Shown one piece after another: positions 1-64,000 of a stretch of 64,000 nt of DNA (its first letter is position 1; every line of letters begins with the position of its first letter). The position numbers and the translations under genes are program-made. The stretch spans positions 2,232,001 through 2,296,000 of the forward strand of contig NZ_CP009248.1 of the NCBI RefSeq assembly GCF_001941505.1, given 5' to 3'. Source of the DNA: Corynebacterium sphenisci DSM 44792. GTDB taxonomy: Bacteria; Actinomycetota; Actinomycetes; Mycobacteriales; Mycobacteriaceae. A model generated the notes under the pieces. That model was given only the letters and a program-made list of their open reading frames with translations. It made no database searches and was not told where the DNA came from.

Positions 1-307
1 GATCGTAGGCGCGGGTGAACTCGCGTTCGTGGGTGGCCGCCCACTCCCACCAGGGCCGGCCGTGCTCGGCGGCCTTGACCAGGATCTTGTCGTCGATGTC
101 GGTGACGTTGCGCACGAAGGCGACGTCGTAGCCCTTGGCGCTGAGCCACCGGCGCAGCACGTCGAAGGCGACCCCGGAGCGCAGGTGGCCGATATGCGGG
201 ATGGTCTGCGGGGTGGCCCCGCACAGGTACACCGAGGCCCGGCCGGGCCGCACCGGGGTGAATTCGCGCAGGCTGCGGGTGGCGGTGTCGTGGATGCGGA
301 AGGTCAC
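1..307 (-). CDS. cysS: Cysteinyl-tRNA synthetase, N-terminal part (cut by window start)
   Basis: Attaches cysteine to tRNA-Cys in the cytoplasm. About the first 100 residues are present. Visible are YLCGATPQ followed by PHIGHLRS (class I HIGH signature with the zinc-ligand Cys just before it) and [11 protein letters not shown], both typical of CysS. A GTG start at 307 gives MTFRIHDT, matching the usual CysS N-terminus, and TATGCT lies 7 nt before it, as for other leaderless genes here; an in-frame ATG at 319 is the alternative. The paralogue MshC shares these motifs, but the position next to carD favours CysS. In the corynebacteria I know, ispD and ispF sit between carD and cysS; here only about 50 nt separate them. 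Confidence 0.88.
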
Positions 308-360
308 GTCCCCGAGCATAGCGGGCGCGCCGGCGGCCCCCGGCGCCGCGCCGGGGCGGC

Positions 361-912
361 TCAGCCCTTGTCCAGATCCACCGCGGCGGGGGCGGCCTCG
401 GCCTCGGCGTCGGCGCTGCGGTGGCGTTCGATGGTGGCCTCGATCCGGGCGGTGAGCTCCCGGGTGCGCTCCTCGTCGACCCCGTCGGCCAGGGCCAGTT
501 CGCCGACGAGCACCTGGCGGGCCTTGGACAGCATCCGCTTCTCCCCGGCGGACAGGCCCTTGTCCTGGTCCCGGCGCCAGAGATCGCGGACCACCTCGGC
601 GACCTTGTTGATGTCGCCGGAGCCGAGCCGCTCCTGGTTGGCCTTGTACCGGCGGGACCAGTTGCCGGCCTCCTCCACGTCGGTCTCCCGGAGCACCCCG
701 AAGACCTTGCGCAGGCCCTCCTCGCCGACGACGTCGCGCACCCCCACCAGCTCGGCGTTCTTCGCCGGCACCTGGATGCGCAGATCCGACTGCAGGATCT
801 CCAGCACCAGGTAGTCCAGGGTCTCCCCGTCGAGCTCCCGCTGCACGATGTCCTCGACCTTCGCCGCGCCGTGATGCGGGTAGACGACGGTGTCCCCGAC
901 TGCGAATTCCAT
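361..912 (-). CDS. carD: CarD-family RNA polymerase-binding regulator
   Basis: Binds the RNA polymerase beta subunit and the upstream edge of the transcription bubble and stabilises open complexes, notably at rRNA promoters. The 183-residue protein starts [17 protein letters not shown], which aligns with mycobacterial CarD and selects ATG at 912 over an in-frame ATG at 933. The N-terminal RNAP-interaction domain spans about residues 1-55. The DNA-binding domain has the conserved NWSRRYKAN with Trp85, the residue that wedges the bubble in mycobacterial CarD, and the DLWRRDQ...LSAGEKRML helices. The tail is Ala/Glu-rich and longer than in M. tuberculosis. A purine-rich AAAGGGG precedes the start, and TACGCT about 30 nt upstream is a possible -10. 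The gene is divergent from the lpqE-like gene. Confidence 0.97.
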
Positions 913-1053
913 CTGCTTGCACGCCCCTTTCAACGGCCATCCAGCGTATCACGATCACCCGGCCACCCCCTCGAAGTATGAGAACAGCCTTTAAAAGAGC
1001 TAAGGTTGAGCGCAATCACTCCCTTCTCCCGATCCCATGGAGGACGCGCAGTC

Positions 1054-1800
1054 ATGACCCTCAAGTCGGTCGCCCGCCGGGGCGGCATCGCCACCGTCGC
1101 CGCAGGTTCCGCCCTCGCCCTCGCCGCGTGCGGCGCCGGCCAGATCTCGCAGACCGCGAACCAGGTCGCCGCGGTCGACGGCGCGGCCAACACCCAGGCC
1201 GCCGTGCCCGGCGGCGTCGCGGTGCGCGACGCCCATGTCGTGGTCTACCCCGACGGCACCGCGGGCGTGAAGTTCTCCGTGGCCAACGAGGAGCGCGGCG
1301 GCGACAAGTACACCCTGGTCTCCGTGGAGGTCGAGGGCGCCGGCGAGGTGGACCTCTCCCCCGTGGCGCAGACCCCCACCGCCGAGCGGCTCGCCGATGA
1401 CCCGCTGACCATCCCCCGGGACTGCTCCATCGTCGCCGACGCCGACCGCCAGGTCGCCGAGCTGGCGGACACCGCCAAGGGCAACCCGGCCTGCATCAGC
1501 TACGTGGGCACCACCGTGGACGCCGGCTCCCTGGCTGGGGCGGAGACCTCCGCCGCCGGCGGCAACCGGCTGATCACCTTCGTGTTCACCTCCGACAAGG
1601 GCGGCACCGAGCGCATCGAGCTGCACGGCACCGTCTCCGCCTTCCTCCCGGAGGCCGGGGTGCTCGACCGCGAGCACGGCACCGTCGCCCCCGAGGCGCC
1701 GGCGGCCCGGAAGACCCCGGCCACCGACGCCGAGGGCGCCTCCGACCCGGACGCGGACGCGGTCACCGGGGCGGACACCGCCACCGCCGTCGGCCAGTAG
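1054..1800 (+). CDS. LpqE-like lipoprotein
   Basis: A 248-residue predicted lipoprotein. The N-terminus has Arg residues, a hydrophobic run and the lipobox LAAC with Cys26, so it should be lipid-anchored outside the cytoplasmic membrane. The body resembles the copper-chaperone-fold LpqE family (Rv3584), which occupies the same position between carD and radA in M. tuberculosis; the biochemical role is unknown. The C-terminal 50 residues are Ala/Asp/Thr-rich and probably disordered. ATG 1054 was chosen because GGAGGA at 1039-1044 is well spaced and the signal peptide starts there; an upstream in-frame ATG at 1006 would spoil it. TAAGGT near 1001 may be the -10. Confidence 0.8.
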   Translation: MTLKSVARRGGIATVAAGSALALAACGAGQISQTANQVAAVDGAANTQAAVPGGVAVRDAHVVVYPDGTAGVKFSVANEERGGDKYTLVSVEVEGAGEVDLSPVAQTPTAERLADDPLTIPRDCSIVADADRQVAELADTAKGNPACISYVGTTVDAGSLAGAETSAAGGNRLITFVFTSDKGGTERIELHGTVSAFLPEAGVLDREHGTVAPEAPAARKTPATDAEGASDPDADAVTGADTATAVGQ

Positions 1801-1828
1801 CGCCACCGGGGCGGTAGGGTTACGCCCC

Positions 1829-3205
1829 ATGGCGAAGGGCCCGGGATACCGGTGCGCCGACTGCGGGCACCGGGTGAGCAAATGGGTCGGGCGCTGCCCC
1901 GACTGCGGCGGCTGGGGCACCCTGGAGGAATCCAGGGCCCCCGCCGCCGTCGGCCGATCCGGCGGCGCCGGCCCCGGGCCCGCCCCCGGCCCGGGCGCGG
2001 CCGCCGAGGCCCGCCCGATCACCGGGATCGACCCCGGGGAGGCCGCGGCCACCCCCACCGGGATCGGGGAACTGGACCGGGTGCTGGGCACCGGGGTGGT
2101 GCCCGGCTCGGTGCTGCTGCTCGCCGGGGAACCCGGGGTCGGCAAATCCACCCTGCTGCTGGAGGTCGCGCACCGCTGGGCCGCCGCCGGGGACTCCGCC
2201 GCCCTCTACGTCACCGGGGAGGAGTCCCCCGGGCAGGTGGCGCTGCGCGCCCGCCGCACCGGGGCCCTGCACGAGCGGCTGCTGCTCGCCGCCGAGGGCG
2301 ATGTCGGCGCGGTGCTGGAGCTGGCCGAGCGGGTGCGCCCCGGGCTGCTCATCGTCGACTCGGTGCAGACCATGCAGGCCGCCGGGGTGGACGGCACCCG
2401 CGGCGGGGTGGCCCAGGCCCGCGCGGTCACCGCGGCGCTGACCGCCCTGGCCAAGCAGACCGGGATCGCGGTGCTGCTGGTCGGCCACGTCACCAAGGAC
2501 GGCACCGTCGCCGGGCCCCGGGTGATGGAGCACCTGGTGGACGCGGTGCTGAACTTCGAGGGCGACCGGCACACCGGGCTTCGCTTCCTGCGCGGGCTGA
2601 AGAACCGCTTCGGCGCCACCGACGAGGTCGGCTGCTTCGAGCAGACCGCCGAGGGCATCCGGGAGGTGCCCGATCCCACGGGGCTGTTCCTGCACCACCG
2701 GGCCCCGGCCCCGGGCACCGCGGTCACCGTCGCCGTGGACGGCCGCCGGCCGCTGCTGGCCGAGGTGCAGGCCCTGGTGGTGGATTCGCCGCAGCACAAC
2801 CCGCGGCGCAACGTCACCGGCCTGGACCCGCGCCGGGTGCCGATGATCGCCGCCATCCTGGGCCAGCACGGGGGCCTGCGGGCCCTGGCCGACCGGGAGC
2901 TGCACGTGGCCACCGTCGGCGGGATGCAGCTGGCCGAACCCGCCGCGGACCTGGCGATCGCGCTGGCCATCGCCTCCGCCGCCCGCGGCCGCACCGTCGG
3001 CTCCGGGATGGTCGCCCTCGGCGAGCTCGGCCTGGCCGGGGAGGTGCGCCGGGTGCCGGACGCCGCCCGCCGGCTGAAGGAGGCCGCCCGGATGGGCTTC
3101 GGCACCGCGGTGGTGCCGGTCGGCGCAGAGGCCCCCGCCGGGGTGCGCGTCATCGAGGCGGCGACGGTGGCGGAGGCGATCGAGGCGGCTATCCTGGACG
3201 GGTGA
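1829..3205 (+). CDS. radA: DNA repair/recombination protein RadA
   Basis: RecA-like ATPase that drives branch migration during recombinational repair. The 458-residue protein has all family hallmarks: an N-terminal C4 zinc ribbon (Cys9, 12, 23, 26), a Gly/Pro linker longer than usual, Walker A GEPGVGKST at residues 100-108, LLIVDSVQT as Walker B, the RadA-specific KNRFG at 258-262, and a Lon-protease-like C-terminal domain with no evident catalytic Ser/Lys pair. The start follows TAGGGT by 8 nt with no Shine-Dalgarno, so the mRNA may be leaderless. The stop overlaps the disA start by 4 nt (GTGA), indicating translational coupling, as in M. tuberculosis and Bacillus where radA is linked to disA. 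Confidence 0.97.
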   Translation: MAKGPGYRCADCGHRVSKWVGRCPDCGGWGTLEESRAPAAVGRSGGAGPGPAPGPGAAAEARPITGIDPGEAAATPTGIGELDRVLGTGVVPGSVLLLAGEPGVGKSTLLLEVAHRWAAAGDSAALYVTGEESPGQVALRARRTGALHERLLLAAEGDVGAVLELAERVRPGLLIVDSVQTMQAAGVDGTRGGVAQARAVTAALTALAKQTGIAVLLVGHVTKDGTVAGPRVMEHLVDAVLNFEGDRHTGLRFLRGLKNRFGATDEVGCFEQTAEGIREVPDPTGLFLHHRAPAPGTAVTVAVDGRRPLLAEVQALVVDSPQHNPRRNVTGLDPRRVPMIAAILGQHGGLRALADRELHVATVGGMQLAEPAADLAIALAIASAARGRTVGSGMVALGELGLAGEVRRVPDAARRLKEAARMGFGTAVVPVGAEAPAGVRVIEAATVAEAIEAAILDG

Positions 3206-4248
3206 ACGAGATTGGGGAGGATCTGCTGCGCCGGCTCGCCCCCGGCACCGCGATCCGGGACGGGCTGGAGCGGATCCGGCGGGGCCGCACCGGGGCGCTG
3301 GTGGTGCTCGGCTGCGATGACGCGGTGACGGCGATCTGCGACGGCGGCTTCGACTTCGACGTGGCCTTCTCCGCCACCCGGCTGCGCGAGCTGTGCAAGA
3401 TGGACGGGGCGGTGGTGCTCTCCGCGGACCTCACCCGGATCCGCCGGGCGAACACCCAGCTGCTGACGGACCCCTCGCTGCCCACCGAGGAGTCCGGCAC
3501 CCGGCACCGCACCGCCGAACGCGCCGCGCTGCAGACCGGGACGCCGGTGGTCAGCGTCTCCCAGTCGATGAACATCATCACCGTCTACCACGGCGGGGTG
3601 CGCCATGTGCTGCAGGATTCCGCGGCGATCCTCTCCCGGGCGAACCAGGCCCTGGGCACCATCGAGCGCTACCGCTCCCGGCTCGACGCCGGCGCCGACG
3701 AGCTCTTCGCCGCGGAGCTGCGCGGGGTCGCCGCCGCCGCGGACGCGATCGCGGTGCTGCGGGTCTCCGAGCTGCTGCGCCGGGCCGCCGGCTCGATCGG
3801 CCGGGACGTGATCGCGCTCGGCGCGGACGGCCACCAGCTCGACGTGCAGCTCGGCGAGCTCATCGCGGACACCGAGTACTACCGCCGGCTGCTGGTCTCC
3901 GACTACCTGGTCACCGGCTCCGGGCACCCCGAACCGGACCAGGTCGACGCCGCCCTGGCCGAGCTCGCCGGCCTGGACGAGGCGGAGCTGCTCGGCTCCG
4001 AGGCGGTGGCCCGCACCCTGGGCTTCCCGGCCACCCTGGAATCGCTCACCGAGCGGGTGGATCCCCGCGGCTACCGGGCGCTGGCCCGGGTGCCGCGGCT
4101 GCAGTACGCGCTGATGGACGCGATCGTGGGCCGCTTCCCCACCCTGCCGGCGCTGCTGCGCGCGGATCGGGAGGAGCTCGCCGCGATCGAGGGCGTGGGC
4201 CCGCTGTGGGCCCGGCACGTCCGGCAGGGCCTGGACCGGCTGGGCTGA
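3202..4248 (+). CDS. disA: Diadenylate cyclase DisA (c-di-AMP synthase, DNA integrity scanning)
   Basis: Condenses two ATP into c-di-AMP and scans DNA for branched structures; RadA is known to modulate it in Bacillus and mycobacteria. The 348-residue protein starts with GTG overlapping the radA stop. The DAC domain has KMDGA (DGA at 68-70) and GTRHRTAER (RHR at 101-103), the catalytic and ATP-binding signatures. A helical linker follows, and the C-terminus carries a helix-hairpin-helix (LAAIEGVGPLWARHVRQGL, about 325-345) for DNA binding. The length is normal for the family. All key residues are present, so active c-di-AMP signalling is expected. Confidence 0.96.
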   Translation: MNEIGEDLLRRLAPGTAIRDGLERIRRGRTGALVVLGCDDAVTAICDGGFDFDVAFSATRLRELCKMDGAVVLSADLTRIRRANTQLLTDPSLPTEESGTRHRTAERAALQTGTPVVSVSQSMNIITVYHGGVRHVLQDSAAILSRANQALGTIERYRSRLDAGADELFAAELRGVAAAADAIAVLRVSELLRRAAGSIGRDVIALGADGHQLDVQLGELIADTEYYRRLLVSDYLVTGSGHPEPDQVDAALAELAGLDEAELLGSEAVARTLGFPATLESLTERVDPRGYRALARVPRLQYALMDAIVGRFPTLPALLRADREELAAIEGVGPLWARHVRQGLDRLG

Positions 4249-4273
4249 GCGGCGCGTCCCGCGGGGCGGGCGC

Positions 4274-4978
4274 TCAGCGCAGGTTGAAGGTGTAGGCGTC
4301 GGAGTTGCGGTCCCCGACCAGGCCGTAGACCAGGTAGCCGCCCGCCTCGACGGGGGTGCGCTCGGTGGAGGAGCAGGCCCCCGGCGCCGAGGACAGCCGG
4401 GACCAGGTCACCGTGTAGACGACCTCCTCGCCCGGGGCGATGGTCTCCACCCCGGCGCCCTCGGAGGCGTGGCAGTCCAGATCCGACCAGACCCGGGTGT
4501 AGTCGTCGAGGGTGTAGACCTCGAAGCGCAGCGGCAGCTCGTCGAGGTCCACCGCGCAGTCGCCGCGGGTGGGGTTGTACAGGGTGAGGCTGAACCGGGG
4601 CTTGCCCTCGGGGCCGTAGTTGGGCTGATCGGATTCCACGGTGAGCTGCACGTCGCCGGCCTCGCAGGCGTCCTTGTCCAGGGTCTGGCGCACCTCGGTG
4701 GTGAGGTACGGCGCCTCGGCGGCGCCGTCGTCCTCCCCCTCCGCGTCCCCGTCCCCGGCACCGCCGGGGGCGGAGGTCACCGCGGAGCCGTCGCTGCGGC
4801 TGACCGTGACGGATTCCCCGGAGGACGCCGCCGCCGAGGTCCCCGGCTCCTCGGCCGGGTCGGGTGAGCCGCATTTCACCAGGGCCCAGATCACCAGGAT
4901 CAGGACCACGACCAGGGCCACCAGGGCGGCGATCCGGCGGCGGCGGTAGATCTCGGGGGGCAGCGGCGTATTCGTCAC
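4274..4978 (-). CDS. Conserved membrane-anchored protein, Rv3587c type
   Basis: A 234-residue protein with a short basic cytoplasmic N-terminus (IYRRRR), one transmembrane helix at about 17-36, a Ser/Glu/Gly-rich linker and an extracytoplasmic beta-rich domain with four to five Cys that could form disulfides. Homologues sit between disA and the carbonic anhydrase gene across the Mycobacteriales (Rv3587c); the function is unknown. The GTG start at 4978 is preceded by TACCCT plus 6 nt and no Shine-Dalgarno, so it is probably leaderless. It converges on disA with a 25-nt gap. Confidence 0.8.
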   Translation of the reverse strand: MTNTPLPPEIYRRRRIAALVALVVVLILVIWALVKCGSPDPAEEPGTSAAASSGESVTVSRSDGSAVTSAPGGAGDGDAEGEDDGAAEAPYLTTEVRQTLDKDACEAGDVQLTVESDQPNYGPEGKPRFSLTLYNPTRGDCAVDLDELPLRFEVYTLDDYTRVWSDLDCHASEGAGVETIAPGEEVVYTVTWSRLSSAPGACSSTERTPVEAGGYLVYGLVGDRNSDAYTFNLR

Positions 4979-4999
4979 GCCCCCAGGGTAACCGGCGGC

Positions 5000-5608
5000 T
5001 CAGCCGATCCCGTGCATGACGAGCGGTTCGGCGAGGCCGTCGGAGAGCCGGTAGCGCATGCCCACCACCCCGGCGGTGCCCTCGGCCAGGCGGGCCTGGA
5101 TCTCCGGGGAGCGGTCCACGATGTGCTCCACGATCTCGGCGACGTGCCGGGCCTCGAACTGGTCCCGGGAGGTCTGCCCGTCGCGGCGGGCGGCGAGCAG
5201 CGAGGGGGTGACCTTCTCGATCAGCACCCGCTGGAAGCCGGCGGGCATCTCCCCGCCGTCGAGGGCGGTGTGCGCGGCGCCGACCGCCCCGCAGGATTCG
5301 TGGCCGAGCACGCAGATCAGCGGTACGCCGAGGCTGACCACGGCGAACTCCAGGCTGGCGAGCACCGACAGATCCGTGATCTGCCCGGCGGTGCGGATCA
5401 CGAACACGTCGCCCAGGCCCTGGTCGAAGATGATCTCCACCGGGGCGCGGGAGTCGGAGCAGGCCAGCACGACGGCCTTGGGGCTCTGCCCGGCGGCGAG
5501 CTGGAGGCGCCGGGCGCGGTCCTGGTTCGGGTGGGCGGACTCCCCGCGCATGAAGCGCCGGTTGCCCTCCCGCAGGTCCCGCCAGACGGATTCGGGGGTG
5601 CGGCTCAT
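5000..5608 (-). CDS. canB: Beta-class carbonic anhydrase
   Basis: Zinc enzyme interconverting CO2 and bicarbonate, supplying bicarbonate to carboxylases such as those of fatty acid and mycolate synthesis. The 202-residue protein shows the beta-CA zinc ligands and dyad: ACSDSR (Cys50, Asp52, Arg54) and GHESCGA (His103, Cys106), normal length and no signal peptide. ATG at 5608 gives MSRTPESVW, the usual start. It is divergent from mutY with only 18 nt between starts, so the promoters must overlap. Same position as Rv3588c (canB); called bca in C. glutamicum. Confidence 0.95.
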   Translation of the reverse strand: MSRTPESVWRDLREGNRRFMRGESAHPNQDRARRLQLAAGQSPKAVVLACSDSRAPVEIIFDQGLGDVFVIRTAGQITDLSVLASLEFAVVSLGVPLICVLGHESCGAVGAAHTALDGGEMPAGFQRVLIEKVTPSLLAARRDGQTSRDQFEARHVAEIVEHIVDRSPEIQARLAEGTAGVVGMRYRLSDGLAEPLVMHGIG

Positions 5609-5626
5609 GGTGTCTATTCTGCGGTC

Positions 5627-6571
5627 GTGGTCGCTTCCGTGGAAAACCAACGCCACCCCGACGGGGGTAACGCCGTTACCGCGCTGTCGGGGGACCCGGC
5701 GCTGCCCGCGGCGGCGCTGCTGGCCTGGTTCGACGCCCATGCCCGGGATCTGCCCTGGCGCCGCCCCGGCACCACCGCCTGGGGGATCCTGGTCAGCGAG
5801 GTGATGAGCCAGCAGACCCCGGTGGCCCGGGTGGCGCCGCGGTGGAGCGAATGGCTGGCGCGCTGGCCGGCCCCGGCGGATCTCGCCGCGGCCGGCGCCG
5901 ACGAGGTGCTGCGCGCCTGGGGCGGGCTGGGCTACCCCCGGCGGGCGCTGCGGCTGCGCGCGGCCGCCGCGGCGATCGTCGCCGAGCACGGCGGGGCGGT
6001 GCCGGCGGATCCGGCGGCGCTGCGCGCCCTGCCCGGGGTGGGCGACTACACCGCCGCGGCGGTGGCCGCCTTCGCCTTCGGCGCGGCGGTGCCGGTGGTC
6101 GACGTCAACGTGCGCCGGGTGCTGCGCCGGCATCGGCAGGGCCGGCCGCTGCCGGGGGCGCACCGGGCCGCGGACGCCCCGGCGGTGGCCGCGCTGCTGC
6201 CCGCGCGCGACGCCGCCCGGTTCTCCGCGGCGCTGATGGAGCTCGGCGCGGTGGTCTGCGTGGCCCGGGGCCCGGACTGCGCCCGCTGCCCGGTGGCCGC
6301 CGGCTGCCGCTGGCGGGCCGCCGGCCGCCCCGGGCCCAGCGCCGCGGAGGCCGCCGCGGCGCGGCGGCGGGTGCAGCGCTTCGAGGGCACCGACCGGCAG
6401 GTGCGCGGCAAACTGCTCAAGGTGCTCCGGGAGGCCGACGCCCCGGTGGCCCAGGAGGTCCTCGACGCGGTGTGGGATGACCCGGTGCAGCGCGCCCGGG
6501 CCCTGGATTCGCTGCTCGCCGACGGGCTCGCGGAGCAGGACCGGCGGGGGCGGTTCCGGCTGCCGCGCTGA
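5627..6571 (+). CDS. mutY: A/G-specific adenine DNA glycosylase MutY
   Basis: Removes adenine mispaired with 8-oxoguanine. Residues, counted from GTG 5627 (314 aa): catalytic Glu58 in SEVMSQQTPV, helix-hairpin-helix LPGVGDYTAAA at 135-145, Asp159 in VVDVNVRR, and a [4Fe-4S] ligand set Cys211, 218, 221 and 227 with C-X6-C-X2-C-X5-C spacing. The C-terminus has only a short winged-helix-like region instead of the full MutT-like domain, as is common in actinobacteria. Start choice: TATTCT ends 6 nt before GTG 5627, matching the leaderless pattern; GTG 5639 is an alternative. Same place as Rv3589. Confidence 0.95.
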   Translation: MVASVENQRHPDGGNAVTALSGDPALPAAALLAWFDAHARDLPWRRPGTTAWGILVSEVMSQQTPVARVAPRWSEWLARWPAPADLAAAGADEVLRAWGGLGYPRRALRLRAAAAAIVAEHGGAVPADPAALRALPGVGDYTAAAVAAFAFGAAVPVVDVNVRRVLRRHRQGRPLPGAHRAADAPAVAALLPARDAARFSAALMELGAVVCVARGPDCARCPVAAGCRWRAAGRPGPSAAEAAAARRRVQRFEGTDRQVRGKLLKVLREADAPVAQEVLDAVWDDPVQRARALDSLLADGLAEQDRRGRFRLPR

Positions 6572-6616
6572 GCGAAGCCCGCACGGGCCCGGCCCGGCCA
6601 CCCTAGACTCGGGCGC

Positions 6617-7816
6617 ATGATCCGCCGCCTGGCCGCCACGCTCACCGCAGCCCTGCTCCTGGCCGGCTGCGCCACCGCCGAGGAGGCCCCGGATCCGCTG
6701 GGCATGCCGGAGCGGCCCACCCCCGCCGCGCACCCGCCGGGGCTCATCGGCGAGGCCGAGGACGCCGGGGTCACCCCGGAGGGCGCGGCGGTGCGGCTGT
6801 TCCGCTACGCCAGCCGGGACGCCCGGGGCGGTCCGATGGAGGTCAGCGGGGCCGCCTTCATCCCCGCCGAACCGGCCGCGGGGCCCCGCCCGCTGCTGGT
6901 GCTCGCCCCCGGCACCTGGGGGATGGCGGACCGCTGCGCGCCCTCGGCGAGCGTGGCCCGGGGCAGCATCCCGGACCAGGCCCGGCATTTCACCGCCCTC
7001 GGCTGGACCGTGGTGCAGACCGACTACCAGGGCCTGGGCACCCCGGGGCTGCACACCTACATGGTGCGCGCCGCGCAGGCGCATGCGGTGCTGGACATCG
7101 TCGCCGCCGCGGTGCAGCTGGACCCGGCGCTGGGGGATCGGCCGCCGACCGCGATCGCCGGCTACTCCCAGGGCGGCGGGGCCGCCGCCGCGGCCGCGGA
7201 ACTGCAGCCGGAGTACGCCCCGGACCTGGATCTGCGCGCCGTGGACGCCTCCGCGGTGCCCGCGGATCTGGTGGAGGTCACCCGGGGGGTGGACGAGTCC
7301 CCGCTGTCCGGGGTGGTCGGCTACGCCATCAACGGGATGGTCGCGGCCTACCCGGAGCTGGCGGAGCCGGTGGGCGCGGCGATCAACGACGAGGGCCGGG
7401 CCTTCCTCGCCGAGGTGCGCGACCAGTGCCTCAACGACACCGGGGCGGCCTTCGGGTTCCGCTCCTCGGCGGAGCTCACCGCCGACGGGCGCACCATGGC
7501 CGAGCACCTCACCGACCCCGGGTTCGGCCGGCTGCTCGCCGAGCAGCGGATCGGCGATCGGGTGCCGGCGGCCCCGGTGATCATGGCGCACAACGTCACC
7601 GACGCGGTGGTGCCCTTCGGCCAGGCCCGGGATCTGGCCCGCACCTGGTGCGCGGCCGGGGCCGCGGTGCGCTTCCTCACCGTCGACGAGTCCGTCGGCC
7701 CGATGGAGAGCCACGGGGTCGCCGATGCGCGCACCCGCGCCGAACGCAACGAGTTCCTCTACCACGCCGTCGTCGGCGACGCCCCGATCGCGCCGGCGAA
7801 CTGCGGGGAGTTCTAG
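6617..7816 (+). CDS. Secreted LIP-family lipase/esterase, lipoprotein form
   Basis: A 399-residue alpha/beta hydrolase of the secretory lipase (LIP, PF03583-like) family, which cleaves acylglycerols or other esters outside the cell. The N-terminus has a lipobox LAGC (Cys18), so this copy is lipid-anchored. The nucleophile elbow is GYSQGG (Ser184); candidate acid and base are the Asp in HNVTDAVVPFG and the His in ESHGVAD. Conserved LGTPGLHTYMVR precedes the elbow. TAGACT at 6604-6609 stands 7 nt before the ATG without a Shine-Dalgarno. It is followed 105 nt later by a paralogue on the same strand, so the pair arose by tandem duplication. Confidence 0.88.
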   Translation: MIRRLAATLTAALLLAGCATAEEAPDPLGMPERPTPAAHPPGLIGEAEDAGVTPEGAAVRLFRYASRDARGGPMEVSGAAFIPAEPAAGPRPLLVLAPGTWGMADRCAPSASVARGSIPDQARHFTALGWTVVQTDYQGLGTPGLHTYMVRAAQAHAVLDIVAAAVQLDPALGDRPPTAIAGYSQGGGAAAAAAELQPEYAPDLDLRAVDASAVPADLVEVTRGVDESPLSGVVGYAINGMVAAYPELAEPVGAAINDEGRAFLAEVRDQCLNDTGAAFGFRSSAELTADGRTMAEHLTDPGFGRLLAEQRIGDRVPAAPVIMAHNVTDAVVPFGQARDLARTWCAAGAAVRFLTVDESVGPMESHGVADARTRAERNEFLYHAVVGDAPIAPANCGEF

Positions 7817-7921
7817 GCCCCGGCCCGCGCCGGCGTCCGGCATCCCCCGGCCGGATCGGCGCCGGGCATTCTGAAAAAGGCACGCCTCACCACCGCCGGT
7901 CCGGCGGGGTAGGTTTCCCCC

Positions 7922-9193
7922 ATGCGCACCGATGAACGCCCCCGCCCCGCCCGCGGCCGCCGCACCGCCGCGGCGGCGCTGCTGCTCCTCCTCGCCGCGA
8001 CCGCCCCGGCCGCCGCGGCCCCCGGATCCGCCCCGCTCCCCGCACCCGCGGCGGGATCGGCCGATGGCACGGCCCCCGGGCTGCCCGGCCGGCCGCCGGG
8101 CACCTCCCCCATCCCCCCGGGCCGGGATCCGCTGCTGCCCGGGGTGCTGCCGCCGCGCCCCGGGGAGGAGCCGGGGGCGCCCGCGCGGCTCACCGTGCTG
8201 GAGTTCCCCGCCCACGGCGCCGGCGGCCGGGCGATCACCGCCACCGGCTCCCTGTTCACCCCCGAGGCCGCCTGGCCCGGCCCGGGGCCGCGGCCGCTGC
8301 TGCTGACCCCGACGGGCACCCTGGGCCAGGGCGACCAGTGCGCGCTGAGCCGCCGCTTCGCCGCCGGGGAGCGCCCGGAGCAGACGGTGCGGCACTTCCT
8401 CGCCCGGGGTTGGGCGGTGATGGTGCCCGATTACGAGGGCCTGGGCACCCCGGGGATGCACACCTACATGGTGCGCGACGCCCAGGGGATGGTCACCCTG
8501 GACGCCGCCCGGGCCGCGATCGCCGCGGAGCCGAGCCTGTCCGGGGATTCCCCGATCGGCGTGCACGGCTACTCCCAGGGCGGCGGGGCGGCGGCCGCGG
8601 CCGCGGAGCTGGCCGCCGGCTACGCCCCGGAGCTGGACATCCGGGCGGTCTACGCCGGGTCGGTGCCCGCGGACCTGGCGGCGACCGCGGCGAGCCTGGA
8701 CTCCTCCCCGCTGGCGGGGCTCCTCGGCTACGCGATCAACGGGATGGCCGAGGCCTACCCGGAGCTGGCCGACCGGGTCACGGAGCTGGTCAACGACCGC
8801 GGCCGGGAGTACCTGGACCGGGTGTCCCGGGAGTGCGTGGACGCCACCATCGTGAACTGGACCGGGCTGCGCTCGGCGGATCTGACCCGCACCGGGCGGC
8901 CGATTTCCGAGCTGCTCCGGGATCCGCGGATCCGGCCGCTGGTGGAGCGGCAGCGGCTGGGCCGGGGCACCCCGACGATGCCGGTGCTGATGGCGCACAA
9001 CCGCGCCGATGACGTGGTGCCCTACGCCCCGGCGGCGCGGCTGGCCCGCACCTGGGCCGCCCGCGGGGCGGAGGTGGAGTTCCTCACCGTGGATCGCCGG
9101 GTCGCCCCGGGCCTGAACCACGGGGTGGCCCTGCAGGACACCCGGGAGGCCTCGCACCGCTTCCTCGTCGAGCACGTCACGCCCGGGGCCTAG
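7922..9193 (+). CDS. Secreted LIP-family lipase/esterase, paralogue
   Basis: A 423-residue paralogue of the preceding lipase with the same blocks (LGTPGMHTYMVR, GYSQGG with Ser218, HNRADDVVPYAP, LNHGVA). It has an Arg-rich N-terminus and an Ala/Leu hydrophobic segment (about 15-33) ending at an AxA-type site, but no lipobox Cys, so it is probably released. A Pro/Gly-rich segment (about 35-90) sits between signal peptide and enzyme. TAGGTT at 7910-7915 is 6 nt before the ATG, so it likely has its own leaderless promoter. The anchored/free pair suggests use of lipids at two places, for instance on skin or in animal secretions (inference). Confidence 0.88.
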   Translation: MRTDERPRPARGRRTAAAALLLLLAATAPAAAAPGSAPLPAPAAGSADGTAPGLPGRPPGTSPIPPGRDPLLPGVLPPRPGEEPGAPARLTVLEFPAHGAGGRAITATGSLFTPEAAWPGPGPRPLLLTPTGTLGQGDQCALSRRFAAGERPEQTVRHFLARGWAVMVPDYEGLGTPGMHTYMVRDAQGMVTLDAARAAIAAEPSLSGDSPIGVHGYSQGGGAAAAAAELAAGYAPELDIRAVYAGSVPADLAATAASLDSSPLAGLLGYAINGMAEAYPELADRVTELVNDRGREYLDRVSRECVDATIVNWTGLRSADLTRTGRPISELLRDPRIRPLVERQRLGRGTPTMPVLMAHNRADDVVPYAPAARLARTWAARGAEVEFLTVDRRVAPGLNHGVALQDTREASHRFLVEHVTPGA

Positions 9194-9247
9194 GCCCGCC
9201 CCGCCCGCGCGGCGCGGCCCCGGGGGGCCGCGCCAAAAATCGCCCAC

Positions 9248-9279
9248 GCCCCGTCCCGGCATCGCCGGGGCGGGGCCTT
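9248..9279 (+). terminator. Probable intrinsic terminator after the lipase pair
   Basis: Inverted repeat 9248-9260 / 9264-9276 (GCCCCGTCCCGGC with GCCGGGGCGGGGC, one wobble) with a 3-nt loop, followed by a short CTTT. It lies 55 nt after the second lipase. A second hairpin at 9303-9321 has no T run. Confidence 0.65.
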
Positions 9280-9325
9280 TCCGCGCCCCGGTCGCCCGGC
9301 GTGCCCCGGCAAAGCCGGGGCCGGG

Positions 9326-9366
9326 GGTGGTCCTGACCGGATTCCCATCCCCTCAGGAGGACCACC
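9326..9366 (+). promoter_or_regulatory. Hairpin able to sequester the ribosome binding site of the ArdA-like gene
   Basis: GGTGGTCCT at 9326-9334 is a perfect complement of AGGACCACC at 9358-9366. The right arm overlaps the second half of the Shine-Dalgarno AGGAGG (9355-9360) and ends directly before the ATG at 9367; the loop is 23 nt. Pairing would block initiation, so translation may be conditional. Inference from sequence only. Confidence 0.5.
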
Positions 9367-9678
9367 ATGACCGAACCCGACCAGCCGACGGGCCCCGCCG
9401 AGCGGGAGGCCCTCGCCGCCTGGGCCCGCGGCGCCGATGCGCCCCGGGACGCCGCCGGAGCCCCGGATGCGGCCGCCTTCCGGGCGGCCTACGCCGGCGC
9501 CTGGCCGAGCTTCCGCGCCTTCGCCGACGCCCAGGTCGAGGCCCTGGGCCTCATCAACGGCGCCTACCCGGAGGCGGCGGCCTACTTCGACCACGCCCGC
9601 TGGGCCCGGGACCTGGCCCGCGACTACCGCACCGCGCCGTGCTCCGGCGGCGGGGTGCACGTGTTCCGCCGGGGCTGA
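9367..9678 (+). CDS. Small ArdA-like (antirestriction C-terminal-like) protein
   Basis: A 103-residue acidic protein. The second half (INGAYPEAAAYFDHARWARDL, then GGVHVFRR at the end) resembles the last domain of ArdA antirestriction proteins, which mimic DNA and inhibit type I restriction enzymes: the YFD-x-ARDL block followed by a terminal VxVFR strand is the family signature. Full ArdA proteins are about 165 residues, so this would be a short form without the first domain. AGGAGG is 6 nt before the ATG, inside the hairpin described at 9326. It ends just before a very strong terminator. The assignment rests on a short motif and is moderate. Confidence 0.6.
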   Translation: MTEPDQPTGPAEREALAAWARGADAPRDAAGAPDAAAFRAAYAGAWPSFRAFADAQVEALGLINGAYPEAAAYFDHARWARDLARDYRTAPCSGGGVHVFRRG

Positions 9679-9688
9679 GGCCCCGCTG

Positions 9689-9728
9689 ACGGGCCCCGAC
9701 GCCATCGGCGTCGGGGCCCGTCTTTTTT
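9689..9728 (+). terminator. Strong intrinsic terminator
   Basis: Perfect 15-bp stem (9689-9703 with 9707-9721), 3-nt loop, then CTTTTTT to 9728. It separates the ArdA-like gene from the convergent Xre gene. Confidence 0.93.
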
Positions 9729-9740
9729 CGCCGTATTCGG

Positions 9741-10037
9741 CTATTCGGGATCCGGGCCGGCCTCGCGCCGCTCGGCAAGGGCGAGCAGCCGGGAGGGCCG
9801 CACCCCGAGGGCGTCGGCGAAGCGGCAGAGCACGTCCACGGTCATGCTGGTCTGGCCGCCCTCGATGCGGATCACCCCGCGTTTGCTGATGAGCACCGCG
9901 TCGGCGAGCTGCTGCTGGGTCAGGCCCCGCTCCAGGCGCAGCGCGGCGATGGTCTGCCCGAGGCTCATCCGGCGCCGCCCCTGCCGCGCGAGCTGCGCGG
10001 GGCTGAGGTGATTCGGCGACTGGGGCATGGGCCCCAT
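9741..10037 (-). CDS. Xre-family transcriptional regulator
   Basis: A 98-residue protein with a Cro/CI helix-turn-helix: LGQTIAALRLERGLTQQQLA then VIRIEGGQTSMTVDVLCRFADAL. There is little else, so it is probably a plain dimeric repressor. Start at ATG 10037 or the in-frame ATG 10028; neither has a convincing ribosome binding site. It is divergent from the J-domain-like membrane protein, with a perfect palindrome between them that is the obvious candidate operator. Confidence 0.85.
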   Translation of the reverse strand: MGPMPQSPNHLSPAQLARQGRRRMSLGQTIAALRLERGLTQQQLADAVLISKRGVIRIEGGQTSMTVDVLCRFADALGVRPSRLLALAERREAGPDPE

Positions 10038-10097
10038 TGTGCCCCACCGCGGGACGCGGCCCCATGCGCCGGGAACCCGGGCGGGGGCACCTCGGTA

Positions 10098-10129
10098 TTG
10101 ACCACCATATGAAGTGACAGTACTGTCAC
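10098..10129 (+). promoter_or_regulatory. Promoter with palindromic operator over the -10
   Basis: TTGACC (10098-10103), a 17-nt spacer and TACTGT (10121-10126) form a good vegetative promoter for the gene at 10168. The perfect 16-bp palindrome GTGACAGTACTGTCAC (10114-10129) covers the -10, a layout that suits repression, probably by the adjacent Xre protein (inference). Confidence 0.7.
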
Positions 10130-10167
10130 CTTTCGACCGGGTCAACCCCCATCGACGAGGAGCCGCC

Positions 10168-11946
10168 ATGCGCACATTCGACTTCTACGCCTCCATCGGC
10201 CTGGATCGGGCCAAACCCCCGGGGCAACTCGCCGCCGAGATCGACTGGGCGCTGACCGCCCCGGGCCTGGACGCCGGCCAGGTGGACCAGCTGCGCACCG
10301 CCCGGGCCATCCTCGGCGACCCCGCCCGGCGCACCATCTACGACCGGCACCTCGACGATCCCGCCGCCGGGCCGCTCGGCGTCGAGGAGCTGCGCCGGCT
10401 CGCCGGGACCGGATCAGCCGCCGGGCCGGCCGGCCCGGGGCCCGCCCCGGCCGCGGGCGCGCACCCGGGCCCGCCCACCGGCGGGGGCGCCGGAGCCCGG
10501 CTGCGACACGGCCTGGCCGCCGGCGCCGCCGGCGCCCGGCGCGGATGGGCCCGGGTGGCGGGGGCGGCCCGCACCCGCCCGCGGGCCGCCCTCGGCGCCG
10601 CGGCGGCGGTGCTGGTGCTCGCCCTCGTCCTCGCCGCCGGGGTCATCGGCCTCGGCGGGGCCGGCTCCGATGGGGCATCACCCGGCGGCGAGACCGCCAC
10701 CGGGGTCGAGGGCGACTGGCGGGAGGCGAACTTCACCGCGCAGTCCATCGGCGAACCCGCCGAGCGCTACCTCGACGCCGAGCTCGCCGGCTCCGCGCTG
10801 TTCCACCGCTTCACCCGGCGCGAGGACGTCGATCCCGCGATGCTGCCCACCGGCCGATTCACCGACCTCGCCGAGAAGCAGCGCCAGCTGGAGCTGGCCG
10901 CGGTGCCCGGCCGCACCACCTACGCGGTGACCATCCGGCCCGTCGACGAGCGCAACCGCCTCCGGGCCACCCGGGTCGCCTTCGCCGAGGACGAGGACGG
11001 CCCGGTGATCGTGCGCACCGGGTTCATCGTGCAGCGCAGCGTCGGCATCAACGAGGGTTCGGTGACCTTCCTGGCGGAGCGCTACGACGCCACCGACGGC
11101 GAGCCCATCGACTCCCGGGAAATCCCCTGGGATCTCGAGGACGGGATCCTGCCGGTGCCGCTGACCTACCACCGGGGCGTGCTCGCCATCGCCGGCTTCG
11201 AGGAATCCGTCGGATCCGCCGGGTACAGCGACCGCGATCTCGCCGCCGGCGTCCTCGTCGACCTCGGCACCGGGGAGACCCGCCCCATCCCGGAATTCTC
11301 CCCCGGCCACTACGGCACCGACGGCGATTCCTTCTCCCTCAGCGGCGGCCTCGAGGACAACCTCCGCTTCATCGACGGCGCGCCCTTCCTCACGCTCCGG
11401 GTGTGGCAGGGCGGTATGGTGCACCTCTCCGCGCACGATCTCACCACCGGGCAGGCCCATCAGATCCTCGCCCACGACGCGTACCTCGATAGCTTCAGCA
11501 TCCACGAGCGCCCGCACGGGCTCGTCATCCACGACTCCGCCGCCGGCGAACTGCGCACCTGGTCCCCCGCCGGGGGCCTGTCCGAGGTGCTCCTGCGCAC
11601 GACGCCGGAGGAGTACGCGCAGGTCACGGCGATGGGCGACCGGGCCGTGGTCACCGATGACGACAACGGCATCCGGGTCGTCGATCTCGCCACCGGCGAG
11701 CAGATCTTCGCCATCGCCCCGGACCAGCTGAGCCGGATCACCGTCGACTACCTCGGCGTCGACGAGGACCACGTCTACATCCGCGACGGCGACATGCGCT
11801 TCAAGATCGACCCGGCCACCGGCGAACAGCTCGACGAGCAGGTGCTCTCCCTCCCGGAGGGGAACCACGACGGCTACCGGTTCCGGATCAGCCCCCCGGT
11901 GTCGGCCGGCTGGTCCGGGGACAACGCCACCTTCGCCTTCCGCTGA
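10168..11946 (+). CDS. J-domain-like membrane protein with extracytoplasmic beta-rich domain
   Basis: A 592-residue protein of unknown role. Residues 1-65 (FDFYASIGLDR ... LGDPARRTIYDRHL) look like a degenerate J-domain: helix layout and the YDRHL end are there but the catalytic HPD is missing. A Pro/Gly/Ala linker follows, then a transmembrane helix at about 141-164 and a roughly 430-residue outer domain rich in short beta strands and repeated turn motifs (DLGTGE, DLTTGQ, DLATGE), suggesting a beta-propeller-like fold. GAGGAG is 8 nt before the ATG at 10168; an upstream in-frame start at 10114 lies inside the operator. It is probably co-transcribed with the next lipoprotein gene. Related proteins occur in other corynebacteria (memory). 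Confidence 0.7.
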   Translation: MRTFDFYASIGLDRAKPPGQLAAEIDWALTAPGLDAGQVDQLRTARAILGDPARRTIYDRHLDDPAAGPLGVEELRRLAGTGSAAGPAGPGPAPAAGAHPGPPTGGGAGARLRHGLAAGAAGARRGWARVAGAARTRPRAALGAAAAVLVLALVLAAGVIGLGGAGSDGASPGGETATGVEGDWREANFTAQSIGEPAERYLDAELAGSALFHRFTRREDVDPAMLPTGRFTDLAEKQRQLELAAVPGRTTYAVTIRPVDERNRLRATRVAFAEDEDGPVIVRTGFIVQRSVGINEGSVTFLAERYDATDGEPIDSREIPWDLEDGILPVPLTYHRGVLAIAGFEESVGSAGYSDRDLAAGVLVDLGTGETRPIPEFSPGHYGTDGDSFSLSGGLEDNLRFIDGAPFLTLRVWQGGMVHLSAHDLTTGQAHQILAHDAYLDSFSIHERPHGLVIHDSAAGELRTWSPAGGLSEVLLRTTPEEYAQVTAMGDRAVVTDDDNGIRVVDLATGEQIFAIAPDQLSRITVDYLGVDEDHVYIRDGDMRFKIDPATGEQLDEQVLSLPEGNHDGYRFRISPPVSAGWSGDNATFAFR

Positions 11947-11990
11947 CGGACCACCCCACCCCACCGAACCAACCCGCCCGAGGAGGAACC

Positions 11991-13028
11991 ATGACCCCGA
12001 CCACCGACCGCCGAACCCGGCTGCGCCGGGTGCTGCCCGCCCTCGCCTGCAGCGGCGTGCTGGCGCTCGCCGCCTGCGCGGACGATGATGCGCCCCGCGA
12101 GATGCGCTGGGGCGCCGAGGACGCGCCGGCCGCCGGCGCCGACGCCGCGGCGGATCGGCCCGACCCGACCCCCGGTCGGGGCGCCGCCGACGCCGGCGAC
12201 CCCGACCGCTCCGACTGCTCCCCGCTCACCGGCGCCGAGGCGGCGGCGAAGTGGCTGCCCGGGGTCACCCCGCGGATGGACTGGGCCGAACCCGATCCCG
12301 CCACCTACGACCCCTGCCTGCCGCTGTCCTGGCTGCACCTCACCCAGCGGGGCGCGAACTCCCGGATGGCCGAGCACGCCATGCTCTTCCACCGCGGCGA
12401 GTACCTGGGCACCGCCACCGCCGACGCCCTCGACGGCATGTCCACCATCACCCGGATCGACGACTCCACCATCGAGATCGCCCAGCCCCGGGAGAACCGG
12501 GTGGACCGCTTCCGCTGGGACGAGGCCGCCGGCCGGGTGCTCATGAACGACGGTGCCGCGGAAAAGGGCGGCCGCGCCGGCGATACCGCCCGCGGCCCCG
12601 CCGGGGCCGGCGGCGCCATCCCGGACTCCGCCACCGAGGTGTCCACCGTCAAGCCCTACGCCGGCGGCATCGCGGTGCTCACCACCCCCTCGCACAACAT
12701 CAGCTGCGGCATCTACTCCGACTACGTGCGCTGCGGGATCGCCAGCTACCACGAGGGCAGCCCCCTGGGCACGGACAACGGCCGGCAGCTCGACACCGTG
12801 TACATCCGGCACGGGGCCATCGAATACCAGGCCGCCAGCGATCCGGGGCCCTGGATGTACCAGGCCAATGGCGGCGATGACACGATCCGCCCGGAGGAGG
12901 TGGCCTACGGCCGGACCGTCTACTACGGCGCCTTCGCCTGCTCCTCCGCGGAGGACGGCCTGACCTGCTGGGACTCCGGTTCCGGGGCCGGGGTGAAGAT
13001 GAACCGCGCCGGCGTCACCGAGCTGTAG
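11991..13028 (+). CDS. LppP/LprE-family lipoprotein
   Basis: A 345-residue predicted lipoprotein: Arg-rich N-terminus, hydrophobic run and lipobox LAAC (Cys29). After an Ala/Asp-rich linker comes CSPLTGAEAA ... TYDPCLPLSWLHL, the start of the LppP/LprE domain seen in actinobacterial cell-envelope lipoproteins. A second Cys-containing C-terminal module (HNISCGIYSDYVRCGI ... ACSSAEDGLTCWD) probably holds disulfides. GAGGAGGAACC is an excellent ribosome binding site before ATG 11991, 44 nt after the J-domain-like gene, so the two likely form an operon. Function unknown. Confidence 0.78.
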   Translation: MTPTTDRRTRLRRVLPALACSGVLALAACADDDAPREMRWGAEDAPAAGADAAADRPDPTPGRGAADAGDPDRSDCSPLTGAEAAAKWLPGVTPRMDWAEPDPATYDPCLPLSWLHLTQRGANSRMAEHAMLFHRGEYLGTATADALDGMSTITRIDDSTIEIAQPRENRVDRFRWDEAAGRVLMNDGAAEKGGRAGDTARGPAGAGGAIPDSATEVSTVKPYAGGIAVLTTPSHNISCGIYSDYVRCGIASYHEGSPLGTDNGRQLDTVYIRHGAIEYQAASDPGPWMYQANGGDDTIRPEEVAYGRTVYYGAFACSSAEDGLTCWDSGSGAGVKMNRAGVTEL

Positions 13029-13080
13029 CCGGCGGCGGGGCGGGATCACGGATACCCCCGGATTAGTGCGTTGCAGAAAA

Positions 13081-13125
13081 GTGTGACACTTAGACTGTGA
13101 ATTTTACAGTCTAAGTTGTTACTCT
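13081..13125 (+). promoter_or_regulatory. AT-rich promoter/operator with 11-bp inverted repeat
   Basis: Inverted repeat ACTTAGACTGT (13088-13098) / ACAGTCTAAGT (13106-13116) with a 7-nt loop. TACTCT at 13120-13125 is a -10 placed 6 nt before the GTG at 13132. The repeat therefore sits across the -35/spacer region. GTGTGACACTTAGACTG (13081-13097) recurs in shortened form at 14868-14882 beyond the gene. Confidence 0.65.
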
Positions 13126-13131
13126 TAGCCG

Positions 13132-14793
13132 GTGATCTGGACCCGGCAGAAGCTACTGGACACCCTGCGAGATCTGCGCGTCCGGCGGGGGGATACCACG
13201 TCCATCGAGGTCAAGCGCGCCACCGGCGGGCTCCCGAAGATGGCGGAGACCCTGTGCGCCTTCGCCAACATGCCCAACGGCGGGACCGTCATCCTCGGCG
13301 TCGATGAGGCAGCGGGGGCATTTAACGTGGTCGGCGTATCGGATTCGATAACCCTCGCACAAGGGTTGACCGATATGGCCCGGCAGGCGGTGGAGCCGGC
13401 CCCCCACCTCGAATTCGAGCACGTGACGATCGACGATAAGAGCATCCTTGTCGCCCAGGTCCTCCCGCTCCGGATCGCCGACCGGCCCGCCCGCACCGGC
13501 GGCCGGGCCTACCTCCGTCAAGCCGATGGCGACTACCCCATGCACGAGCATGAAATTCGGATGGTGGAGATCTCCAAGCTCCACATCGATGAACGCATCG
13601 ACCAGGACCTGGCGCCGGCCAAGGGCCGGAGCAAAGCCGACCTGGTTCCGGAGCTGATCGAGGAGTACCTGACGGCAGTGCGGAAAAAGGACCCCCGGAT
13701 GGAGGATCAGCCGGATGGCCGGCTCCTCCAGCTGACGAACGTGCTGGCCCATACCGGTGAGCCGACCCTTGCGGGCCTCTACGCCCTGGGGGAGTACCCG
13801 CAGGGTCACTACCCCGCGCTGACCGTCACCGCCGCCGTCCAACTGCCCCCCGACGAACGCGGTGGAGGGCGGACCCGGAACCTCCGGGACTTCAGCGGGC
13901 CGCTTCCGACGCTGCTCGACGACATCATGGAATGGTGCGGCGACAACCTCGACACGATCCATCGCTACCGGGATGACGGCCATATGGAGATCACCCGGGA
14001 TCTGCCCCTCCCCGCGGTGCGCGAGCTCATCGCGAACGCCCTGGTGCACCGGGATCTCGGCCCGACCACCCTCGGCACCGGCAAGCAGGTGCAGATTCGG
14101 GTGACCCCGGACAAGCTGTTCATCCAGAGCCCGGGCGGGCTGCGGGGAGTCGCCCTGGCTCAGCTGGAGAGCATCGAGCATGCCCAGGCCGCCGTCAACC
14201 AGAGGCTCTACCAGATCGCCAAACGACTAACCACCGCAGACGGCGCGGCGCTCATCGAGGGCGAGGGCGGCGGAATACGCGAGGTCTTCCGCATCATGGA
14301 TGACCGGGGGCTGCGCCCACCGCACCTCGTCGACACCGGCGTCCAGTTCAACGCCCTCCTGTGGCGCCCCCGCGGCGAAGGCGCGACTCCCCCCATCGGA
14401 GCAGGGGATCCCGCACCCCGCAAGAAGCAGGCGGGCACTGCGGCACACGACGCGGGGCCCCGGACCACGCCGGCGCCGTCCACCAGCGGGGATGAGCCGC
14501 TCCCCCGGCGCGCGGGCGGCTCCCCCACGGGGCATGCCCCACGACGACCCCGAAATTCGAAACCTGTGCTCGACGCCCTCTGGGGCACCCCGGAGGGGCT
14601 ACCACTGTCCCGGATCGCCGAACTTACCGACCTCAACGTCAGCCAGGTCCGCTATGTCATGAACAGGCTCCTCGCCGAGGGACTGGCGGTCATGGACGGT
14701 GGCCAAGGGAAGCACCACACCCGGTACCGGCCGCTGACGGAGCCGGGCCCGACCCATGAGGACGGGCCGCAGAACCCGGACGATGCACACTGA
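13132..14793 (+). CDS. AlbA/Schlafen-like ATP-binding protein with C-terminal winged helix
   Basis: A 553-residue protein of the AlbA_2 (COG2865) type. Residues 1-130 form the AlbA/Schlafen-like domain (TSIEVKRATGG, FANMPNGGTVILGVDE, RAYLRQ). About 295-400 resemble the GHKL-like HATPase_c_4 domain (PAVRELIANALVHRDLG, IRVTPDKLFIQSPGGL). A disordered Pro/Ala linker (400-480) leads to a winged helix (PLSRIAELTDLNVSQVRYVMNRLLAEGL, about 490-525). Such proteins are described as regulators or as parts of phage-defence islands. GTG 13132 has TACTCT 6 nt upstream and no Shine-Dalgarno. Codon use is visibly less GC-biased than in neighbours and both flanks are AT-rich with related repeats, which suggests horizontal acquisition. 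Autoregulation through the repeats is an inference. Confidence 0.82.
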   Translation: MIWTRQKLLDTLRDLRVRRGDTTSIEVKRATGGLPKMAETLCAFANMPNGGTVILGVDEAAGAFNVVGVSDSITLAQGLTDMARQAVEPAPHLEFEHVTIDDKSILVAQVLPLRIADRPARTGGRAYLRQADGDYPMHEHEIRMVEISKLHIDERIDQDLAPAKGRSKADLVPELIEEYLTAVRKKDPRMEDQPDGRLLQLTNVLAHTGEPTLAGLYALGEYPQGHYPALTVTAAVQLPPDERGGGRTRNLRDFSGPLPTLLDDIMEWCGDNLDTIHRYRDDGHMEITRDLPLPAVRELIANALVHRDLGPTTLGTGKQVQIRVTPDKLFIQSPGGLRGVALAQLESIEHAQAAVNQRLYQIAKRLTTADGAALIEGEGGGIREVFRIMDDRGLRPPHLVDTGVQFNALLWRPRGEGATPPIGAGDPAPRKKQAGTAAHDAGPRTTPAPSTSGDEPLPRRAGGSPTGHAPRRPRNSKPVLDALWGTPEGLPLSRIAELTDLNVSQVRYVMNRLLAEGLAVMDGGQGKHHTRYRPLTEPGPTHEDGPQNPDDAH

Positions 14794-14818
14794 TCAGAAT
14801 CAACAGTGACACTTTCAC

Positions 14819-14853
14819 AGTCACAGTTAGACTGTTTAAGTCTAACTGTGACT
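14819..14853. repeat. 14-bp perfect inverted repeat downstream of the AlbA gene
   Basis: AGTCACAGTTAGAC (14819-14832) pairs perfectly with GTCTAACTGTGACT (14840-14853) across a 7-nt loop. It shares TTAGACTGT and the loop length with the upstream repeat at 13088-13116. It is too AT-rich and lacks the T run of a typical terminator. It lies in a 172-nt gene-free stretch (14794-14965). Confidence 0.8.
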
Positions 14854-14867
14854 ATCTCATGGTCAAT

Positions 14868-14882
14868 GTGTGACTTAGTCTG
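14868..14882. repeat. Right copy of imperfect direct repeat flanking the AlbA gene
   Basis: GTGTGACTTAGTCTG matches GTGTGACACTTAGACTG at 13081-13097 except for a 2-nt deletion and one substitution. Together the copies bracket the AlbA gene and its inverted repeats, like the ends of a small inserted unit. Confidence 0.5.
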
Positions 14883-14965
14883 GGTTGCTCTTCCACTCTC
14901 CGCTGCCACGGGGCCCGAGGGCCGCGACCGGGACGCGGCACCGCGCCGGTGGCGCGGTCGCCGGC

Positions 14966-15136
14966 TCAGCGCCAGCGGCCGCGGAAGTTCAGGCCGGGGC
15001 CCAGCCGGACGGAGAACCCGCCCCGGCTGTTCACGGTCACCGGCCCGAAGCGCCGGGACACCGAGGCCCCGGAGCCGGAGTAGTTCACCCAGCTGTCCTT
15101 GTCCAGCCGCTTGCGCTTGCGGAATTGCAGTCCCAT
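14966..15136 (-). CDS. Small DUF4236-like protein
   Basis: A 56-residue protein, GLQFRKRKRLDKDSW at the start and NYSGSGASVSRRFGPVTVNSRGG following. This matches the N-terminal pattern of DUF4236 (basic RFRK start, then S-G-S repeats with alternating strands), a short family of unknown role often found alone or fused to membrane domains. GGGGAGG about 10 nt before ATG 15136 decides the start over an upstream in-frame ATG. It lies 25 nt after the clpC stop on the same strand, so it may be read through from clpC. Confidence 0.7.
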   Translation of the reverse strand: MGLQFRKRKRLDKDSWVNYSGSGASVSRRFGPVTVNSRGGFSVRLGPGLNFRGRWR

Positions 15137-15161
15137 GGGGCCATCCTCCCCGATCCGGCGG

Positions 15162-17801
<2,640 letters not shown>

Positions 17802-17848
17802 CCTTCTCCTCAGCATCTGGCGGGGATCGATCAGGGCTTTCACCGAGC

Positions 17849-17902
17849 TTAACGACGCATCCGCGGATCTTCGTCCCGGACCGCGTACGCCGACAGCGAA
17901 CA
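17849..17902 (-). promoter_or_regulatory. clpC promoter region: ClgR-like operator and SigH-like promoter
   Basis: On the minus strand TGTTCGCTGTCGGCGTAC (17885-17902) fits the corynebacterial ClgR box (CGC-N5-GCG core with flanking W/S positions) as I remember it, with one mismatch. About 10 nt further downstream, GGGAC (17877-17873), 18 nt, CGTTAA (17854-17849) resembles a SigH stress promoter, with a weak -35. ClgR and SigH control clpC in C. glutamicum, so the layout is plausible. Confidence 0.5.
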
Positions 17903-17958
17903 CGCTGGTGGCGGCGGTGCCCGGGGGCCCGGGAGGCGCCGCCGCCCGGGGGCGGCGC

Positions 17959-18660
17959 TCAGTCGAGCAGCGCGAGATCGTCGACGGTGACCAGCCGGGC
18001 GTCGATGAGGGCGCGGGCCGCCCGGGTCATCCGCTGCCGGCGGTGGGTGTGCCGCCATTCCATGTCGCTGACCAGGCCGCCGCCGAGGATCAGCTCGTAG
18101 AGCTCGGTGCGCCGGTGCTCCACCGCCTTGGCGGTGGTGCCCAGCTTCTCCGCGGCCCGGGCGTCGGTGCACAGCGTGGCCAGGGAGTCCACCCGCCCGC
18201 GCAGGTAGTCCTCGGCGAAGGCGGCGACCAGGGCGCGTTCGCGTTCGGTGAGCTCGTCGATGGTGAGGGTGGCGGTGCCGGTGTCGACGTCGCCGAGGGG
18301 CTCGCCGGTGCCGGCCACCTCCTGCCGGATCTCGATCTCGTAGTTCTCCCGCTTGACCCCGAAGAGCACCGAGTACGCCGGTTCGGTGAGCGCCTGGATC
18401 TGGGCCGGGGCCAGCCGCATCCCCCGGGCGTCGCCGGGCCGGCGCAGCATCACGGTGACGTGGCTGCCGATGTTCTGCAGGTACCACGCCCCGCCGGCGG
18501 AGTAGAGCTGCAGCGCCCGGCGGTGCATGTACGGGTTGTCCTCGCCGACCCGCAGGTCCCCGTTGCGGCCGATCGTGAGGGTCTCCCCCGGCGCGGGGTC
18601 GAGCACCACGCCGCAGAGATCGTCCAGTTCGATTCTCGGTGCCTGCTCCGGCTGCGTCAT
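17959..18660 (-). CDS. FHA-like domain protein with C-terminal helical region
   Basis: A 233-residue cytoplasmic protein. Residues 25-75 ([21 protein letters not shown], then RRALQLY and [13 protein letters not shown]) match the forkhead-associated fold: GR, a short loop, HRR and N-x-GS positions that contact phosphothreonine are present. Residues 140-230 are helical ([12 protein letters not shown] ... [21 protein letters not shown]) and look like a sigma-4/LuxR-type helix-turn-helix, so it may couple phosphopeptide binding to DNA binding. It is the last gene of the kinase/Hsp70 operon, 10 nt after the kinase stop; ATG 18660 has GAGG upstream. Likely substrate or reader of the adjacent kinase (inference). 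Confidence 0.75.
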
Positions 18661-18670
18661 CGGACCTGCC

Positions 18671-20164
18671 TCATTCACTCGTTGCGCCAAACCAACGACG
18701 CAGAGAATCATAGGCGAAGGAGCATCCCGGATCGGCGCCGACCACCACGACCCACGGGCCGCGGCCGAGGCGCCCGCCGGCGCCGGGCCGGCCCGGCGCC
18801 GGGCCGGCGATGCAGTACTGGGCGCCGCCGGGCAGCTCCCCGACCACCGCATCGACCCCCTCCGGGGCGCCCGGGGCGGGCACCGGCCGCGCCCCCGCGC
18901 CGAGCCGGCCGGGGATCCGCCGCACCGGGTCCGCGGCGGCGCCGTCGGCGAGCAGGAGGTAGCGCAGCCGGGTGCCGTCGGCGGACTCCTCCACCCGGTG
19001 CAGCCGGGTGCCCGGGATCCCCGCCAGCGGCCCACCCCGGTCCGGCCGCGGCCGCCAGCCGGGATCGCCGTCCGGGGCGGCGGCGCCGCCGGCGGGCTGC
19101 GGGTCGCCGACGTAGGGGGCGTCGCCGCCGACCGGCAGATGCCCCGGCAGCACCGCCCCGGCGCCGGCGGCCAGGGTGATCGCCCCGAGCAGGGTCGCCG
19201 GGGGCGCCCAGCCGCGGCGGCGCCGGATCCCGATCGTCGCCGCGGCCAGCGCCGAGGCGAAGGAGCCGCAGTCCGGCCAGCGGCCCGCCGGGGAGCGCGC
19301 CCAGGCGCGCGCCAGCACCGCGTCCACCGCCGGGCCCCAGCCGGTCACCGGGGCCAGGCCGCGCAGATGCGCCCGGCGGGCGGCGGTGACGTCCCCGGCC
19401 GGGAAGGCGCGGCTGCCCGTGATCAGCTCGTAGGCGGTGCAGGCCAGGGCGTACTGGTCGCTGGCGGGGCTCATCACCCCGTCGGTGAAGATCTCCGGGG
19501 CCATGTAGGGCAGCGAGCCGGCGACCCGCCCGCCGGGCCCGGCGCGGCCGATCTCCGCCATGGTGGCGATGCCGAAGTCGACGAGGGTGACCGCGATGAG
19601 CCGCTCCCCGGCGCGGCCGCGGCCCCTCCCCCGCGGGGGCCGGCGGCGTTCCACGAGGATGTTCGCCGGCTTCACGTCGCCATGGGTGACCGGCGGCGCG
19701 CAGCCGGCGAGGGCGTCCAGGGCCACCGCCAGGTCCTCCACGATGGCGATCACCTCATGCGCCGGGTAGTGCCGGACCGGGATCTCGGTGAGCTCCTCGG
19801 CCAGGCTGCGCCCCCGCGCCAGGGTCATCGTGTACCACTGCAGACCGCCGCTGCGGCCGCCGCTGAACACCGAGATGATGTTCGGCGCGCGCAACGTCGC
19901 CGCGATCCCGATCTCCTCGTGGAAGAGCTCCGCCATCCGGGCCTCGGCCTCCGGGTCCGCCAACGGGGCCCGGATCTTCATCGCCTCGTCCCGGCCGAGC
20001 CGCGGGTTGTGCACCCGGAACACCGCGCCCATCGCGCCCTCGCCGATCCGCTCCTCGACCCGGTAGCCGGCGAACCAGTCGCCGATCCCCGGCATCCCCG
20101 GCGGCCGCGGCTCCCACCGCCCGTCCGGCGCCGCCCGGCGCGGGGGCGGGGCGCCGCCGCTCAC
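18671..20164 (-). CDS. Ser/Thr protein kinase, membrane-anchored (first of two)
   Basis: A 497-residue Hanks-type kinase. P-loop GEGAMGAVF at 41-49, Lys63 in AMKI, catalytic loop HGDVKPAN at 161-168 (HGD instead of HRD), DFG at 196-198, APE at 222-224. An Arg-rich insertion (RRRPPRGRGRGR) sits just after the catalytic loop. A transmembrane helix at about 320-340 leads to a 155-residue outer domain with little similarity to known sensors and no PASTA repeats. The GTG start at 20164 overlaps the stop of the upstream small gene by 4 nt. The HGD loop is shared with the second kinase at 26712 but the outer domains differ. Confidence 0.93.
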   Translation of the reverse strand: MSGGAPPPRRAAPDGRWEPRPPGMPGIGDWFAGYRVEERIGEGAMGAVFRVHNPRLGRDEAMKIRAPLADPEAEARMAELFHEEIGIAATLRAPNIISVFSGGRSGGLQWYTMTLARGRSLAEELTEIPVRHYPAHEVIAIVEDLAVALDALAGCAPPVTHGDVKPANILVERRRPPRGRGRGRAGERLIAVTLVDFGIATMAEIGRAGPGGRVAGSLPYMAPEIFTDGVMSPASDQYALACTAYELITGSRAFPAGDVTAARRAHLRGLAPVTGWGPAVDAVLARAWARSPAGRWPDCGSFASALAAATIGIRRRRGWAPPATLLGAITLAAGAGAVLPGHLPVGGDAPYVGDPQPAGGAAAPDGDPGWRPRPDRGGPLAGIPGTRLHRVEESADGTRLRYLLLADGAAADPVRRIPGRLGAGARPVPAPGAPEGVDAVVGELPGGAQYCIAGPAPGRPGAGGRLGRGPWVVVVGADPGCSFAYDSLRRWFGATSE

Positions 20165-20391
20165 CGGCGGACCCCGGCGGACCGCTCCGCCGGGGGCCGG
20201 GTGCCGTCCCGGTCCATCACGGCCACCGCGGCGGACCCCGGCCCGGCGTCGTCCGCCCCGGCGCAGCCGCCGCGCAGCGCGGGCACCGCCGCGGCGAGCG
20301 CCAGCAGCACCAGCAGCAGCCGCAGCGGCCAGCGCCGCGGGCGGCCGCTGGGCCGCTCGCCACCGGGGATCAGGGTGGGCTCATCGCTCAT
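20161..20391 (-). CDS. Small membrane or secreted protein in the kinase operon
   Basis: A 76-residue protein: about 20 residues Pro/Arg-rich, a hydrophobic segment at about 22-39 (LRLLLVLLALAAAVPAL), then a Gly/Ala/Asp-rich outer tail with one Cys. Possibly a single-pass accessory subunit. It overlaps the kinase start by 4 nt and follows the Hsp70 gene by 33 nt, so it is translated with both. I do not recognise a family. Confidence 0.6.
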   Translation of the reverse strand: MSDEPTLIPGGERPSGRPRRWPLRLLLVLLALAAAVPALRGGCAGADDAGPGSAAVAVMDRDGTRPPAERSAGVRR

Positions 20392-20424
20392 CGGGGCGCC
20401 CCCGCGTGCACCCGGCCGGGGCGC

Positions 20425-22029
<1,605 letters not shown>

Positions 22030-22083
22030 ATCGGTGTCCTTCATTCGTTCGGGTGCGCGGCGGCGGTCGCCGCCGGCGGTGGA

Positions 22084-22812
22084 TCAGCCGGCGGTGCCGG
22101 CGGGGGCGTGGCGCTGCACGCGGACCTTCGCCTTCACGGCGACCGCGGTCGGCCCGCCGTCCCGGAAGACGTAGACGTGGGTGGGCCGATCCGGGGCGAC
22201 GATGCGCCGGTCGAGGTCGGGGTCGGCGACGTCGACGACCCCGATCTGAGCGTGCCGCCGGCCGTCGAAGCGCTCCCCCGGGAGCACCCGCTCGGCGTCC
22301 ACGCCGAGGGCGGCCAGCGCCGCCTCCACGCCGGCGGCGTAGTAGTCGAAGTCCGCCGCGCCCTCGGCGAGCAGCTCATCGTGCAGGGCGGCGAGCTGGG
22401 CGACGGGCCCGGTGAGTCGGCTGCGCCACTGCTGCGCGGACATCGCCTCCAGGGTGGCGGACTGCTCCCGCAGCACCCGGTTGAGGGTGTCCAGGCGGCG
22501 GGCCAGGTCCGCGGCGTCCGGCACCGGCGCGGCACCGGGGTCGGCGCCGGCCGGCTCCGGGCCGGGCATCCGGTCCCGGTCCGGGTCCCGGTCGGGCCGG
22601 GCCGCGGCGGGCTCGGCCCCGGGGGCCTGCGCCCACTGGGTCGGCGGCGTCGCCTCCGGGTCGGCCCGCCCCGCCGCCCGGGGCGGATCCGGCTCGCGGG
22701 CGTCGAGGATGGCGTCGGTCAGCGCGGCCAGGGTCCGCGCGCGCCGCTCCTCGCGGCCACCACCGCGGCCGCGGCGCGGGCGTTCGGCCTGGGTTTTTCC
22801 GGGAATGGGCAT
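22084..22812 (-). CDS. GrpE-like nucleotide exchange factor
   Basis: A 242-residue protein with a disordered, charged N-terminal 95 residues, then helices (ADLARRLDTLNRVLREQSATL ... QLAALHDELL) and a C-terminal part with GERFDGRRHAQIGVVDVADP. The helix pattern plus the G-x-x-FD-x-x-xH motif and the final strands are the GrpE layout. It sits directly upstream of the cluster Hsp70, 54 nt before its start, supporting a role in ADP release from it. AAAGGTGA precedes ATG 22812. Divergent from housekeeping GrpE; the assignment is by motif and context. Confidence 0.68.
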   Translation of the reverse strand: MPIPGKTQAERPRRGRGGGREERRARTLAALTDAILDAREPDPPRAAGRADPEATPPTQWAQAPGAEPAAARPDRDPDRDRMPGPEPAGADPGAAPVPDAADLARRLDTLNRVLREQSATLEAMSAQQWRSRLTGPVAQLAALHDELLAEGAADFDYYAAGVEAALAALGVDAERVLPGERFDGRRHAQIGVVDVADPDLDRRIVAPDRPTHVYVFRDGGPTAVAVKAKVRVQRHAPAGTAG

Positions 22813-22818
22813 ATCAGG

Positions 22819-24117
22819 TCACCTTTGCTTCCGGTGGATGCTGAGCGCCCCGATGCCGCCGAGGGCGAGCAGCGGGACGAAGAACACGGGCTGGTAGAGG
22901 ACGGAGATCTCGACGGAGAGCAGGACCGCCGCCATGGCGCCGACCGCCAGCAGGTACCCGGCGACCGAGTGCAGGAGCCGCAGCGGCGCGGCGGCGACGA
23001 TGTAGCACAGGGTCCACAGGACCGCGGGCCCGGCCGTGCCGGTGAAGTCGTTCACGCCGAGGCCGATCAGCAGGCCCAGCAGGTAGCCGATGAACGCGAC
23101 GGGCGCGAACCACTCGGGGTCCTCCCCCCGCCCGACGGCGGGGGCGGGCTCCTCGTGCAGCGGATCGGCGGCGCCGGCCCGGCGCTCCAGGGCCTGCGGC
23201 AGGGAGGGGGTGCACCGGCCGTGCACCGGGTAGGCGCCCGGGGCCAGCTGCAGCTCGGCCCGGGAGAGCCGCCGGCCGCCCGTCCCGGTGAGCAGCGCCC
23301 GGGTGTGCCGGGCCACGCACGCCGCCGGATCCGGCAGGCGCTGCAGGTCCTCCAGCACCCGGGTCGCCGCCGCGGCCTCGGCGGAGCCGGTCTGCACCCG
23401 CCGGCCCAGCGCCCGCACCGCGTCGTCGATGAGCCCCACGTCCACCCGGCGGCCGTCGATGGTGCCCTCCCCCTGGGTGCGGTACCCGGGTTTGAGCAGG
23501 TCGGCCAGGCACCGGTAGCCGGGGGAGCAGGCGTGCAGCTCCGCGAAGGCGTCCCACACCTTGCGCTCCCGGCGGCCGGCGGGCCCGGGCTCCTCCCCGG
23601 GGTCCTCCGCGGTGGCGAGGCTGACCCGGAAATCGACCCGGCCCGGCGGGTTCACCAGGGCGCCGCGATCGGCCGGGCACAGCAGCAGCCGGTGCATCAG
23701 GGCCTCGACCTCGTCGGCGGGCAGCCGCCCGTCGGTGAAGTCCAGGGGCCGCCCGAGGAAGCCCCGGCGCAGCGCGGCGAGCTCCTCGGGGTCCATCGGC
23801 TCCGCCGACTCCCCGCGCAGCCGGTCGGCGACCCTCCCGAAGGGCGGGCGGCCGTCCCGGCCGGAGAACTCCGCGGCGAAGCCGGGGTCGGCGATGACGC
23901 CGAGGATGCGCATCGCCCGCGCGGATCGGGGGGCGCTGGCGGCCAGGGAGCGCACCAGCCGGATCCGCGCCGCCCAGGTCGCCGGGTCGGTGTCGGTGCC
24001 GGGCACCGGGATCCGGGACAGTCCCCGGATCACCGCCTCGGGGGTCATCGGGCAGCCGTGGGCGAACAGGCCCTCGCGCAGGGCGGTGCGCTGCGGTGCG
24101 GTGAGTTCGGCGGCCAT
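22819..24117 (-). CDS. Membrane protein of the kinase/Hsp70 cluster, four C-terminal helices
   Basis: A 432-residue protein with a long cytoplasmic N-terminus (about 300 residues, helical, Arg/Ala/Leu-rich, several Cys) and four hydrophobic helices between about 330 and 425, ending in a short basic tail (SIHRKQR). No catalytic motif seen. It ends 6 nt before the GrpE-like gene and begins 1 nt after the preceding gene's stop, so it belongs firmly to this operon. It may recruit the chaperone to the membrane (inference). Confidence 0.65.
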   Translation of the reverse strand: MAAELTAPQRTALREGLFAHGCPMTPEAVIRGLSRIPVPGTDTDPATWAARIRLVRSLAASAPRSARAMRILGVIADPGFAAEFSGRDGRPPFGRVADRLRGESAEPMDPEELAALRRGFLGRPLDFTDGRLPADEVEALMHRLLLCPADRGALVNPPGRVDFRVSLATAEDPGEEPGPAGRRERKVWDAFAELHACSPGYRCLADLLKPGYRTQGEGTIDGRRVDVGLIDDAVRALGRRVQTGSAEAAAATRVLEDLQRLPDPAACVARHTRALLTGTGGRRLSRAELQLAPGAYPVHGRCTPSLPQALERRAGAADPLHEEPAPAVGRGEDPEWFAPVAFIGYLLGLLIGLGVNDFTGTAGPAVLWTLCYIVAAAPLRLLHSVAGYLLAVGAMAAVLLSVEISVLYQPVFFVPLLALGGIGALSIHRKQR

Positions 24118-24118
24118 C

Positions 24119-25090
24119 TCACGCCCCCGGGAGGGACTCGGCGCGGTCGAGCATCCGCGGCGGCAGCCCGGTCATGAAGCGGCGGGTGCCGTCGACGACG
24201 ATGCACCAGCCGACGCCGACCTCCTCGGGGAGGCTGCGCACCACCAGGTCGGTCACCCGGCCGTCGGCGACGCCGGCGAGGCTGAGCAACTTCCCGCCGC
24301 CCTGCCGGCCCATGTCGCCGACCACCCGGACCAGCTCGCCGCCGGCGGCGCGGGCGTCGGCGATCTGCTCCAGGCCGAGCACCACCTCCGCGTCGAAGTC
24401 CGCGCGCCGGAAGGGGACGCCTGCGAGCAGGGACAGCAGCGGCAGCACGAGGATCGGGGCGCCGGGCAGCAGGCGTGCGGTGAGGGCGGCCGCCCCGCCG
24501 CGGTCCTCCCGCTCCCCCCGCGTCGCCTCGGCCGCGGCCCCCTCCCCGGCGGGGGCCGGGGACGGCCGATCGGCCCCGCCGGCGCCGTCCTCCCCTCCGG
24601 CGGCCTTCGCGGCATCGGGCCCGGGGCGGGCGGGGGCGCCCGCCGGGATCGCCGCATCCGCGGCATCGTCTGGCACGGCGGCGGCATCGGAGCCCGCGGG
24701 CAGCGCCAGGACCAGGATGAACCAGGCGATGAGGGCCAGCACCGCGGTGCCGATCCGCCGGGCCCGGCCGGCGATGAGCGCCACGACGCCGCCGAGGAGC
24801 GCAATCGCGGCGAGCACGGCCCAGGATCCGATCCCCGCGGCGAAGCCCGCCGCGGCGTGCAGCACGGGGACCGCCGCCATGGTGGACAGGGCGAAGGCGC
24901 CAGTGATCACCCACGGCGCACGCGCGCGGTACCCGGGGGCGGTGAACCCGCCCCGATCATCCCGGGCGACCCGGGTCGGCAGGTAGCCGCGCATCGCCGC
25001 CCCGTCGAAGGCCTGCACCGCCGCGGCCCCGGTAGCCCGGAACCGACCGCGGGCTCTCCCGTCCCATGGGCCCTCCCAGTCGACTGTCAT
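24119..25090 (-). CDS. Membrane protein, first gene of the kinase/Hsp70 operon
   Basis: A 323-residue protein with hydrophobic helices at about 60-80, 83-105 and 110-130, a Pro/Ala/Gly-rich disordered stretch (about 135-190), another hydrophobic segment (about 200-220) and a C-terminal soluble domain (DAEVVLGLEQIADARAAGG ... VGVGWCIVVDGTRRFMTGLPP). GGAGGAAGGG before ATG 25090 fixes the start. Function not recognised. It is divergent from the lipoprotein at 25246 with 155 nt between, holding both promoters. Confidence 0.65.
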   Translation of the reverse strand: MTVDWEGPWDGRARGRFRATGAAAVQAFDGAAMRGYLPTRVARDDRGGFTAPGYRARAPWVITGAFALSTMAAVPVLHAAAGFAAGIGSWAVLAAIALLGGVVALIAGRARRIGTAVLALIAWFILVLALPAGSDAAAVPDDAADAAIPAGAPARPGPDAAKAAGGEDGAGGADRPSPAPAGEGAAAEATRGEREDRGGAAALTARLLPGAPILVLPLLSLLAGVPFRRADFDAEVVLGLEQIADARAAGGELVRVVGDMGRQGGGKLLSLAGVADGRVTDLVVRSLPEEVGVGWCIVVDGTRRFMTGLPPRMLDRAESLPGA

Positions 25091-25245
25091 CGCCGTCCCT
25101 TCCTCCCAATCCGGTGCGTTGTCGAATCCAGGGAAACCCGCGGCGGGTGCCGCGGGCACCGGGACTACTCCCCTACCGCCGGGGCGGTCCGGTGGTGATC
25201 CTGAACCCGAGACCACTCCACCGAGACCCCAGGGAACGGATCATC

Positions 25246-25953
25246 ATGCGCATCGACCACCTCCCCCTCGCCGCCGCCCTCGCCGCCGCGGCGCTGCTCA
25301 CCGGCTGTGGCGGGCAGCCGCCCGCCCCCGCCCCCGAGACCGTGACCACCACGGTGGAGGTGACCCCCGAGGACGCGCCGACCGGCATCGGCACCTCGAG
25401 CACCACCTCCTCGACGAGCACCACCACCTCGACCACGACACCGGAGGATGACCGCGACGAGGACCTCGACGACCGCGGCGACTCCGGCAGCATCGAGGAG
25501 GCGATGGCGGACTACCCCAACTCCTTCATCAGCGGCCTGCGGCCCGGGTCGGGCAAGGCCAGCTCCAGCTGGGACGTCGAGTTCCTGCCCGGCCAGCGCG
25601 ACCGGGCCGGCCTGACGGAGGCGTGGGTGAACATCGACGGCCAATACGCCAACGGGGTGCTGCAGTACCCGCGGCGGGAGGGGTACGCCGATTTCGCCGT
25701 GGAGTTGCACACCCGGGTCACCGATCAGGACATCTGCACCGGCACCGTCGAGATCCTGGATGAGGAGGGCAACCCCACCTCCTACGGCTCCGTGGAGAAC
25801 ACCCCCTCCGCCTGCTACAGCTCGTCCATCGACCCCCGGTTCCCCCGGCAGCAGGTGGCGGTGACCGAGCCCGGCACCTACTGGCTGGTCGTCACCCTCG
25901 ACCAGGTCGGCTATGAGCCGGTGACCCTGGCGCAGGCCTTCCTGGTCCTGTGA
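25246..25953 (+). CDS. Lipoprotein with Ser/Thr-rich linker
   Basis: A 235-residue predicted lipoprotein: lipobox LLTGC (Cys21), then a Val/Thr- and Ser/Thr-rich stretch (about 30-65) that is probably extended and could be O-glycosylated, then a beta-rich domain with a Cys pair. The Thr-rich stretch is on the outer side, so it is not an obvious kinase target. ATG 25246 was chosen for the signal peptide; AGGGAACGG upstream is a modest ribosome binding site. First gene of the plus-strand arm ending in the second kinase. No family recognised. Confidence 0.7.
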   Translation: MRIDHLPLAAALAAAALLTGCGGQPPAPAPETVTTTVEVTPEDAPTGIGTSSTTSSTSTTTSTTTPEDDRDEDLDDRGDSGSIEEAMADYPNSFISGLRPGSGKASSSWDVEFLPGQRDRAGLTEAWVNIDGQYANGVLQYPRREGYADFAVELHTRVTDQDICTGTVEILDEEGNPTSYGSVENTPSACYSSSIDPRFPRQQVAVTEPGTYWLVVTLDQVGYEPVTLAQAFLVL

Positions 25954-26031
25954 CGGGGCCCGGGCGATATGGTGAACAACAACAAACGAGGAGCCGCCGG
26001 CCGCGACCGGCGGCACGGAGGAGGACGCGCC

Positions 26032-26709
26032 ATGCCGAACCAGACCCCGCCGGGCCCCGGCGCCGATCGGTTCACCGACCCGACCCTGCCCCCGGAGACC
26101 CTCGACGGCGGCGCCCCCGCCGGCGCCGCCCCGGGCGCCCCCGCCGGCGCCACCGCGGTGCCGGCGCCGGACGGCGGCACGCGCCGCACGCTGATGATCG
26201 TCCTCGCCGTCCTGGTGGCCCTGCTGGTGGCCGCGGTCGCGGTGACCGCGCTGCTCACCCGCGGGGGTCCCGAGCCGAAGTACCTCCCGCTGCCCGGGGG
26301 CCCCGACTCCCGGGACTCCCGTTGGGACTATCCGGCGGAGGGGCTGCTCACCCACGCCATCGACACCCCGGACGCGCTCCTCGTCAACTCCGCATGGCAG
26401 CAGGCGCTGGTCGACGTGGCGAGGGGGGCCGCCCCCGGGGATCCGATGCCCGAAGAACTCGCCGATGTCGAGGTCGAGGGGATCGGCGCATTCGACTGCC
26501 ACCGGCTCCCCCACAGCGGGGACAACCCCGGGAAGAAGACGATGACCTGGGAGTGCCGTGGGCCGATCCGGGAGAACGCGGAGACCGGCGGATACGGCAT
26601 GCAGGTGGTGCTCACCCCGCAGGCGCAGGGCGTTGGCCACGGCATGATCATCCCGAGCGACCCGCAGTGGGCGGAGCACGCCATCGACCACTGGGGCTAC
26701 GGGCAGTAA
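26032..26709 (+). CDS. Single-pass membrane protein upstream of the second kinase
   Basis: A 225-residue protein: Pro/Gly/Ala-rich cytoplasmic 50 residues, a transmembrane helix at about 52-75 (LMIVLAVLVALLVAAVAVTALL) and an outer domain with a Cys pair (FDCHRLP ... TWECRGP). GGAGGA at 26019 is well spaced from ATG 26032; the alternative ATG 25969 lacks a ribosome binding site. An 8-bp hairpin (25993-26000/26007-26014) lies just upstream in the leader. It ends 2 nt before the kinase start. Possibly a sensor partner of the kinase (inference). Confidence 0.65.
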   Translation: MPNQTPPGPGADRFTDPTLPPETLDGGAPAGAAPGAPAGATAVPAPDGGTRRTLMIVLAVLVALLVAAVAVTALLTRGGPEPKYLPLPGGPDSRDSRWDYPAEGLLTHAIDTPDALLVNSAWQQALVDVARGAAPGDPMPEELADVEVEGIGAFDCHRLPHSGDNPGKKTMTWECRGPIRENAETGGYGMQVVLTPQAQGVGHGMIIPSDPQWAEHAIDHWGYGQ

Positions 26710-26711
26710 CG

Positions 26712-28265
26712 GTGAACGCCGCAACTACCCCGACGCTGCCCCCCGGATCGGATTTCGCCGGCTACCGCGTGGAACGCCGCATCGGCGCCGGCGGCGCCGG
26801 GGAGACCTACCTGGTGCGCAACCCGGGCCTGGACCGGGTGGAGTGCCTGAAGCTGCTCAACCGGGCCTCCGGCCCGGCCGCCATCGCCGAGGCCCGCACC
26901 GTCGCCCGCCTGGGCCACCCCGGCACGGTCACCGTGTTCAACAACGGCGCCACCGGCGGCCACGTCTGGTACACCATGCCCTTCGCCCCGGGCGGCGACC
27001 TCGGCCGCTACCTGGACCTGCTGCCGGATGACGGCAGCCGGCTGCGCGAGGCGATGCCGATGCTCGGGGACATCGCGCAGACCATCGACGATCTGCACCA
27101 GCGGCCCACGCCGGTCATGCACGGCGACATCAAGCCGTCCAACATCCTCGTCGACACCTCGACCCCGCACCGGCCGCGGGCGCTGCTCTCCGATTTCGGC
27201 TCCTCCCTGGCCGGGGGCGCCGCCGGCGGCGGCCCCGGGCCCGCCGGCTCCTTCGGCGCCACCCCGCCGTACCTCTCCCCGGGCCGGCGCTTCGGCCGGC
27301 CCCCCTCGGCCCCGGACGACCGCTACGCCTTCGCCTGCACCGCCTTCGAGGCGCTCACCGGACACCGTCCCTTCGGCGTGGACCTGCCGGGCGACGCCAC
27401 CGCCCGGACCCGGATCGAGGCCTGGCGGCGGGCGCATCTGGCCCCGCGGCGCCCGGTGCCCTCCGATCACGACCCGGCGCTGGTGGCGCTGGACCCGGTG
27501 TTCCGCCGGGCGCTGGCCATCGAGGAGGCCGAGCGGCACCCCACCGCCGGCGAATTCCACCGGGAGCTGCACCGGGCGCTCTACGGGGATCCGGCCGCGG
27601 CCGCGGCGCGACGTTCCCGTCGCCGGACGACCGTCCTCGCCGCCGCGGTGACCGTCCTCGCGCTCGCCCTGGCCGGGGCCGGATGGGCGGCGTTCGCGCC
27701 CCGGGGGATCAAGGTCGGCGGCGGCTGCCCGGACGCCTCCGCGATCACGGGCGGGCGGAATTTCACGCTGCTCGGGAACTACGCGGTCGCCGATCTCCCC
27801 CTCCCCTCCCTGGATGCCCTGCCCGCACATTGCCGCTACTCCTTCGATCCCCCCACCGGGTCCCAACTGCGCCGGGGGCAGGCCACGGTCCTGGTGTTCA
27901 ACTCGCGGGACGAGGCCACGCGGGAGGCCCGGGACGAGATCCTCGCCCGGCTTCCCCGCAGGACCGGGCGGGAGGACCCGGAGGAGGAGGATCGTCTGGT
28001 GGTGGCGAAGGGGACCTGGGCCGGGGCGATGCCGAAGGGCACGCCGCCGGTGCACATCACCCTCTACCCCGACCACTCCGGGGCCGACTGGTCGGACAGC
28101 TGGTCCAGCTGCGTCGCGGCGACCGAGGACGGCACGCTCACCCTCGTCGAGATCCACGAGGGGCATCCCGGAAGCGCCACGGGCGTCGGCGGAACCGCCA
28201 GCGGGGCGGAGTTGATGTGCGAGGCCAACCTGAAGCTCCTCCAGCTGTGGCAGACCGCGGGCTGA
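26712..28265 (+). CDS. Ser/Thr protein kinase, membrane-anchored (second of two)
   Basis: A 517-residue Hanks-type kinase starting at GTG 26712. Glycine loop GAGGAGETY (25-33, lacking the usual Gly-x-V end), Lys47 in CLKLL, HGDIKPSN at 137-144, DFG at 161-163. The APE motif is replaced by LSPG, so the activation segment is atypical. Transmembrane helix at about 308-328, then a 190-residue outer domain with Cys at about 334, 375, 461 and 489 that may form two disulfides, reminiscent of PknH-type sensor domains but not clearly the same. The catalytic residues are there, so activity is likely. It closes the plus-strand arm of the kinase/chaperone block. Confidence 0.9.
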   Translation: MNAATTPTLPPGSDFAGYRVERRIGAGGAGETYLVRNPGLDRVECLKLLNRASGPAAIAEARTVARLGHPGTVTVFNNGATGGHVWYTMPFAPGGDLGRYLDLLPDDGSRLREAMPMLGDIAQTIDDLHQRPTPVMHGDIKPSNILVDTSTPHRPRALLSDFGSSLAGGAAGGGPGPAGSFGATPPYLSPGRRFGRPPSAPDDRYAFACTAFEALTGHRPFGVDLPGDATARTRIEAWRRAHLAPRRPVPSDHDPALVALDPVFRRALAIEEAERHPTAGEFHRELHRALYGDPAAAAARRSRRRTTVLAAAVTVLALALAGAGWAAFAPRGIKVGGGCPDASAITGGRNFTLLGNYAVADLPLPSLDALPAHCRYSFDPPTGSQLRRGQATVLVFNSRDEATREARDEILARLPRRTGREDPEEEDRLVVAKGTWAGAMPKGTPPVHITLYPDHSGADWSDSWSSCVAATEDGTLTLVEIHEGHPGSATGVGGTASGAELMCEANLKLLQLWQTAG

Positions 28266-28290
28266 CCGTGCGCGCCGGGGCGGCCGGGGC

Positions 28291-29001
28291 TCAGCCGGCG
28301 GTGTCCGCCAGGTACGCCAGGATCGCCTTCACCCGCCGGTTGGGCACCTCCGGGGGCAGGTCCAGCTTCATCAGGATCGCGGCGATGTGCTTGCCCACCG
28401 CCGCCTCGGAGACGAAGAGCTCCGCGGCGATCTCCGAGTTCGCCAGGCCCCGGGCCATCGCCTCGAGCACCTCGGTCTCCCGGGGGGTGAGCCCGGCCAG
28501 GCCGGGGGCGCCGCGGCCCATCGCCCCGGCGACCTCCGGGTCGATGACCACCGCCCCGGCGGCGACGGCGCGCACGGTGCCGATGAAGTCGGCGACCCGG
28601 CCCACGTTGTCCTTGAGCACGTAGCCGGTGCCGCCGACCCGGCCGGCGGGCTGGGAGAGCTCCAGCACCCGGCGGGCGTAGGCGCCGGCGACGTACTGGG
28701 AGCACACCACGATGCCGATGCCCGGGTGGTCCCGGCGGATCGCCGCGGCGGCGCGCAGCCCGTCATCGGCCATCCCGGGCGGCATCCGCACATCGGTGAT
28801 CACCACCTCCGGGACGGTGCCGGCGGCGACGAGCTCGTCGACCAGGCGGGGCAGCGCCTCGGCGTCGGCGCATTGGCCGACCACGGTGAAGCCCCGCCGG
28901 GCGAGCATCGCGGCCAGCGATTCGCGCAGCAGCCCGGAGTCGTCGGCGAGCACCACCCGCAGGGTGTCCGCGCGCTCCGGGGCGCCGCCGGCGGCGCCCA
29001 T
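28291..29001 (-). CDS. NarL/LuxR-type response regulator
   Basis: A 236-residue regulator. Receiver domain with the acidic pair Asp20/Asp21, phospho-acceptor Asp70 in VVITDVRMPP and Lys in GYVLKDNV. C-terminal LuxR helix-turn-helix (LTPRETEVLEAMARGLANSEIAAELFVSEAAVGKHIAAILMKL is split across about 170-215). ATG 29001 overlaps the histidine kinase stop by 1 nt (TGATG), and GGGGAGGGGGG precedes it, so the two are coupled. Probably controls the divergent ABC transporter genes. Confidence 0.94.
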   Translation of the reverse strand: MGAAGGAPERADTLRVVLADDSGLLRESLAAMLARRGFTVVGQCADAEALPRLVDELVAAGTVPEVVITDVRMPPGMADDGLRAAAAIRRDHPGIGIVVCSQYVAGAYARRVLELSQPAGRVGGTGYVLKDNVGRVADFIGTVRAVAAGAVVIDPEVAGAMGRGAPGLAGLTPRETEVLEAMARGLANSEIAAELFVSEAAVGKHIAAILMKLDLPPEVPNRRVKAILAYLADTAG

Positions 29002-29834
29002 CACGATCCCCCCTCCCCCGGGGAGGCCCCGGGTCCGTCCCCGGGCAGCACCACCGCGGGCTCCCCGCGGTGCAGCAGCAGCGGGATCCCGGCGCTGACC
29101 CGGGTGGGCCCACCCGCCGGGGAGGCCACCTCCAGGTGCCCGCCGATCGCGGCGAGGCGCTCGCGCATCCCGGCCAGGCCGCCGCCGGGGGCGGGCCGGG
29201 CCCCGCCGGGGCCGGTGTCCACCACGGTCAGCCGCAGCTCCTCGGAAACGGTGACCAGCACGCTCACCGCCGCCCCGGGGGCGTGCTTGGCGGCGTTGGT
29301 GAGGCATTCCAGGACCAGGAAGTAGGCGCAGGCGGCGACCCCCTCCGGCAGCTCCGGGATCCGGTCCGGGCAGGTCAGGGACACCTCCCCGGGATGGTTG
29401 GCCACCGCGTCCTCCAGGGCGGCGGCCAGGCCCTCCTCGGCGAGCACCCGGGGGTGGATGCCGCGCACCGTGGCGCGCAGCGCGGCCAGCGCCCGGTGCA
29501 GGCTGGACTGGGCCTGCTCCAGCAGCTCCACCAGCTCCGCGGCATCCTCCGGGGCCTCCAGCTGCGCCTCGCCGAGCTGCAGCGAGGCGGCGACCAGGTA
29601 CTGCTGGGCGCCATCGTGCAGATCCCGCTCGATCCGGCGGCGCTCCACCTCGTAGGCGGCGACGATCGCCCGGCGGGAGTCGATGAGCCGGGCGATCTCG
29701 GCCTCGTAGGCCCCCGGATCCGCGCCGGCGCGGGCGCGCCCGGGCAGGAGCGCGCGCAGCCGGGCGAGCGGGCCGCGGCGGGCGGGCTCGCCGGCGGCCG
29801 CGGTCCGCGGGCGGTGGTTGTCGGGGACGGGCAC
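29001..29834 (-). CDS. Histidine kinase, NarL/DesK class, soluble
   Basis: A 277-residue kinase. HisKA_3 motif ERRRIERDLHDGAQQYL with His73, and a HATPase domain with ECLTNAAKHA (N box) and DTGPGG. No transmembrane helix or input domain is visible: only about 45 residues precede the coiled segment, so the signal may come from the partner transporter or the cytoplasm. GTG 29834 follows TAGGAT by 7 nt with no Shine-Dalgarno, pointing to a leaderless transcript; longer in-frame extension would run into the divergent promoter of the ABC gene. Confidence 0.9.
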   Translation of the reverse strand: MPVPDNHRPRTAAAGEPARRGPLARLRALLPGRARAGADPGAYEAEIARLIDSRRAIVAAYEVERRRIERDLHDGAQQYLVAASLQLGEAQLEAPEDAAELVELLEQAQSSLHRALAALRATVRGIHPRVLAEEGLAAALEDAVANHPGEVSLTCPDRIPELPEGVAACAYFLVLECLTNAAKHAPGAAVSVLVTVSEELRLTVVDTGPGGARPAPGGGLAGMRERLAAIGGHLEVASPAGGPTRVSAGIPLLLHRGEPAVVLPGDGPGASPGEGGS

Positions 29835-29943
29835 GGCCCCGATCCTAGGGGCGGTGCGCCGGCCGGGGGTGGGGCTGGCCCTACCCGGAAAACTAGGCTG
29901 GGCCCCATCGATTCCGGCGGCGGCGCGGACTGGACTGGAGGCC

Positions 29944-30645
29944 ATGAACGAACCACTTCTCACGGCCACCGGCCTGACCAAGACCTTCGGCGCCGAGCAC
30001 GCCCTGCGCGGCGTGGACCTGGCCATCGGCGAGGGCGAGACCCTCGCCGTGATGGGCCCCTCCGGCTCCGGCAAATCCACTCTGCTGCACTGCCTGTCCG
30101 GGGTGCTGGCGCCCACCGGCGGGGAGATCCTCTTCGACGGGATCGAGCTCACCGGGCTCTCCGACGCGAAGCGCTCCCGGCTGCGGCTGCACCGCTTCGG
30201 CTTCGTCTTCCAGGACGGCCAGCTGCTGCCGGAGCTGCCCGCCCGGGAGAACGTGGCGCTGCCGCTGCGGCTCACCGGCATGTCCGCGGCCAAGGCCCTC
30301 TCCCGCGCCGACGAGACCCTGGACCAGCTGGGTCTGGGCGATCAGCGGGCCAAGCTGCCCGGGGCGATGTCCGGGGGCCAGGCGCAGCGGGTCGCGGTGG
30401 CCCGGGCCATCGCCGGCCGGCCCCGGGTGGTCTTCGCCGATGAGCCCACCGGGGCCCTGGACCAGGCCACCGGGCATGAGGTGATGCAGCTGCTGACCTC
30501 CCTGGTGCGGATGCACCACATGGCCCTGGTGATGGTCACCCACGACGTCAACGTGGCCTCCTGGTGCTCCCGGATCGTGGAGATCCGGGACGGCCGGATC
30601 CACGCCGATCGCGCGGTGCGCGCCACCCGGGGGGATGCGCGATGA
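29944..30645 (+). CDS. ABC transporter ATP-binding protein, MacB/LolD type
   Basis: A 233-residue ATPase: Walker A GPSGSGKST (38-46), Q-loop FVFQDGQLLPEL, signature MSGGQAQRV, Walker B RVVFADEPTGALD, H-loop VTHD. This class pairs with FtsX-like permeases and exports peptides or acts as mechanotransmission for antimicrobial peptide defence. CTGGAGG gives a strong ribosome binding site before ATG 29944. It overlaps the permease start by 4 nt (ATGA). The divergent two-component system with 109 nt between is a common arrangement for peptide-antibiotic response units. Confidence 0.95.
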   Translation: MNEPLLTATGLTKTFGAEHALRGVDLAIGEGETLAVMGPSGSGKSTLLHCLSGVLAPTGGEILFDGIELTGLSDAKRSRLRLHRFGFVFQDGQLLPELPARENVALPLRLTGMSAAKALSRADETLDQLGLGDQRAKLPGAMSGGQAQRVAVARAIAGRPRVVFADEPTGALDQATGHEVMQLLTSLVRMHHMALVMVTHDVNVASWCSRIVEIRDGRIHADRAVRATRGDAR

Positions 30646-32117
30646 GCGCCGCCCCGACCGACGCCGCCGCCCCCGCCGGCCGGGGGCTGCCCCGCCCGCG
30701 CAACCTGGCCCGGCTCTCCGCCGAGTTCACCGCCGCGCGCTGGCGCACCCGCTCCGGTGACGGGGTGCTCGCGGTGCTGAGCATCATCGCCTTCGCGGTG
30801 GCCGCGACCATCGCCAACATCGTCGCCTCCGGCACCTGGATGTTCCGCAACCGGGCCGCCTACCCCACCGGGGTGGTCGCCGAGGCGATCGCCGAGGACG
30901 CCAGCTTCGACATCATCGTGAGCTTCTACGTGGTCCTGGCGCTGCTGGCCTGCGTGCTGCTGGTGTTCCCGGTGGTGCACCTGGCCACCTCCGCCACCCT
31001 GCTCGGGGCGCGCAGCCGGGAGCGCCGGCTGGCGATCCTGCGCCTGGTCGGGATGACCCGGTCCGAGGTGTCCCTGCTCGGCTTCCTGGAGGTGATGCTG
31101 CAGGCGCTGCTCGGGGTGCTCGCCGGCGGGGCACTCACCATCGCCCTGCTGCCCGCCTTCCAGAAGCTGACCTTCCAGGCCATGCGGGTGCGCTACGAGG
31201 AGATGCTGCTGCCCTGGTGGGGCTACCTGGTGGTGGCCGCGGTGCTGCTGGCGATCACCGCGGCGGCCACCGCCGCCGGCCTGGCCCGGGTGCGGATCTC
31301 CCCGCTGGGGGTGGCCCGCCGGGAACCGCCGGCGGCGCTGCGCTGGTGGCCGGTGCTCGCCGCGGTGGCGGTGCTGGTTGCGGTGCAGATCGGCACCCGG
31401 CTGGGCGGCACCGGGGCCAGCGTGACCCGGCGCACCGTCCTCGGGCTCATCGTGGCCCTGGCCTTCATCCTGGTCGTGGACGTGCTCATGCCCCGCGGGC
31501 TGCAGCTGGCCGCCCGGCTGCTGGCCCGGCTCTCCGGGGTCACCGTGTCCTGGGCCTCCCGCCGGGTCGCCGCGAACCCCAAGCCCACCTGGCGCCGGGT
31601 CGGGGTGCTGACCTTCATGGTGCTCATCACCTCCTTCTTCGGCCAGATGCCGGTCACCGCCGGTGAGGTGAACACCGCCGCGGCGAAGACCGTCGCCGAG
31701 GCCCTCCTCATCGACATCCGGCTGGGCATGATGTTCACCATCGGCTTCAGCTTCGCCCTCGCCGCGGTGTCCGCGATGGTGAACCAGGCCTCCGCGGAGT
31801 TCGAGCGCGCCGAGGAGACCCGGGCGATGCTGCGGATGGGCGTCTCCGACGCCCGGCTGCGCGCGGTGAACTGGCTGGAGGCCCTGGGCCCGCTGGCCGG
31901 CGCGGTGCTCCTCGCCCTGGGCCTCGGCTGGTTGATGGCGAGCCTCACCGGCATCGCCGATGCGGTGACCCCGGACGAGGGTGAGGTGCTGCAGCCGCTG
32001 ATGGGCCACGCCCCCATCGCCGGGATCGCCGGCGCCGGGATCGCGCTGATGGTGCTGGCCCTGGCCGCCACCGGACCGATCCACCGCCGGATCATCACCG
32101 AGGATCGGGAGCGGTAG
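30642..32117 (+). CDS. ABC transporter permease, FtsX-like
   Basis: A 491-residue membrane protein with about eight to ten hydrophobic helices in two repeated FtsX-like halves. The first half has ATLLGARSRERRLAILRLVG, the family motif before the TM2/3 pair; the second has AEFERAEETRAMLRMGVSD in the equivalent place. The long loop between the halves contains TM segments rather than the large outer domain of true MacB, as in the corynebacterial bacitracin/lantibiotic-type permeases. Translationally coupled to the ATPase. Likely role: efflux or sensing of membrane-active compounds (inference). Confidence 0.9.
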   Translation: MSAAPTDAAAPAGRGLPRPRNLARLSAEFTAARWRTRSGDGVLAVLSIIAFAVAATIANIVASGTWMFRNRAAYPTGVVAEAIAEDASFDIIVSFYVVLALLACVLLVFPVVHLATSATLLGARSRERRLAILRLVGMTRSEVSLLGFLEVMLQALLGVLAGGALTIALLPAFQKLTFQAMRVRYEEMLLPWWGYLVVAAVLLAITAAATAAGLARVRISPLGVARREPPAALRWWPVLAAVAVLVAVQIGTRLGGTGASVTRRTVLGLIVALAFILVVDVLMPRGLQLAARLLARLSGVTVSWASRRVAANPKPTWRRVGVLTFMVLITSFFGQMPVTAGEVNTAAAKTVAEALLIDIRLGMMFTIGFSFALAAVSAMVNQASAEFERAEETRAMLRMGVSDARLRAVNWLEALGPLAGAVLLALGLGWLMASLTGIADAVTPDEGEVLQPLMGHAPIAGIAGAGIALMVLALAATGPIHRRIITEDRER

Positions 32118-32141
32118 CCGGCGCCCCACCCTCCCCGCCCG

Positions 32142-32179
32142 CCGCGGCGGCCCCGGGATCGTCCCCGGGGCCGCCGCGG
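32142..32179 (+). terminator. Terminator-like hairpin after the ABC permease
   Basis: Perfect 16-bp stem 32142-32157 / 32164-32179 with a 6-nt loop, 25 nt after the permease stop, no T run. It could end the ABC operon. It lies in the 300-nt gap 32118-32417. Confidence 0.55.
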
Positions 32180-32231
32180 CGATCCGCTCCGCCGGAGCCG
32201 CCGGCGGACTCCGGGTCTCCCGGAAATGGCC

Positions 32232-32273
32232 GGGAGAACTCCCCTTTCTCCCCTTCCACGGCGGCCATAGCGT
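32232..32273 (+). promoter_or_regulatory. Palindromic box 24 nt before a TAGCGT -10 (copy 1 of 3)
   Basis: GGGAGAACTCCC (32232-32243), 24 nt, TAGCGT (32268-32273). The same 12-bp box and exact spacing recur at 41243-41284 and, with changes, at 50288-50329. It drives the repeat protein at 32418 through a leader of about 140 nt. No usual -35 is present, so the box may bind an activator or be an alternative -35 (inference). Confidence 0.6.
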
Positions 32274-32417
32274 GGGATCCACGACCGGTCCGGAACGGTC
32301 CGCCGGAGAGGCGCGGAACGCGGGATCCGGAGCCGCCGGGCCAGGTCGACGGGTGCGCCGATCCGGGGACGGGCCGGCCGCCGCGGAGTCCACCGCCCAC
32401 CGAGAAAGGCGATTCCC

Positions 32418-33458
32418 ATGGCGAATTCCGACATCCACCTCGCCCCCGGCGAAAACGGGGTCTTCGGGGAGAGGTTCCGGCCCAACCTGGTGCTGTTCTG
32501 GCTGAAGAGCAATATGACGGTGACCAACCGCCGGTTGGCGATCAAGGCCCCGAACACCATCTTCGGGGTGATCCCGCTGGGCTACGAGGAGCGCAGTATC
32601 CCGATGGGCGCCATCGCCGCCGTCACCGCCTCGCTGTCCGTGAAGATCGGCCGGCTGATCGGCTTCGGCCTGCTCACCGTGCTCTGGCTCGTGCTCCTCA
32701 TCGAGGTCGACCATGCGCGATCCCGGTTCCTCTTCTTCGTGCTGCTCCTGCTCAGCGCCGCGCTCGCCGCCAACGCCATCGTGAGCAAGCTGACCGTCAC
32801 CAACGCCGGCGGCGGCACCACGGAGGCCACCGTGTCCGCGCTGGAGCAGGCCAAGCTGGAGACCTTCCAGCGGCAGCTCAACGAGTACGTCTACTCCGCC
32901 GGCCCGGCCGGCCAGTCCTGGCAGCAGGCCGGGGCGCAGGGCAACCACGGCCACCCGGAGCTGCAGGGCAACACCCAGTCCCAGTGGGGCGGCAACTACG
33001 GCGCCCCCGGCCAGGCCCCGATGGGCCAGCCCGGCCAGCCGCCGATGGGCCAGCCCGGCCAGCCGCCGATGGGCCAGCAGGGGTTTCCGGGCCAGCCCGG
33101 TCAGCCCGGCCAGCCGAGCTACTCCGGCCAGCCCGGCCAGCCCGGCCACCAGAGCCACCCCGGCCAGCCGGGGTGGCAGGACCCGCAGCCGATGGACCGG
33201 CCGTCCCCGGCGGACCGGCACGACCCGCCGGCGCACCATGAGCAGCCCGCGCACCGCGCACCGCATGCGCGGAACGAGCAGCCCGCGCCGCACACCCGGC
33301 CGATCCCCCAGGCCCGGACGGCCGACCGGGCCCAGCCGGGCCCGGCGGGCCGGCCCCGGCCCGCGCCCGCGGAGGAGCCGATCCGCGGGTTCAAGCCGGG
33401 CGGGCCGAACCGGCCCCCGGAGGGCTTCCAACCGGGTCGGCCCATCCCCGGCGAATGA
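32418..33458 (+). CDS. Membrane protein with PH-like domain and Gln-Pro-Gly repeats
   Basis: A 346-residue protein. Residues 1-60 (NMTVTNRRLAIKAPNTIFG ... YEERSIPMGAI) resemble a bacterial PH-like (bPH) domain, with the T-N-R-R and I-P strands. Two transmembrane helices at about 75-115. From about 165 the protein is low complexity: repeats of GQPGQPPM and GQPGQP to about 250, then Pro/His/Arg-rich with a basic end. Such tails are seen in corynebacterial division or envelope proteins. GAAAGG precedes ATG 32418. The function is unknown; the promoter box is shared with two other envelope-protein genes. Confidence 0.75.
   Translation: MANSDIHLAPGENGVFGERFRPNLVLFWLKSNMTVTNRRLAIKAPNTIFGVIPLGYEERSIPMGAIAAVTASLSVKIGRLIGFGLLTVLWLVLLIEVDHARSRFLFFVLLLLSAALAANAIVSKLTVTNAGGGTTEATVSALEQAKLETFQRQLNEYVYSAGPAGQSWQQAGAQGNHGHPELQGNTQSQWGGNYGAPGQAPMGQPGQPPMGQPGQPPMGQQGFPGQPGQPGQPSYSGQPGQPGHQSHPGQPGWQDPQPMDRPSPADRHDPPAHHEQPAHRAPHARNEQPAPHTRPIPQARTADRAQPGPAGRPRPAPAEEPIRGFKPGGPNRPPEGFQPGRPIPGE
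33007..33165 (+). repeat. Coding tandem repeat (Gly-Gln-Pro type)
   Basis: DNA copies of roughly 27 nt encoding PMGQPGQP twice in near identity, followed by shorter GGCCAGCCC units encoding GQP. Slippage could change copy number between strains. Confidence 0.75.
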
Positions 33459-33600
33459 CGCGCCCGCCCGGCGCGTCCGGGCCGGGAACCCGTCGCCCGC
33501 GGCGTCCGGGGCGCTCCCGCGGGCGGGGTTCGTCCCTGCGGTGACCTGCCCGGCCACCCCGGATGCCGGGATCCGGCCGAACCTGGATAGCATCGCGGTC

Positions 33601-34965
33601 ATGGCGGAGAAGACCACGACGGCCCTCGAGTTCGATTTCCTGGCCGACAAGCTGACCCTGCTGCTGGCCCAGGAGGACCTGGCCGGCATCGAGGCGGTGG
33701 TGCACGACATGTCCGCCGCCGATCTGGTGCGCGTGCTGGAGCGCGAGGACCCCGGGGACCGGGCGATCATCTACCGGCTGCTGCGCCGGGACGTCGCCCT
33801 GGAGGTCTTCGAGCGCTTCGAGCCCTCGATGCGCGGTGAGCTCATCACCGGCCTGCGCGATGAGCACGTGGTCTCCGTCTTCGAGGCCCTGGACCCCGAT
33901 GACCGGGCGAGCCTGGTCGGGGAGCTGCCCGCGGCGGTGTCCGCGAAGCTCTTCGACGGCCTGTCCGAACATGAGCGCGAGCTCACCGCGCCGATGCTGG
34001 GCTACCCGCCCAGCGCGATCGGCCGGTACATGTCCACCGAGTTCCTGCGCATCGGCCCGGCGTGGACCTGCGCGGAGGTCCTGGACCTGGTCCGCGACCG
34101 GGGCGCGGAGGCGGAGACGGTGTACCTGCTCATGGTCACCGGGCCGAGCCGGATCCTGCAGGGCGTGCTCAGCCTGCGCGATGTGCTGCTCGCCGACGGC
34201 GACGCCGAGGTCCGCGGCCTGATGGAGGAGCCGGAGTTCGTGGTCGCCTCCGAGGACGCGGAGACCGCGGCGCGGCGGGCGGTGCGCACCGGCCGGATGG
34301 TGGTGCCGGTGGTGGACGAGGAGAACCGGCTGATCGGCATCCTCACCCACGACGACGCCACCCGGATCATCGATCGGGCGGATGAGGAGGACGCGGCCCG
34401 CGCCGGCGCCACCGAGCCGCTGGACCGGCCCTACCTGGCCACCGCGGTGACCTCCCTGGTGCGCTCCCGGATCGTATGGCTGCTCATCCTGGCGCTGTCC
34501 GCGATCCTCACCGTGCAGGTGCTGGAGATGTTCGAGGAGTCCCTGGAGAAGGTGGTCACCCTCTCCCTGTTCATCCCGCTGCTCACCGGCACCGCGGGCA
34601 ACACCGGCTCCCAGGCGGCGACCACGGTGACCCGGGCGCTGGCGGTCGGCGAGGTGCGCCTGCGGGACACCGCCCGGGTGGCCTGGCGGGAGGTCCGGGT
34701 CGGGGTGACCATGGGCCTGCTGCTGGGCGCCCTGGGCGTGCTGCTGGCCGGGGTGTTCTACGGCTGGGAGTTCGGCGTGGTGATCGGGCTGACCCTGGTG
34801 AGCATCTGCACCATCGCGGCCACCGTGGGCGGGATCATGCCGATGGTGGCGCAGATGGTCGGCGCCGACCCGGCGGTGTTCTCCACCCCGTTCATCTCCA
34901 CCTTCTGCGACGCCTCCGGGCTCATCGTGTACTTCCTCATCGCCAAGGCGGTGCTGGGCATATAG
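33601..34965 (+). CDS. mgtE: Magnesium transporter MgtE
   Basis: Mg2+-gated Mg2+ channel. The 454-residue protein has the MgtE N domain (about 15-130: DMSAADLVRVLEREDPGDRA and repeats), a CBS pair (about 140-255), the plug helix and five transmembrane helices with the signature PLLTGTAGNTGSQAATT (pore) and the final FCDASGLIVYFLIAKAVL. Length is typical. TAGCAT is 7 nt before ATG 33601 and there is no Shine-Dalgarno, so it is probably leaderless; no Mg2+ riboswitch fits such a leader. It is not obviously tied to its neighbours. Confidence 0.96.
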   Translation: MAEKTTTALEFDFLADKLTLLLAQEDLAGIEAVVHDMSAADLVRVLEREDPGDRAIIYRLLRRDVALEVFERFEPSMRGELITGLRDEHVVSVFEALDPDDRASLVGELPAAVSAKLFDGLSEHERELTAPMLGYPPSAIGRYMSTEFLRIGPAWTCAEVLDLVRDRGAEAETVYLLMVTGPSRILQGVLSLRDVLLADGDAEVRGLMEEPEFVVASEDAETAARRAVRTGRMVVPVVDEENRLIGILTHDDATRIIDRADEEDAARAGATEPLDRPYLATAVTSLVRSRIVWLLILALSAILTVQVLEMFEESLEKVVTLSLFIPLLTGTAGNTGSQAATTVTRALAVGEVRLRDTARVAWREVRVGVTMGLLLGALGVLLAGVFYGWEFGVVIGLTLVSICTIAATVGGIMPMVAQMVGADPAVFSTPFISTFCDASGLIVYFLIAKAVLGI

Positions 34966-35111
34966 CCGCGGCCGCGGCCGCGGACGGCCGCCCGCGGATC
35001 CGCCCGCGACCGGCACCCGCCGGCCGCGGGCGGCGGCGATCCGGGGCATAGGGGACCGGTGGGCCCACCCCGGATCCCGCCCCCTATCCCCCTGTACCGG
35101 GGTGACGTTAC

Positions 35112-35155
35112 GTGTTTTAAACAGAAACACTTACGCGTGGCGCGGATCACACCTA
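35112..35155 (+). promoter_or_regulatory. Inverted repeat and possible promoter of the acyl-CoA ligase gene
   Basis: GTGTTT (35112-35117), 7 nt, AAACAC (35125-35130) form an AT-rich inverted repeat about 75-90 nt before the start, between two TTACG(T/C)G copies. TAGGGT near 35154 is a possible -10. The location suits a TetR-type fatty-acid regulator (inference). The rest of the 238-nt gap (34966-35203) is GC-rich with a CCGCGGCCGCGG palindrome after mgtE. Confidence 0.4.
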
Positions 35156-35203
35156 GGGTTGCCCTCACCAGATGGATTTGCCTTGAAACGGAGAGCACCA
35201 CCG

Positions 35204-36913
35204 ATGAGCACAGACAGCACCCCCGCACCCCGCATCCGCGATCGGGTCCGCGGCGCCTCGGAGATGGTCCGGGGCCTCGGCCCGGTGACCCGCGCCGGCG
35301 TCCTCGGCTCCATGGGCCCGGGTGCCCTGGGCAAGGCCGCGCACTCCCTGTACCGGTGGGACTTCCTGCCCTCCGGGCTCCTCGGCATCGCCGCGGGCCG
35401 CGACCCGCACCACACCGCGATCATCGACGACGGCGGCTCGATGACCTACGAGCACTTCAACGAGCGGGCCAACCAGCTCGCCCGGGCGCTGCGGCACGGC
35501 AACATCCGGCCCCGGGACCGGATCGGGGTGCTCTCCCGCAACCACCGCGGCTTCCTGCTCGCGCTGTGCGCGCACGGCCGGCTGGGTACCGATCTGGTGC
35601 TGCTCAACCCGGGTGCCTCCGCGGAGCAGACCAACGCGGTGATCCGGGAGCAGAAGCTGGACTTCCTCTTCATCGACGAGGAGTTCACGCACATCCTGCC
35701 GGAGGACTTCGACCAGTGCCCGGTGGCGGTGTCCTGGCTGGAGGACTACGAGGACACCTCCTGCGTGCGCGAGGGCTGGACCTCCATGCGGGACATGATC
35801 CGCACCGCGCCCCCGGAGGACTTCCCCGGGGCGGCGCTGCTGCGCCGGCCGCGCCGGGGCCGGGTGATCATCCTGACCTCCGGCACCACCGGCACCCCGA
35901 AGGGCGCCAAGCGCCCGGAGCCGCGCTCCTGGATGCCGGCCTCCTCCATCATGAGCGCGATCCCGCTGCGCCAGCGCCGGCCCGCCTACCTGGCCGCGCC
36001 GCTGTTCCACACCTGGGGCTTCGCCACCGCGCAGCTGTCCATCGCGCTGCGCTCCACGATGATCCTGCGCCGGCACTTCGATCCGGAGGACAGCCTGCGG
36101 ATCATCGAGGCGCATCATCCGCACACCGTGTTCCTGGTGCCCACCATGCTGCAGCGGATGCTGGAGGCCGCCCCGGAGAAGCAGGACGTGGACTCCTCCT
36201 CGCTGCAGGTCATCGCCTCCTGCGGCTCGGCGATCCCCAAGCACATCGTGGAGCGCACCCTGGACCGGTTCGGCCCGGTGCTCTACAACCAGTACGGCTC
36301 CACCGAGGTGTCCTGGGCGACCATCGCCGGCCCGGAGGATCTGGCGGCGGAGCCGACCACCGCCGGCCGGCCGCCCCTGGGCACCCGGCTGTCCATCCGC
36401 GACGAGGAGGGCGAGGAGGTCCCCGCCGGGGAGGTCGGCCGGATCTTCATCGGCAACTCCATGCTCTACGAGGGCTACACCCGCCCCGGCGCGGACAAGG
36501 AGATCATCGACGGCATGGTGTGCACCGGCGATCTGGGCTACATCGACGAGGCGGGCCTGCTCTACGTCTCCGGCCGGGAGGACGACATGATCGTCTCCGG
36601 CGGGGAGAACGTCTTCCCCCGGGAGACCGAGGACGTGCTCTCCGGGCTGGACGGGGTGCGCGAATGCGCCGTGGTCGGCGCCGAGGACGCCCGCTTCGGC
36701 CAGGCGCTGGTCGCCTACGTGGTGCGCACCGATGACGAGGCCGGGGCGGCGCTGACCCACGAGGGCCTGCGCGAGTACGTCAAGACCAAGCTGACCCGGT
36801 ACAACGTGCCCCGGGAGACCATCTTCCTGGACGAGCTGCCGCGCAACGCGGTGGGCAAGGTGGTGCCCCGGATGCTCCCGGAGCCCGCCGGCTCCGCCGG
36901 CACCGCGGCCTGA
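35204..36913 (+). CDS. Long-chain acyl-CoA ligase (FadD family)
   Basis: Activates fatty acids to acyl-adenylates and acyl-CoA. The 569-residue protein has the AMP-binding P-loop TSGTTGTPKGAKRP, the motif YGSTEVSWAT, the adenylate motif TGDLGYIDEAGLLYVSGRED, the hinge and the C-terminal catalytic Lys in NAVGKVVPR. FadD12/FadD2-type enzymes of mycobacteria share this layout, including the long N-terminal helical part. CGGAGAG precedes ATG 35204. It is transcribed alone and ends at a strong hairpin. Confidence 0.92.
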   Translation: MSTDSTPAPRIRDRVRGASEMVRGLGPVTRAGVLGSMGPGALGKAAHSLYRWDFLPSGLLGIAAGRDPHHTAIIDDGGSMTYEHFNERANQLARALRHGNIRPRDRIGVLSRNHRGFLLALCAHGRLGTDLVLLNPGASAEQTNAVIREQKLDFLFIDEEFTHILPEDFDQCPVAVSWLEDYEDTSCVREGWTSMRDMIRTAPPEDFPGAALLRRPRRGRVIILTSGTTGTPKGAKRPEPRSWMPASSIMSAIPLRQRRPAYLAAPLFHTWGFATAQLSIALRSTMILRRHFDPEDSLRIIEAHHPHTVFLVPTMLQRMLEAAPEKQDVDSSSLQVIASCGSAIPKHIVERTLDRFGPVLYNQYGSTEVSWATIAGPEDLAAEPTTAGRPPLGTRLSIRDEEGEEVPAGEVGRIFIGNSMLYEGYTRPGADKEIIDGMVCTGDLGYIDEAGLLYVSGREDDMIVSGGENVFPRETEDVLSGLDGVRECAVVGAEDARFGQALVAYVVRTDDEAGAALTHEGLREYVKTKLTRYNVPRETIFLDELPRNAVGKVVPRMLPEPAGSAGTAA

Positions 36914-36926
36914 GCCGCCCGGCTCC

Positions 36927-36959
36927 CCCGCCCCCGCCGCGTCCCGCGGCGGGGGCGGG
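36927..36959. terminator. Bidirectional terminator-like hairpin
   Basis: Perfect 15-bp stem 36927-36941 / 36945-36959 with a 3-nt loop between the convergent acyl-CoA ligase and metallophosphoesterase genes. No T run, but the position and stability fit a shared terminator. Confidence 0.65.
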
Positions 36960-36976
36960 CGCGTCCGGGGCGCGGC

Positions 36977-38332
36977 TCAGCCGAGGCCGTCGAAGCCGGC
37001 GCGCACGGTGTAGTTGCGGTCGGCGAGGGTGCCCAGCATGTACTCCGGCTCCATGCCCAGCAGCGACCAGCGGGTGCGCGCGGACCAGTCCAGGGACTCC
37101 CGGGTGGGGATCCGGTGGAAGGACACCCGGTAGCCGCCGGTGCTGACCCGGATCAGGGTGTAGCCGCCGGGGTAGCCCAGGGAGGCGCCGCGTTCGCAGT
37201 GGTCGATGTTGCCCACGTCGGCGACCCCGCGCCGGGTGCGGTGGGTGTGCCCGGAGAACACCGCGGCCACCCCGGGGGCCCGGGCGAGGATCGCCTGCAG
37301 CCGCAGCGACTGCTCCTCGGTCATGCAGAACTTCGCCCGGCCGGCGGAGGACCGGGCCGCGTCGATGGTCGCCGGGTGGTGGCCGAAGACGATGGTGGGC
37401 CGCTCCGGGTCGGCGTCCAGCTCGGCGCGCAGCTCCTCCAGCTGGGCGTCGTCGAGGTGGCCGCCGTCGAAACCGGGCACCGAGGTGTCCAGGCCGATGA
37501 GCCGCAGCCCGCCGAGCCGGCGCACCCAGGGGCGCTGCCGGGGCGGGCAGGCCGGCAGCATCGGATCCTCGGCCGGGCCCACCCCGCGGTTGTCGTGGTT
37601 GCCGCGGGTGGCCGCCCAGTCCAGGCCGGAGGAGTCCATCAGCCGGGTGAACTCGGCGACCTGCGCCGCGGTGCCGTCGTTGGTGAGGTCGCCGTTGGCG
37701 ACCACCAGGTCGGCGCCGTCGGCGGCGGCGCCGGCGAGCACCCCGGCCAGCTGCATGGCGGCGAAGCCGCGGGCGGCGCCGGCGTCGCGCAGCCGGGACC
37801 GGTCCAGGGGGCTGCCCCCGTGGAAGGCCTTGCCGATGTGCACGTCGTTGGTGAGCGCGATGAGGCCCACCGGGGATCCCGGCAGCGCCGGGGCGGTGGT
37901 GACGATCCCGGTGGCCTCCGGGGTGCCGCGGCGGCGGGTGATCCGCAGCGAGGGCCGCGCCACGGCGTCCCCGGAGCGGCATTCGAAGCGGTAGGCCCGG
38001 CCCGGCTCCAGGCCCTCGACGACCACATGGTGGTAGCCGCGGGGGGTGGGGTCCTCGTGCACCACCCGCATCGGCCCGCCGGAGACGTCGCCCATCAGCA
38101 CCGTCTCCCCCGCCGGGGCGGTGGGCCGGGTGGTGCCGTAGCGCACCCGCAGCGCCCGCCGGTAGGTGGCCCAGGTGAAGGCCACCGAGGTGTCGGTGAC
38201 GGTGGGCACCTCCAGCTCCCAGGCGACCAGCTGGCCGCGCCCGTTGCGCTCCGGCTCCGCCGCGGGCCCGTCGCCGGGGGCGGCGGGTCCGGGGGCGGGC
38301 ACGGGATCTCGGCGGGGGTCGGCGGCGGGCAT
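36977..38332 (-). CDS. Calcineurin-like metallophosphoesterase with N-terminal fibronectin-like domain (paralogue 1)
   Basis: A 451-residue hydrolase. The metal-site motifs are all present: TNDVHIG, VVANGDLTND, RGNHDN, FGHHPAT and SGHTHRTRR. The N-terminal about 150 residues (TVTDTSVAFTWATYRRALRVRYG ... GLEPGRAYRFECRSGD) form the purple-acid-phosphatase-like fibronectin domain. No clear signal peptide if ATG 38332 is used; it is preceded by TATGGT plus 6 nt, so it is probably leaderless. Substrate unknown. About 50% similar by eye to the gene at 42344-43786, including the C-terminal WSLLGMEPEYMLGTLADRNY block, which looks like a family marker. Confidence 0.85.
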   Translation of the reverse strand: MPAADPRRDPVPAPGPAAPGDGPAAEPERNGRGQLVAWELEVPTVTDTSVAFTWATYRRALRVRYGTTRPTAPAGETVLMGDVSGGPMRVVHEDPTPRGYHHVVVEGLEPGRAYRFECRSGDAVARPSLRITRRRGTPEATGIVTTAPALPGSPVGLIALTNDVHIGKAFHGGSPLDRSRLRDAGAARGFAAMQLAGVLAGAAADGADLVVANGDLTNDGTAAQVAEFTRLMDSSGLDWAATRGNHDNRGVGPAEDPMLPACPPRQRPWVRRLGGLRLIGLDTSVPGFDGGHLDDAQLEELRAELDADPERPTIVFGHHPATIDAARSSAGRAKFCMTEEQSLRLQAILARAPGVAAVFSGHTHRTRRGVADVGNIDHCERGASLGYPGGYTLIRVSTGGYRVSFHRIPTRESLDWSARTRWSLLGMEPEYMLGTLADRNYTVRAGFDGLG

Positions 38333-38492
38333 ACCCCGACCATACGGCCGCGCCGGGCCCCGGCGCGCCGCGGGCGCCCGCGGCGGCCGGGCCCCGCCGA
38401 AGCACCCGGATGCGGGCACCCCCGAACGGGGTGGAATGGGGGACGATGAACCAGGCAACCACTAGTTACGGGACTTTATCGGCGCAGCGCAC

Positions 38493-38564
38493 CCACATCT
38501 TGTGGTCCGTGTATGTCATAGGTGTATCCGAAATCACATCATCGAGAATTCCATCACTGTGATT
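38493..38564 (+). promoter_or_regulatory. Two inverted repeats upstream of nrdDG
   Basis: CCACATCTTGTGG (38493-38505, 5-bp arms) and AATCACA ... TGTGATT (38532-38538 / 38558-38564, perfect 7-bp arms, 19-nt gap) precede nrdD. The first has the CACA-TGTG layout of NrdR boxes; the second could serve an FNR/CRP-like or other regulator. TACGGT at 38572-38577 is the likely -10, 7 nt before the ATG. The intervening stretch is much more AT-rich than its surroundings. Confidence 0.5.
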
Positions 38565-38584
38565 CCGGACCTACGGTGTGGGGC

Positions 38585-40378
38585 ATGAGCGCCTGCATCG
38601 ACCCCATCGCGACCATCGACGAGTACCTCTCCCGGACCGACTGGCGGGTCAACGCCAACGCCAACCAGGACTACAGCCTCGGCGGGCTGATGCTGAACAC
38701 CTCCGGCAAGGTGGTGGCCAACTACTGGCTGGACGAGGTCTTCGGCGAGGCGGCCGCCGCCGCGCACCGCGAGGGCGCGATCCACATCCACGACCTGGAC
38801 ATGCTCGCCGGCTACTGCGCCGGCTGGTCCCTGCGCGCCCTGCTCGAGGAGGGCTTCGGCGGGGTGGCCGGCGCGGTGTGCTCCGCGCCCCCGCGGCACC
38901 TGTCCACCGCCCTGGGCCAGATGGTGAACTTCCTGGGCACCCTGCAGAACGAATGGGCCGGGGCCCAGGCCTTCTCCGGCTTCGACACCTTCCTGGCCCC
39001 CTACGTCCGGGTCGACGGCCTGGACTATCCGCAGGTGGAGCAACTGGTAGAGGAGTTCGTCTTCAACCTCAACGTGCCCAGCCGCTGGGGCACCCAGACC
39101 CCCTTCACCAACCTCACCCTGGACTGGACCTGCCCGCCGGAGCTCGCCGAGCACACCCCGCTGGTCGGCGGGAAGCCGGTGGACTTCACCTACGGGGAAC
39201 TGCGCGCGGAGATGGACCTGCTCAACCGGGCGCTGATCGAGGTGCTCGGCCGCGGCGACGCCCGCGGCCGCGCCTTCACCTTCCCCATCCCCACCTACAA
39301 CATCACCGAGGACTTCGACTGGGACTCCCCCAACGCCGCGGCCCTGTTCGAGATGACCGCCCGCTACGGGCTGCCCTACTTCCAGAACTTCGTCAACTCC
39401 GATCTGGACCCCGGCCAGATCCGCTCCATGTGCTGCCGGCTGCAGCTGGATCTGCGCCAGCTGCTCGCCCGCGGCAACGGCCTGTTCGGCTCCGCCGATC
39501 TCACCGGCTCCATCGGGGTGGTCACCCTCAACTGCGCCCGGCTGGGCCACCTGCACGCCGGCGACTGGGCCGGGCTCCTCGCCGAGGTGGACCGGCTCAC
39601 CGATCTCGCCGCGGGGATCCTGGAGGCCCGGCGGGACACCGTGGGCCGGCTCATCGACGCCGGGCTCTACCCCTACACCCGGCGCTGGCTGCCCGGGCTG
39701 GACAACCACTTCTCCACCATCGGGGTCAACGGGGTCAACGAGATGGTGCGCAACTTCACCGGCGACGCCGCCGACATCACCGATCCCCGCGGCCACCGGA
39801 TGGCCGTGGACCTGCTGGACCACCTGCGGGCCCGGCTGGTGGAGCTGCAGGAGGCCACCGGGCACATGTTCAACCTGGAGGCCACCCCCGCCGAGGGCGC
39901 CACCTACCGCTTCGCCCGGGAGGACCGGCGCCACCACCCCGGCATCCTGCAGGCCGGCACCGCGGAGAAGCCCTACTACACCAACTCCACCCAGCTGCCG
40001 GTCGGCTTCACCGACGACCCCTTCCGGGCCCTGGCCGAGCAGGAGGAGCTGCAGTCGAAGTACACCGGCGGCACCGTGCTGCACCTCTACCTCGGCGAGG
40101 CGATGGACTCCGGGGCCGCCTGCGCCGCCCTGGTCCGCCGGGCGATCGAGGGCTTCCGGCTGCCCTACGTCACCATCACCCCGACCTTCTCCATCTGCCC
40201 CGCGGACGGCTACCTCAGCGGGGAGCACGCCAGCTGCCCGGACTGCGGCGGCGAGGTGGAGGTGTGGACCCGGGTGATGGGCTACTTCCGCCCGGTGTCG
40301 TCCTTCAACACCGGCAAGAAGGGCGAGTACGAGGAGCGGGTGAGCTTCCGCGCCCCGGGGAGCCGCCATGCCGCATGA
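38585..40378 (+). CDS. nrdD: Anaerobic ribonucleoside-triphosphate reductase (class III)
   Basis: Glycyl-radical enzyme making deoxynucleotides without oxygen. The 597-residue protein has the NrdD core (HREGAIHIHDLDML, NFVNSDLDP, RLQLDL, GSIGVVTLNCARLGHL, NHFSTIGVNGVNEM), the C-terminal zinc ribbon (CPADGYLSGEHASCPDCGG) and the glycyl-radical loop WTRVMGYFRPV. E. coli NrdD is 712 residues with an N-terminal ATP-cone; here no ATP-cone is present, so the overall dATP activity switch is missing. ATG 38585 has TACGGT 7 nt upstream; the upstream in-frame ATG at 38522 lies within the operator region. Anaerobic growth capacity is implied. Confidence 0.94.
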   Translation: MSACIDPIATIDEYLSRTDWRVNANANQDYSLGGLMLNTSGKVVANYWLDEVFGEAAAAAHREGAIHIHDLDMLAGYCAGWSLRALLEEGFGGVAGAVCSAPPRHLSTALGQMVNFLGTLQNEWAGAQAFSGFDTFLAPYVRVDGLDYPQVEQLVEEFVFNLNVPSRWGTQTPFTNLTLDWTCPPELAEHTPLVGGKPVDFTYGELRAEMDLLNRALIEVLGRGDARGRAFTFPIPTYNITEDFDWDSPNAAALFEMTARYGLPYFQNFVNSDLDPGQIRSMCCRLQLDLRQLLARGNGLFGSADLTGSIGVVTLNCARLGHLHAGDWAGLLAEVDRLTDLAAGILEARRDTVGRLIDAGLYPYTRRWLPGLDNHFSTIGVNGVNEMVRNFTGDAADITDPRGHRMAVDLLDHLRARLVELQEATGHMFNLEATPAEGATYRFAREDRRHHPGILQAGTAEKPYYTNSTQLPVGFTDDPFRALAEQEELQSKYTGGTVLHLYLGEAMDSGAACAALVRRAIEGFRLPYVTITPTFSICPADGYLSGEHASCPDCGGEVEVWTRVMGYFRPVSSFNTGKKGEYEERVSFRAPGSRHAA

Positions 40379-41228
40379 GCTGCTGATCGGCGGGGCCGAC
40401 CCGGCCCCGCCCGCCCCGCCGGCGCCGGTGCCGGTGGCCGGGGTGGCCTCCTTCTCCACCGTGGACTGGCCCGGCCGGCTGGCCGCCACCGCCTTCCTCG
40501 CCGGCTGCCCCTGGCGCTGCGGCTACTGCCACAACCCGGCGCTGCAGACCGTCCACGGCGGCGCCCCGGACGCCGGCGCCGCCGGCTGGGCGGGGCTGAC
40601 CGGGCTGCTCGCCGCCCGCCGCGGGCTGCTCGACGCGGTGGTCTTCTCCGGCGGGGAGCCCACCATGCACCGGGGCCTGCCCGCCGCGGTGGACGCGGTG
40701 CGCGACCTCGGCTTCGAGGTGGGCCTGCACACCTGCGGGGCCTACCCCGTCGCGCTGCGCCGGCTGCTCGCCGGCGGCCGAGTGGACTGGGTGGGCCTGG
40801 ACGTCAAGGCCGATCCGGGGGATCCCGAGGGGCACGCCCGGGTGGTCTACGGCGGCCTCGGCGCCGGCCGGGGCGGGGTGCCCGCGGCCCGGCTGCGCGC
40901 CGCCGAGCACGTCCGGCGCAGCCTGGCCCTGGTGCTCGACGCCGCGCCCGCGGTGGAGGTCCGCACCACGGTATGGCCCGGCGCGACCGGCGCCGGGGCG
41001 CTGGCCGCGATCGGCCGCCGGCTGCGCGCCGCCGCCGACGCCGCCGGGCGCGGGGACCTCACCTGGGCGATCCAGCACGCCCGGGCCACCGGCGTGGACC
41101 GGGCCGCCGCGGCCACCGCGGGCCTGGACCCGGATGCGCCGGCGGCCCCCGACGCGGACCGGCGGGCGCGGCTGCTGGCCGCCGCGCGGGAGGCCGCCGG
41201 GGACCGGATCCGGGTCATCGACCGCTGA
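40368..41228 (+). CDS. nrdG: Anaerobic ribonucleotide reductase-activating protein (radical SAM)
   Basis: Generates the glycyl radical on NrdD using S-adenosylmethionine and a [4Fe-4S] cluster. The 286-residue protein has the radical-SAM triad CPWRCGYCHNP (C-x3-C-x2-C), the SAM-binding VFSGGEP and the GLDVKAD strand. The family is usually 150-230 residues; the extra length is an Ala-rich C-terminal region. It overlaps the last 11 nt of nrdD, so translation is coupled. Confidence 0.93.
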   Translation: MPHELLIGGADPAPPAPPAPVPVAGVASFSTVDWPGRLAATAFLAGCPWRCGYCHNPALQTVHGGAPDAGAAGWAGLTGLLAARRGLLDAVVFSGGEPTMHRGLPAAVDAVRDLGFEVGLHTCGAYPVALRRLLAGGRVDWVGLDVKADPGDPEGHARVVYGGLGAGRGGVPAARLRAAEHVRRSLALVLDAAPAVEVRTTVWPGATGAGALAAIGRRLRAAADAAGRGDLTWAIQHARATGVDRAAAATAGLDPDAPAAPDADRRARLLAAAREAAGDRIRVIDR

Positions 41229-41242
41229 ACCGACCGGGGCCG

Positions 41243-41284
41243 GGGAGAACTCCCGTGGTGGCGGCGCCGGCGGCGCCCTAGCGT
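41243..41284 (+). promoter_or_regulatory. Palindromic box 24 nt before a TAGCGT -10 (copy 2 of 3)
   Basis: GGGAGAACTCCC (41243-41254), 24 nt, TAGCGT (41279-41284), identical in box, spacing and -10 to the copy at 32232. It precedes the coiled-coil membrane protein at 41349 by about 65 nt. Confidence 0.6.
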
Positions 41285-41348
41285 CCGGGATCGGAATCAT
41301 CCGCACCCGCCGCCGGCGTCGGCGGCGATGACCCCGGAAAGGCGCGCC

Positions 41349-42347
41349 ATGGCCACCAACGCAGGAAGCCCCCTGGGCAGGATCACGCACAACCTCAGCG
41401 GCGGCGGCATCTCGGAGCGGATCTTCGGGGACTTCAGCGCCGCCGAGCACCGCTACCTGGAGCGCCGCCAGTGGGAGGTCAGTAACGAGATCCAGCGGGA
41501 GAACGGCCGCAAGCTGGACCAGGTCAACGCGCAGATGGCCCAGCTCAACGCGCGGGCCGAACAGGCCAACCAGATCGCGCTGGCCCAGCTGCAGCAGCAG
41601 CACAATCAGCTGGCGGTGCTGCGCGACCAGCTGGAGCTGCAGATCCGGGAGGCCGAACGCACCGCGCACCAGCGGATCAAGGAGGACCACCGGGCCTTCG
41701 CCGCATGGCGGCAGACCCCGGACGGCCGCCGTTTCGTGGAATGGTGCGACGGCGCAGGGTCGGTGCTGCGCTTCGTCGAGCACTTCACCGCCGTGTTCAA
41801 CGACGCGCTGCGGGCCCTGGTGGCGGCCACGGTGACCGAGGAGGAGCTGCGGGCGGCGGAGACCGGCGAGTGGACGCCGCATTCCGAGGACTACGCGCGC
41901 GGTCGGCGGCTGATCCGGGCCGGCCTGATCCTCGCCGGTGTGGCGCTGCCGGTGAGCCTGGTCCGGGGATGGTTCGGGCTGGTGATCATCCTCGGCCTGG
42001 CGGTGGCCGCGGTGGGTGCCGCGGTGAAGCGCCGGGAGACCGGCTGGGCGGAGCGCAATGCGCGGGCCCGGGAGGAGGTGCGGCGGCGCCATCTGGGGAT
42101 CCTGGGCTATGACCCGCTGGGCGATGACCCGGCGCCGGGCATCTTCCCGGACGCCGTCTACGACTACGTGGACGAGCTGGTGGCGGCCGCCGACCGGGGC
42201 TTCGAGTACCACACCGCCCCCGCGGGCCTGCCCCGGCTGGCCCTCCCCGGGTTCGTCGCCCGCGCGGAGATCGGCTCCCCGGTTCTGCGCGAGGTCCACG
42301 ACCGCTGCACCGCGCAGCGCCGGGAGCTGGAGGCCACGCTGCGCTAG
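41349..42347 (+). CDS. Coiled-coil membrane protein
   Basis: A 332-residue protein. Residues 40-115 form a Gln/Glu/Ala-rich coiled coil (QVNAQMAQLNARAEQANQIA ... QLELQIREAERTAHQRI). A helical region follows, then two closely spaced transmembrane helices (about 190-230) and a soluble C-terminal part with YDPLGDDPAPGIFPDAVYDYVDELVAAADR. ATG 41349 has GGAAAGG upstream and is preferred over 41328. No family recognised. The stop shares the tetranucleotide CTAG with the convergent gene. Confidence 0.7.
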   Translation: MATNAGSPLGRITHNLSGGGISERIFGDFSAAEHRYLERRQWEVSNEIQRENGRKLDQVNAQMAQLNARAEQANQIALAQLQQQHNQLAVLRDQLELQIREAERTAHQRIKEDHRAFAAWRQTPDGRRFVEWCDGAGSVLRFVEHFTAVFNDALRALVAATVTEEELRAAETGEWTPHSEDYARGRRLIRAGLILAGVALPVSLVRGWFGLVIILGLAVAAVGAAVKRRETGWAERNARAREEVRRRHLGILGYDPLGDDPAPGIFPDAVYDYVDELVAAADRGFEYHTAPAGLPRLALPGFVARAEIGSPVLREVHDRCTAQRRELEATLR

Positions 42348-43786
42348 CCGATCGGCCGGCGCACCAGGTAGTTGCGGTCGGCCAGGCCGCCGAGCAGGTA
42401 CTCCGGGCCCATCCCGAACACCGACCAGCGGGTCCGGGCGGACAGCTCCAGGCACCCCGGGTCGGCGGTGCGGTGGAAGCTCACCAGGTAGCCCCCGGCG
42501 CGGATGTCCAGCATGGTCCAGCCGACGGGGTGGCCGAAGGCGGCGCCGCGTTCGCAGTAGTCCACGCCGCCGATGTCGGCGCCGCCGCGGCGGGTGCGGT
42601 GGGTGTGCCCGGCGAACATGGCCAGCGCCCCCGGGGCGCCGGCGAGCATCCGCTGCAGCCGCAGGGACTGCGCCCGGGGCAGGATGAACCCGGGCCCGCC
42701 GATGTTGCTGGCCCCGGCGCAGGAGGTCACCGGGTGGTGGCCGAAGACCACGGTGGGCCGCTCCGGGTCGGCGGCCAGCTCCGCGCCGATCGCGGCGAAC
42801 TGCGCCTCGCCGATGTGCCCGCCCTCCAGATGCGGCAGCGAGGTGTCCACGCCGAGAATCCGCACCGGCCCGGCGGCGCCGGTGAAATGGCGCTGCCGGG
42901 CGGTGAAATGCGCCCCGAAATGGTCCGGGATCGGCTCCCCGGCGCCGCCGCGGCGGCGCCGGCCGGGTCGGCCCTGGGGGTGGTTGTCGTGGTTGCCGCG
43001 CACCGCGAACCAGTCCCGGCCCAGCCGGCCGGCCCCGTTCATGATCCGGCGGAACCGCTCCACCTGGGCCGGGGTGTTCGCGTCGGTGCAGTCGCCGTTG
43101 ACCACCAGCGCGTCCGCGCCGGCTGCGCGGGCATCGGCGACCAGCCCGGCGAGCTGGCGCTCGGGGGCGTCGGGCACCCCGGTGGCGCGCACCCGTTTGC
43201 CGATGTGCGTGTCATTGGTGATCGCGATCCGGGCCAGCCGGGGCCCCGTCGGGGCGTCCAGGGTGCGGAACCGCCCGGTGAGCTCGGGACTGCCGGGCCG
43301 GCGGGTGGCGACCAGGGAGGCGGTGGCGCGCAGCGGCCCGGAGCGGCATTCGAAGCGGTACTCCCGGCCCGGTTCCAGGCCGCCGATGACCACATGGTGC
43401 ACCCCGCGGGGGCGGTCGTCGTGGTGCACCACCGGCGGCGGGCCGGCGTCGGCGGGGCCGAGCAGCACCGTCTCCGGGGCGGCCACCGCCGGCCGGGCCG
43501 GCCCGTACGGGGTGCGCACCGCCCCGCCGTAGGTGGTCCAGGTCAGCGCCACGGTGGTGTCGGTGACGGTGGTGACCTCCAGGTCGGCGGCGTGCGTGGC
43601 CGCCCCGGCGGCGCCGTGCAGCACCTCCTCGGCGACCAGGGCCGCCGCCGCGTCGCCGGGGTCGCCCGGATCGGGGTCCGTCGGGCGGCGTTGCCGGGCC
43701 ACCTCCGGTGAGCTGCGGGCCAGCACCAGGCCCCCGGCGGCGACGGTGGCGACGGAGCGGAGGGCGCGGGCGCTCAGGCTGCTCAT
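42344..43786 (-). CDS. Calcineurin-like metallophosphoesterase with N-terminal fibronectin-like domain (paralogue 2)
   Basis: A 480-residue paralogue of the gene at 36977-38332 with the same motifs (TNDTHIG, VVNGDCTDA, RGNHDN, FGHHPVT, AGHTHRTRR, WSVFGMGPEYLLGGLADRNY). This copy has a hydrophobic N-terminal segment (about 8-30, SARALRSVATVAAGGLVLA) that could be an export signal or anchor. ATG 43786 has TAGCCT plus 7 nt upstream and no Shine-Dalgarno. The end overlaps the stop of the plus-strand gene at 42347. Confidence 0.85.
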   Translation of the reverse strand: MSSLSARALRSVATVAAGGLVLARSSPEVARQRRPTDPDPGDPGDAAAALVAEEVLHGAAGAATHAADLEVTTVTDTTVALTWTTYGGAVRTPYGPARPAVAAPETVLLGPADAGPPPVVHHDDRPRGVHHVVIGGLEPGREYRFECRSGPLRATASLVATRRPGSPELTGRFRTLDAPTGPRLARIAITNDTHIGKRVRATGVPDAPERQLAGLVADARAAGADALVVNGDCTDANTPAQVERFRRIMNGAGRLGRDWFAVRGNHDNHPQGRPGRRRRGGAGEPIPDHFGAHFTARQRHFTGAAGPVRILGVDTSLPHLEGGHIGEAQFAAIGAELAADPERPTVVFGHHPVTSCAGASNIGGPGFILPRAQSLRLQRMLAGAPGALAMFAGHTHRTRRGGADIGGVDYCERGAAFGHPVGWTMLDIRAGGYLVSFHRTADPGCLELSARTRWSVFGMGPEYLLGGLADRNYLVRRPIG

Positions 43787-43906
43787 GGCCCGGAGGCTAG
43801 GCACCGCGGGCGACGGCGCACCGGCCGGCGGTTGAACGGCCGGGGAATTCCCGGTGCACCCCGCGCCACCGGCGGGGCCCTGGTGGCCCGGGCGGGCCCG
43901 GCCGGC

Positions 43907-46309
43907 CTACCGCCGCCCCGGCTCCCCCGGGTCACCGGGGGCCGCGCCGCCCCCGCACTCGTCCACGGACCAGAACCCGTCCCCCGCCCGGTCGGGGCCC
44001 GCCTCCCCATCCTCATCCCAGTCGGGATCCCCGTCCTCATCCCAGTCGAGGTCCTCCTCGTCCCCCGCCCAGTCGGGGTCCTCCTCGTCCTCGTCCCCCG
44101 CCCAGTCGGGGTCCTCCTCGTCCTCATCCCAGCCGGGGTCCGCCTCGTCCTCGTCCCAGTCGAGGCCCTCCTGCTCCTCCCCCGCGGCCTCCCCGCCCCC
44201 TGTGCCGGGCTCGAAGGGGAGGCTGAGCTGCTCGGCGTCCCGGGCGGCCCGCAGCCGGCGCCGTGCCGCGGCGAGGGCCTCGGCCATCCCGCCGTAGAGC
44301 GCCTCGGCCATGTCCACCAGGGCCCGCAGCTCCGGGTCCCCGCCGTCCGGGTGGGCGATGAGCGCGCCGGCCAGGGCGTCGCGCAGCGCGTCGACCTGGT
44401 GGAAGGCCACCGGCAGCGCCGGCACCACGCCCTCGGCGCCCTGGATCCGGTAGGAGTGGTCCGGGTCGATGAGGACATCGATGCCCAGGTCCCGGCCGAT
44501 CCCGCGCAGGAACATCGCCGCCATCGCCGGGGACCGGGAGGTGGCGAACGCCGCATCCACCGCGTCGCCGGAGCACCCCGCGCCGGCGAGGATCTCCCCG
44601 CCGGAGTAGTCGAGCTCGTCGAGGGGATTGCCCGCCGGGTGCAGCCGCGGCCGCGGATGACCCACCCGGTCGTGCAGCCCGGTGACCACCTGCGGGTGGC
44701 CGGGGAGATGCGAGCACACGGTGCCCCAGCCGATCACCATCGTCCGGGGGGTGAGCCCCTCGAAGGAGCCGGGGAAGTGCAGCACCGCGGGCCGCCCGTC
44801 GAGGTCCACCACGGCCTCCAGCCGGCTGCGCGCCTCCTCCTCCGCGGTGGACCACTCCTGGCCGGGCCCGGTGAGCTCGGTGGGCGCCCGGCGGATCTCG
44901 CCGATCCGCAGGCACAGCGGCACCCGCATCCCGTAGTGGTAGGCCGGGGCCTCCGCCAGGGCCCGCCCGAGGTCCTCGCGCACCCGCTCGGCGAAGTCCG
45001 CCGGCAGGTGCTCCGGGTGGTGCCCCGGCGGCGCCTCCCCGGCGAGGATCGCCTCGGCGGCCTCCCGGGCGTGGTCGGCGGCGTGCCCGCGCAGCTGCCC
45101 CCGGGCCCGTTCCGCGTACTCGGCGAAGGAGTCGACGTCCACCCCCGCCAGCGCCTCGGGGTACTCCGCCGGGGCGAGCAGCACATCATCGGCGGTGATG
45201 TGCAGCCGGCCGTCGGCGGCGTTGACGTAGGCGCCCCACCGGGCCCCGGGGAAGCTCAACGCCAGGCCGATGCCGTCCTCGCCCTCCCGGGACAGCCCGG
45301 TGCAGGGCGCGCCGTCGGCGCGCCGGTAGCGCTCCACCCGCCAGCGGGCGGTCGGCGCCGCCCGGCCGATCGCGTACACCGGGTCGAGGTCCTCCAGCAG
45401 CGGGATGCCCAGGCATTCGGACGGGTCGGCCTCCACGATCGCGTGGTCCCCGAAGAAGCCCGCCACGGATGGGCCGTAGGACTCCATGGAGTTGACGTCG
45501 TCGAGGTCGTCGAAGTGCAGCGGCTCCCCGCCCCGCCGGCGCAGGCCCCCGGTGATGAGCGCCGCGCCGCGCACCCAGCCGCCCACCGGGTAGCCCTCCT
45601 CCGCATCCGGCGGCGGGGCGCAGGCGTCGACGGTCACCCCGTGCGCCAGGCGCAGCCGCAGCTGGTGGAAGCTCCGGCCGGTGTGCATGTTGATCTGGCG
45701 CCGGGACTCCAGGATCCGGCCGGTGACGGCCGCCCCCTGCGGGTGCCGGGGCAGCTGCCCGGGGACCCAGGGATCCCCGGCGGCGGCGTTGCCGGCGGCG
45801 GTGCGCACCGCGAGGTCATCGCGGAACAGGACGGTGAAGCGCAGCCGGCCGAGCACCCGCTCGACGCGCTCGGATTCCAGGAAGTCGAAGATCTGGCGCA
45901 CCGTGCACCGGGTATCGAGATGGCGGAGATCGTCCTCCAGCACCGGCATCGTCCGGAAGGCCCCCTCCGGGGACTCCGGCTCCATCCCGCCGCGGGCGGC
46001 GAGATCGCCCAGGGTGAGCCAGGCGACGGAGCAGGCCCCGTCCACCGGGCGGGCGAGCCCGGCGCGCACCGGGGCGGAGCCGGCGTCGAAGCCGATCCGG
46101 GCCCGTCCCGGGCCGAAGGAGGCGATCGCCCCGGAGGGGTCCTGGTAGCGCAGCACCGGCGCGGTGCCCGCGCCCTCGGCGAGCACCGCCTCCGGCACCA
46201 GCGGCGCGCCGGCGGCGGCGAAGGACCCGGCCATCGTCTCGGCGTCCACCGGGTGGAAGTCGAAGCCCACCGACGCCTGGTACATCGCGGTGTCGTCCCA
46301 GTCGCCCAT
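43907..46309 (-). CDS. Large protein of unknown function with acidic repetitive tail
   Basis: An 800-residue, probably cytoplasmic protein without transmembrane helices or recognised catalytic motifs. Residues 1-100 (VGFDFHPVDAETMAG ... YQDPSGAIASFG) recur in style around 330-420 as strand-rich blocks. The C-terminal 110 residues are extremely acidic and repetitive (DEEDPDWAGDE type, Trp-spaced). Trp/Asp/Glu tails often bind basic partners. ATG 46309 with AGGAGAAGG upstream was chosen; an in-frame GTG at 46318 sits too close to the ribosome binding site. Minus-strand TAGACT near 46350 may be the -10. It seems to stand alone. Confidence 0.7.
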   Translation of the reverse strand: MGDWDDTAMYQASVGFDFHPVDAETMAGSFAAAGAPLVPEAVLAEGAGTAPVLRYQDPSGAIASFGPGRARIGFDAGSAPVRAGLARPVDGACSVAWLTLGDLAARGGMEPESPEGAFRTMPVLEDDLRHLDTRCTVRQIFDFLESERVERVLGRLRFTVLFRDDLAVRTAAGNAAAGDPWVPGQLPRHPQGAAVTGRILESRRQINMHTGRSFHQLRLRLAHGVTVDACAPPPDAEEGYPVGGWVRGAALITGGLRRRGGEPLHFDDLDDVNSMESYGPSVAGFFGDHAIVEADPSECLGIPLLEDLDPVYAIGRAAPTARWRVERYRRADGAPCTGLSREGEDGIGLALSFPGARWGAYVNAADGRLHITADDVLLAPAEYPEALAGVDVDSFAEYAERARGQLRGHAADHAREAAEAILAGEAPPGHHPEHLPADFAERVREDLGRALAEAPAYHYGMRVPLCLRIGEIRRAPTELTGPGQEWSTAEEEARSRLEAVVDLDGRPAVLHFPGSFEGLTPRTMVIGWGTVCSHLPGHPQVVTGLHDRVGHPRPRLHPAGNPLDELDYSGGEILAGAGCSGDAVDAAFATSRSPAMAAMFLRGIGRDLGIDVLIDPDHSYRIQGAEGVVPALPVAFHQVDALRDALAGALIAHPDGGDPELRALVDMAEALYGGMAEALAAARRRLRAARDAEQLSLPFEPGTGGGEAAGEEQEGLDWDEDEADPGWDEDEEDPDWAGDEDEEDPDWAGDEEDLDWDEDGDPDWDEDGEAGPDRAGDGFWSVDECGGGAAPGDPGEPGRR
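44060..44125 (-). repeat. Perfect 33-bp tandem duplication in the acidic tail
   Basis: 44060-44092 and 44093-44125 are identical 33-nt units encoding 11 residues of the acidic tail (PDWAGDEDEED phase). Further degenerate units extend on both sides (about 43990-44160). Copy number is likely to vary. Confidence 0.85.
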
Positions 46310-46676
46310 GGCGGTCACCCTTCTCCTCGTGCTGCGTGCGGGCCCCGCAGTCTACGGCGCCACCGGATGCCGCACACGGAAAACGGCGAACGGATGTTCG
46401 TGACCCGGGGCGGCCCGTCCGGGGACGGGCGGGCCCCCGCCGGCGGATGCGCGCGGCGGGACCCGGGGGATCCGGGGCGGCGGTACCGGCACCCGAGGCC
46501 CCACCCCCGGAAGCCAACCCCATTCGGTCCTTCCGGGGGCGGCCGTCGGGCCGCTGCGGGATGATGACGGCCCGTCCGCGGGCAACAATCCCGCCCGAGG
46601 ACCGGCCCCCGGACGGCTCGTCACCGGAGGAAAAACGACCCCGTTACGTGACGGGGGAACACCAGGAAGGTACGGT
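46310..46676. other. 367-nt gap without a convincing gene
   Basis: Contains the promoter side of the large minus-strand gene and, at 46639-46656, a small hairpin CCCCGT-TACGTG-ACGGGG just before the ribosome binding site AGGAAGG (about 46664) of the DUF2335-like gene. Nothing else recognised. Confidence 0.6.
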
Positions 46677-47246
46677 ATGGGCCATGAACAGGACGAACGC
46701 GATAACCCGGGGCGCCGGCCGGATGACACTGGCCACCTCCCCGCGGATCCGCGACATCGCGGAAACGGCGCACCGGCGCAACCGGACCCGGACCCAGCGG
46801 TCGTTCCAGAAGGTGGGGGACTCGATCCGCGTCGAGATCACCCGACGCTCCCAGGGCTGAACCACTCCCAAATCCGGTGGGAGGGCCCCATCCCCCCACC
46901 GGGTCTCCTCAAGGGATTCGACGACATCGTGCCCGGCGGTGCCGCACGCATCCTCGATGATGCGCATGAGAACGAGGTCCTCGACCGCGAAGTGACCCGG
47001 AAGTCCCTGTCCACGACCATCGGGCTGGAAATAGCGGGATTCATCGTGGCGGCGATCATCACCGCGACCTGCCTCATCCTCGCCTTCCAGAGCCTGCGGC
47101 TCTTCGAACCCCCCGAATCCATCGCCGGAACCGTCGTTTTCGGGCTCGGCGGCGCCACGCCCATCGTCCTCGGGTTCCTCCGTTACCGGCGATCCCCGGA
47201 TCACGACGACCCGCCATGGCCGCTCGGGGGGCAACCGGAAGCGTGA
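46677..47246 (+). CDS. DUF2335-like membrane protein
   Basis: A 189-residue frame whose second half matches the DUF2335 layout: EGPIPPPGLLKGFDDIVPGGA, a helix rich in charged residues (RILDDAHENEVLDREV), then two hydrophobic segments (about 110-135 and 145-165). DUF2335 proteins are small, frequently on mobile or phage-related DNA, of unknown role. AGGAAGG 6-7 nt before ATG 46677 supports this start, but the first 60 residues have poor third-position GC while the overlapping frame (46684-46860) is excellent, so the true start may lie later (for example near CTG 46854) or the gene may be frameshifted. Confidence 0.6.
   Translation: MGHEQDERDNPGRRPDDTGHLPADPRHRGNGAPAQPDPDPAVVPEGGGLDPRRDHPTLPGLNHSQIRWEGPIPPPGLLKGFDDIVPGGAARILDDAHENEVLDREVTRKSLSTTIGLEIAGFIVAAIITATCLILAFQSLRLFEPPESIAGTVVFGLGGATPIVLGFLRYRRSPDHDDPPWPLGGQPEA
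46684..46860 (+). CDS. Small basic protein overlapping the DUF2335 gene start
   Basis: A 58-residue basic frame (MNRTNAITRGAGRM ... SIRVEITRRSQG). More than 90% of its codons end in G or C, like real genes here, whereas the overlapping DUF2335 frame in the same stretch is near 65%. It uses the same ribosome binding site region. Its stop overlaps a CTG in the DUF2335 frame. It could be a true small gene coupled to DUF2335, or the original N-terminus of that protein separated by a frameshift. No family recognised. Confidence 0.5.
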   Translation: MNRTNAITRGAGRMTLATSPRIRDIAETAHRRNRTRTQRSFQKVGDSIRVEITRRSQG

Positions 47247-47397
47247 CGCCCCCGAGCGACGCACCGCCGATCCGGGCGTCCCGGTCGACTCGCCGTCCGG
47301 GTTCGCCCGCGCCTGTCGCCCGGGTCGGGCACCGGGCGTCGTGCCGCGGGCCCGGTGCGGTGCCGGCCGAGTGGGCGGTCCCGGTGGGCGGATAGAC

Positions 47398-47432
47398 GGG
47401 GCCCCCGCCGGCGGGTGCGCGGCGGGGGCCCC
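47398..47432. terminator. Bidirectional terminator-like hairpin
   Basis: Perfect 13-bp stem 47398-47410 / 47420-47432 (GGGGCCCCCGCCG type) with a 9-nt loop, 30 nt after the minus-strand acyl-CoA dehydrogenase stop and 150 nt after the DUF2335 gene. No T run. The remainder of 47247-47461 shows no gene. Confidence 0.6.
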
Positions 47433-47461
47433 GGGTGGTGCGGTGCGGGTGCGTCCCCGGG

Positions 47462-48670
47462 CTACTTCAGCTCCTTGGAGGACAGCCCCAGGGTGCGGCG
47501 GGCGACGACCAGCTGCTGGATCTGCTGGGTGCCCTCGAAGATGTCCAGGATCTTCGAGTCGCGGGACCACTTCTCCAGCAGGTTGCGCTCGGAGTAGCCG
47601 TAGGTGCCGCACAGCTCCACGGCCTTGAGGGTGATCTCCACCCCGGCGCGGCCGGCCTTGGCCTTGCACACGGAGGCCTCGACGGTGTTCGGCATCTTGT
47701 TGTCGGCCATCCACGCCGCGCGCAGGGCGAGCAGGTAGGCGGCCTCCCAGTCGGCCTCCAGGCGGACGTACTCCGCGGCGGCGGCGGACTGCGCGTAGGC
47801 GGGGGCGTCGTAGTTGATGACCACGCCGGCCTCCTCCAGGATGCGGCGCAGCTCCTCCAGGGCGGCCCGGGCGCAGCCGATGGCCATCCCGGCGACCAGC
47901 GGGCGGGTGTTGTCGAAGGTGGCCATGGCGCCGGCGAAGGACTTCTTGACGTCGATCTCCGGGGTGCCCAGCAGGTTCTCCTTCGGCACCCGGGCGTTGT
48001 CCAGGCGCAGCACCGCGGTGTCCGAGGCGCGGATGCCCAGCTTGTGCTCCAGGCGCTCCACGGTGAACCCGGGGGTGCCCTTCTTCACCAGGAAGGACTT
48101 GATGGCGGCGCGGCCCTTGGACTTGTCCAGGGTGGCCCAGACCACCACGGAGTCGGCGCGCTCGCCGGCGGTGACGAAGATCTTCTCCCCGTTGAGCACG
48201 TACTCGTCGCCGTCGAGCTTGGCGGTGGTGGACACCGCCGAGGAGTCGGAGCCGAAGGAGGGCTCGGTGATGGCCATCGCGGCCCAGGTCTTGCCGAAGC
48301 GCTCCAGCTGCTCATCGGTGGCCACCGCGGCGATCGCGGAGTTGCCCAGGCCCTGGTAGGGCATGGACAGGGTCATGGCGACATCGCCCCAGCAGGTCTC
48401 GATGACGTTGAGCAGGCTGGCCATGTTGCCGCCGTTGCGGATGCCCTCCTGCTTCTTCTTCTCGTCGCCGCGGCCGCCCTTGGCCCCGGAGAAGGCCTTG
48501 CCGCCGTCGGCCATGCCCTCCATCATCGAGGCGAGGGTGTCGAGTTCGCGGGGGTACTCGTGCTCGGCGAGGTCGTACTTGCGGGAGATGGGCCGGAAGA
48601 TCTCGGCGGCGGCCTGATGGGCCTGGTTGGCGCCCGCCTTGAGGAACTTCGGCAGTTCGAGGTTGATCAT
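47462..48670 (-). CDS. Acyl-CoA dehydrogenase, FadE23-like
   Basis: FAD-dependent first step of beta-oxidation. The 402-residue protein has the acyl-CoA dehydrogenase blocks MAITEPSFGSDSSAV (FAD/substrate) and DIFEGTQQIQ (C-terminal, Glu before GTQ). Length and pairing with a 468-residue partner match mycobacterial FadE23 (about 401 aa) and FadE24 (about 468 aa), as I recall them. ATG 48670 is 37 nt after the partner gene's stop, so both lie in one operon and may form a heteromeric enzyme as other mycobacterial FadE pairs do. Confidence 0.88.
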   Translation of the reverse strand: MINLELPKFLKAGANQAHQAAAEIFRPISRKYDLAEHEYPRELDTLASMMEGMADGGKAFSGAKGGRGDEKKKQEGIRNGGNMASLLNVIETCWGDVAMTLSMPYQGLGNSAIAAVATDEQLERFGKTWAAMAITEPSFGSDSSAVSTTAKLDGDEYVLNGEKIFVTAGERADSVVVWATLDKSKGRAAIKSFLVKKGTPGFTVERLEHKLGIRASDTAVLRLDNARVPKENLLGTPEIDVKKSFAGAMATFDNTRPLVAGMAIGCARAALEELRRILEEAGVVINYDAPAYAQSAAAAEYVRLEADWEAAYLLALRAAWMADNKMPNTVEASVCKAKAGRAGVEITLKAVELCGTYGYSERNLLEKWSRDSKILDIFEGTQQIQQLVVARRTLGLSSKELK

Positions 48671-48707
48671 GTTCTTGGTCCTCTTCGTGGGTTCTCGTAG
48701 GCGGGGG

Positions 48708-50114
48708 TTACAGGACGACGACGCCCTCGGCGACGCCGATGGCGCGGAGATCCCGGTACCAGCGCTCCACCGGGTGCTCCTTGGTGTAGCCGTGGCCGCC
48801 GAGCAGCTGCACGCCGTCGGAGCCGATCTTCATGCCCTTCTCCGCGGCGAAGCGCTTGGCCAGGCCGGCCTCGCGGGCGAAGCCCAGGCCCTGGTCGGCG
48901 CGGGAGCAGCCGCGGAGGGTGATCATGCGCAGGCCGTCGAGCTCGATCTTGATGTCGGCGACCATGAAGGCCACCGCCTGGCGGTGCGAGATCGGCTCGC
49001 CGAAGGCCTCGCGCTCGTTGACGTAGGGGATGACGTAGTCGAGCACCGCCTGGGCGGTGCCGCAGGCCAGGGCGGCCCAGCCGAGCCGGGAGCGGCGCAC
49101 GATGTCCCGGTAGGCCTCGGTGGCGTCCTCCCCGGAGTCGCCGTCGACGGCGCCGGCGCCGCCGAGGATGTTCGACGCGGGCACCCGGACGTCCTTGAGC
49201 ACCAGCCGGCCCAGCGCGGCGCCGCGCAGGCCCATGGAGGGATCCGCCTCGACGTGCAGGCCCTCGGTGTCGGATTCGACGATGACCAGCACCGGCTTGC
49301 CGTCGAGCTGCACGCCGACGATGAAGAGCTCCGCGGCGCCGGCGTTGGGCACCAGGGACTTCACCCCGTCGAGGACGAGCTCGTCGCCCTCGCGGCGGGC
49401 GGTGGCCTCCGGGGTCAGCGCGTCGAACAGGGGCCGCGGCTCGGCGATGACCACCGCGGCGGCGGGCACGTCCTCCCCGGCGAAGGCCGGCAGGTAGGTC
49501 TTCTGCTGCTCATCGGAGCCGTAGGCGGTGAGCGCGGCGGCGACGCCGGCCGGGGCCAGGGTGGCCACCGCCAGGCCCATGTCGCCGTGCGCCAGGGCCT
49601 CGGCGACGAGGGCGTTGGTGGTGACGTCGGCTCCGGTGGCGATGCCCTCGAAGGCCTCGGGGACGTTGATCAGGGTGACGCCGAGCTCGGCGGCCTCGGC
49701 GGCGAGGGTCTCCGGGGGCGCGGCCTTGGCGTCGCATTCGGCGGCGACCTCACGCAGCCGGGACCCGGCGAACTCCTTCACCGTGTCCACGATCATCTGC
49801 TGATCCTCGGAGGGGGTGAGGGAGAACATCTGCTTCTGCTTGGCCTCGAAGGCGGCCTGCGCCTCGGCGGCGGGGCGCTCCGGCTTATCGCCGCCCCGGA
49901 CCTTCTTGAACTGCCGGTTCGCCGCGCCGAGGGTCTTGAACCCCGACTTGGTGGACTGGTAGAGGACGCGATCGATCTTCGGCTGCAGGTCATGCTTCAC
50001 CGCGAAGTCGGATCCCGTCAGGGAGGTCAGGAACCGCATGGCGGCGCCGATGGCGTCGCGCCCGGGATTGTTGCGCCCGACCGTGGAGTCCTCGCGATTG
50101 CTCTTGTCGCTCAT
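48708..50114 (-). CDS. Acyl-CoA dehydrogenase, FadE24-like
   Basis: A 468-residue acyl-CoA dehydrogenase with an N-terminal extension of about 90 residues (RFLTSLTGSDFAVKHDLQPK ... KKVRGGDKPERP) before the usual helical domain. The C-terminal domain has LLGGHGYTKEHPVERWYRDLR, the standard ACAD end. The typical catalytic Glu position (EGT) is replaced, so catalysis may depend on the partner subunit. First gene of the pair; ATG 50114. An imperfect palindrome lies about 30 nt upstream. Confidence 0.88.
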   Translation of the reverse strand: MSDKSNREDSTVGRNNPGRDAIGAAMRFLTSLTGSDFAVKHDLQPKIDRVLYQSTKSGFKTLGAANRQFKKVRGGDKPERPAAEAQAAFEAKQKQMFSLTPSEDQQMIVDTVKEFAGSRLREVAAECDAKAAPPETLAAEAAELGVTLINVPEAFEGIATGADVTTNALVAEALAHGDMGLAVATLAPAGVAAALTAYGSDEQQKTYLPAFAGEDVPAAAVVIAEPRPLFDALTPEATARREGDELVLDGVKSLVPNAGAAELFIVGVQLDGKPVLVIVESDTEGLHVEADPSMGLRGAALGRLVLKDVRVPASNILGGAGAVDGDSGEDATEAYRDIVRRSRLGWAALACGTAQAVLDYVIPYVNEREAFGEPISHRQAVAFMVADIKIELDGLRMITLRGCSRADQGLGFAREAGLAKRFAAEKGMKIGSDGVQLLGGHGYTKEHPVERWYRDLRAIGVAEGVVVL

Positions 50115-50142
50115 GGGGGGTCATGGCCTTTCCGTCAGAACT

Positions 50143-50185
50143 GTTACCCGGATAACCATAAACATATGACGTGACGCGTGTCACG
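50143..50185 (-). promoter_or_regulatory. Operator-like palindromes of the acyl-CoA dehydrogenase operon
   Basis: GTTACCCGGATAAC (50143-50156) is a 14-bp palindrome with one mismatched pair. Next to it on the minus strand is TATGGT, a plausible -10. CGTGACGCGTGTCACG (50170-50185) has 6-bp arms. Both sit where a TetR-type fatty-acid repressor could act (inference). Confidence 0.45.
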
Positions 50186-50287
50186 CTAGCGCCCGGATCG
50201 GCGCATGCGCGCAGGACACCGGGGGTGGAAAACGCCCAGGGCACCCCCGTTCGCCGGTGCGGCGCCGGCGCCGGCCGGCCGGTGCGG

Positions 50288-50329
50288 GGGAGTGTTCCCG
50301 TGGGGCCCGCCGCGGCCGCGCCCTGGCGT
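50288..50329 (+). promoter_or_regulatory. Palindromic box 24 nt before a TGGCGT hexamer (copy 3 of 3)
   Basis: GGGAGTGTTCCC (50288-50299), 24 nt, TGGCGT (50324-50329), then 7 nt to ATG 50337. Spacing equals copies 1 and 2; box and -10 have diverged slightly. The bases just before the hexamer (GCGCCC) also match copy 2. Confidence 0.5.
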
Positions 50330-50336
50330 CGGCGGC

Positions 50337-50798
50337 ATGAGCACCGCACCTGATCGACGCATCCGACGACCGCCGCGGACCGCGGCCCCGGCCGTGGCGG
50401 CCGCCGCGACGGCCGCGGCCCTCGCCGCCTGCGGTTCGGCCGATCCCCCGGACGACGAGGGCTTCTACGCGCTGAGCCTGGACTACTACAACGCGAAGGC
50501 CACCGGCGACGTCGATGCCCTGCTGGAACTGACCTGCGAGGACTCCGCGCTGCACGTGGAGTACGCCCGGCACGGCGCCGAACCCCGGGAGAACGCGGAC
50601 CCCCACGGCTCCTTCGCCGAACGCGGCGGGGTGCGGCACACCACCGTCGACGGGGATCCGGAGGGCGCCTTCGTGGTCTTCGGCCGGGTCCGCGCCGACG
50701 GTCCCCAGCTGGGCTTCGAATGGCGCCGGGTGGCGCCGGATTCCGGCGAGTACTGCCTGCGGAACTACGAGTGGGACTACTACGAGGGCTTCTACTGA
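50337..50798 (+). CDS. Small lipoprotein
   Basis: A 153-residue predicted lipoprotein: Arg-rich start, Ala-rich hydrophobic stretch and lipobox LAAC (about Cys32). The mature part (YALSLDYYNAKATGDVDALLEL ... CEDSALHVEYARHG) has an NTF2/SnoaL-like start, the layout of several actinobacterial lipoproteins with DUF4878-type domains. The gene lacks a Shine-Dalgarno and starts 7 nt after the -10-like hexamer. Convergent with lysS; a CCCGCCGCGGCGGG palindrome lies in the 31-nt gap. Confidence 0.7.
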   Translation: MSTAPDRRIRRPPRTAAPAVAAAATAAALAACGSADPPDDEGFYALSLDYYNAKATGDVDALLELTCEDSALHVEYARHGAEPRENADPHGSFAERGGVRHTTVDGDPEGAFVVFGRVRADGPQLGFEWRRVAPDSGEYCLRNYEWDYYEGFY

Positions 50799-50829
50799 GC
50801 CGGACCCGCCGCGGCGGGCCCGGGCCGGT

Positions 50830-52374
50830 TCAGGAGTCGCGTTCGGGCTTCACCGTGGGGAAGAGCACCGTCTCCCGGATGCCCAGGCCGGTGAAGGCCA
50901 TGAGCAGCCGGTCGATGCCCATGCCGACCCCGGTGGTCGGCGGCATGCCCTGCTCCATGGCGTGCAGGAAGTCCTCGTCGAGGACCATCGCCTCCTCGTC
51001 GCCGCCGGCGGCCAGGCGGGCCTGGTCGGCGAAGCGCTCCCGCTGCACCACCGGGTCCACCAGCTCGGAGTAGCCGGTGGCCAGCTCGAAGCCGCGCACG
51101 TAGAGATCCCACTTCTCGGTCACCCCGGGCTTGTCCCGGTGCTGCCGGGTCAGCGGGGAGGTCTCCACGGGGAAGTCCCGGACGAACACCGGGCCGTGCA
51201 GCCGATCGGCGCACAGGTGCTCCCACAGCTCCTCGACGAGCTTGCCGTGGCCCCAGCCGCCGTCGGCGGGCACGGCCAGGCCGACCCGGTCGGCCAGCGC
51301 CCTCAGCTCGGCGACGGTGGAGTCGATGGTGACCGCCGCCTCCCCGGGGTGCTTGGCGGCGAGCGCCTCGTTGAGCGAGGGGTACATCTCCAGCTGCGGC
51401 CACTCGCCGCCGAAGTCGTATTCGGCGCCGTCGGCCAGGGTCACCGTGGTGGAGCCGAAGACCTCCTCGCAGACCTCCTGGATCACCTCGCGCACGGTGC
51501 GCGCGGAATCGTCGTAGGTGCCGTAGGCCTGGTAGTACTCCAGCATCGCGAACTCGGGGCTGTGGGAGGAGTCGATGCCCTCGTTGCGGAAGTTGCGGTT
51601 GATCTCGAAGACCCGCTCCAGGCCGCCGACCACGCACCGCTTGAGGTACAGCTCGGGGGCGATCCGCAGGTACAGGTCCAGGTCGAGGGCGTTGGAGCGG
51701 GTGACGAAGGGCCGGGCGGCGGCCCCGCCGTGCAGGGTCTGCAGCATCGGCGTCTCCACCTCGAGGAAGCCGCGGCGCTCCAGGGCGTGCCGCAGCGCCC
51801 GGATCACCTTGATCCGGGTCAGCGCGGTGCGCCGGGCCGCCGGGCGCATGATGAGGTCGGTGTAGCGGTGCCGCACCCGGGTGTCCTCGCTCATCTCCTT
51901 GTGCGCCACCGGCAGCGGGCGCAGCGCCTTGGCGGCCATGGCCCATGCGGTGGCCATCACGGACAGCTCCCCGCGCCGGGAGGAGATCACCCGGCCGGTG
52001 ACGGTGATGAAGTCGCCGAGGTCGACGTCCGCCTTGAAGTCCGCGAGCCGCCCCTCGCCGACCTCCCGGAGGCTGAGCATCGCCTGCAGCTGGGTGCCGT
52101 CGCCCTCCTGCAGGGTGGCGAAGCAGAGCTTGCCGGTGGTGCGCACGAAGATCACCCGGCCCACCACGGTGACCACGTCGTCGGTCTCCTGGCCCGCCTC
52201 GAGGCTCCCCCAGCCGGCGCGCACCTCGGCGAGGGTGTGCGTGCGCGGCACCGCCACCGGGTAGGGGTCGGTGCCCTCGGCGAGCAGCCGGTCGCGCTTG
52301 GCGCGGCGCACCTTCAGCTGCTCGGGCAGATCATCGGCGGCGGGGTTCTGGGCGGGGTTCGTCTGCTCGGTCAC
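50830..52374 (-). CDS. lysS: Lysyl-tRNA synthetase, class II
   Basis: Charges tRNA-Lys. The 514-residue protein has the OB-fold anticodon-binding domain ([27 protein letters not shown]), motif 1 ([12 protein letters not shown]), motif 2 ([15 protein letters not shown]) and motif 3 ([15 protein letters not shown]). Normal length. GTG 52374 has TACCCT 8 nt upstream and no Shine-Dalgarno; TTG 52383 is an alternative. In M. tuberculosis lysS lies close to clpC1, here 33 kb away. Confidence 0.97.
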
Positions 52375-52487
52375 GGCTGTCAAGGGTAGCCCACGGCCCG
52401 CGGCCCGGCGGTGGCGTGCCGGGGCCCGGCGCGGGGCCGTGCGCTGGGCCACGGGTGAACGGCGCGCAACCTGCGTAGCGTGTGGGC

Positions 52488-54110
52488 ATGCGGAGCTTCT
52501 TCGATGACACCGGGACCGTCTTCGATCTGGGCCTGGCCGGCCTCGTGGCCGGCCGGGAGGACATCCACCGGGATCCGGGCGGGTTCCTCGCCCTCGACGA
52601 TCCCGGTCCCGGGGTGGCGGTGCTCTCCGGCGGCGGCAGCGGCCATGAGCCGCTGCACGCCGGGTTCCTCGGCCGCGGGATGCTCGCCGCGGTATGCCCC
52701 GGCCGGGTGTTCACCTCCCCCAACGCCCGCCAGATCCTCGCCGCCACCCGGGCCGTGGACCGGGGCGCCGGGGTGCTGCACGTGGTGAAGAACTACACGG
52801 GGGACGTGATGAACTTCGGGGTGGCCGCCCGGCTCGCCGCCGCGGAGGGGATCCGGGTGGAGACGGTGCTGGTCGCCGATGACCTGGCCACCTCCCTCGG
52901 CGACTCCGGCGGGGAGGGTTCCGGACCGGGCCGCCGCGGCACCGCGGCGACGATCCTGGTGGAGAAGGCCTGCGGGGCGGCGGCCGCCCGCGGCGCGGAT
53001 CTCGACGAGGTGGCGCGGGTGGGCCGCCGGGTCGCCGCCGGCGCGGCCTCCCTGGCGGTCTCCGTCGGCGGGGCCGGGGTGCCCGGCGGGGCGGGGTCGC
53101 TGGGGCTCGGCGCCGACGAGGTCGAATTCGGCGTGGGCATCCACGGGGAACGCGGCGTGGAGCGCCGGAACCGGCGCGATATCCGGGAGGCGGTGGCCGA
53201 CATGGTCGCCGCGGCCCATGCCGCGGCGGGCTGCCCCGATCGGTGCCTGCTCCTGGTCAACGGCCTCGGCGGGCTCGCCGGCCTGGAGCTCTCCGCGATC
53301 CTGGGCCTGGCCGCGGGGGCCCTGGCCGACCGCGGCGCGCGGGTGGCGCGCACCATGTGCGGCGATTTCGTCACCGCCTGGGCGATGCCCGGGTTCTCGG
53401 TGACCGTGCTGGGCGTGGACGATGAGCTGCTGGGGCTGCTCGACGAGCCCACCACCGCGCCCGGCTGGGCGGCCCCGGCCCGCTGGCGCGGGGCGGCCGC
53501 CCCGGCCGCGGACGGGGACCCCGCCCCGGCGCGGGCCCGGGGCCCGGTCCAGGCCGAGCTCACCGCATGGCGGGATCGGGTGCTCGCGGCCCGCGATGAG
53601 CTCACCGAACTCGACCGCAGGGCCGGCGACGGCGATTTCGGGGACAACATGGCCGCCGCGCTGGGCGCCGTGCCCTCGCCGCTGCGCGGTGATCTGGCCG
53701 GGGCGCTGGGCGCCCTCGGCGAGTCCTACCTGGTGCACGCCGGGGGCACCTCCGGGGCGGTGTTCGGCCTGTTCCTGTCCACGATGGCCGCCCGCGCCGG
53801 GGCGGCGGCGGGCCCGGCGGAGGCGGATCTGGCGGCGCTGGCCCGCGCCGGCCTGGACGCGGTCGTCGATCTCGGCGGCGCCCGGGTGGGCGACGGCACC
53901 GTGGTCGACGCGATCGAGCCGGCGGTGCGCGCCCTGGAGGAGGGCGCGGCTCCGGCGGCCGCGGCGGAGGCGGCCCGCGCGGGCGCCGCGGCGACCGCCG
54001 ACCTCGTCGCCGGCAAGGGCCGGGCCAGCTACGTCGGGGAGGCCGCCCGCGGCGTGCTGGATCCCGGCGCGCTGGTCATGGCGTGGTTCTTCGAGGAGCT
54101 CGCCGGCTAG
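52488..54110 (+). CDS. ATP-dependent dihydroxyacetone kinase (DhaK-DhaL fusion)
   Basis: Phosphorylates dihydroxyacetone. The 540-residue protein joins a DhaK domain (1-325: [25 protein letters not shown], and GIHGERG with the His that forms the hemiaminal with substrate) to a DhaL ATP-binding domain (about 355-540: [14 protein letters not shown] with Mg2+-binding Asp residues, [11 protein letters not shown]). Fusion means ATP is used directly rather than through PTS subunit DhaM. TAGCGT 6 nt before ATG 52488 suggests a leaderless transcript divergent from lysS. It supports glycerol/dihydroxyacetone use. Confidence 0.93.
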
Positions 54111-54144
54111 GCCGGCGGCCGCGCCCCGGCGCCCGCCGCGGGGG

Positions 54145-54381
54145 CTAACGGGGCTCGACGCTGAACAGCTCCCCGGGGGTGCAGTCCAGGGCGTCGCAGA
54201 GCGCGGTGAGGGTGGAGAAGCGCACCGCCCGGGCCCGGTCGTTCTTCAGCACGGAGAGGTTCACCGTGCTGACCCCGACCAGCTCGGACAGGGCCCGCAG
54301 GGTGAGGTCCCGCTCCGCCAGCAGCCGGTCCAGGTGGCAGCGGACCCGGTGGCCCTCCTCCGGGGATGCCGGGGGCGCCAT
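54145..54381 (-). CDS. Small Xre-type regulator (YozG-like)
   Basis: A 78-residue helix-turn-helix protein (CHLDRLLAERDLTLRALSEL ... STVNLSVLKNDRARAVRFSTL and LCDALDCTPGELF). This length and sequence type is the small Cro/CI regulator found next to DUF2975 membrane proteins. The ATG overlaps the stop of the DUF2975 gene by 1 nt, so the two are co-translated. Probable target: the operon's own promoter. Confidence 0.88.
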   Translation of the reverse strand: MAPPASPEEGHRVRCHLDRLLAERDLTLRALSELVGVSTVNLSVLKNDRARAVRFSTLTALCDALDCTPGELFSVEPR

Positions 54382-54992
54382 CAGATGAGCCCCTCGGTGT
54401 CGCGCTCCAGCGCCCCCGCCCGGCGCAGCGCCACGCTGACCAGGGACAGCGTCATCACCGCGACATAGCAGGCGATGAAGGCGCCGGGCTCCATGGACCG
54501 CCCGGGCGGCTCGTCCAGGCCGAGATCGCGGGCCACCATGCCGGCGCCGAGCATGCCGAGGACCCCGGGGGCGACGAGGTACAGCAGCAGCGTCCAGCTC
54601 AGTGCGGTGAGCCACCGGTGGCACCCCAGGGTGAAGAACCCGCCGCGCAGGAAGACCCGGGTCAGCCCGGCCGCGCAGAGGATGAGCGCGGCGAGGATGG
54701 CCACCGCCGCCCAGTGCGCGGTCCACAGCACCGTGGCGGTGGAGTCGGCGATGAGCGCCCGGTCCACCATCCGGCCCCCGTCGAGCAGGGCCTGCGCGGG
54801 CGTCGTGCCGGCCCGGGCGGGGACGCCGCGGCCGTCGAGGAGGGGGCCGGCGGCGTAGTTGAGCAGCAGCAGCACCGCCAGGACCAGGGCGATGGCCGTG
54901 GCGGTGAGGTCCCGGCGCTCCTTGCGCGGGGATCGGGGGGTGGGGTAGCGGCGGTCCGCGACGGTGCCCGGGCCGGTGTGCTCGTCGTGCAT
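54381..54992 (-). CDS. DUF2975-like four-helix membrane protein
   Basis: A 203-residue protein with a charged cytoplasmic N-terminus and four transmembrane helices (about 35-55, 90-110, 125-145, 165-190). The layout, LRGGFFTLGCHRWL loop included, and the coupled Xre gene match DUF2975 pairs. Role unknown; these pairs resemble simple membrane-sensor/regulator units. GAGGAG six nt before ATG 54992 settles the start against upstream in-frame ATGs. Confidence 0.8.
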   Translation of the reverse strand: MHDEHTGPGTVADRRYPTPRSPRKERRDLTATAIALVLAVLLLLNYAAGPLLDGRGVPARAGTTPAQALLDGGRMVDRALIADSTATVLWTAHWAAVAILAALILCAAGLTRVFLRGGFFTLGCHRWLTALSWTLLLYLVAPGVLGMLGAGMVARDLGLDEPPGRSMEPGAFIACYVAVMTLSLVSVALRRAGALERDTEGLI

Positions 54993-55021
54993 GACGGTCT
55001 CCTCGGAGTCGGCGTGCGGGA

Positions 55022-55052
55022 TATCGATTCCCGATACCCCATCGATTATCGT
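55022..55052 (-). promoter_or_regulatory. Cluster of TATCG/CGATA half-sites upstream of the DUF2975/Xre pair
   Basis: On the minus strand CGATAATCGATGGGGTATCGGGAATCGATATC carries several CGATA/TATCG half-sites, among them TATCG-N5-CGATA (a 5-bp-arm palindrome). Placed 30-60 nt before the start, they are good candidates for Xre binding (inference). Confidence 0.45.
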
Positions 55053-55173
55053 CATGCTAGTGCGTAACCCCCCGGTGCGCAACGACTGTCGTTATGCCGC
55101 CTCCACGCCTCCCCCGGGGACGACGGCACCCGCCGTCCGGGCGGGCGGCGGGTGCGGGCGGGGCCGGTGGCGG

Positions 55174-55587
55174 CTACTCGGGCCGGCGCGGATCGCGCAG
55201 CCCGGAGTCGGCGGGCACGTCCGCCGGATCCCCGCCGGACTCCAGGATCCGGTTCTCCGCGTCGACGAAGATCACCCGGGGGCGGCGCTGCCGCGCCTCG
55301 GCCTCGTCCATCAGCCCGTAGCCGATGATGATCACCAGATCCCCGGGGCTGATCAGCCGGGCGGCGGCGCCGTTGATGGAGATGATCCCGCTGCCGCGCT
55401 CCCCCGTGATGCAGTAGGTGGTCAGCCGGTTGCCGTTGTCGATGTCCACGATGTCCACGGCCTCGCCCTCGAGCAGGTCCGCGGCCTCCATGAGATCGGC
55501 GTCGATGGTGCACGAGCCCACGTAGTGCAGATCCGCCTGGGTCACCGTGGCCCGGTGGATCTTGGATTTCAGCATGGTGCGGTGCAT
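55174..55587 (-). CDS. panD: Aspartate 1-decarboxylase precursor
   Basis: Makes beta-alanine for pantothenate. The 137-residue proenzyme starts [20 protein letters not shown]; the self-cleavage site Gly24-Ser25 ([11 protein letters not shown]) that yields the pyruvoyl cofactor is intact, and [14 protein letters not shown] is conserved. It overlaps the panC stop by 1 nt. Same order as M. tuberculosis panC-panD. Confidence 0.96.
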
Positions 55588-56717
55588 CAGGACCGCCCCC
55601 CTTCGTCATCCTCGCCGGCGCCCGCGGCGCCGGTCCCGTCATCGTCCCCGCCGCCCGGGCCCGCGGCCGCCGCGCCGGCGAACCCGGCCCCGGCGAGCCG
55701 GCCCTCGGCGGCGAGCCGCTCCTCGCGCACCCGGCGCACCTCGGCGCGCAGCCGGCGCAGCTCGGCGAGCTCCGCCGCGCTCAGCGGCGCGTCGTCCACC
55801 CCGGCGGCGGTGAGCGCCGCCTGCGCGATCTCGCGCTCCCGGCGCTCCGATTCATCGCCGAGCAGCACCCCGACATTGTCCAGCAGCCGGGTGCCGCCGA
55901 CCCGGGCGGCGACCAGCAGCCGCGCCTCGGTCGCGTCCTCGGCGAGCTCCCCGAGCCGCGGATCCCGCAGCTCCAGGTAGTCCACCGACACCTCCGGGCG
56001 GGACTCCAGCACCGCCCGGGCGGCCGCCAGCACCGCCGCCGGGCCGCGGTCGCCGGCATGCGCCCCGGCGGTGAGCGCCGCGGACAGGGTCACCGCCGCC
56101 TCCCGGTCGGCGGCGCCGAGGTAGCGGTTGCGCGAGCTCATCGCCAGCCCGTCGGCCTCCCGGATCACCGGCACCGCATGCAGCCGCACCTCCAGGTCGA
56201 GGTCGGTGACCATCTGCTGCATGAGCACCAGCTGCTGGTAGTCCTTCTCCCCGAAGATCGCGTCGGTGCAGTGCGTGATCTGGAACAGCTTGGCCACCAC
56301 GGTCAGCGCCCCGTCGAAGTGCCCGGGCCGGGCGGCGCCCTCCAGCTCCCCGGCCAGCGGCCCGGCGGAGACGGTGGTGCGGAACCCGTGCGGGTACATC
56401 ATCGCCGCATCCGGGGTGAACACCAGCTCCACGCCCTCGCCGCGCAGTTTGGCGATGTCCGCCTCCAGATCCCGCGGGTAGGCGGAGAAGTCCTCGCCCT
56501 CGCCGAACTGCAGCGGGTTGACGAAGATGGAGGCCACCACCACCGCGCGCGGCAGGGTGCGGGCGGCGCGGACCAGCTCCAGGTGGCCCTCGTGCAGGGC
56601 GCCCATGGTGGGCACCAGCACCACCGGGCGCCCGGTGGCGCGCAGCGCGCGGGTCACCCGCGCGATGGACTCCACCGAGTCGTGCACCGTCGTCTCGCCT
56701 GCGGCGTATCCGCTCAC
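55587..56717 (-). CDS. panC: Pantothenate synthetase with C-terminal extension
   Basis: Joins pantoate and beta-alanine using ATP. The protein is 376 residues; the core has [10 protein letters not shown] (HxGH), [10 protein letters not shown] in the form [20 protein letters not shown] and MSSRNRYL. The usual length is about 280-310, so about 65 residues at the C-terminus are extra: a charged coiled segment ([20 protein letters not shown]) and an Ala/Gly/Asp/Glu tail. GTG 56717 is chosen because GGAGG lies 6 nt upstream. 145 nt separate it from the DUF2520 gene, enough for its own promoter. Confidence 0.95.
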
Positions 56718-56862
56718 CGGCAGCCTCCGAACCTCTCCTCGCCTGCGGGCCCGGCGGGCCCATGTGCCTGATACACCGTACTCGGCGCACCACGGCTCGC
56801 CTAGCCGGGGCGGCGCCCGGCGGGGGCGGCGCCGCGGTGCCGTACCCGGGGCCGGCCCCGCC

Positions 56863-57717
56863 TCAGCGCCCCTCGGCGTCGAGCAGCCGGAGCACCTCCG
56901 GGCAGCCCCGCAGCTGCGCGATCCGGCGGGCCAGGGTGGCGTAGCCCGGGGCCGCCCCGGGCACCGCCCGCTCCAGTTCGCGCAGGTGCGCGGCCACCGC
57001 GGCGGCGTCATCGCGGGCGGCCGGCCCGGTGAGCGCGGAGTCTCCGTAGCGCAGCACGTTGTCCAGGCTGGCGGAGAGCAGCGGGGCCAGCAAGTCCACC
57101 GCCGGGCCCCGGTCGCCGACCGCCTCGGCGAGGATCCGCACCGCGTCGCCGACCACCGCGCCCAGGTGGTTGGCGCCATGCGCCATCGCCGCGTGGTACA
57201 GCGTCCGGGAGCGCTCCGGGATGAGCACGGCCCGGCCGCCGAGTTCGCCGATCAGCAGTTCCGCGACGGTGCGGGAGAGGTCGTCGCCGACGGTGACCCC
57301 CCAGTGGCAGCCGGCCAGCCGGTCCACGTCCGCGGCCACCCCGGCGAAGGTCATCGCGGGATGCGCGGCGATGGTCATCGCCCCGGTCAGCGCCACCGGA
57401 TCGAGCACCGCCCGACCCAGCGCCCCGGCGACGTGCACCACGATCCGGCCGGGGCCGACGTGCCGGGCGACCTCCTCGGCGACCGCCGGCAGCGCCGGGT
57501 CGGGCACCGCGAGCAGGATGAGCTCGGCATGGCCGGCGACGTCGGCGATATCGCCCACCCGGGCGCCGGGCAGGCGCAGCCGGGCGCGGGTGGCGGAGGC
57601 CGCCGAGGGGGCGACCACGGCGCGCACCCGGTGCCCGACGCGCTCCAGGGCGGCGCCGACGGCCACGCCCACCGCGCCGGCGGAGATGACGCCGACGCTC
57701 AGGCGCGGCGCAGCCAC
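56863..57717 (-). CDS. Rossmann-fold oxidoreductase-like protein, DUF2520 (Rv3603c type)
   Basis: A 284-residue protein with an N-terminal Rossmann domain (VGVISAGAVGVAVGAALERVGH, Gly-rich NAD(P) loop) and a C-terminal DUF2520 helical domain (YHAAMAHGANHLGAVVGDAVRIL). Located as Rv3603c in M. tuberculosis, next to panC, where a ketopantoate reductase role has been suspected but not shown, to my knowledge. GTG 57717 follows the previous gene's stop by 3 nt. Confidence 0.87.
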   Translation of the reverse strand: MAAPRLSVGVISAGAVGVAVGAALERVGHRVRAVVAPSAASATRARLRLPGARVGDIADVAGHAELILLAVPDPALPAVAEEVARHVGPGRIVVHVAGALGRAVLDPVALTGAMTIAAHPAMTFAGVAADVDRLAGCHWGVTVGDDLSRTVAELLIGELGGRAVLIPERSRTLYHAAMAHGANHLGAVVGDAVRILAEAVGDRGPAVDLLAPLLSASLDNVLRYGDSALTGPAARDDAAAVAAHLRELERAVPGAAPGYATLARRIAQLRGCPEVLRLLDAEGR

Positions 57718-57720
57718 CGG

Positions 57721-59229
57721 CTAGGAGTCCTTCCGCTCGCGCATCTGGGCGAGCAGCTCGGCGACGGTGAGCCCGTCGGCGCGGTCCTCCGCCCGGCGCC
57801 GGCCGCGGCGCGGTTCGGCGCGCCCGCCGGAGCCCTCCCCCGCGGCCGGGGCGCCGGTCGCGGCGGCGCCCTCCGGCGCCCGGTGGCTGGGCCGGGAACC
57901 CGCCGCGGTCGTCGGCTCCGCCTTCGGCTCCTGCTTCGGCTCGGGCTTCGGCTCCGGCTTGGGCTCGGGCTTCGCCTCGGTCGCGGGCTCCGCGGACCAG
58001 CGGGCCCGGGCCGGCTGCTGCGGCTCCTGCCGGCCGGAGGCGAGCCAGGGCTGCCGCGCGGACCCGTCCTCGGGGGCGCGGTGCGCGGCCCGGGGCCGCG
58101 CCGCGGCCTCCGTCGGCGGCGCGGTCGTGGCGTCGGCGGCGGGCGTGGCCGCCGCGGCGGGCTCGGCGGCCGGCCGGGTCACCGGGCGGCTCACCGGCCG
58201 GGAGCCCGGCCGCGACTGCTCGGGGCCTGCCTCGGCCGGCTCCTCGGCCCGGTGATGCCGGCGGGCGCCGGCGGCCGGGGTCTCGGGGGCCGCCCACTGC
58301 GCCGCGGCCGGGTCGGGCCGTCCGGTGGCCGCGGATCCGCCCGGTTCCGCCGGCGTCGCGGGTTCGGCGGACTTGGCGGGTTCGGCGGGCGCCGTGGTCC
58401 GCGCGGGCTTCGCCGGCTGCGCGGGGGTGGCGGGGGTTTCACCGGCGCGCGGGGCGGCGTCGTCGACCTCGGGCACGTCCACCGGCTCCTCGCCGCGGGC
58501 CGGCCGGGGCCGGGCGGCGGCGCCGAAGCGCGGCGGGGTCTGCTCCGCGGTGACCTGCGCCCGGTGCGCCCGGGCCCGCGGCTCCGGGCGGTCGTGGGCC
58601 TGCGGATCCCGCATCGGCGAGGGCTGCGCCGGGGCGTCGAGCTCGCGCAGCCGCTCCGCGCGGGCGCGCAGCGCGATCCGCTCGTCCTCGATGTTCTCCC
58701 CGAGCAGCTCGGCGAGGTGCTCGCGCAGCGCGGCGATTTCGGCGCGCAGCTGGGCCAGGGTCTCGTCCCGGCCGGCGTCGAGGGAGTCCAGGTAGTTCTG
58801 CTCCAGGATGAGCTCCTGCTCCCGGTGCGTGGCCAGCTCCTTGTCCAGCTCCGCGCGATGCCGCCGCTCCAGCTCATCGCGGCGGCGGCGCTCCCCGGCC
58901 AGCTGCCGGCGGTACCGGGTGGTCAGCACCGCGCCGACCACCGCCGCCCACAGCCCGGCGAGCACCGCGATCTTCATCCAGCCGGTGGAGGTGGCGAAGA
59001 GCATGATGATGCTCGCCGCCACGGCGAGCACCACCAGGGCGGCCATGAGCAGCAGGCCCACCCGTTCGGCACCCTCGTCCTCGGCGGAGTCGACCTCGGC
59101 GGCGGCGTCGGGGTAGTCGTAGCCGTCGTAGCCGTAGTCGTCCTCGCCGGTCCAGTCCGCCTCGGCGGACCCGCCGTAGTCGGCGTCCTCGCCGGCGGCG
59201 CTGTCGCGGAACTCGTCGGGGTGCGTCAT
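57721..59229 (-). CDS. Membrane protein of Rv3604c type with long disordered tail
   Basis: A 502-residue protein: acidic Tyr/Asp-rich N-terminus (DDYGYDGYDYP), two transmembrane helices (about 65-85 and 90-110), a coiled coil (RRRRDELERRHRAELDKELA ... REHLAELLGENIEDERIALR, about 115-200), then about 300 Pro/Ala/Glu/Lys-rich residues with KPEP repeats and a short conserved C-terminus (GLTVAELLAQMRERK). It resembles corynebacterial DUF6779 proteins at this locus. TAGTCT sits 7 nt before ATG 59229, so it is probably leaderless and starts the transcript. Confidence 0.8.
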   Translation of the reverse strand: MTHPDEFRDSAAGEDADYGGSAEADWTGEDDYGYDGYDYPDAAAEVDSAEDEGAERVGLLLMAALVVLAVAASIIMLFATSTGWMKIAVLAGLWAAVVGAVLTTRYRRQLAGERRRRDELERRHRAELDKELATHREQELILEQNYLDSLDAGRDETLAQLRAEIAALREHLAELLGENIEDERIALRARAERLRELDAPAQPSPMRDPQAHDRPEPRARAHRAQVTAEQTPPRFGAAARPRPARGEEPVDVPEVDDAAPRAGETPATPAQPAKPARTTAPAEPAKSAEPATPAEPGGSAATGRPDPAAAQWAAPETPAAGARRHHRAEEPAEAGPEQSRPGSRPVSRPVTRPAAEPAAAATPAADATTAPPTEAAARPRAAHRAPEDGSARQPWLASGRQEPQQPARARWSAEPATEAKPEPKPEPKPEPKQEPKAEPTTAAGSRPSHRAPEGAAATGAPAAGEGSGGRAEPRRGRRRAEDRADGLTVAELLAQMRERKDS

Positions 59230-59239
59230 GGGCCCCAGA

Positions 59240-59728
59240 CTACCGGGGCTCGGCGGCCAGCCCCGGCAGGCGCGGCGGATCGCCGTCCTCCGGCGGCACC
59301 CGGCAGGAGCGCTCCAGCCACAGCCCGGCCGCCGCCAGCGCCGTCCCGGTGGCCACCCCGACCAGCACCGTCGGGCCCTCCTCAGCGACCGCGGCGAGCA
59401 CCCCCCAGCGCGGCAGCAGCCAGGCCGCCGCCCCCGCATACGCCCCGCCGAGCACCGCCCCCAACCAGGCGGCGGCGCTGCCCGCGGTGCACAGCCGGGC
59501 GATGGTCAGCGGGTGCACCTGGGACCGGTCCTGGCCCACCCGCTCCTCGGCGAGCACCCGGCGCACCCAGCGCGCCGCGGCGGCGCAGCCGGCGGTCAGC
59601 GCCCAGGGGAAGAGCAGATCGGTCCAGTGGAAGACGAAGGAGCCGAACAGGGCGCGCACCGCGGCGAAGGCGAGCACCGCCGCCGCGGCCGCGACCGCGA
59701 GCAGCGCGCCGACGCCGGTGCCCCTCAC
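59240..59728 (-). CDS. DUF3180 membrane protein (Rv3605c type)
   Basis: A 162-residue protein with four transmembrane helices (about 5-25, 33-52, 78-100, 118-138), the usual DUF3180 layout. It always lies after folK in this order. GTG 59728 overlaps the folK stop by 4 nt. Role unknown. Confidence 0.88.
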   Translation of the reverse strand: MRGTGVGALLAVAAAAAVLAFAAVRALFGSFVFHWTDLLFPWALTAGCAAAARWVRRVLAEERVGQDRSQVHPLTIARLCTAGSAAAWLGAVLGGAYAGAAAWLLPRWGVLAAVAEEGPTVLVGVATGTALAAAGLWLERSCRVPPEDGDPPRLPGLAAEPR

Positions 59729-60315
59729 CGCCGGCCCCCTCCGCCGGCCCCGCCCGGATCCGCCCCCGGCCCGGCCCAGCCCAGATCCAGCCGGCGCACC
59801 CCGGCGACCTCCGCCGGGTCCAGCCCGGCGAGCAGCCCGGCCACCGGCGCCCCGGCCAGCCGGGCGTCCGGATCCGCCTCCAGCCAGGGCACCAGCACGA
59901 AGGCGCGCAGATGGGCCCGCGGATGCGGCAGGGTCAGCTCCGGGGTGTTCGCGTGCACCGCCCCGGCGGGGGTGCGCGCGGCGATGATGTCCACGTCCAG
60001 GGTGCGCGGGCCCCAGCGCACCTCCCGCACCCGGTCCGCGGCGCGCTCCAGGTCCTGGCAGCGGCGCAGCAGCCCGCGCGGGGTGTCCGCGACCTCCACG
60101 ATGAGCACCGCGTTGAGGAAGTCGTCCTGCGCCACCCCGCCCCAGGGGGCGGTGGCGTAGAACCCGCTGCGGGCGACCACCGCCGGGCCGAAGGCCCGGT
60201 CCACCCCGCGCAGCCGGGCGGCGGCGTCGCCGACGTTGCCGCCGATGGACAGCACCGCGCGCAGCGGCGCCGCCGGGGCCGCGGGATCCGCCGGGTGGTC
60301 CGCCATCGCGCTCAC
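59725..60315 (-). CDS. folK: HPPK (2-amino-4-hydroxy-6-hydroxymethyldihydropteridine pyrophosphokinase)
   Basis: Transfers pyrophosphate from ATP to the pterin in folate synthesis. The 196-residue protein has [47 protein letters not shown] (Mg2+-binding Asp pair) and [18 protein letters not shown] 60315 overlaps the folB stop by 4 nt; ATG 60306 is an alternative. A Gly/Arg tail ends the protein. Confidence 0.95.
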
Positions 60316-60683
60316 CGCCTGGTCTTCCGGGAGCGGCGGGCGACCACCGCCACATCGTCGAAGTCGTGCGGGATCGGCGCCTGCGGCTTGTGCACCGCCA
60401 CCTCCACCGCATGCAGCCGCGGATCCGCGATCAACCGATCCGCGATTTCCGCGGCGACGGTCTCGATGAGGTTGCGGGGCTCGCCGGCGAGCACCGCATG
60501 GGCCAGCTCCGCCACCGCCCCGTAGTCCACGGTGCGCGCCAGGTCATCGCCGGCGGCGGCCGCGGCGAAATCCAGCCACAGGGTGATGTCGCAGGAGAAG
60601 TCCTGGCCCTCGCGGCGCTCGTGCTCGAACACCCCGTGGAAGCCGCGGGCGCGCAGCCCGCGCAGCTCGATCCGGTCGGCCAT
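60312..60683 (-). CDS. folB: Dihydroneopterin aldolase
   Basis: Converts dihydroneopterin to the hydroxymethylpterin. The 123-residue protein has [21 protein letters not shown] (with catalytic Glu and Tyr-equivalent positions), [10 protein letters not shown] and [12 protein letters not shown], and a Lys in [15 protein letters not shown] 60683 overlaps the folP stop by 1 nt. Confidence 0.95.
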
Positions 60684-61630
60684 CAGGCACCCCCCGCCGG
60701 GGCGGCCGGGTAGTCCCCGTCCGCGGCGACCCCGTTCGGCGCCGCCCCCGCCGCCCAGGCCGCGGCCACCGCCGCGGCATCCACGTTGGGCCGCACCTCG
60801 TGCACCCGCACCCCCCAGGCGCCGGCGGCGGCGGCGAGCGCGGTGATCGCCGCGGTCGCCGGGTCCGCGGCGGTCGGCGGCACCGCGGGCCCGCCGAGCA
60901 CGGTGGCCGCGAAGCGCTTCCGGGAGGCGCCGACCAGCACCGGCGCCCCCATGGCGACCAGCTCCGGCAGCCCGTTGAGCAGCGCCCAGTTGTCGTCGGC
61001 GTTCTTCGCGAAGCCCAGCCCGGGGTCGACGATGATCCGCTCGGCGGCCACCCCGGCGGCCACCGCGGCGTCGGCGCGGGCGCGCAGATGCTCGGCGACC
61101 TCGGCGAGGATGCCCCGCGGGTCGGGTTCGGCCCGGCCGGAGGCGCCGATGAAGCGGTCGGTGCGCCAGTGCATCAGGCACACCGCCACCCCGGCCTCCG
61201 CGCAGGTGGGCAGCATCCGGGGATCGGCCAGGCCCGCGGAGACGTCGTTGATGATCGCCGCCCCGGCCTCGATCGCGGCCGCGGCGACGGAGGCGCGCAT
61301 GGTGTCCACGCTCACCGTGGCCCCGCCGGCGGCGAGTTCGGCGACCACCGGCACCACCCGCTCCAGTTCCTGGGCCTCGGGCACCCGGTGCGCGCCCGGC
61401 CGGGTGGACTCCCCGCCGACGTCGACGATGTCGGCGCCCTCGGCGATGAGCCGGCGGGCGTGCGCGGCCGCCGAGATCGGGTCCGCCCAGCGGCCCCCGT
61501 CGGAGAAGCTGTCCTCGGTGACGTTGACGATGCCCATCACCAGGCAGCGCCCGTCGGCGCGCGCCGGCACCCCCGGCGCGGCGGGGCCGGCCGGCGCGGC
61601 GGCTGCGGGCTCCGGGGCCATCGCGTTCAC
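60683..61630 (-). CDS. folP: Dihydropteroate synthase
   Basis: Condenses the pterin pyrophosphate with p-aminobenzoate; target of sulfonamides. The 315-residue protein shows [61 protein letters not shown] and RVHEV. An Ala-rich N-terminal extension precedes the barrel. GTG 61630 overlaps the folE stop by 4 nt; ATG 61621 is an alternative. Confidence 0.96.
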
Positions 61631-62193
61631 CGCCCGGTGATGAGGCTCAGCGCCTCGGCCCGGGAGCGGGCGTCGGACTTGAACCCGCCGCGCACCGCGG
61701 AGGTCACCGTGCGGGAGCCGGGTTTGCGGATCCCGCGCATCGCCATGCACAGGTGCTCGCATTCGATGACCACGATCGCCGAGGTCGGCTCCAGGCGCTC
61801 CACCAGGGCGTCGGCGACCTGGGAGGTCAGCCGCTCCTGCACCTGGGGCCGTTTGGCGTAGAGGTCCACCAGCCGGGCCAGTTTGCTCAGCCCGGTCACC
61901 CGGCCCCGGGGGCCGGGGATGTAGCCGATGTGCGCATGGCCGAAGAAGGGCACCAGGTGGTGCTCGCAGGTGGAGTAGATGGGGATGTCCTTGACCAGCA
62001 CCAGCTCCTGGTGGTCCTCGTCGAAGGTCTTGTCCAGCACCTCCCGGGGGTCGACGTGCAACCCGGCGAAGACCTCCCGGTAGGCCCGGGCCACCCGGGC
62101 GGGGGTCTCCACCAGGCCCTCCCGGTCGGGGTCCTCGCCGACGGCGAGCAGCAGCTCCCGGACCGCCGCCTCGGCGCGCTCCTGATCGAACAT
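61627..62193 (-). CDS. folE: GTP cyclohydrolase I
   Basis: First step of folate synthesis, GTP to dihydroneopterin triphosphate. The 188-residue protein has the zinc and active-site motifs [20 protein letters not shown] and [16 protein letters not shown], plus [10 protein letters not shown] and [10 protein letters not shown]. Normal length. It overlaps the ftsH stop by 1 nt, so the folate genes are translated behind ftsH. Confidence 0.97.
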
Positions 62194-64000
62194 CAGCCCT
62201 CCTCCGTGTCCTGCCCGCGGCGGTGCCGGCCCCGCTCCGGGTCCGGCGCGGCCGCGGGATCGCGCTCCGGCGCGGGCGCCGGGGCGTCCCCGGCCCGATC
62301 CGGGTCGTGCTCGGGGCGCTCCCGCTCCGGCAGCCGGAACCCGCGCGGCTGCGCCGGGTAGTTCGCGGTGCCGGGGTGCTCCCCGGCGCCGCCGCCCGCG
62401 CCCTCCGCGCCGTCCCGCCCGGCGGGCGCGGCCGGCTCCTGGCCGCGGTAGCGCGGCGGGTTGTCGGTGGGCCAGCCGGGCGCGGTCCAGTCCTTCGGCG
62501 GCGGCGGGCCGCCGTAGACCGGCGCCGGCGGGATCGCGGTCACCCGCGGCGCCGGGTCGCCCTCCCCGGCCCAGCCGCCGGGGGCGGGCCGGGCCGCCGC
62601 GTCCGCGTCGCCGGCCGGGGCCGCCGCGTCCTGCCCGGCGGGGGCGGCCGGCGCGGCCGGCTCCGCCTCGGGGCGCACCGGGGCGAAGACGTCGACCCGC
62701 CGGGGCGGCTCCTCCCCGCGCTCCTCGGCCAGCTCCACCGGGGTCTTCACCGGGGGTTTGCCGTCGGCGGGGTGCCGGGTGTCCTGGTCGAAGAAGTCCA
62801 CCCGCTCCCGGGGCACCACGTCGGTGAACAGCACCTCCAGGTCCGGCCGGCGCAGCGTCTCCTTCTCCAGCAGCTTCTCCGCCAGCCGGTCCAGGATCGC
62901 CCGGTTCTCCCGCAGGATCGCGTAGGCCTCGTCATGGGCCCGGCCGATCAGATCGCGCACCTGCCGGTCGATTTCCGCGGCCACCTCCGGGGAGTAGTCC
63001 AGGGAGCCGTCCCCGCCGCGGCCGACGAAGGGATCGCCGTCCTCCACCCCGTACTTCACCGGGCCGAGGGCGGGGGACATGCCGTATTCGGCGACCATCG
63101 CCCGGGCGATTTTGGTGGCCTGCTCGATGTCCGCGCTGGCCCCGGTGGTGGGCAGCCCGAAGACCAGCTCCTCGGCGGCGCGGCCGCCCATGGCGAACAC
63201 CAGCCGGGCGAAGAGCTCCGGCAGGTTGTACATGCCCTTGTCGTCCTCCGGCACGGTCATCGCGTGCCCGCCGGTGCGGCCCCGGGCCAGGATGGTGACC
63301 TTGTACACCCGCTCGATGTCGGTGAGCGCCCAGGCGGCGAGGGTGTGCCCGCCCTCGTGGTAGGCGGTGACCTTCTTCTCCTGCTCGCTGATCACCTTCG
63401 AGGTGCGCCGCGGGCCGCCGATCACCCGGTCCACGGCCTCCTCCAGGGCGTCGGCGGTGATCACCTCCCCGCGCACCCGGGCGGTGAGCAGCGCCGCCTC
63501 GTTGAGCACGTTGCGCAGGTCCGCGCCGGACATGCCGGCGGTGCGCTTGGCCAGCGACTCCAGGTCCGCGTCCGCGGCGAGCGGCTTGTCCTTGGCGTGC
63601 ACCCGCAGAATCGCCTTCCGGCCGGCGAGATCCGGGGCGACCACCGGGATCTGCCGGTCGAAGCGGCCCGGCCGCAGCAGCGCCGGGTCGAGGATGTCCG
63701 GCCGGTTCGTCGCCGCCATGATGATCACGCCCTGGCGTTCGCCGAAGCCGTCCATCTCCACCAGCAGCTGGTTGAGGGTCTGCTCCCGCTCGTCATGGCC
63801 GCCGCCCATCCCGGCACCGCGCTGCCGGCCGACCGCGTCGATCTCGTCGATGAAGATGATGCAGGGGCTGTTGTCCTTGGCCTGGTTGAACAGGTCGCGC
63901 ACCCGGGAGGCGCCGACGCCGACGAACATCTCCACGAAATCGGAGCCGGAGATGGTGTAGAAGGGCACCCCCGCCTCCCCGGCGACGGCCCGGGCGAGCA
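62193..64000 (-). CDS. ftsH: ATP-dependent membrane metalloprotease FtsH, C-terminal part (cut by window end)
   Basis: AAA+ zinc protease that degrades membrane and regulatory proteins. About 600 residues are in the window; the transmembrane part and Walker A lie beyond 64000. Visible: [21 protein letters not shown] (pore loop and arginine-rich start), [13 protein letters not shown] (Walker B), the SRH region ([20 protein letters not shown]) and the zinc site HEGGH in [14 protein letters not shown]. The C-terminus has about 190 residues of Pro/Ala/Glu/Arg-rich extension, longer than in E. coli, as seen in other actinobacteria. The stop overlaps the folE start. Confidence 0.96.

Follow-up and report, generated by a model that had tools for sequence, protein, structure and literature searches.

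A Corynebacterium gene cluster combining membrane Ser/Thr kinases, an FHA-like protein and an Hsp70/GrpE pair suggests a signalling system with its own promoter element

INTRODUCTION

Those parts of Kaur et al. (eLife 2020, PMC7159879) that deal with GAP1-N2 neighbourhoods report Hsp70 together with GrpE and, separately, kinases. Another recurrent association, in Actinomycetota, pairs a kinase with an FHA-like/HTH-like protein: in 15 of 19 loci inspected the two genes lie at most four genes apart, and several of these loci adjoin PP2C, MoxR-type AAA and DUF58 genes (three by Pfam, others by eye). To our knowledge, no function has been assigned to such pairs. Hsp70 also takes part in transcriptional feedback, in which DnaK acts on HspR or sigma-32. 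Here we analyse a locus of Corynebacterium sphenisci lying within a window of 64 kb (the whole stretch of DNA studied). Its gene set and apparent promoter switch suggest a signalling system not described before. No published description of this set was found in the literature searched, in agreement with a preliminary description based on the sequence.

RESULTS

Gene content and layout

The cluster spans positions 17959-28265 of the window. Gene calls, Pfam and profile comparison confirmed the whole proposed set of ten genes, including the kinases, Hsp70, GrpE and FHA-like protein; the two operons, previously called facing, are in fact divergent. The minus-strand operon encodes an FHA-like/HTH-like protein, the kinase PK1, a small membrane protein, a lidless Hsp70, a GrpE-like protein and two polytopic membrane proteins, and the plus-strand operon encodes a lipoprotein (LIPO), a single-pass protein (SP225) and the kinase PK2. 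Pfam matches were obtained for three of the ten proteins (Hsp70, E 2e-85; PK1, E 1e-25; PK2, E 2e-18), the other seven having none above the cut-off. Tight coupling of the minus-strand genes holds for some junctions only: counted from the FHA end, FHA and PK1 are 10 nt apart, PK1 read from its GTG start overlaps the small-protein gene by 4 nt, and gaps of 33, 39, 6 and 1 nt follow. The block was said to stand between clpC and lysS; both genes are real, but the candidate lysS, a class II (D/K/N) tRNA synthetase gene (50830-52374), lies about 22 kb past the block, with other genes intervening. Two-component and ABC genes at 28291-32117 were excluded as cluster parts, being absent from the blocks of the relatives L022-L026. 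No J-domain protein is encoded in the cluster; the genome has two such proteins, and a separate dnaK, elsewhere.

Catalytic Lys (VAIK), HGD and DFG are intact in both kinases by alignment. The proposal that both are membrane-anchored HGD kinases is clearest for PK2 (26712-28265, plus strand; Pfam E 2.1e-18), a single-pass protein with a TM segment at 308-326. PK1 (18671-20164, minus strand, start at 20164 GTG or 20095 ATG; Pfam Pkinase E 1.4e-25) is probably single-pass, its candidate segment at 300-318 of the 474-aa form having a hydropathy of 1.58, just below the threshold of 1.6.

The small protein (20161-20391, minus strand, 76 aa, one predicted TM segment) aligns with the N-terminal end of a longer protein (197 aa) found in L023-L026; the window lacks the outer part of that protein. 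When this 197-aa homologue is compared with the SP225 family (hhalign), the TM region alone aligns, so that the outer parts may or may not be homologous. SP225 itself is encoded at 25969-26709 (plus strand, start at 25969 or 26032), next to LIPO (25246-25953, plus strand, 235 aa, lipobox LTGC by eye), which has a homologue at a second FHA/kinase locus in this genome (hhalign 98.6, P 9e-16). MP432 (22819-24117, minus strand), of no known family, combines a soluble part of about 330 aa with four predicted C-terminal TM helices. MP323 (24119-25090, minus strand) is polytopic with a conserved C-terminal soluble part by alignment and TM prediction; its homology to a membrane protein of the second locus was rejected (hhalign probability 0.2).

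The candidate regulator (17959-18660, minus strand, 233 aa) has no Pfam FHA match. Its profile, compared by hhalign with those of 19 genuine FHA domains, scores 33.4 (P 1e-4, probability 57.8), while the best of 200 column shuffles reaches 22.9, so that an FHA fold is supported at the profile level. For the tail the corresponding values are 19.2 and, as the best of 100 shuffles, 13.4 with a single-sequence template, which is weak support for an HTH-like tail; the proposed architecture is thus upheld, less firmly for the HTH part. Its further reading as a phosphothreonine reader is doubtful: Gly-Arg is kept, but Ser/His and Asn-Gly are not at the aligned positions, and these belong to the canonical pThr-contact pattern (Arg, Ser, Asn).

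The Hsp70/GrpE pair and its relatives

The Hsp70 (20425-22044, minus strand, 539 aa; Pfam E 2e-85, alignment and tree) has the nucleotide-binding and beta substrate domains (Pfam, alignment) and ends about 30 residues past the latter, the helical lid being absent, as had been proposed. Positions that we take to be the nucleotide site, from their presumed correspondence to DnaK residues, are invariant in all nine aligned sequences. The GrpE-like protein (22084-22812, minus strand, 242 aa) has no direct Pfam match; its assignment is supported through hhalign to eight relatives (probability 98.7, P 2e-16, 143 columns), four of which pass Pfam GrpE.

By tree and profile comparison, the pair belongs to the same sequence family as pairs adjoining GTPases of published conflict systems. 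Related pairs adjoin double-GTPase genes at six loci (L028 and L029 by Pfam; L087, L088, L135 and L136 by similarity); the closest single outside Hsp70, P0039, has a gene context outside this comparison, which weakens the argument from neighbours. Together with the Hsp70/GrpE and separate kinase themes of the GAP1-N2 neighbourhoods treated in PMC7159879, and with the patchy distribution and decay of the cluster, this kinship might indicate an anti-phage or anti-competitor system remodelled from GAP1-N2, in which Hsp70/GrpE and kinases were kept and MP432/MP323 replaced GTPase/GAP1 as effector. We consider such an origin unlikely. Pfam searches of the ten proteins detected no GTPase family at E up to 1, no GAP1, FN3/DnaJ or TPR partner and no known effector domain, and therefore a conflict role, one of the earlier suggestions, is without direct support. 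MP432 shows no similarity to the Hsp70 partner proteins encoded by the third gene at the GTPase loci (hhalign probability 0.1 in all three comparisons). PADLOC matches in the cluster are essentially to the kinase domain, and those to the anti-phage kinase PD-T4-6 cover that domain. Also, the predicted regulon (see below) consists of envelope-type proteins.

Distribution and co-inheritance

The cluster is carried by 7 of the 242 Corynebacterium genomes searched and by none of 199 sampled from other genera of the order; its distribution is patchy, with decayed copies. Of 26 places from a further search, the analysis covered all except G264, G369, G535:C32, G563:C121 and G563:C5. Genes of the relatives were called with a self-training caller, a GC3-trained one having missed genes in lower-GC relatives. 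Six copies are intact (the window and L022-L026), and L027 is a remnant. Two other Corynebacterium lineages have the same block in the same gene order, each missing one kinase (PK1 in L022, PK2 in L023-L026). Across the three lineages, FHA, LIPO, an SP225-type protein, MP323, MP432, GrpE and Hsp70 are thus constant, whereas the number of kinases is one or two. Loss of co-inheritance had been named beforehand as grounds for abandoning the proposal; the genes are instead kept together. Among 43 annotated loci, FHA and Hsp70 profile matches occur together only in L022-L026 and the remnant L027; L086 and L094 are uninformative, their resident Hsp70 having been missed by the gene calls, and L090 and L095 lie outside the annotated set.

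MP323, MP432, GrpE and Hsp70 are a constant group within one operon. This would fit a membrane-bound chaperone machine, with Hsp70/GrpE tethered by MP432/MP323 to fold or export envelope proteins and regulated directly by the kinases, and with the binder of the promoter palindrome described below encoded elsewhere. However, the FHA-like/HTH-like profile match likewise occurs in the blocks of all intact relatives, and the palindrome follows the cluster rather than the genus, with related sites at the other FHA/kinase locus; we find this explanation, too, rather improbable. A different division is seen in G131, where FHA, kinase, LIPO and SP225 are kept largely alone, without Hsp70/GrpE, and therefore Hsp70 is dispensable to the signalling half. 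Similarly, LIPO, FHA and kinase occur without Hsp70 at the second FHA/kinase locus mentioned above. Hsp70/GrpE/membrane proteins and LIPO/SP225/kinase/FHA might then be independent modules that only happen to be neighbours, but in three lineages a single divergent promoter carrying one operator unites them, and both in the window and in L023-L026 the Hsp70 operon continues with PK1 and FHA, which makes mere proximity very improbable.

A promoter element linked to the cluster

The divergent promoter contains the palindrome GGGACTACTCCC (25161-25172) inside ACCGGGACTACTCCCCTACC (25158-25177), and L022-L026 have a palindrome at the same place. All six intact copies carry GGGAG-NN-CTCCC or a variant there, the window's own being the least perfect, and exact ACCGGGANNNCTCCCNTNCC occurs once per divergent promoter in each of the six. 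Across 148 loci, ACCGGGANNNCTCCCNTNCC matches 11, all of them stretches of the six carrier genomes containing the divergent-promoter site. In a search of seven whole genomes, AA/TT-centred palindromes lie at the cluster in G007 (2/2) and G034 (3/3), and the only one in G086 (1/1) lies at its decayed cluster remnant; G131 has two outside the cluster stretch examined, and the non-carriers G004 and G006 have none. Palindrome sites are intergenic in four of seven cases in the window (P 0.0015) and in four of five related sites at the second FHA/kinase locus (P 0.0029); of two control patterns, one was intergenic in 0/5 cases and the other had no sites. A literature search on the palindrome returned a single match, an unrelated insect paper.

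Further sites lie on the plus strand of the window. GGGAGAACTCCC followed after 24 nt by TAGCGT is found at 32232-32273, upstream of a gene (32418-33458) whose 346-aa product has two clear TM segments, and at 41243-41284, upstream of another (41349-42347) whose product of 332 aa also has two TM segments; the latter gene was rejected on comparison as a paralogue of second-locus genes. A weaker site, GGGAGTGTTCCC with TGGCGT after 24 nt (50288-50329), precedes a gene (50394-50798) whose 134-aa product has, by eye, a lipobox-like start. TAGCGT occurs four times on both strands of the window, twice exactly at +24. In 12 hand-picked promoters (L024-L026 and L027 being omitted for their near-identity to L023 and L022, respectively, and L039 for the greater sequence divergence of its sites), TANNNT stands exactly 24 nt downstream of the palindrome in five and at none of 44 other offsets tested (range 5-49). 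Of the six directions from the divergent cluster promoters, only L023-LIPO has it; window-LIPO (GATCCT), window-MP323, L023-MP323, L022-LIPO and L022-MP323 do not, and therefore the fixed spacing rests mainly on the satellite promoters. By eye, it was not seen at the second-locus sites.

DISCUSSION

The link between promoter element and cluster points to transcription as an output. A chaperone steered by kinases, as suggested earlier, is just one possibility. We see about even chances that the cluster is a membrane-kinase/FHA system with a regulon of envelope proteins and a borrowed Hsp70/GrpE pair, its output being at least partly transcription. The kinase outer domains, the lipoprotein and the single-pass proteins would sense an envelope or outside signal, and the kinases would act on the cytoplasmic FHA-like/HTH-like regulator. 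This protein or a partner may activate promoters in which GGGAG-NN-CTCCC is centred near -42, with a TANNNT -10 element 24 nt downstream; the predicted regulon would comprise the cluster's own genes together with neighbouring ones that encode secreted, lipo- and membrane proteins. The lidless Hsp70 and its GrpE appear to have been recruited from the lineage used in GTPase-centred conflict systems, and probably hold or release the regulator or a membrane component, by analogy with DnaK acting on HspR or sigma-32. The identity of the regulator, the signal and the role of Hsp70 are inferred. More tentatively, it is possible that kinases and Hsp70/GrpE jointly control the FHA-like/HTH-like activator of a private promoter class, in a chaperone-gated, kinase-driven switch; in that case, Hsp70 machinery taken over from an immune-type GTPase system would gate an envelope-sensing transcription factor through its folding or occupancy.

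If this is the case, one gene block would link bacterial transmembrane Ser/Thr kinases to a dedicated Hsp70 machine and an equally dedicated promoter class, and the fixed-spacing promoter would give actinobacterial FHA-like/HTH-like and kinase pairs a concrete output. It would also show how Hsp70/GrpE modules pass between conflict and signalling systems.

Compared with GAP1-N2/double-GTPase systems, as described in the relevant parts of PMC7159879, the cluster shares membrane association and a neighbouring GrpE and Hsp70 whose sequences belong to the same family, kinases being a separate theme of those systems. It differs in having no GTPase, GAP1 or FN3/DnaJ protein by Pfam, whereas the annotated GTPase-type loci are without FHA-like, MP323 and MP432 profile matches. 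With the FHA-like/HTH-like and kinase pairs of Actinomycetota it shares the regulator family; however, its ten proteins include no PP2C by Pfam, and the 19 loci of that type have no Hsp70, GrpE, MP323 or MP432 profile matches. The helical lid and J protein of canonical DnaK-GrpE-DnaJ are absent, whereas the ATPase domain, beta substrate domain and exchange factor are common to both. Finally, although its regulator family and operator differ from those of the HspR/DnaK and sigma-32/DnaK circuits, and feedback is here only presumed, the cluster resembles them in that its Hsp70 adjoins a putative transcription regulator and its operator.

Gene content and distribution

The ten genes at window 17959-28265 form two divergent operons in a high-GC genome of 2.59 Mb, bordered on one side by clpC (15162-17801, minus strand) and on the other, directly after the kinase gene PK2, by a two-component/ABC group (28291-32117). 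In order of transcription, the minus-strand operon encodes the membrane proteins MP323 and MP432, the GrpE-like protein, Hsp70, a small transmembrane (TM) protein, the Ser/Thr kinase PK1 and the FHA-like/HTH-like protein, and the plus-strand operon encodes the lipoprotein LIPO, the single-pass protein SP225 and the Ser/Thr kinase PK2. Seven of the ten proteins have no Pfam match above the cut-off and none passes the cut-off of any NCBIfam model, the strong NCBIfam matches being to kinase and Hsp70 models. PADLOC gave kinase-domain matches and two weak ones, for SP225 (E 0.0035) and Hsp70 (E 0.04). The kinases of the block all retain Lys, HGD and DFG; PK2 and the kinases of two relatives' blocks (L022, L023) have one clear TM segment each, and the TM candidate of PK1 lies slightly below threshold. 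As to the surroundings, the two-component/ABC group comprises a NarL-type response regulator, a HisKA_3 histidine kinase and an FtsX-type ABC pair, and was not seen in the relatives' blocks. A Schlafen AlbA_2/RecG-C-type protein with an IclR-type HTH is encoded at 13132-14793 (plus strand), adjoining clpC.

The genes of the cluster are co-inherited in a small set of genomes. MP432, used as a marker, matches 7/242 genomes of the genus, and among 200 genomes of the order its profile matches the window's own genome only. The GrpE-like protein is found in 7/151 genomes, one of which (G120) carries a GTPase-type locus, that is, a related Hsp70/GrpE pair beside a double-GTPase gene. Hsp70 at E 1e-90 is found in 9/151, including G120, a second GTPase-type genome (G059) and G086, which holds a remnant; in G059 and G120, Pfam DO-GTPase2 adjoins Hsp70. 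Four genomes of one closely related group (G034, G068, G098 and G101; L023-L026) have the block beside clpC, as in the window, without PK2 and with the small TM protein in a 197-aa version. In G007 (L022) the block adjoins a lysS homologue, has neither PK1 nor the small protein, and is ordered FHA-PK2-SP225-LIPO / MP323-MP432-GrpE-Hsp70. The copy in G086 (L027) is decayed, and G131 (L039) retains LIPO, SP225, a kinase, FHA and a short MP432, without Hsp70 or GrpE.

Hsp70 and the GrpE-like protein

The preliminary description had called the Hsp70 lidless, and this is borne out, because the protein stops shortly past the beta substrate domain. It matches Pfam at E 2e-85, DnaK chains are its best matches among solved structures, and its nearest named matches in a protein search come from Corynebacterium amycolatum, C. 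pseudopelargi and an uncultured Corynebacterium. Positions that we take to be the DnaK nucleotide-site set are invariant across nine aligned sequences. In the maximum-likelihood tree the cluster Hsp70s form a single clade (support 100/100), with a Gordonia MAG protein as its sister (99/98). The GrpE-like block protein has no direct Pfam match, and one ortholog has a sub-threshold match (E 0.0086). Among eight relatives encoded beside related Hsp70s, four pass the Pfam cut-off and that of L091 does not (five scanned). The earlier GrpE call nevertheless holds in profile comparison, as hhalign links the block group with that of the eight relatives (P 2e-16).

A 592-aa protein encoded at window 10168-11946 (plus strand) has, by eye, a J-like N-terminus without HPD, one TM segment and a weakly PQQ/BamB-like outer part. 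The Pfam DnaJ model does not detect it, and it shares 30% identity over 80 aa with a J-like protein of another locus of this genome (the second locus, see below). It is a possible candidate partner of Hsp70.

The same Hsp70 lineage adjoins double-GTPase genes in L028 and L029 (Pfam DO-GTPase2, E 1e-8 and 2e-6) and in L087, L088, L135 and L136, where these neighbours were assigned by similarity to DO-GTPase2 genes. In L091 and L096-L099 it stands among tellurium-resistance-type genes (TerD of L097 by Pfam, the rest by eye). According to Kaur et al. 2020 (PMC7159879), about 14% of GAP1-N2 neighbourhoods contain Hsp70+GrpE, and kinases are a separate theme, in 10%. Because of these neighbourhoods, and because the same lineage lies beside double-GTPase genes, the block pair is kin to the pair of this published conflict system. 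A remodelled conflict system is a less probable rival explanation of the block. The FHA, MP432 and MP323 profiles (E up to 1e-3) have no match in the GTPase-type or tellurium-type Hsp70 loci.

The FHA-like/HTH-like family

The Pfam FHA model matches three other places in the window's genome, the block protein not being among them, and solved structures give no match to the family (best E 0.07). Its 29-member alignment does resemble 19 genuine FHA domains (hhalign score 33.4, P 1e-4, probability 57.8, 88 columns), controls scoring 22.9 (best of 200 column shuffles), 12.4 (reversed alignment) and at most 19.1 (four unrelated alignments). The family retains Gly-Arg; Ser, His and Asn do not stand at their canonical places. 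Thus, of the phosphothreonine-reader-like protein proposed initially, the FHA similarity stands and the reader role is uncertain. The tail is weakly like a LuxR-type HTH (P 0.007, one-sequence template; score 19.2 against 13.4 for the best of 100 shuffles).

A database search with the FHA alignment found at least nine proteins, relatives being missed since scoring was limited to the 8000 candidates with the most shared words. Across the phylum, 19/396 genomes match, at 26 places. Outside the window's cluster, 15/19 loci (17 genomes) have a kinase no more than four genes away, and none of the 19 has an Hsp70, GrpE, MP323 or MP432 profile match. An unlikely rival explanation is that the cluster consists of two independent modules. 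In two loci of the same phylum (L080 and L082, kinship above class), an FHA-like/kinase pair adjoins a lysS homologue, that of L082 lying between lysS and clpC homologues, like the window's block; the FHA tree does not place these proteins with the window's.

A palindrome in the promoters

One palindrome is common to the divergent intergenic regions of three lineages. Exact matches to ACCGGGANNNCTCCCNTNCC occur in 11/148 loci, every one a stretch from one of six genomes that includes the cluster promoter; in the window, one site matches exactly and three more differ at two positions (0.73 expected for all four together). We counted the core GGGAG(A/T)(A/T)CTCCC in seven whole genomes. Its AA/TT-centred form occurs twice in G007, three times in G034 and once in G086, always at the cluster or remnant, twice in the window's genome, both within the window (32232 and 41243), and twice in G131, where neither site lies in the cluster stretch retrieved. 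The non-carriers G004 and G006 have none genome-wide and one TA-centred site each. The pattern read backwards, as control, occurs once each in G131 and G004 and not in the other five. In L149, L153 and L158 (G006, G004, G131) a TA-centred copy of the palindrome sits at a shared position within a gene judged by eye to resemble leuA, probably reflecting coding conservation.

The spacing of this element is fixed in some promoters: TANNNT follows the palindrome gene-wards by 24 nt in 5/12 chosen promoters (window 32418 and 41349; in L023, the LIPO and 152-aa genes; in L022, the DUF4236 gene), and at no other offset between 5 and 49. Counting both strands, the 64-kb window contains four TAGCGT, of which two lie exactly at this position. 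The divergent cluster promoters give six directions, and five of these have no TANNNT at 24 nt; in the window's own cluster promoter the palindrome is imperfect and the -10 poor. This layout corresponds to an activator site, centred near -42, followed by a sigma-70-type -10 element. Downstream genes encode a lipoprotein, the L023 152-aa protein (signal-peptide-like start), membrane proteins and small DUF4236 proteins (L022:10561-10749 and L023:14347-14541, both minus strand). Another small DUF4236 gene, at window 14966-15136 (minus strand) beside clpC, has no palindrome near.

The second locus (C1, about 1793.0-1806 kb; L066/L067) encodes two more FHA-like/HTH-like proteins, one kinase and a LIPO homologue (hhalign P 9e-16). 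Its J-domain-like protein, so judged by eye from the N-terminus, lacks HPD and has no Pfam match. GGGA-N4-TCCC palindromes are intergenic in 4/5 cases there (intergenic fraction 0.16, P 0.003) and in 4/7 in the window (0.086, P 0.0015); two control patterns gave 0/5 intergenic and no sites. The 24-nt spacing was not seen at the second-locus sites. Judging from these related palindromes, the FHA-like/HTH-like protein would be the best candidate for the binder.

Possible mechanism and comparison with known systems

Gene content, joint inheritance, the kinship of the Hsp70/GrpE pair and, in part of the promoters, the element with its fixed spacing are observed. In the most likely mechanism, an outside signal would be sensed, the regulator phosphorylated and the regulon activated, and Hsp70/GrpE would control what state the regulator, or MP432/MP323, is in. 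A less probable rival explanation is a membrane chaperone machine. MP432 combines a soluble part of about 330 residues with four helices predicted at its C-terminus; MP323 is a polytopic protein whose soluble C-terminus is conserved.

Among the literature matches listed (Kaur 2020, Hsp70/GrpE biology and unrelated papers), with most subscription literature outside the scope, we found no paper joining these parts. Modules of known kinds are brought together here in a combination that, like the private promoter class, is new to our knowledge. Compared with the GAP1-N2 conflict system, the block lacks the defining GTPase and GAP1, whereas its Hsp70/GrpE pair is related.
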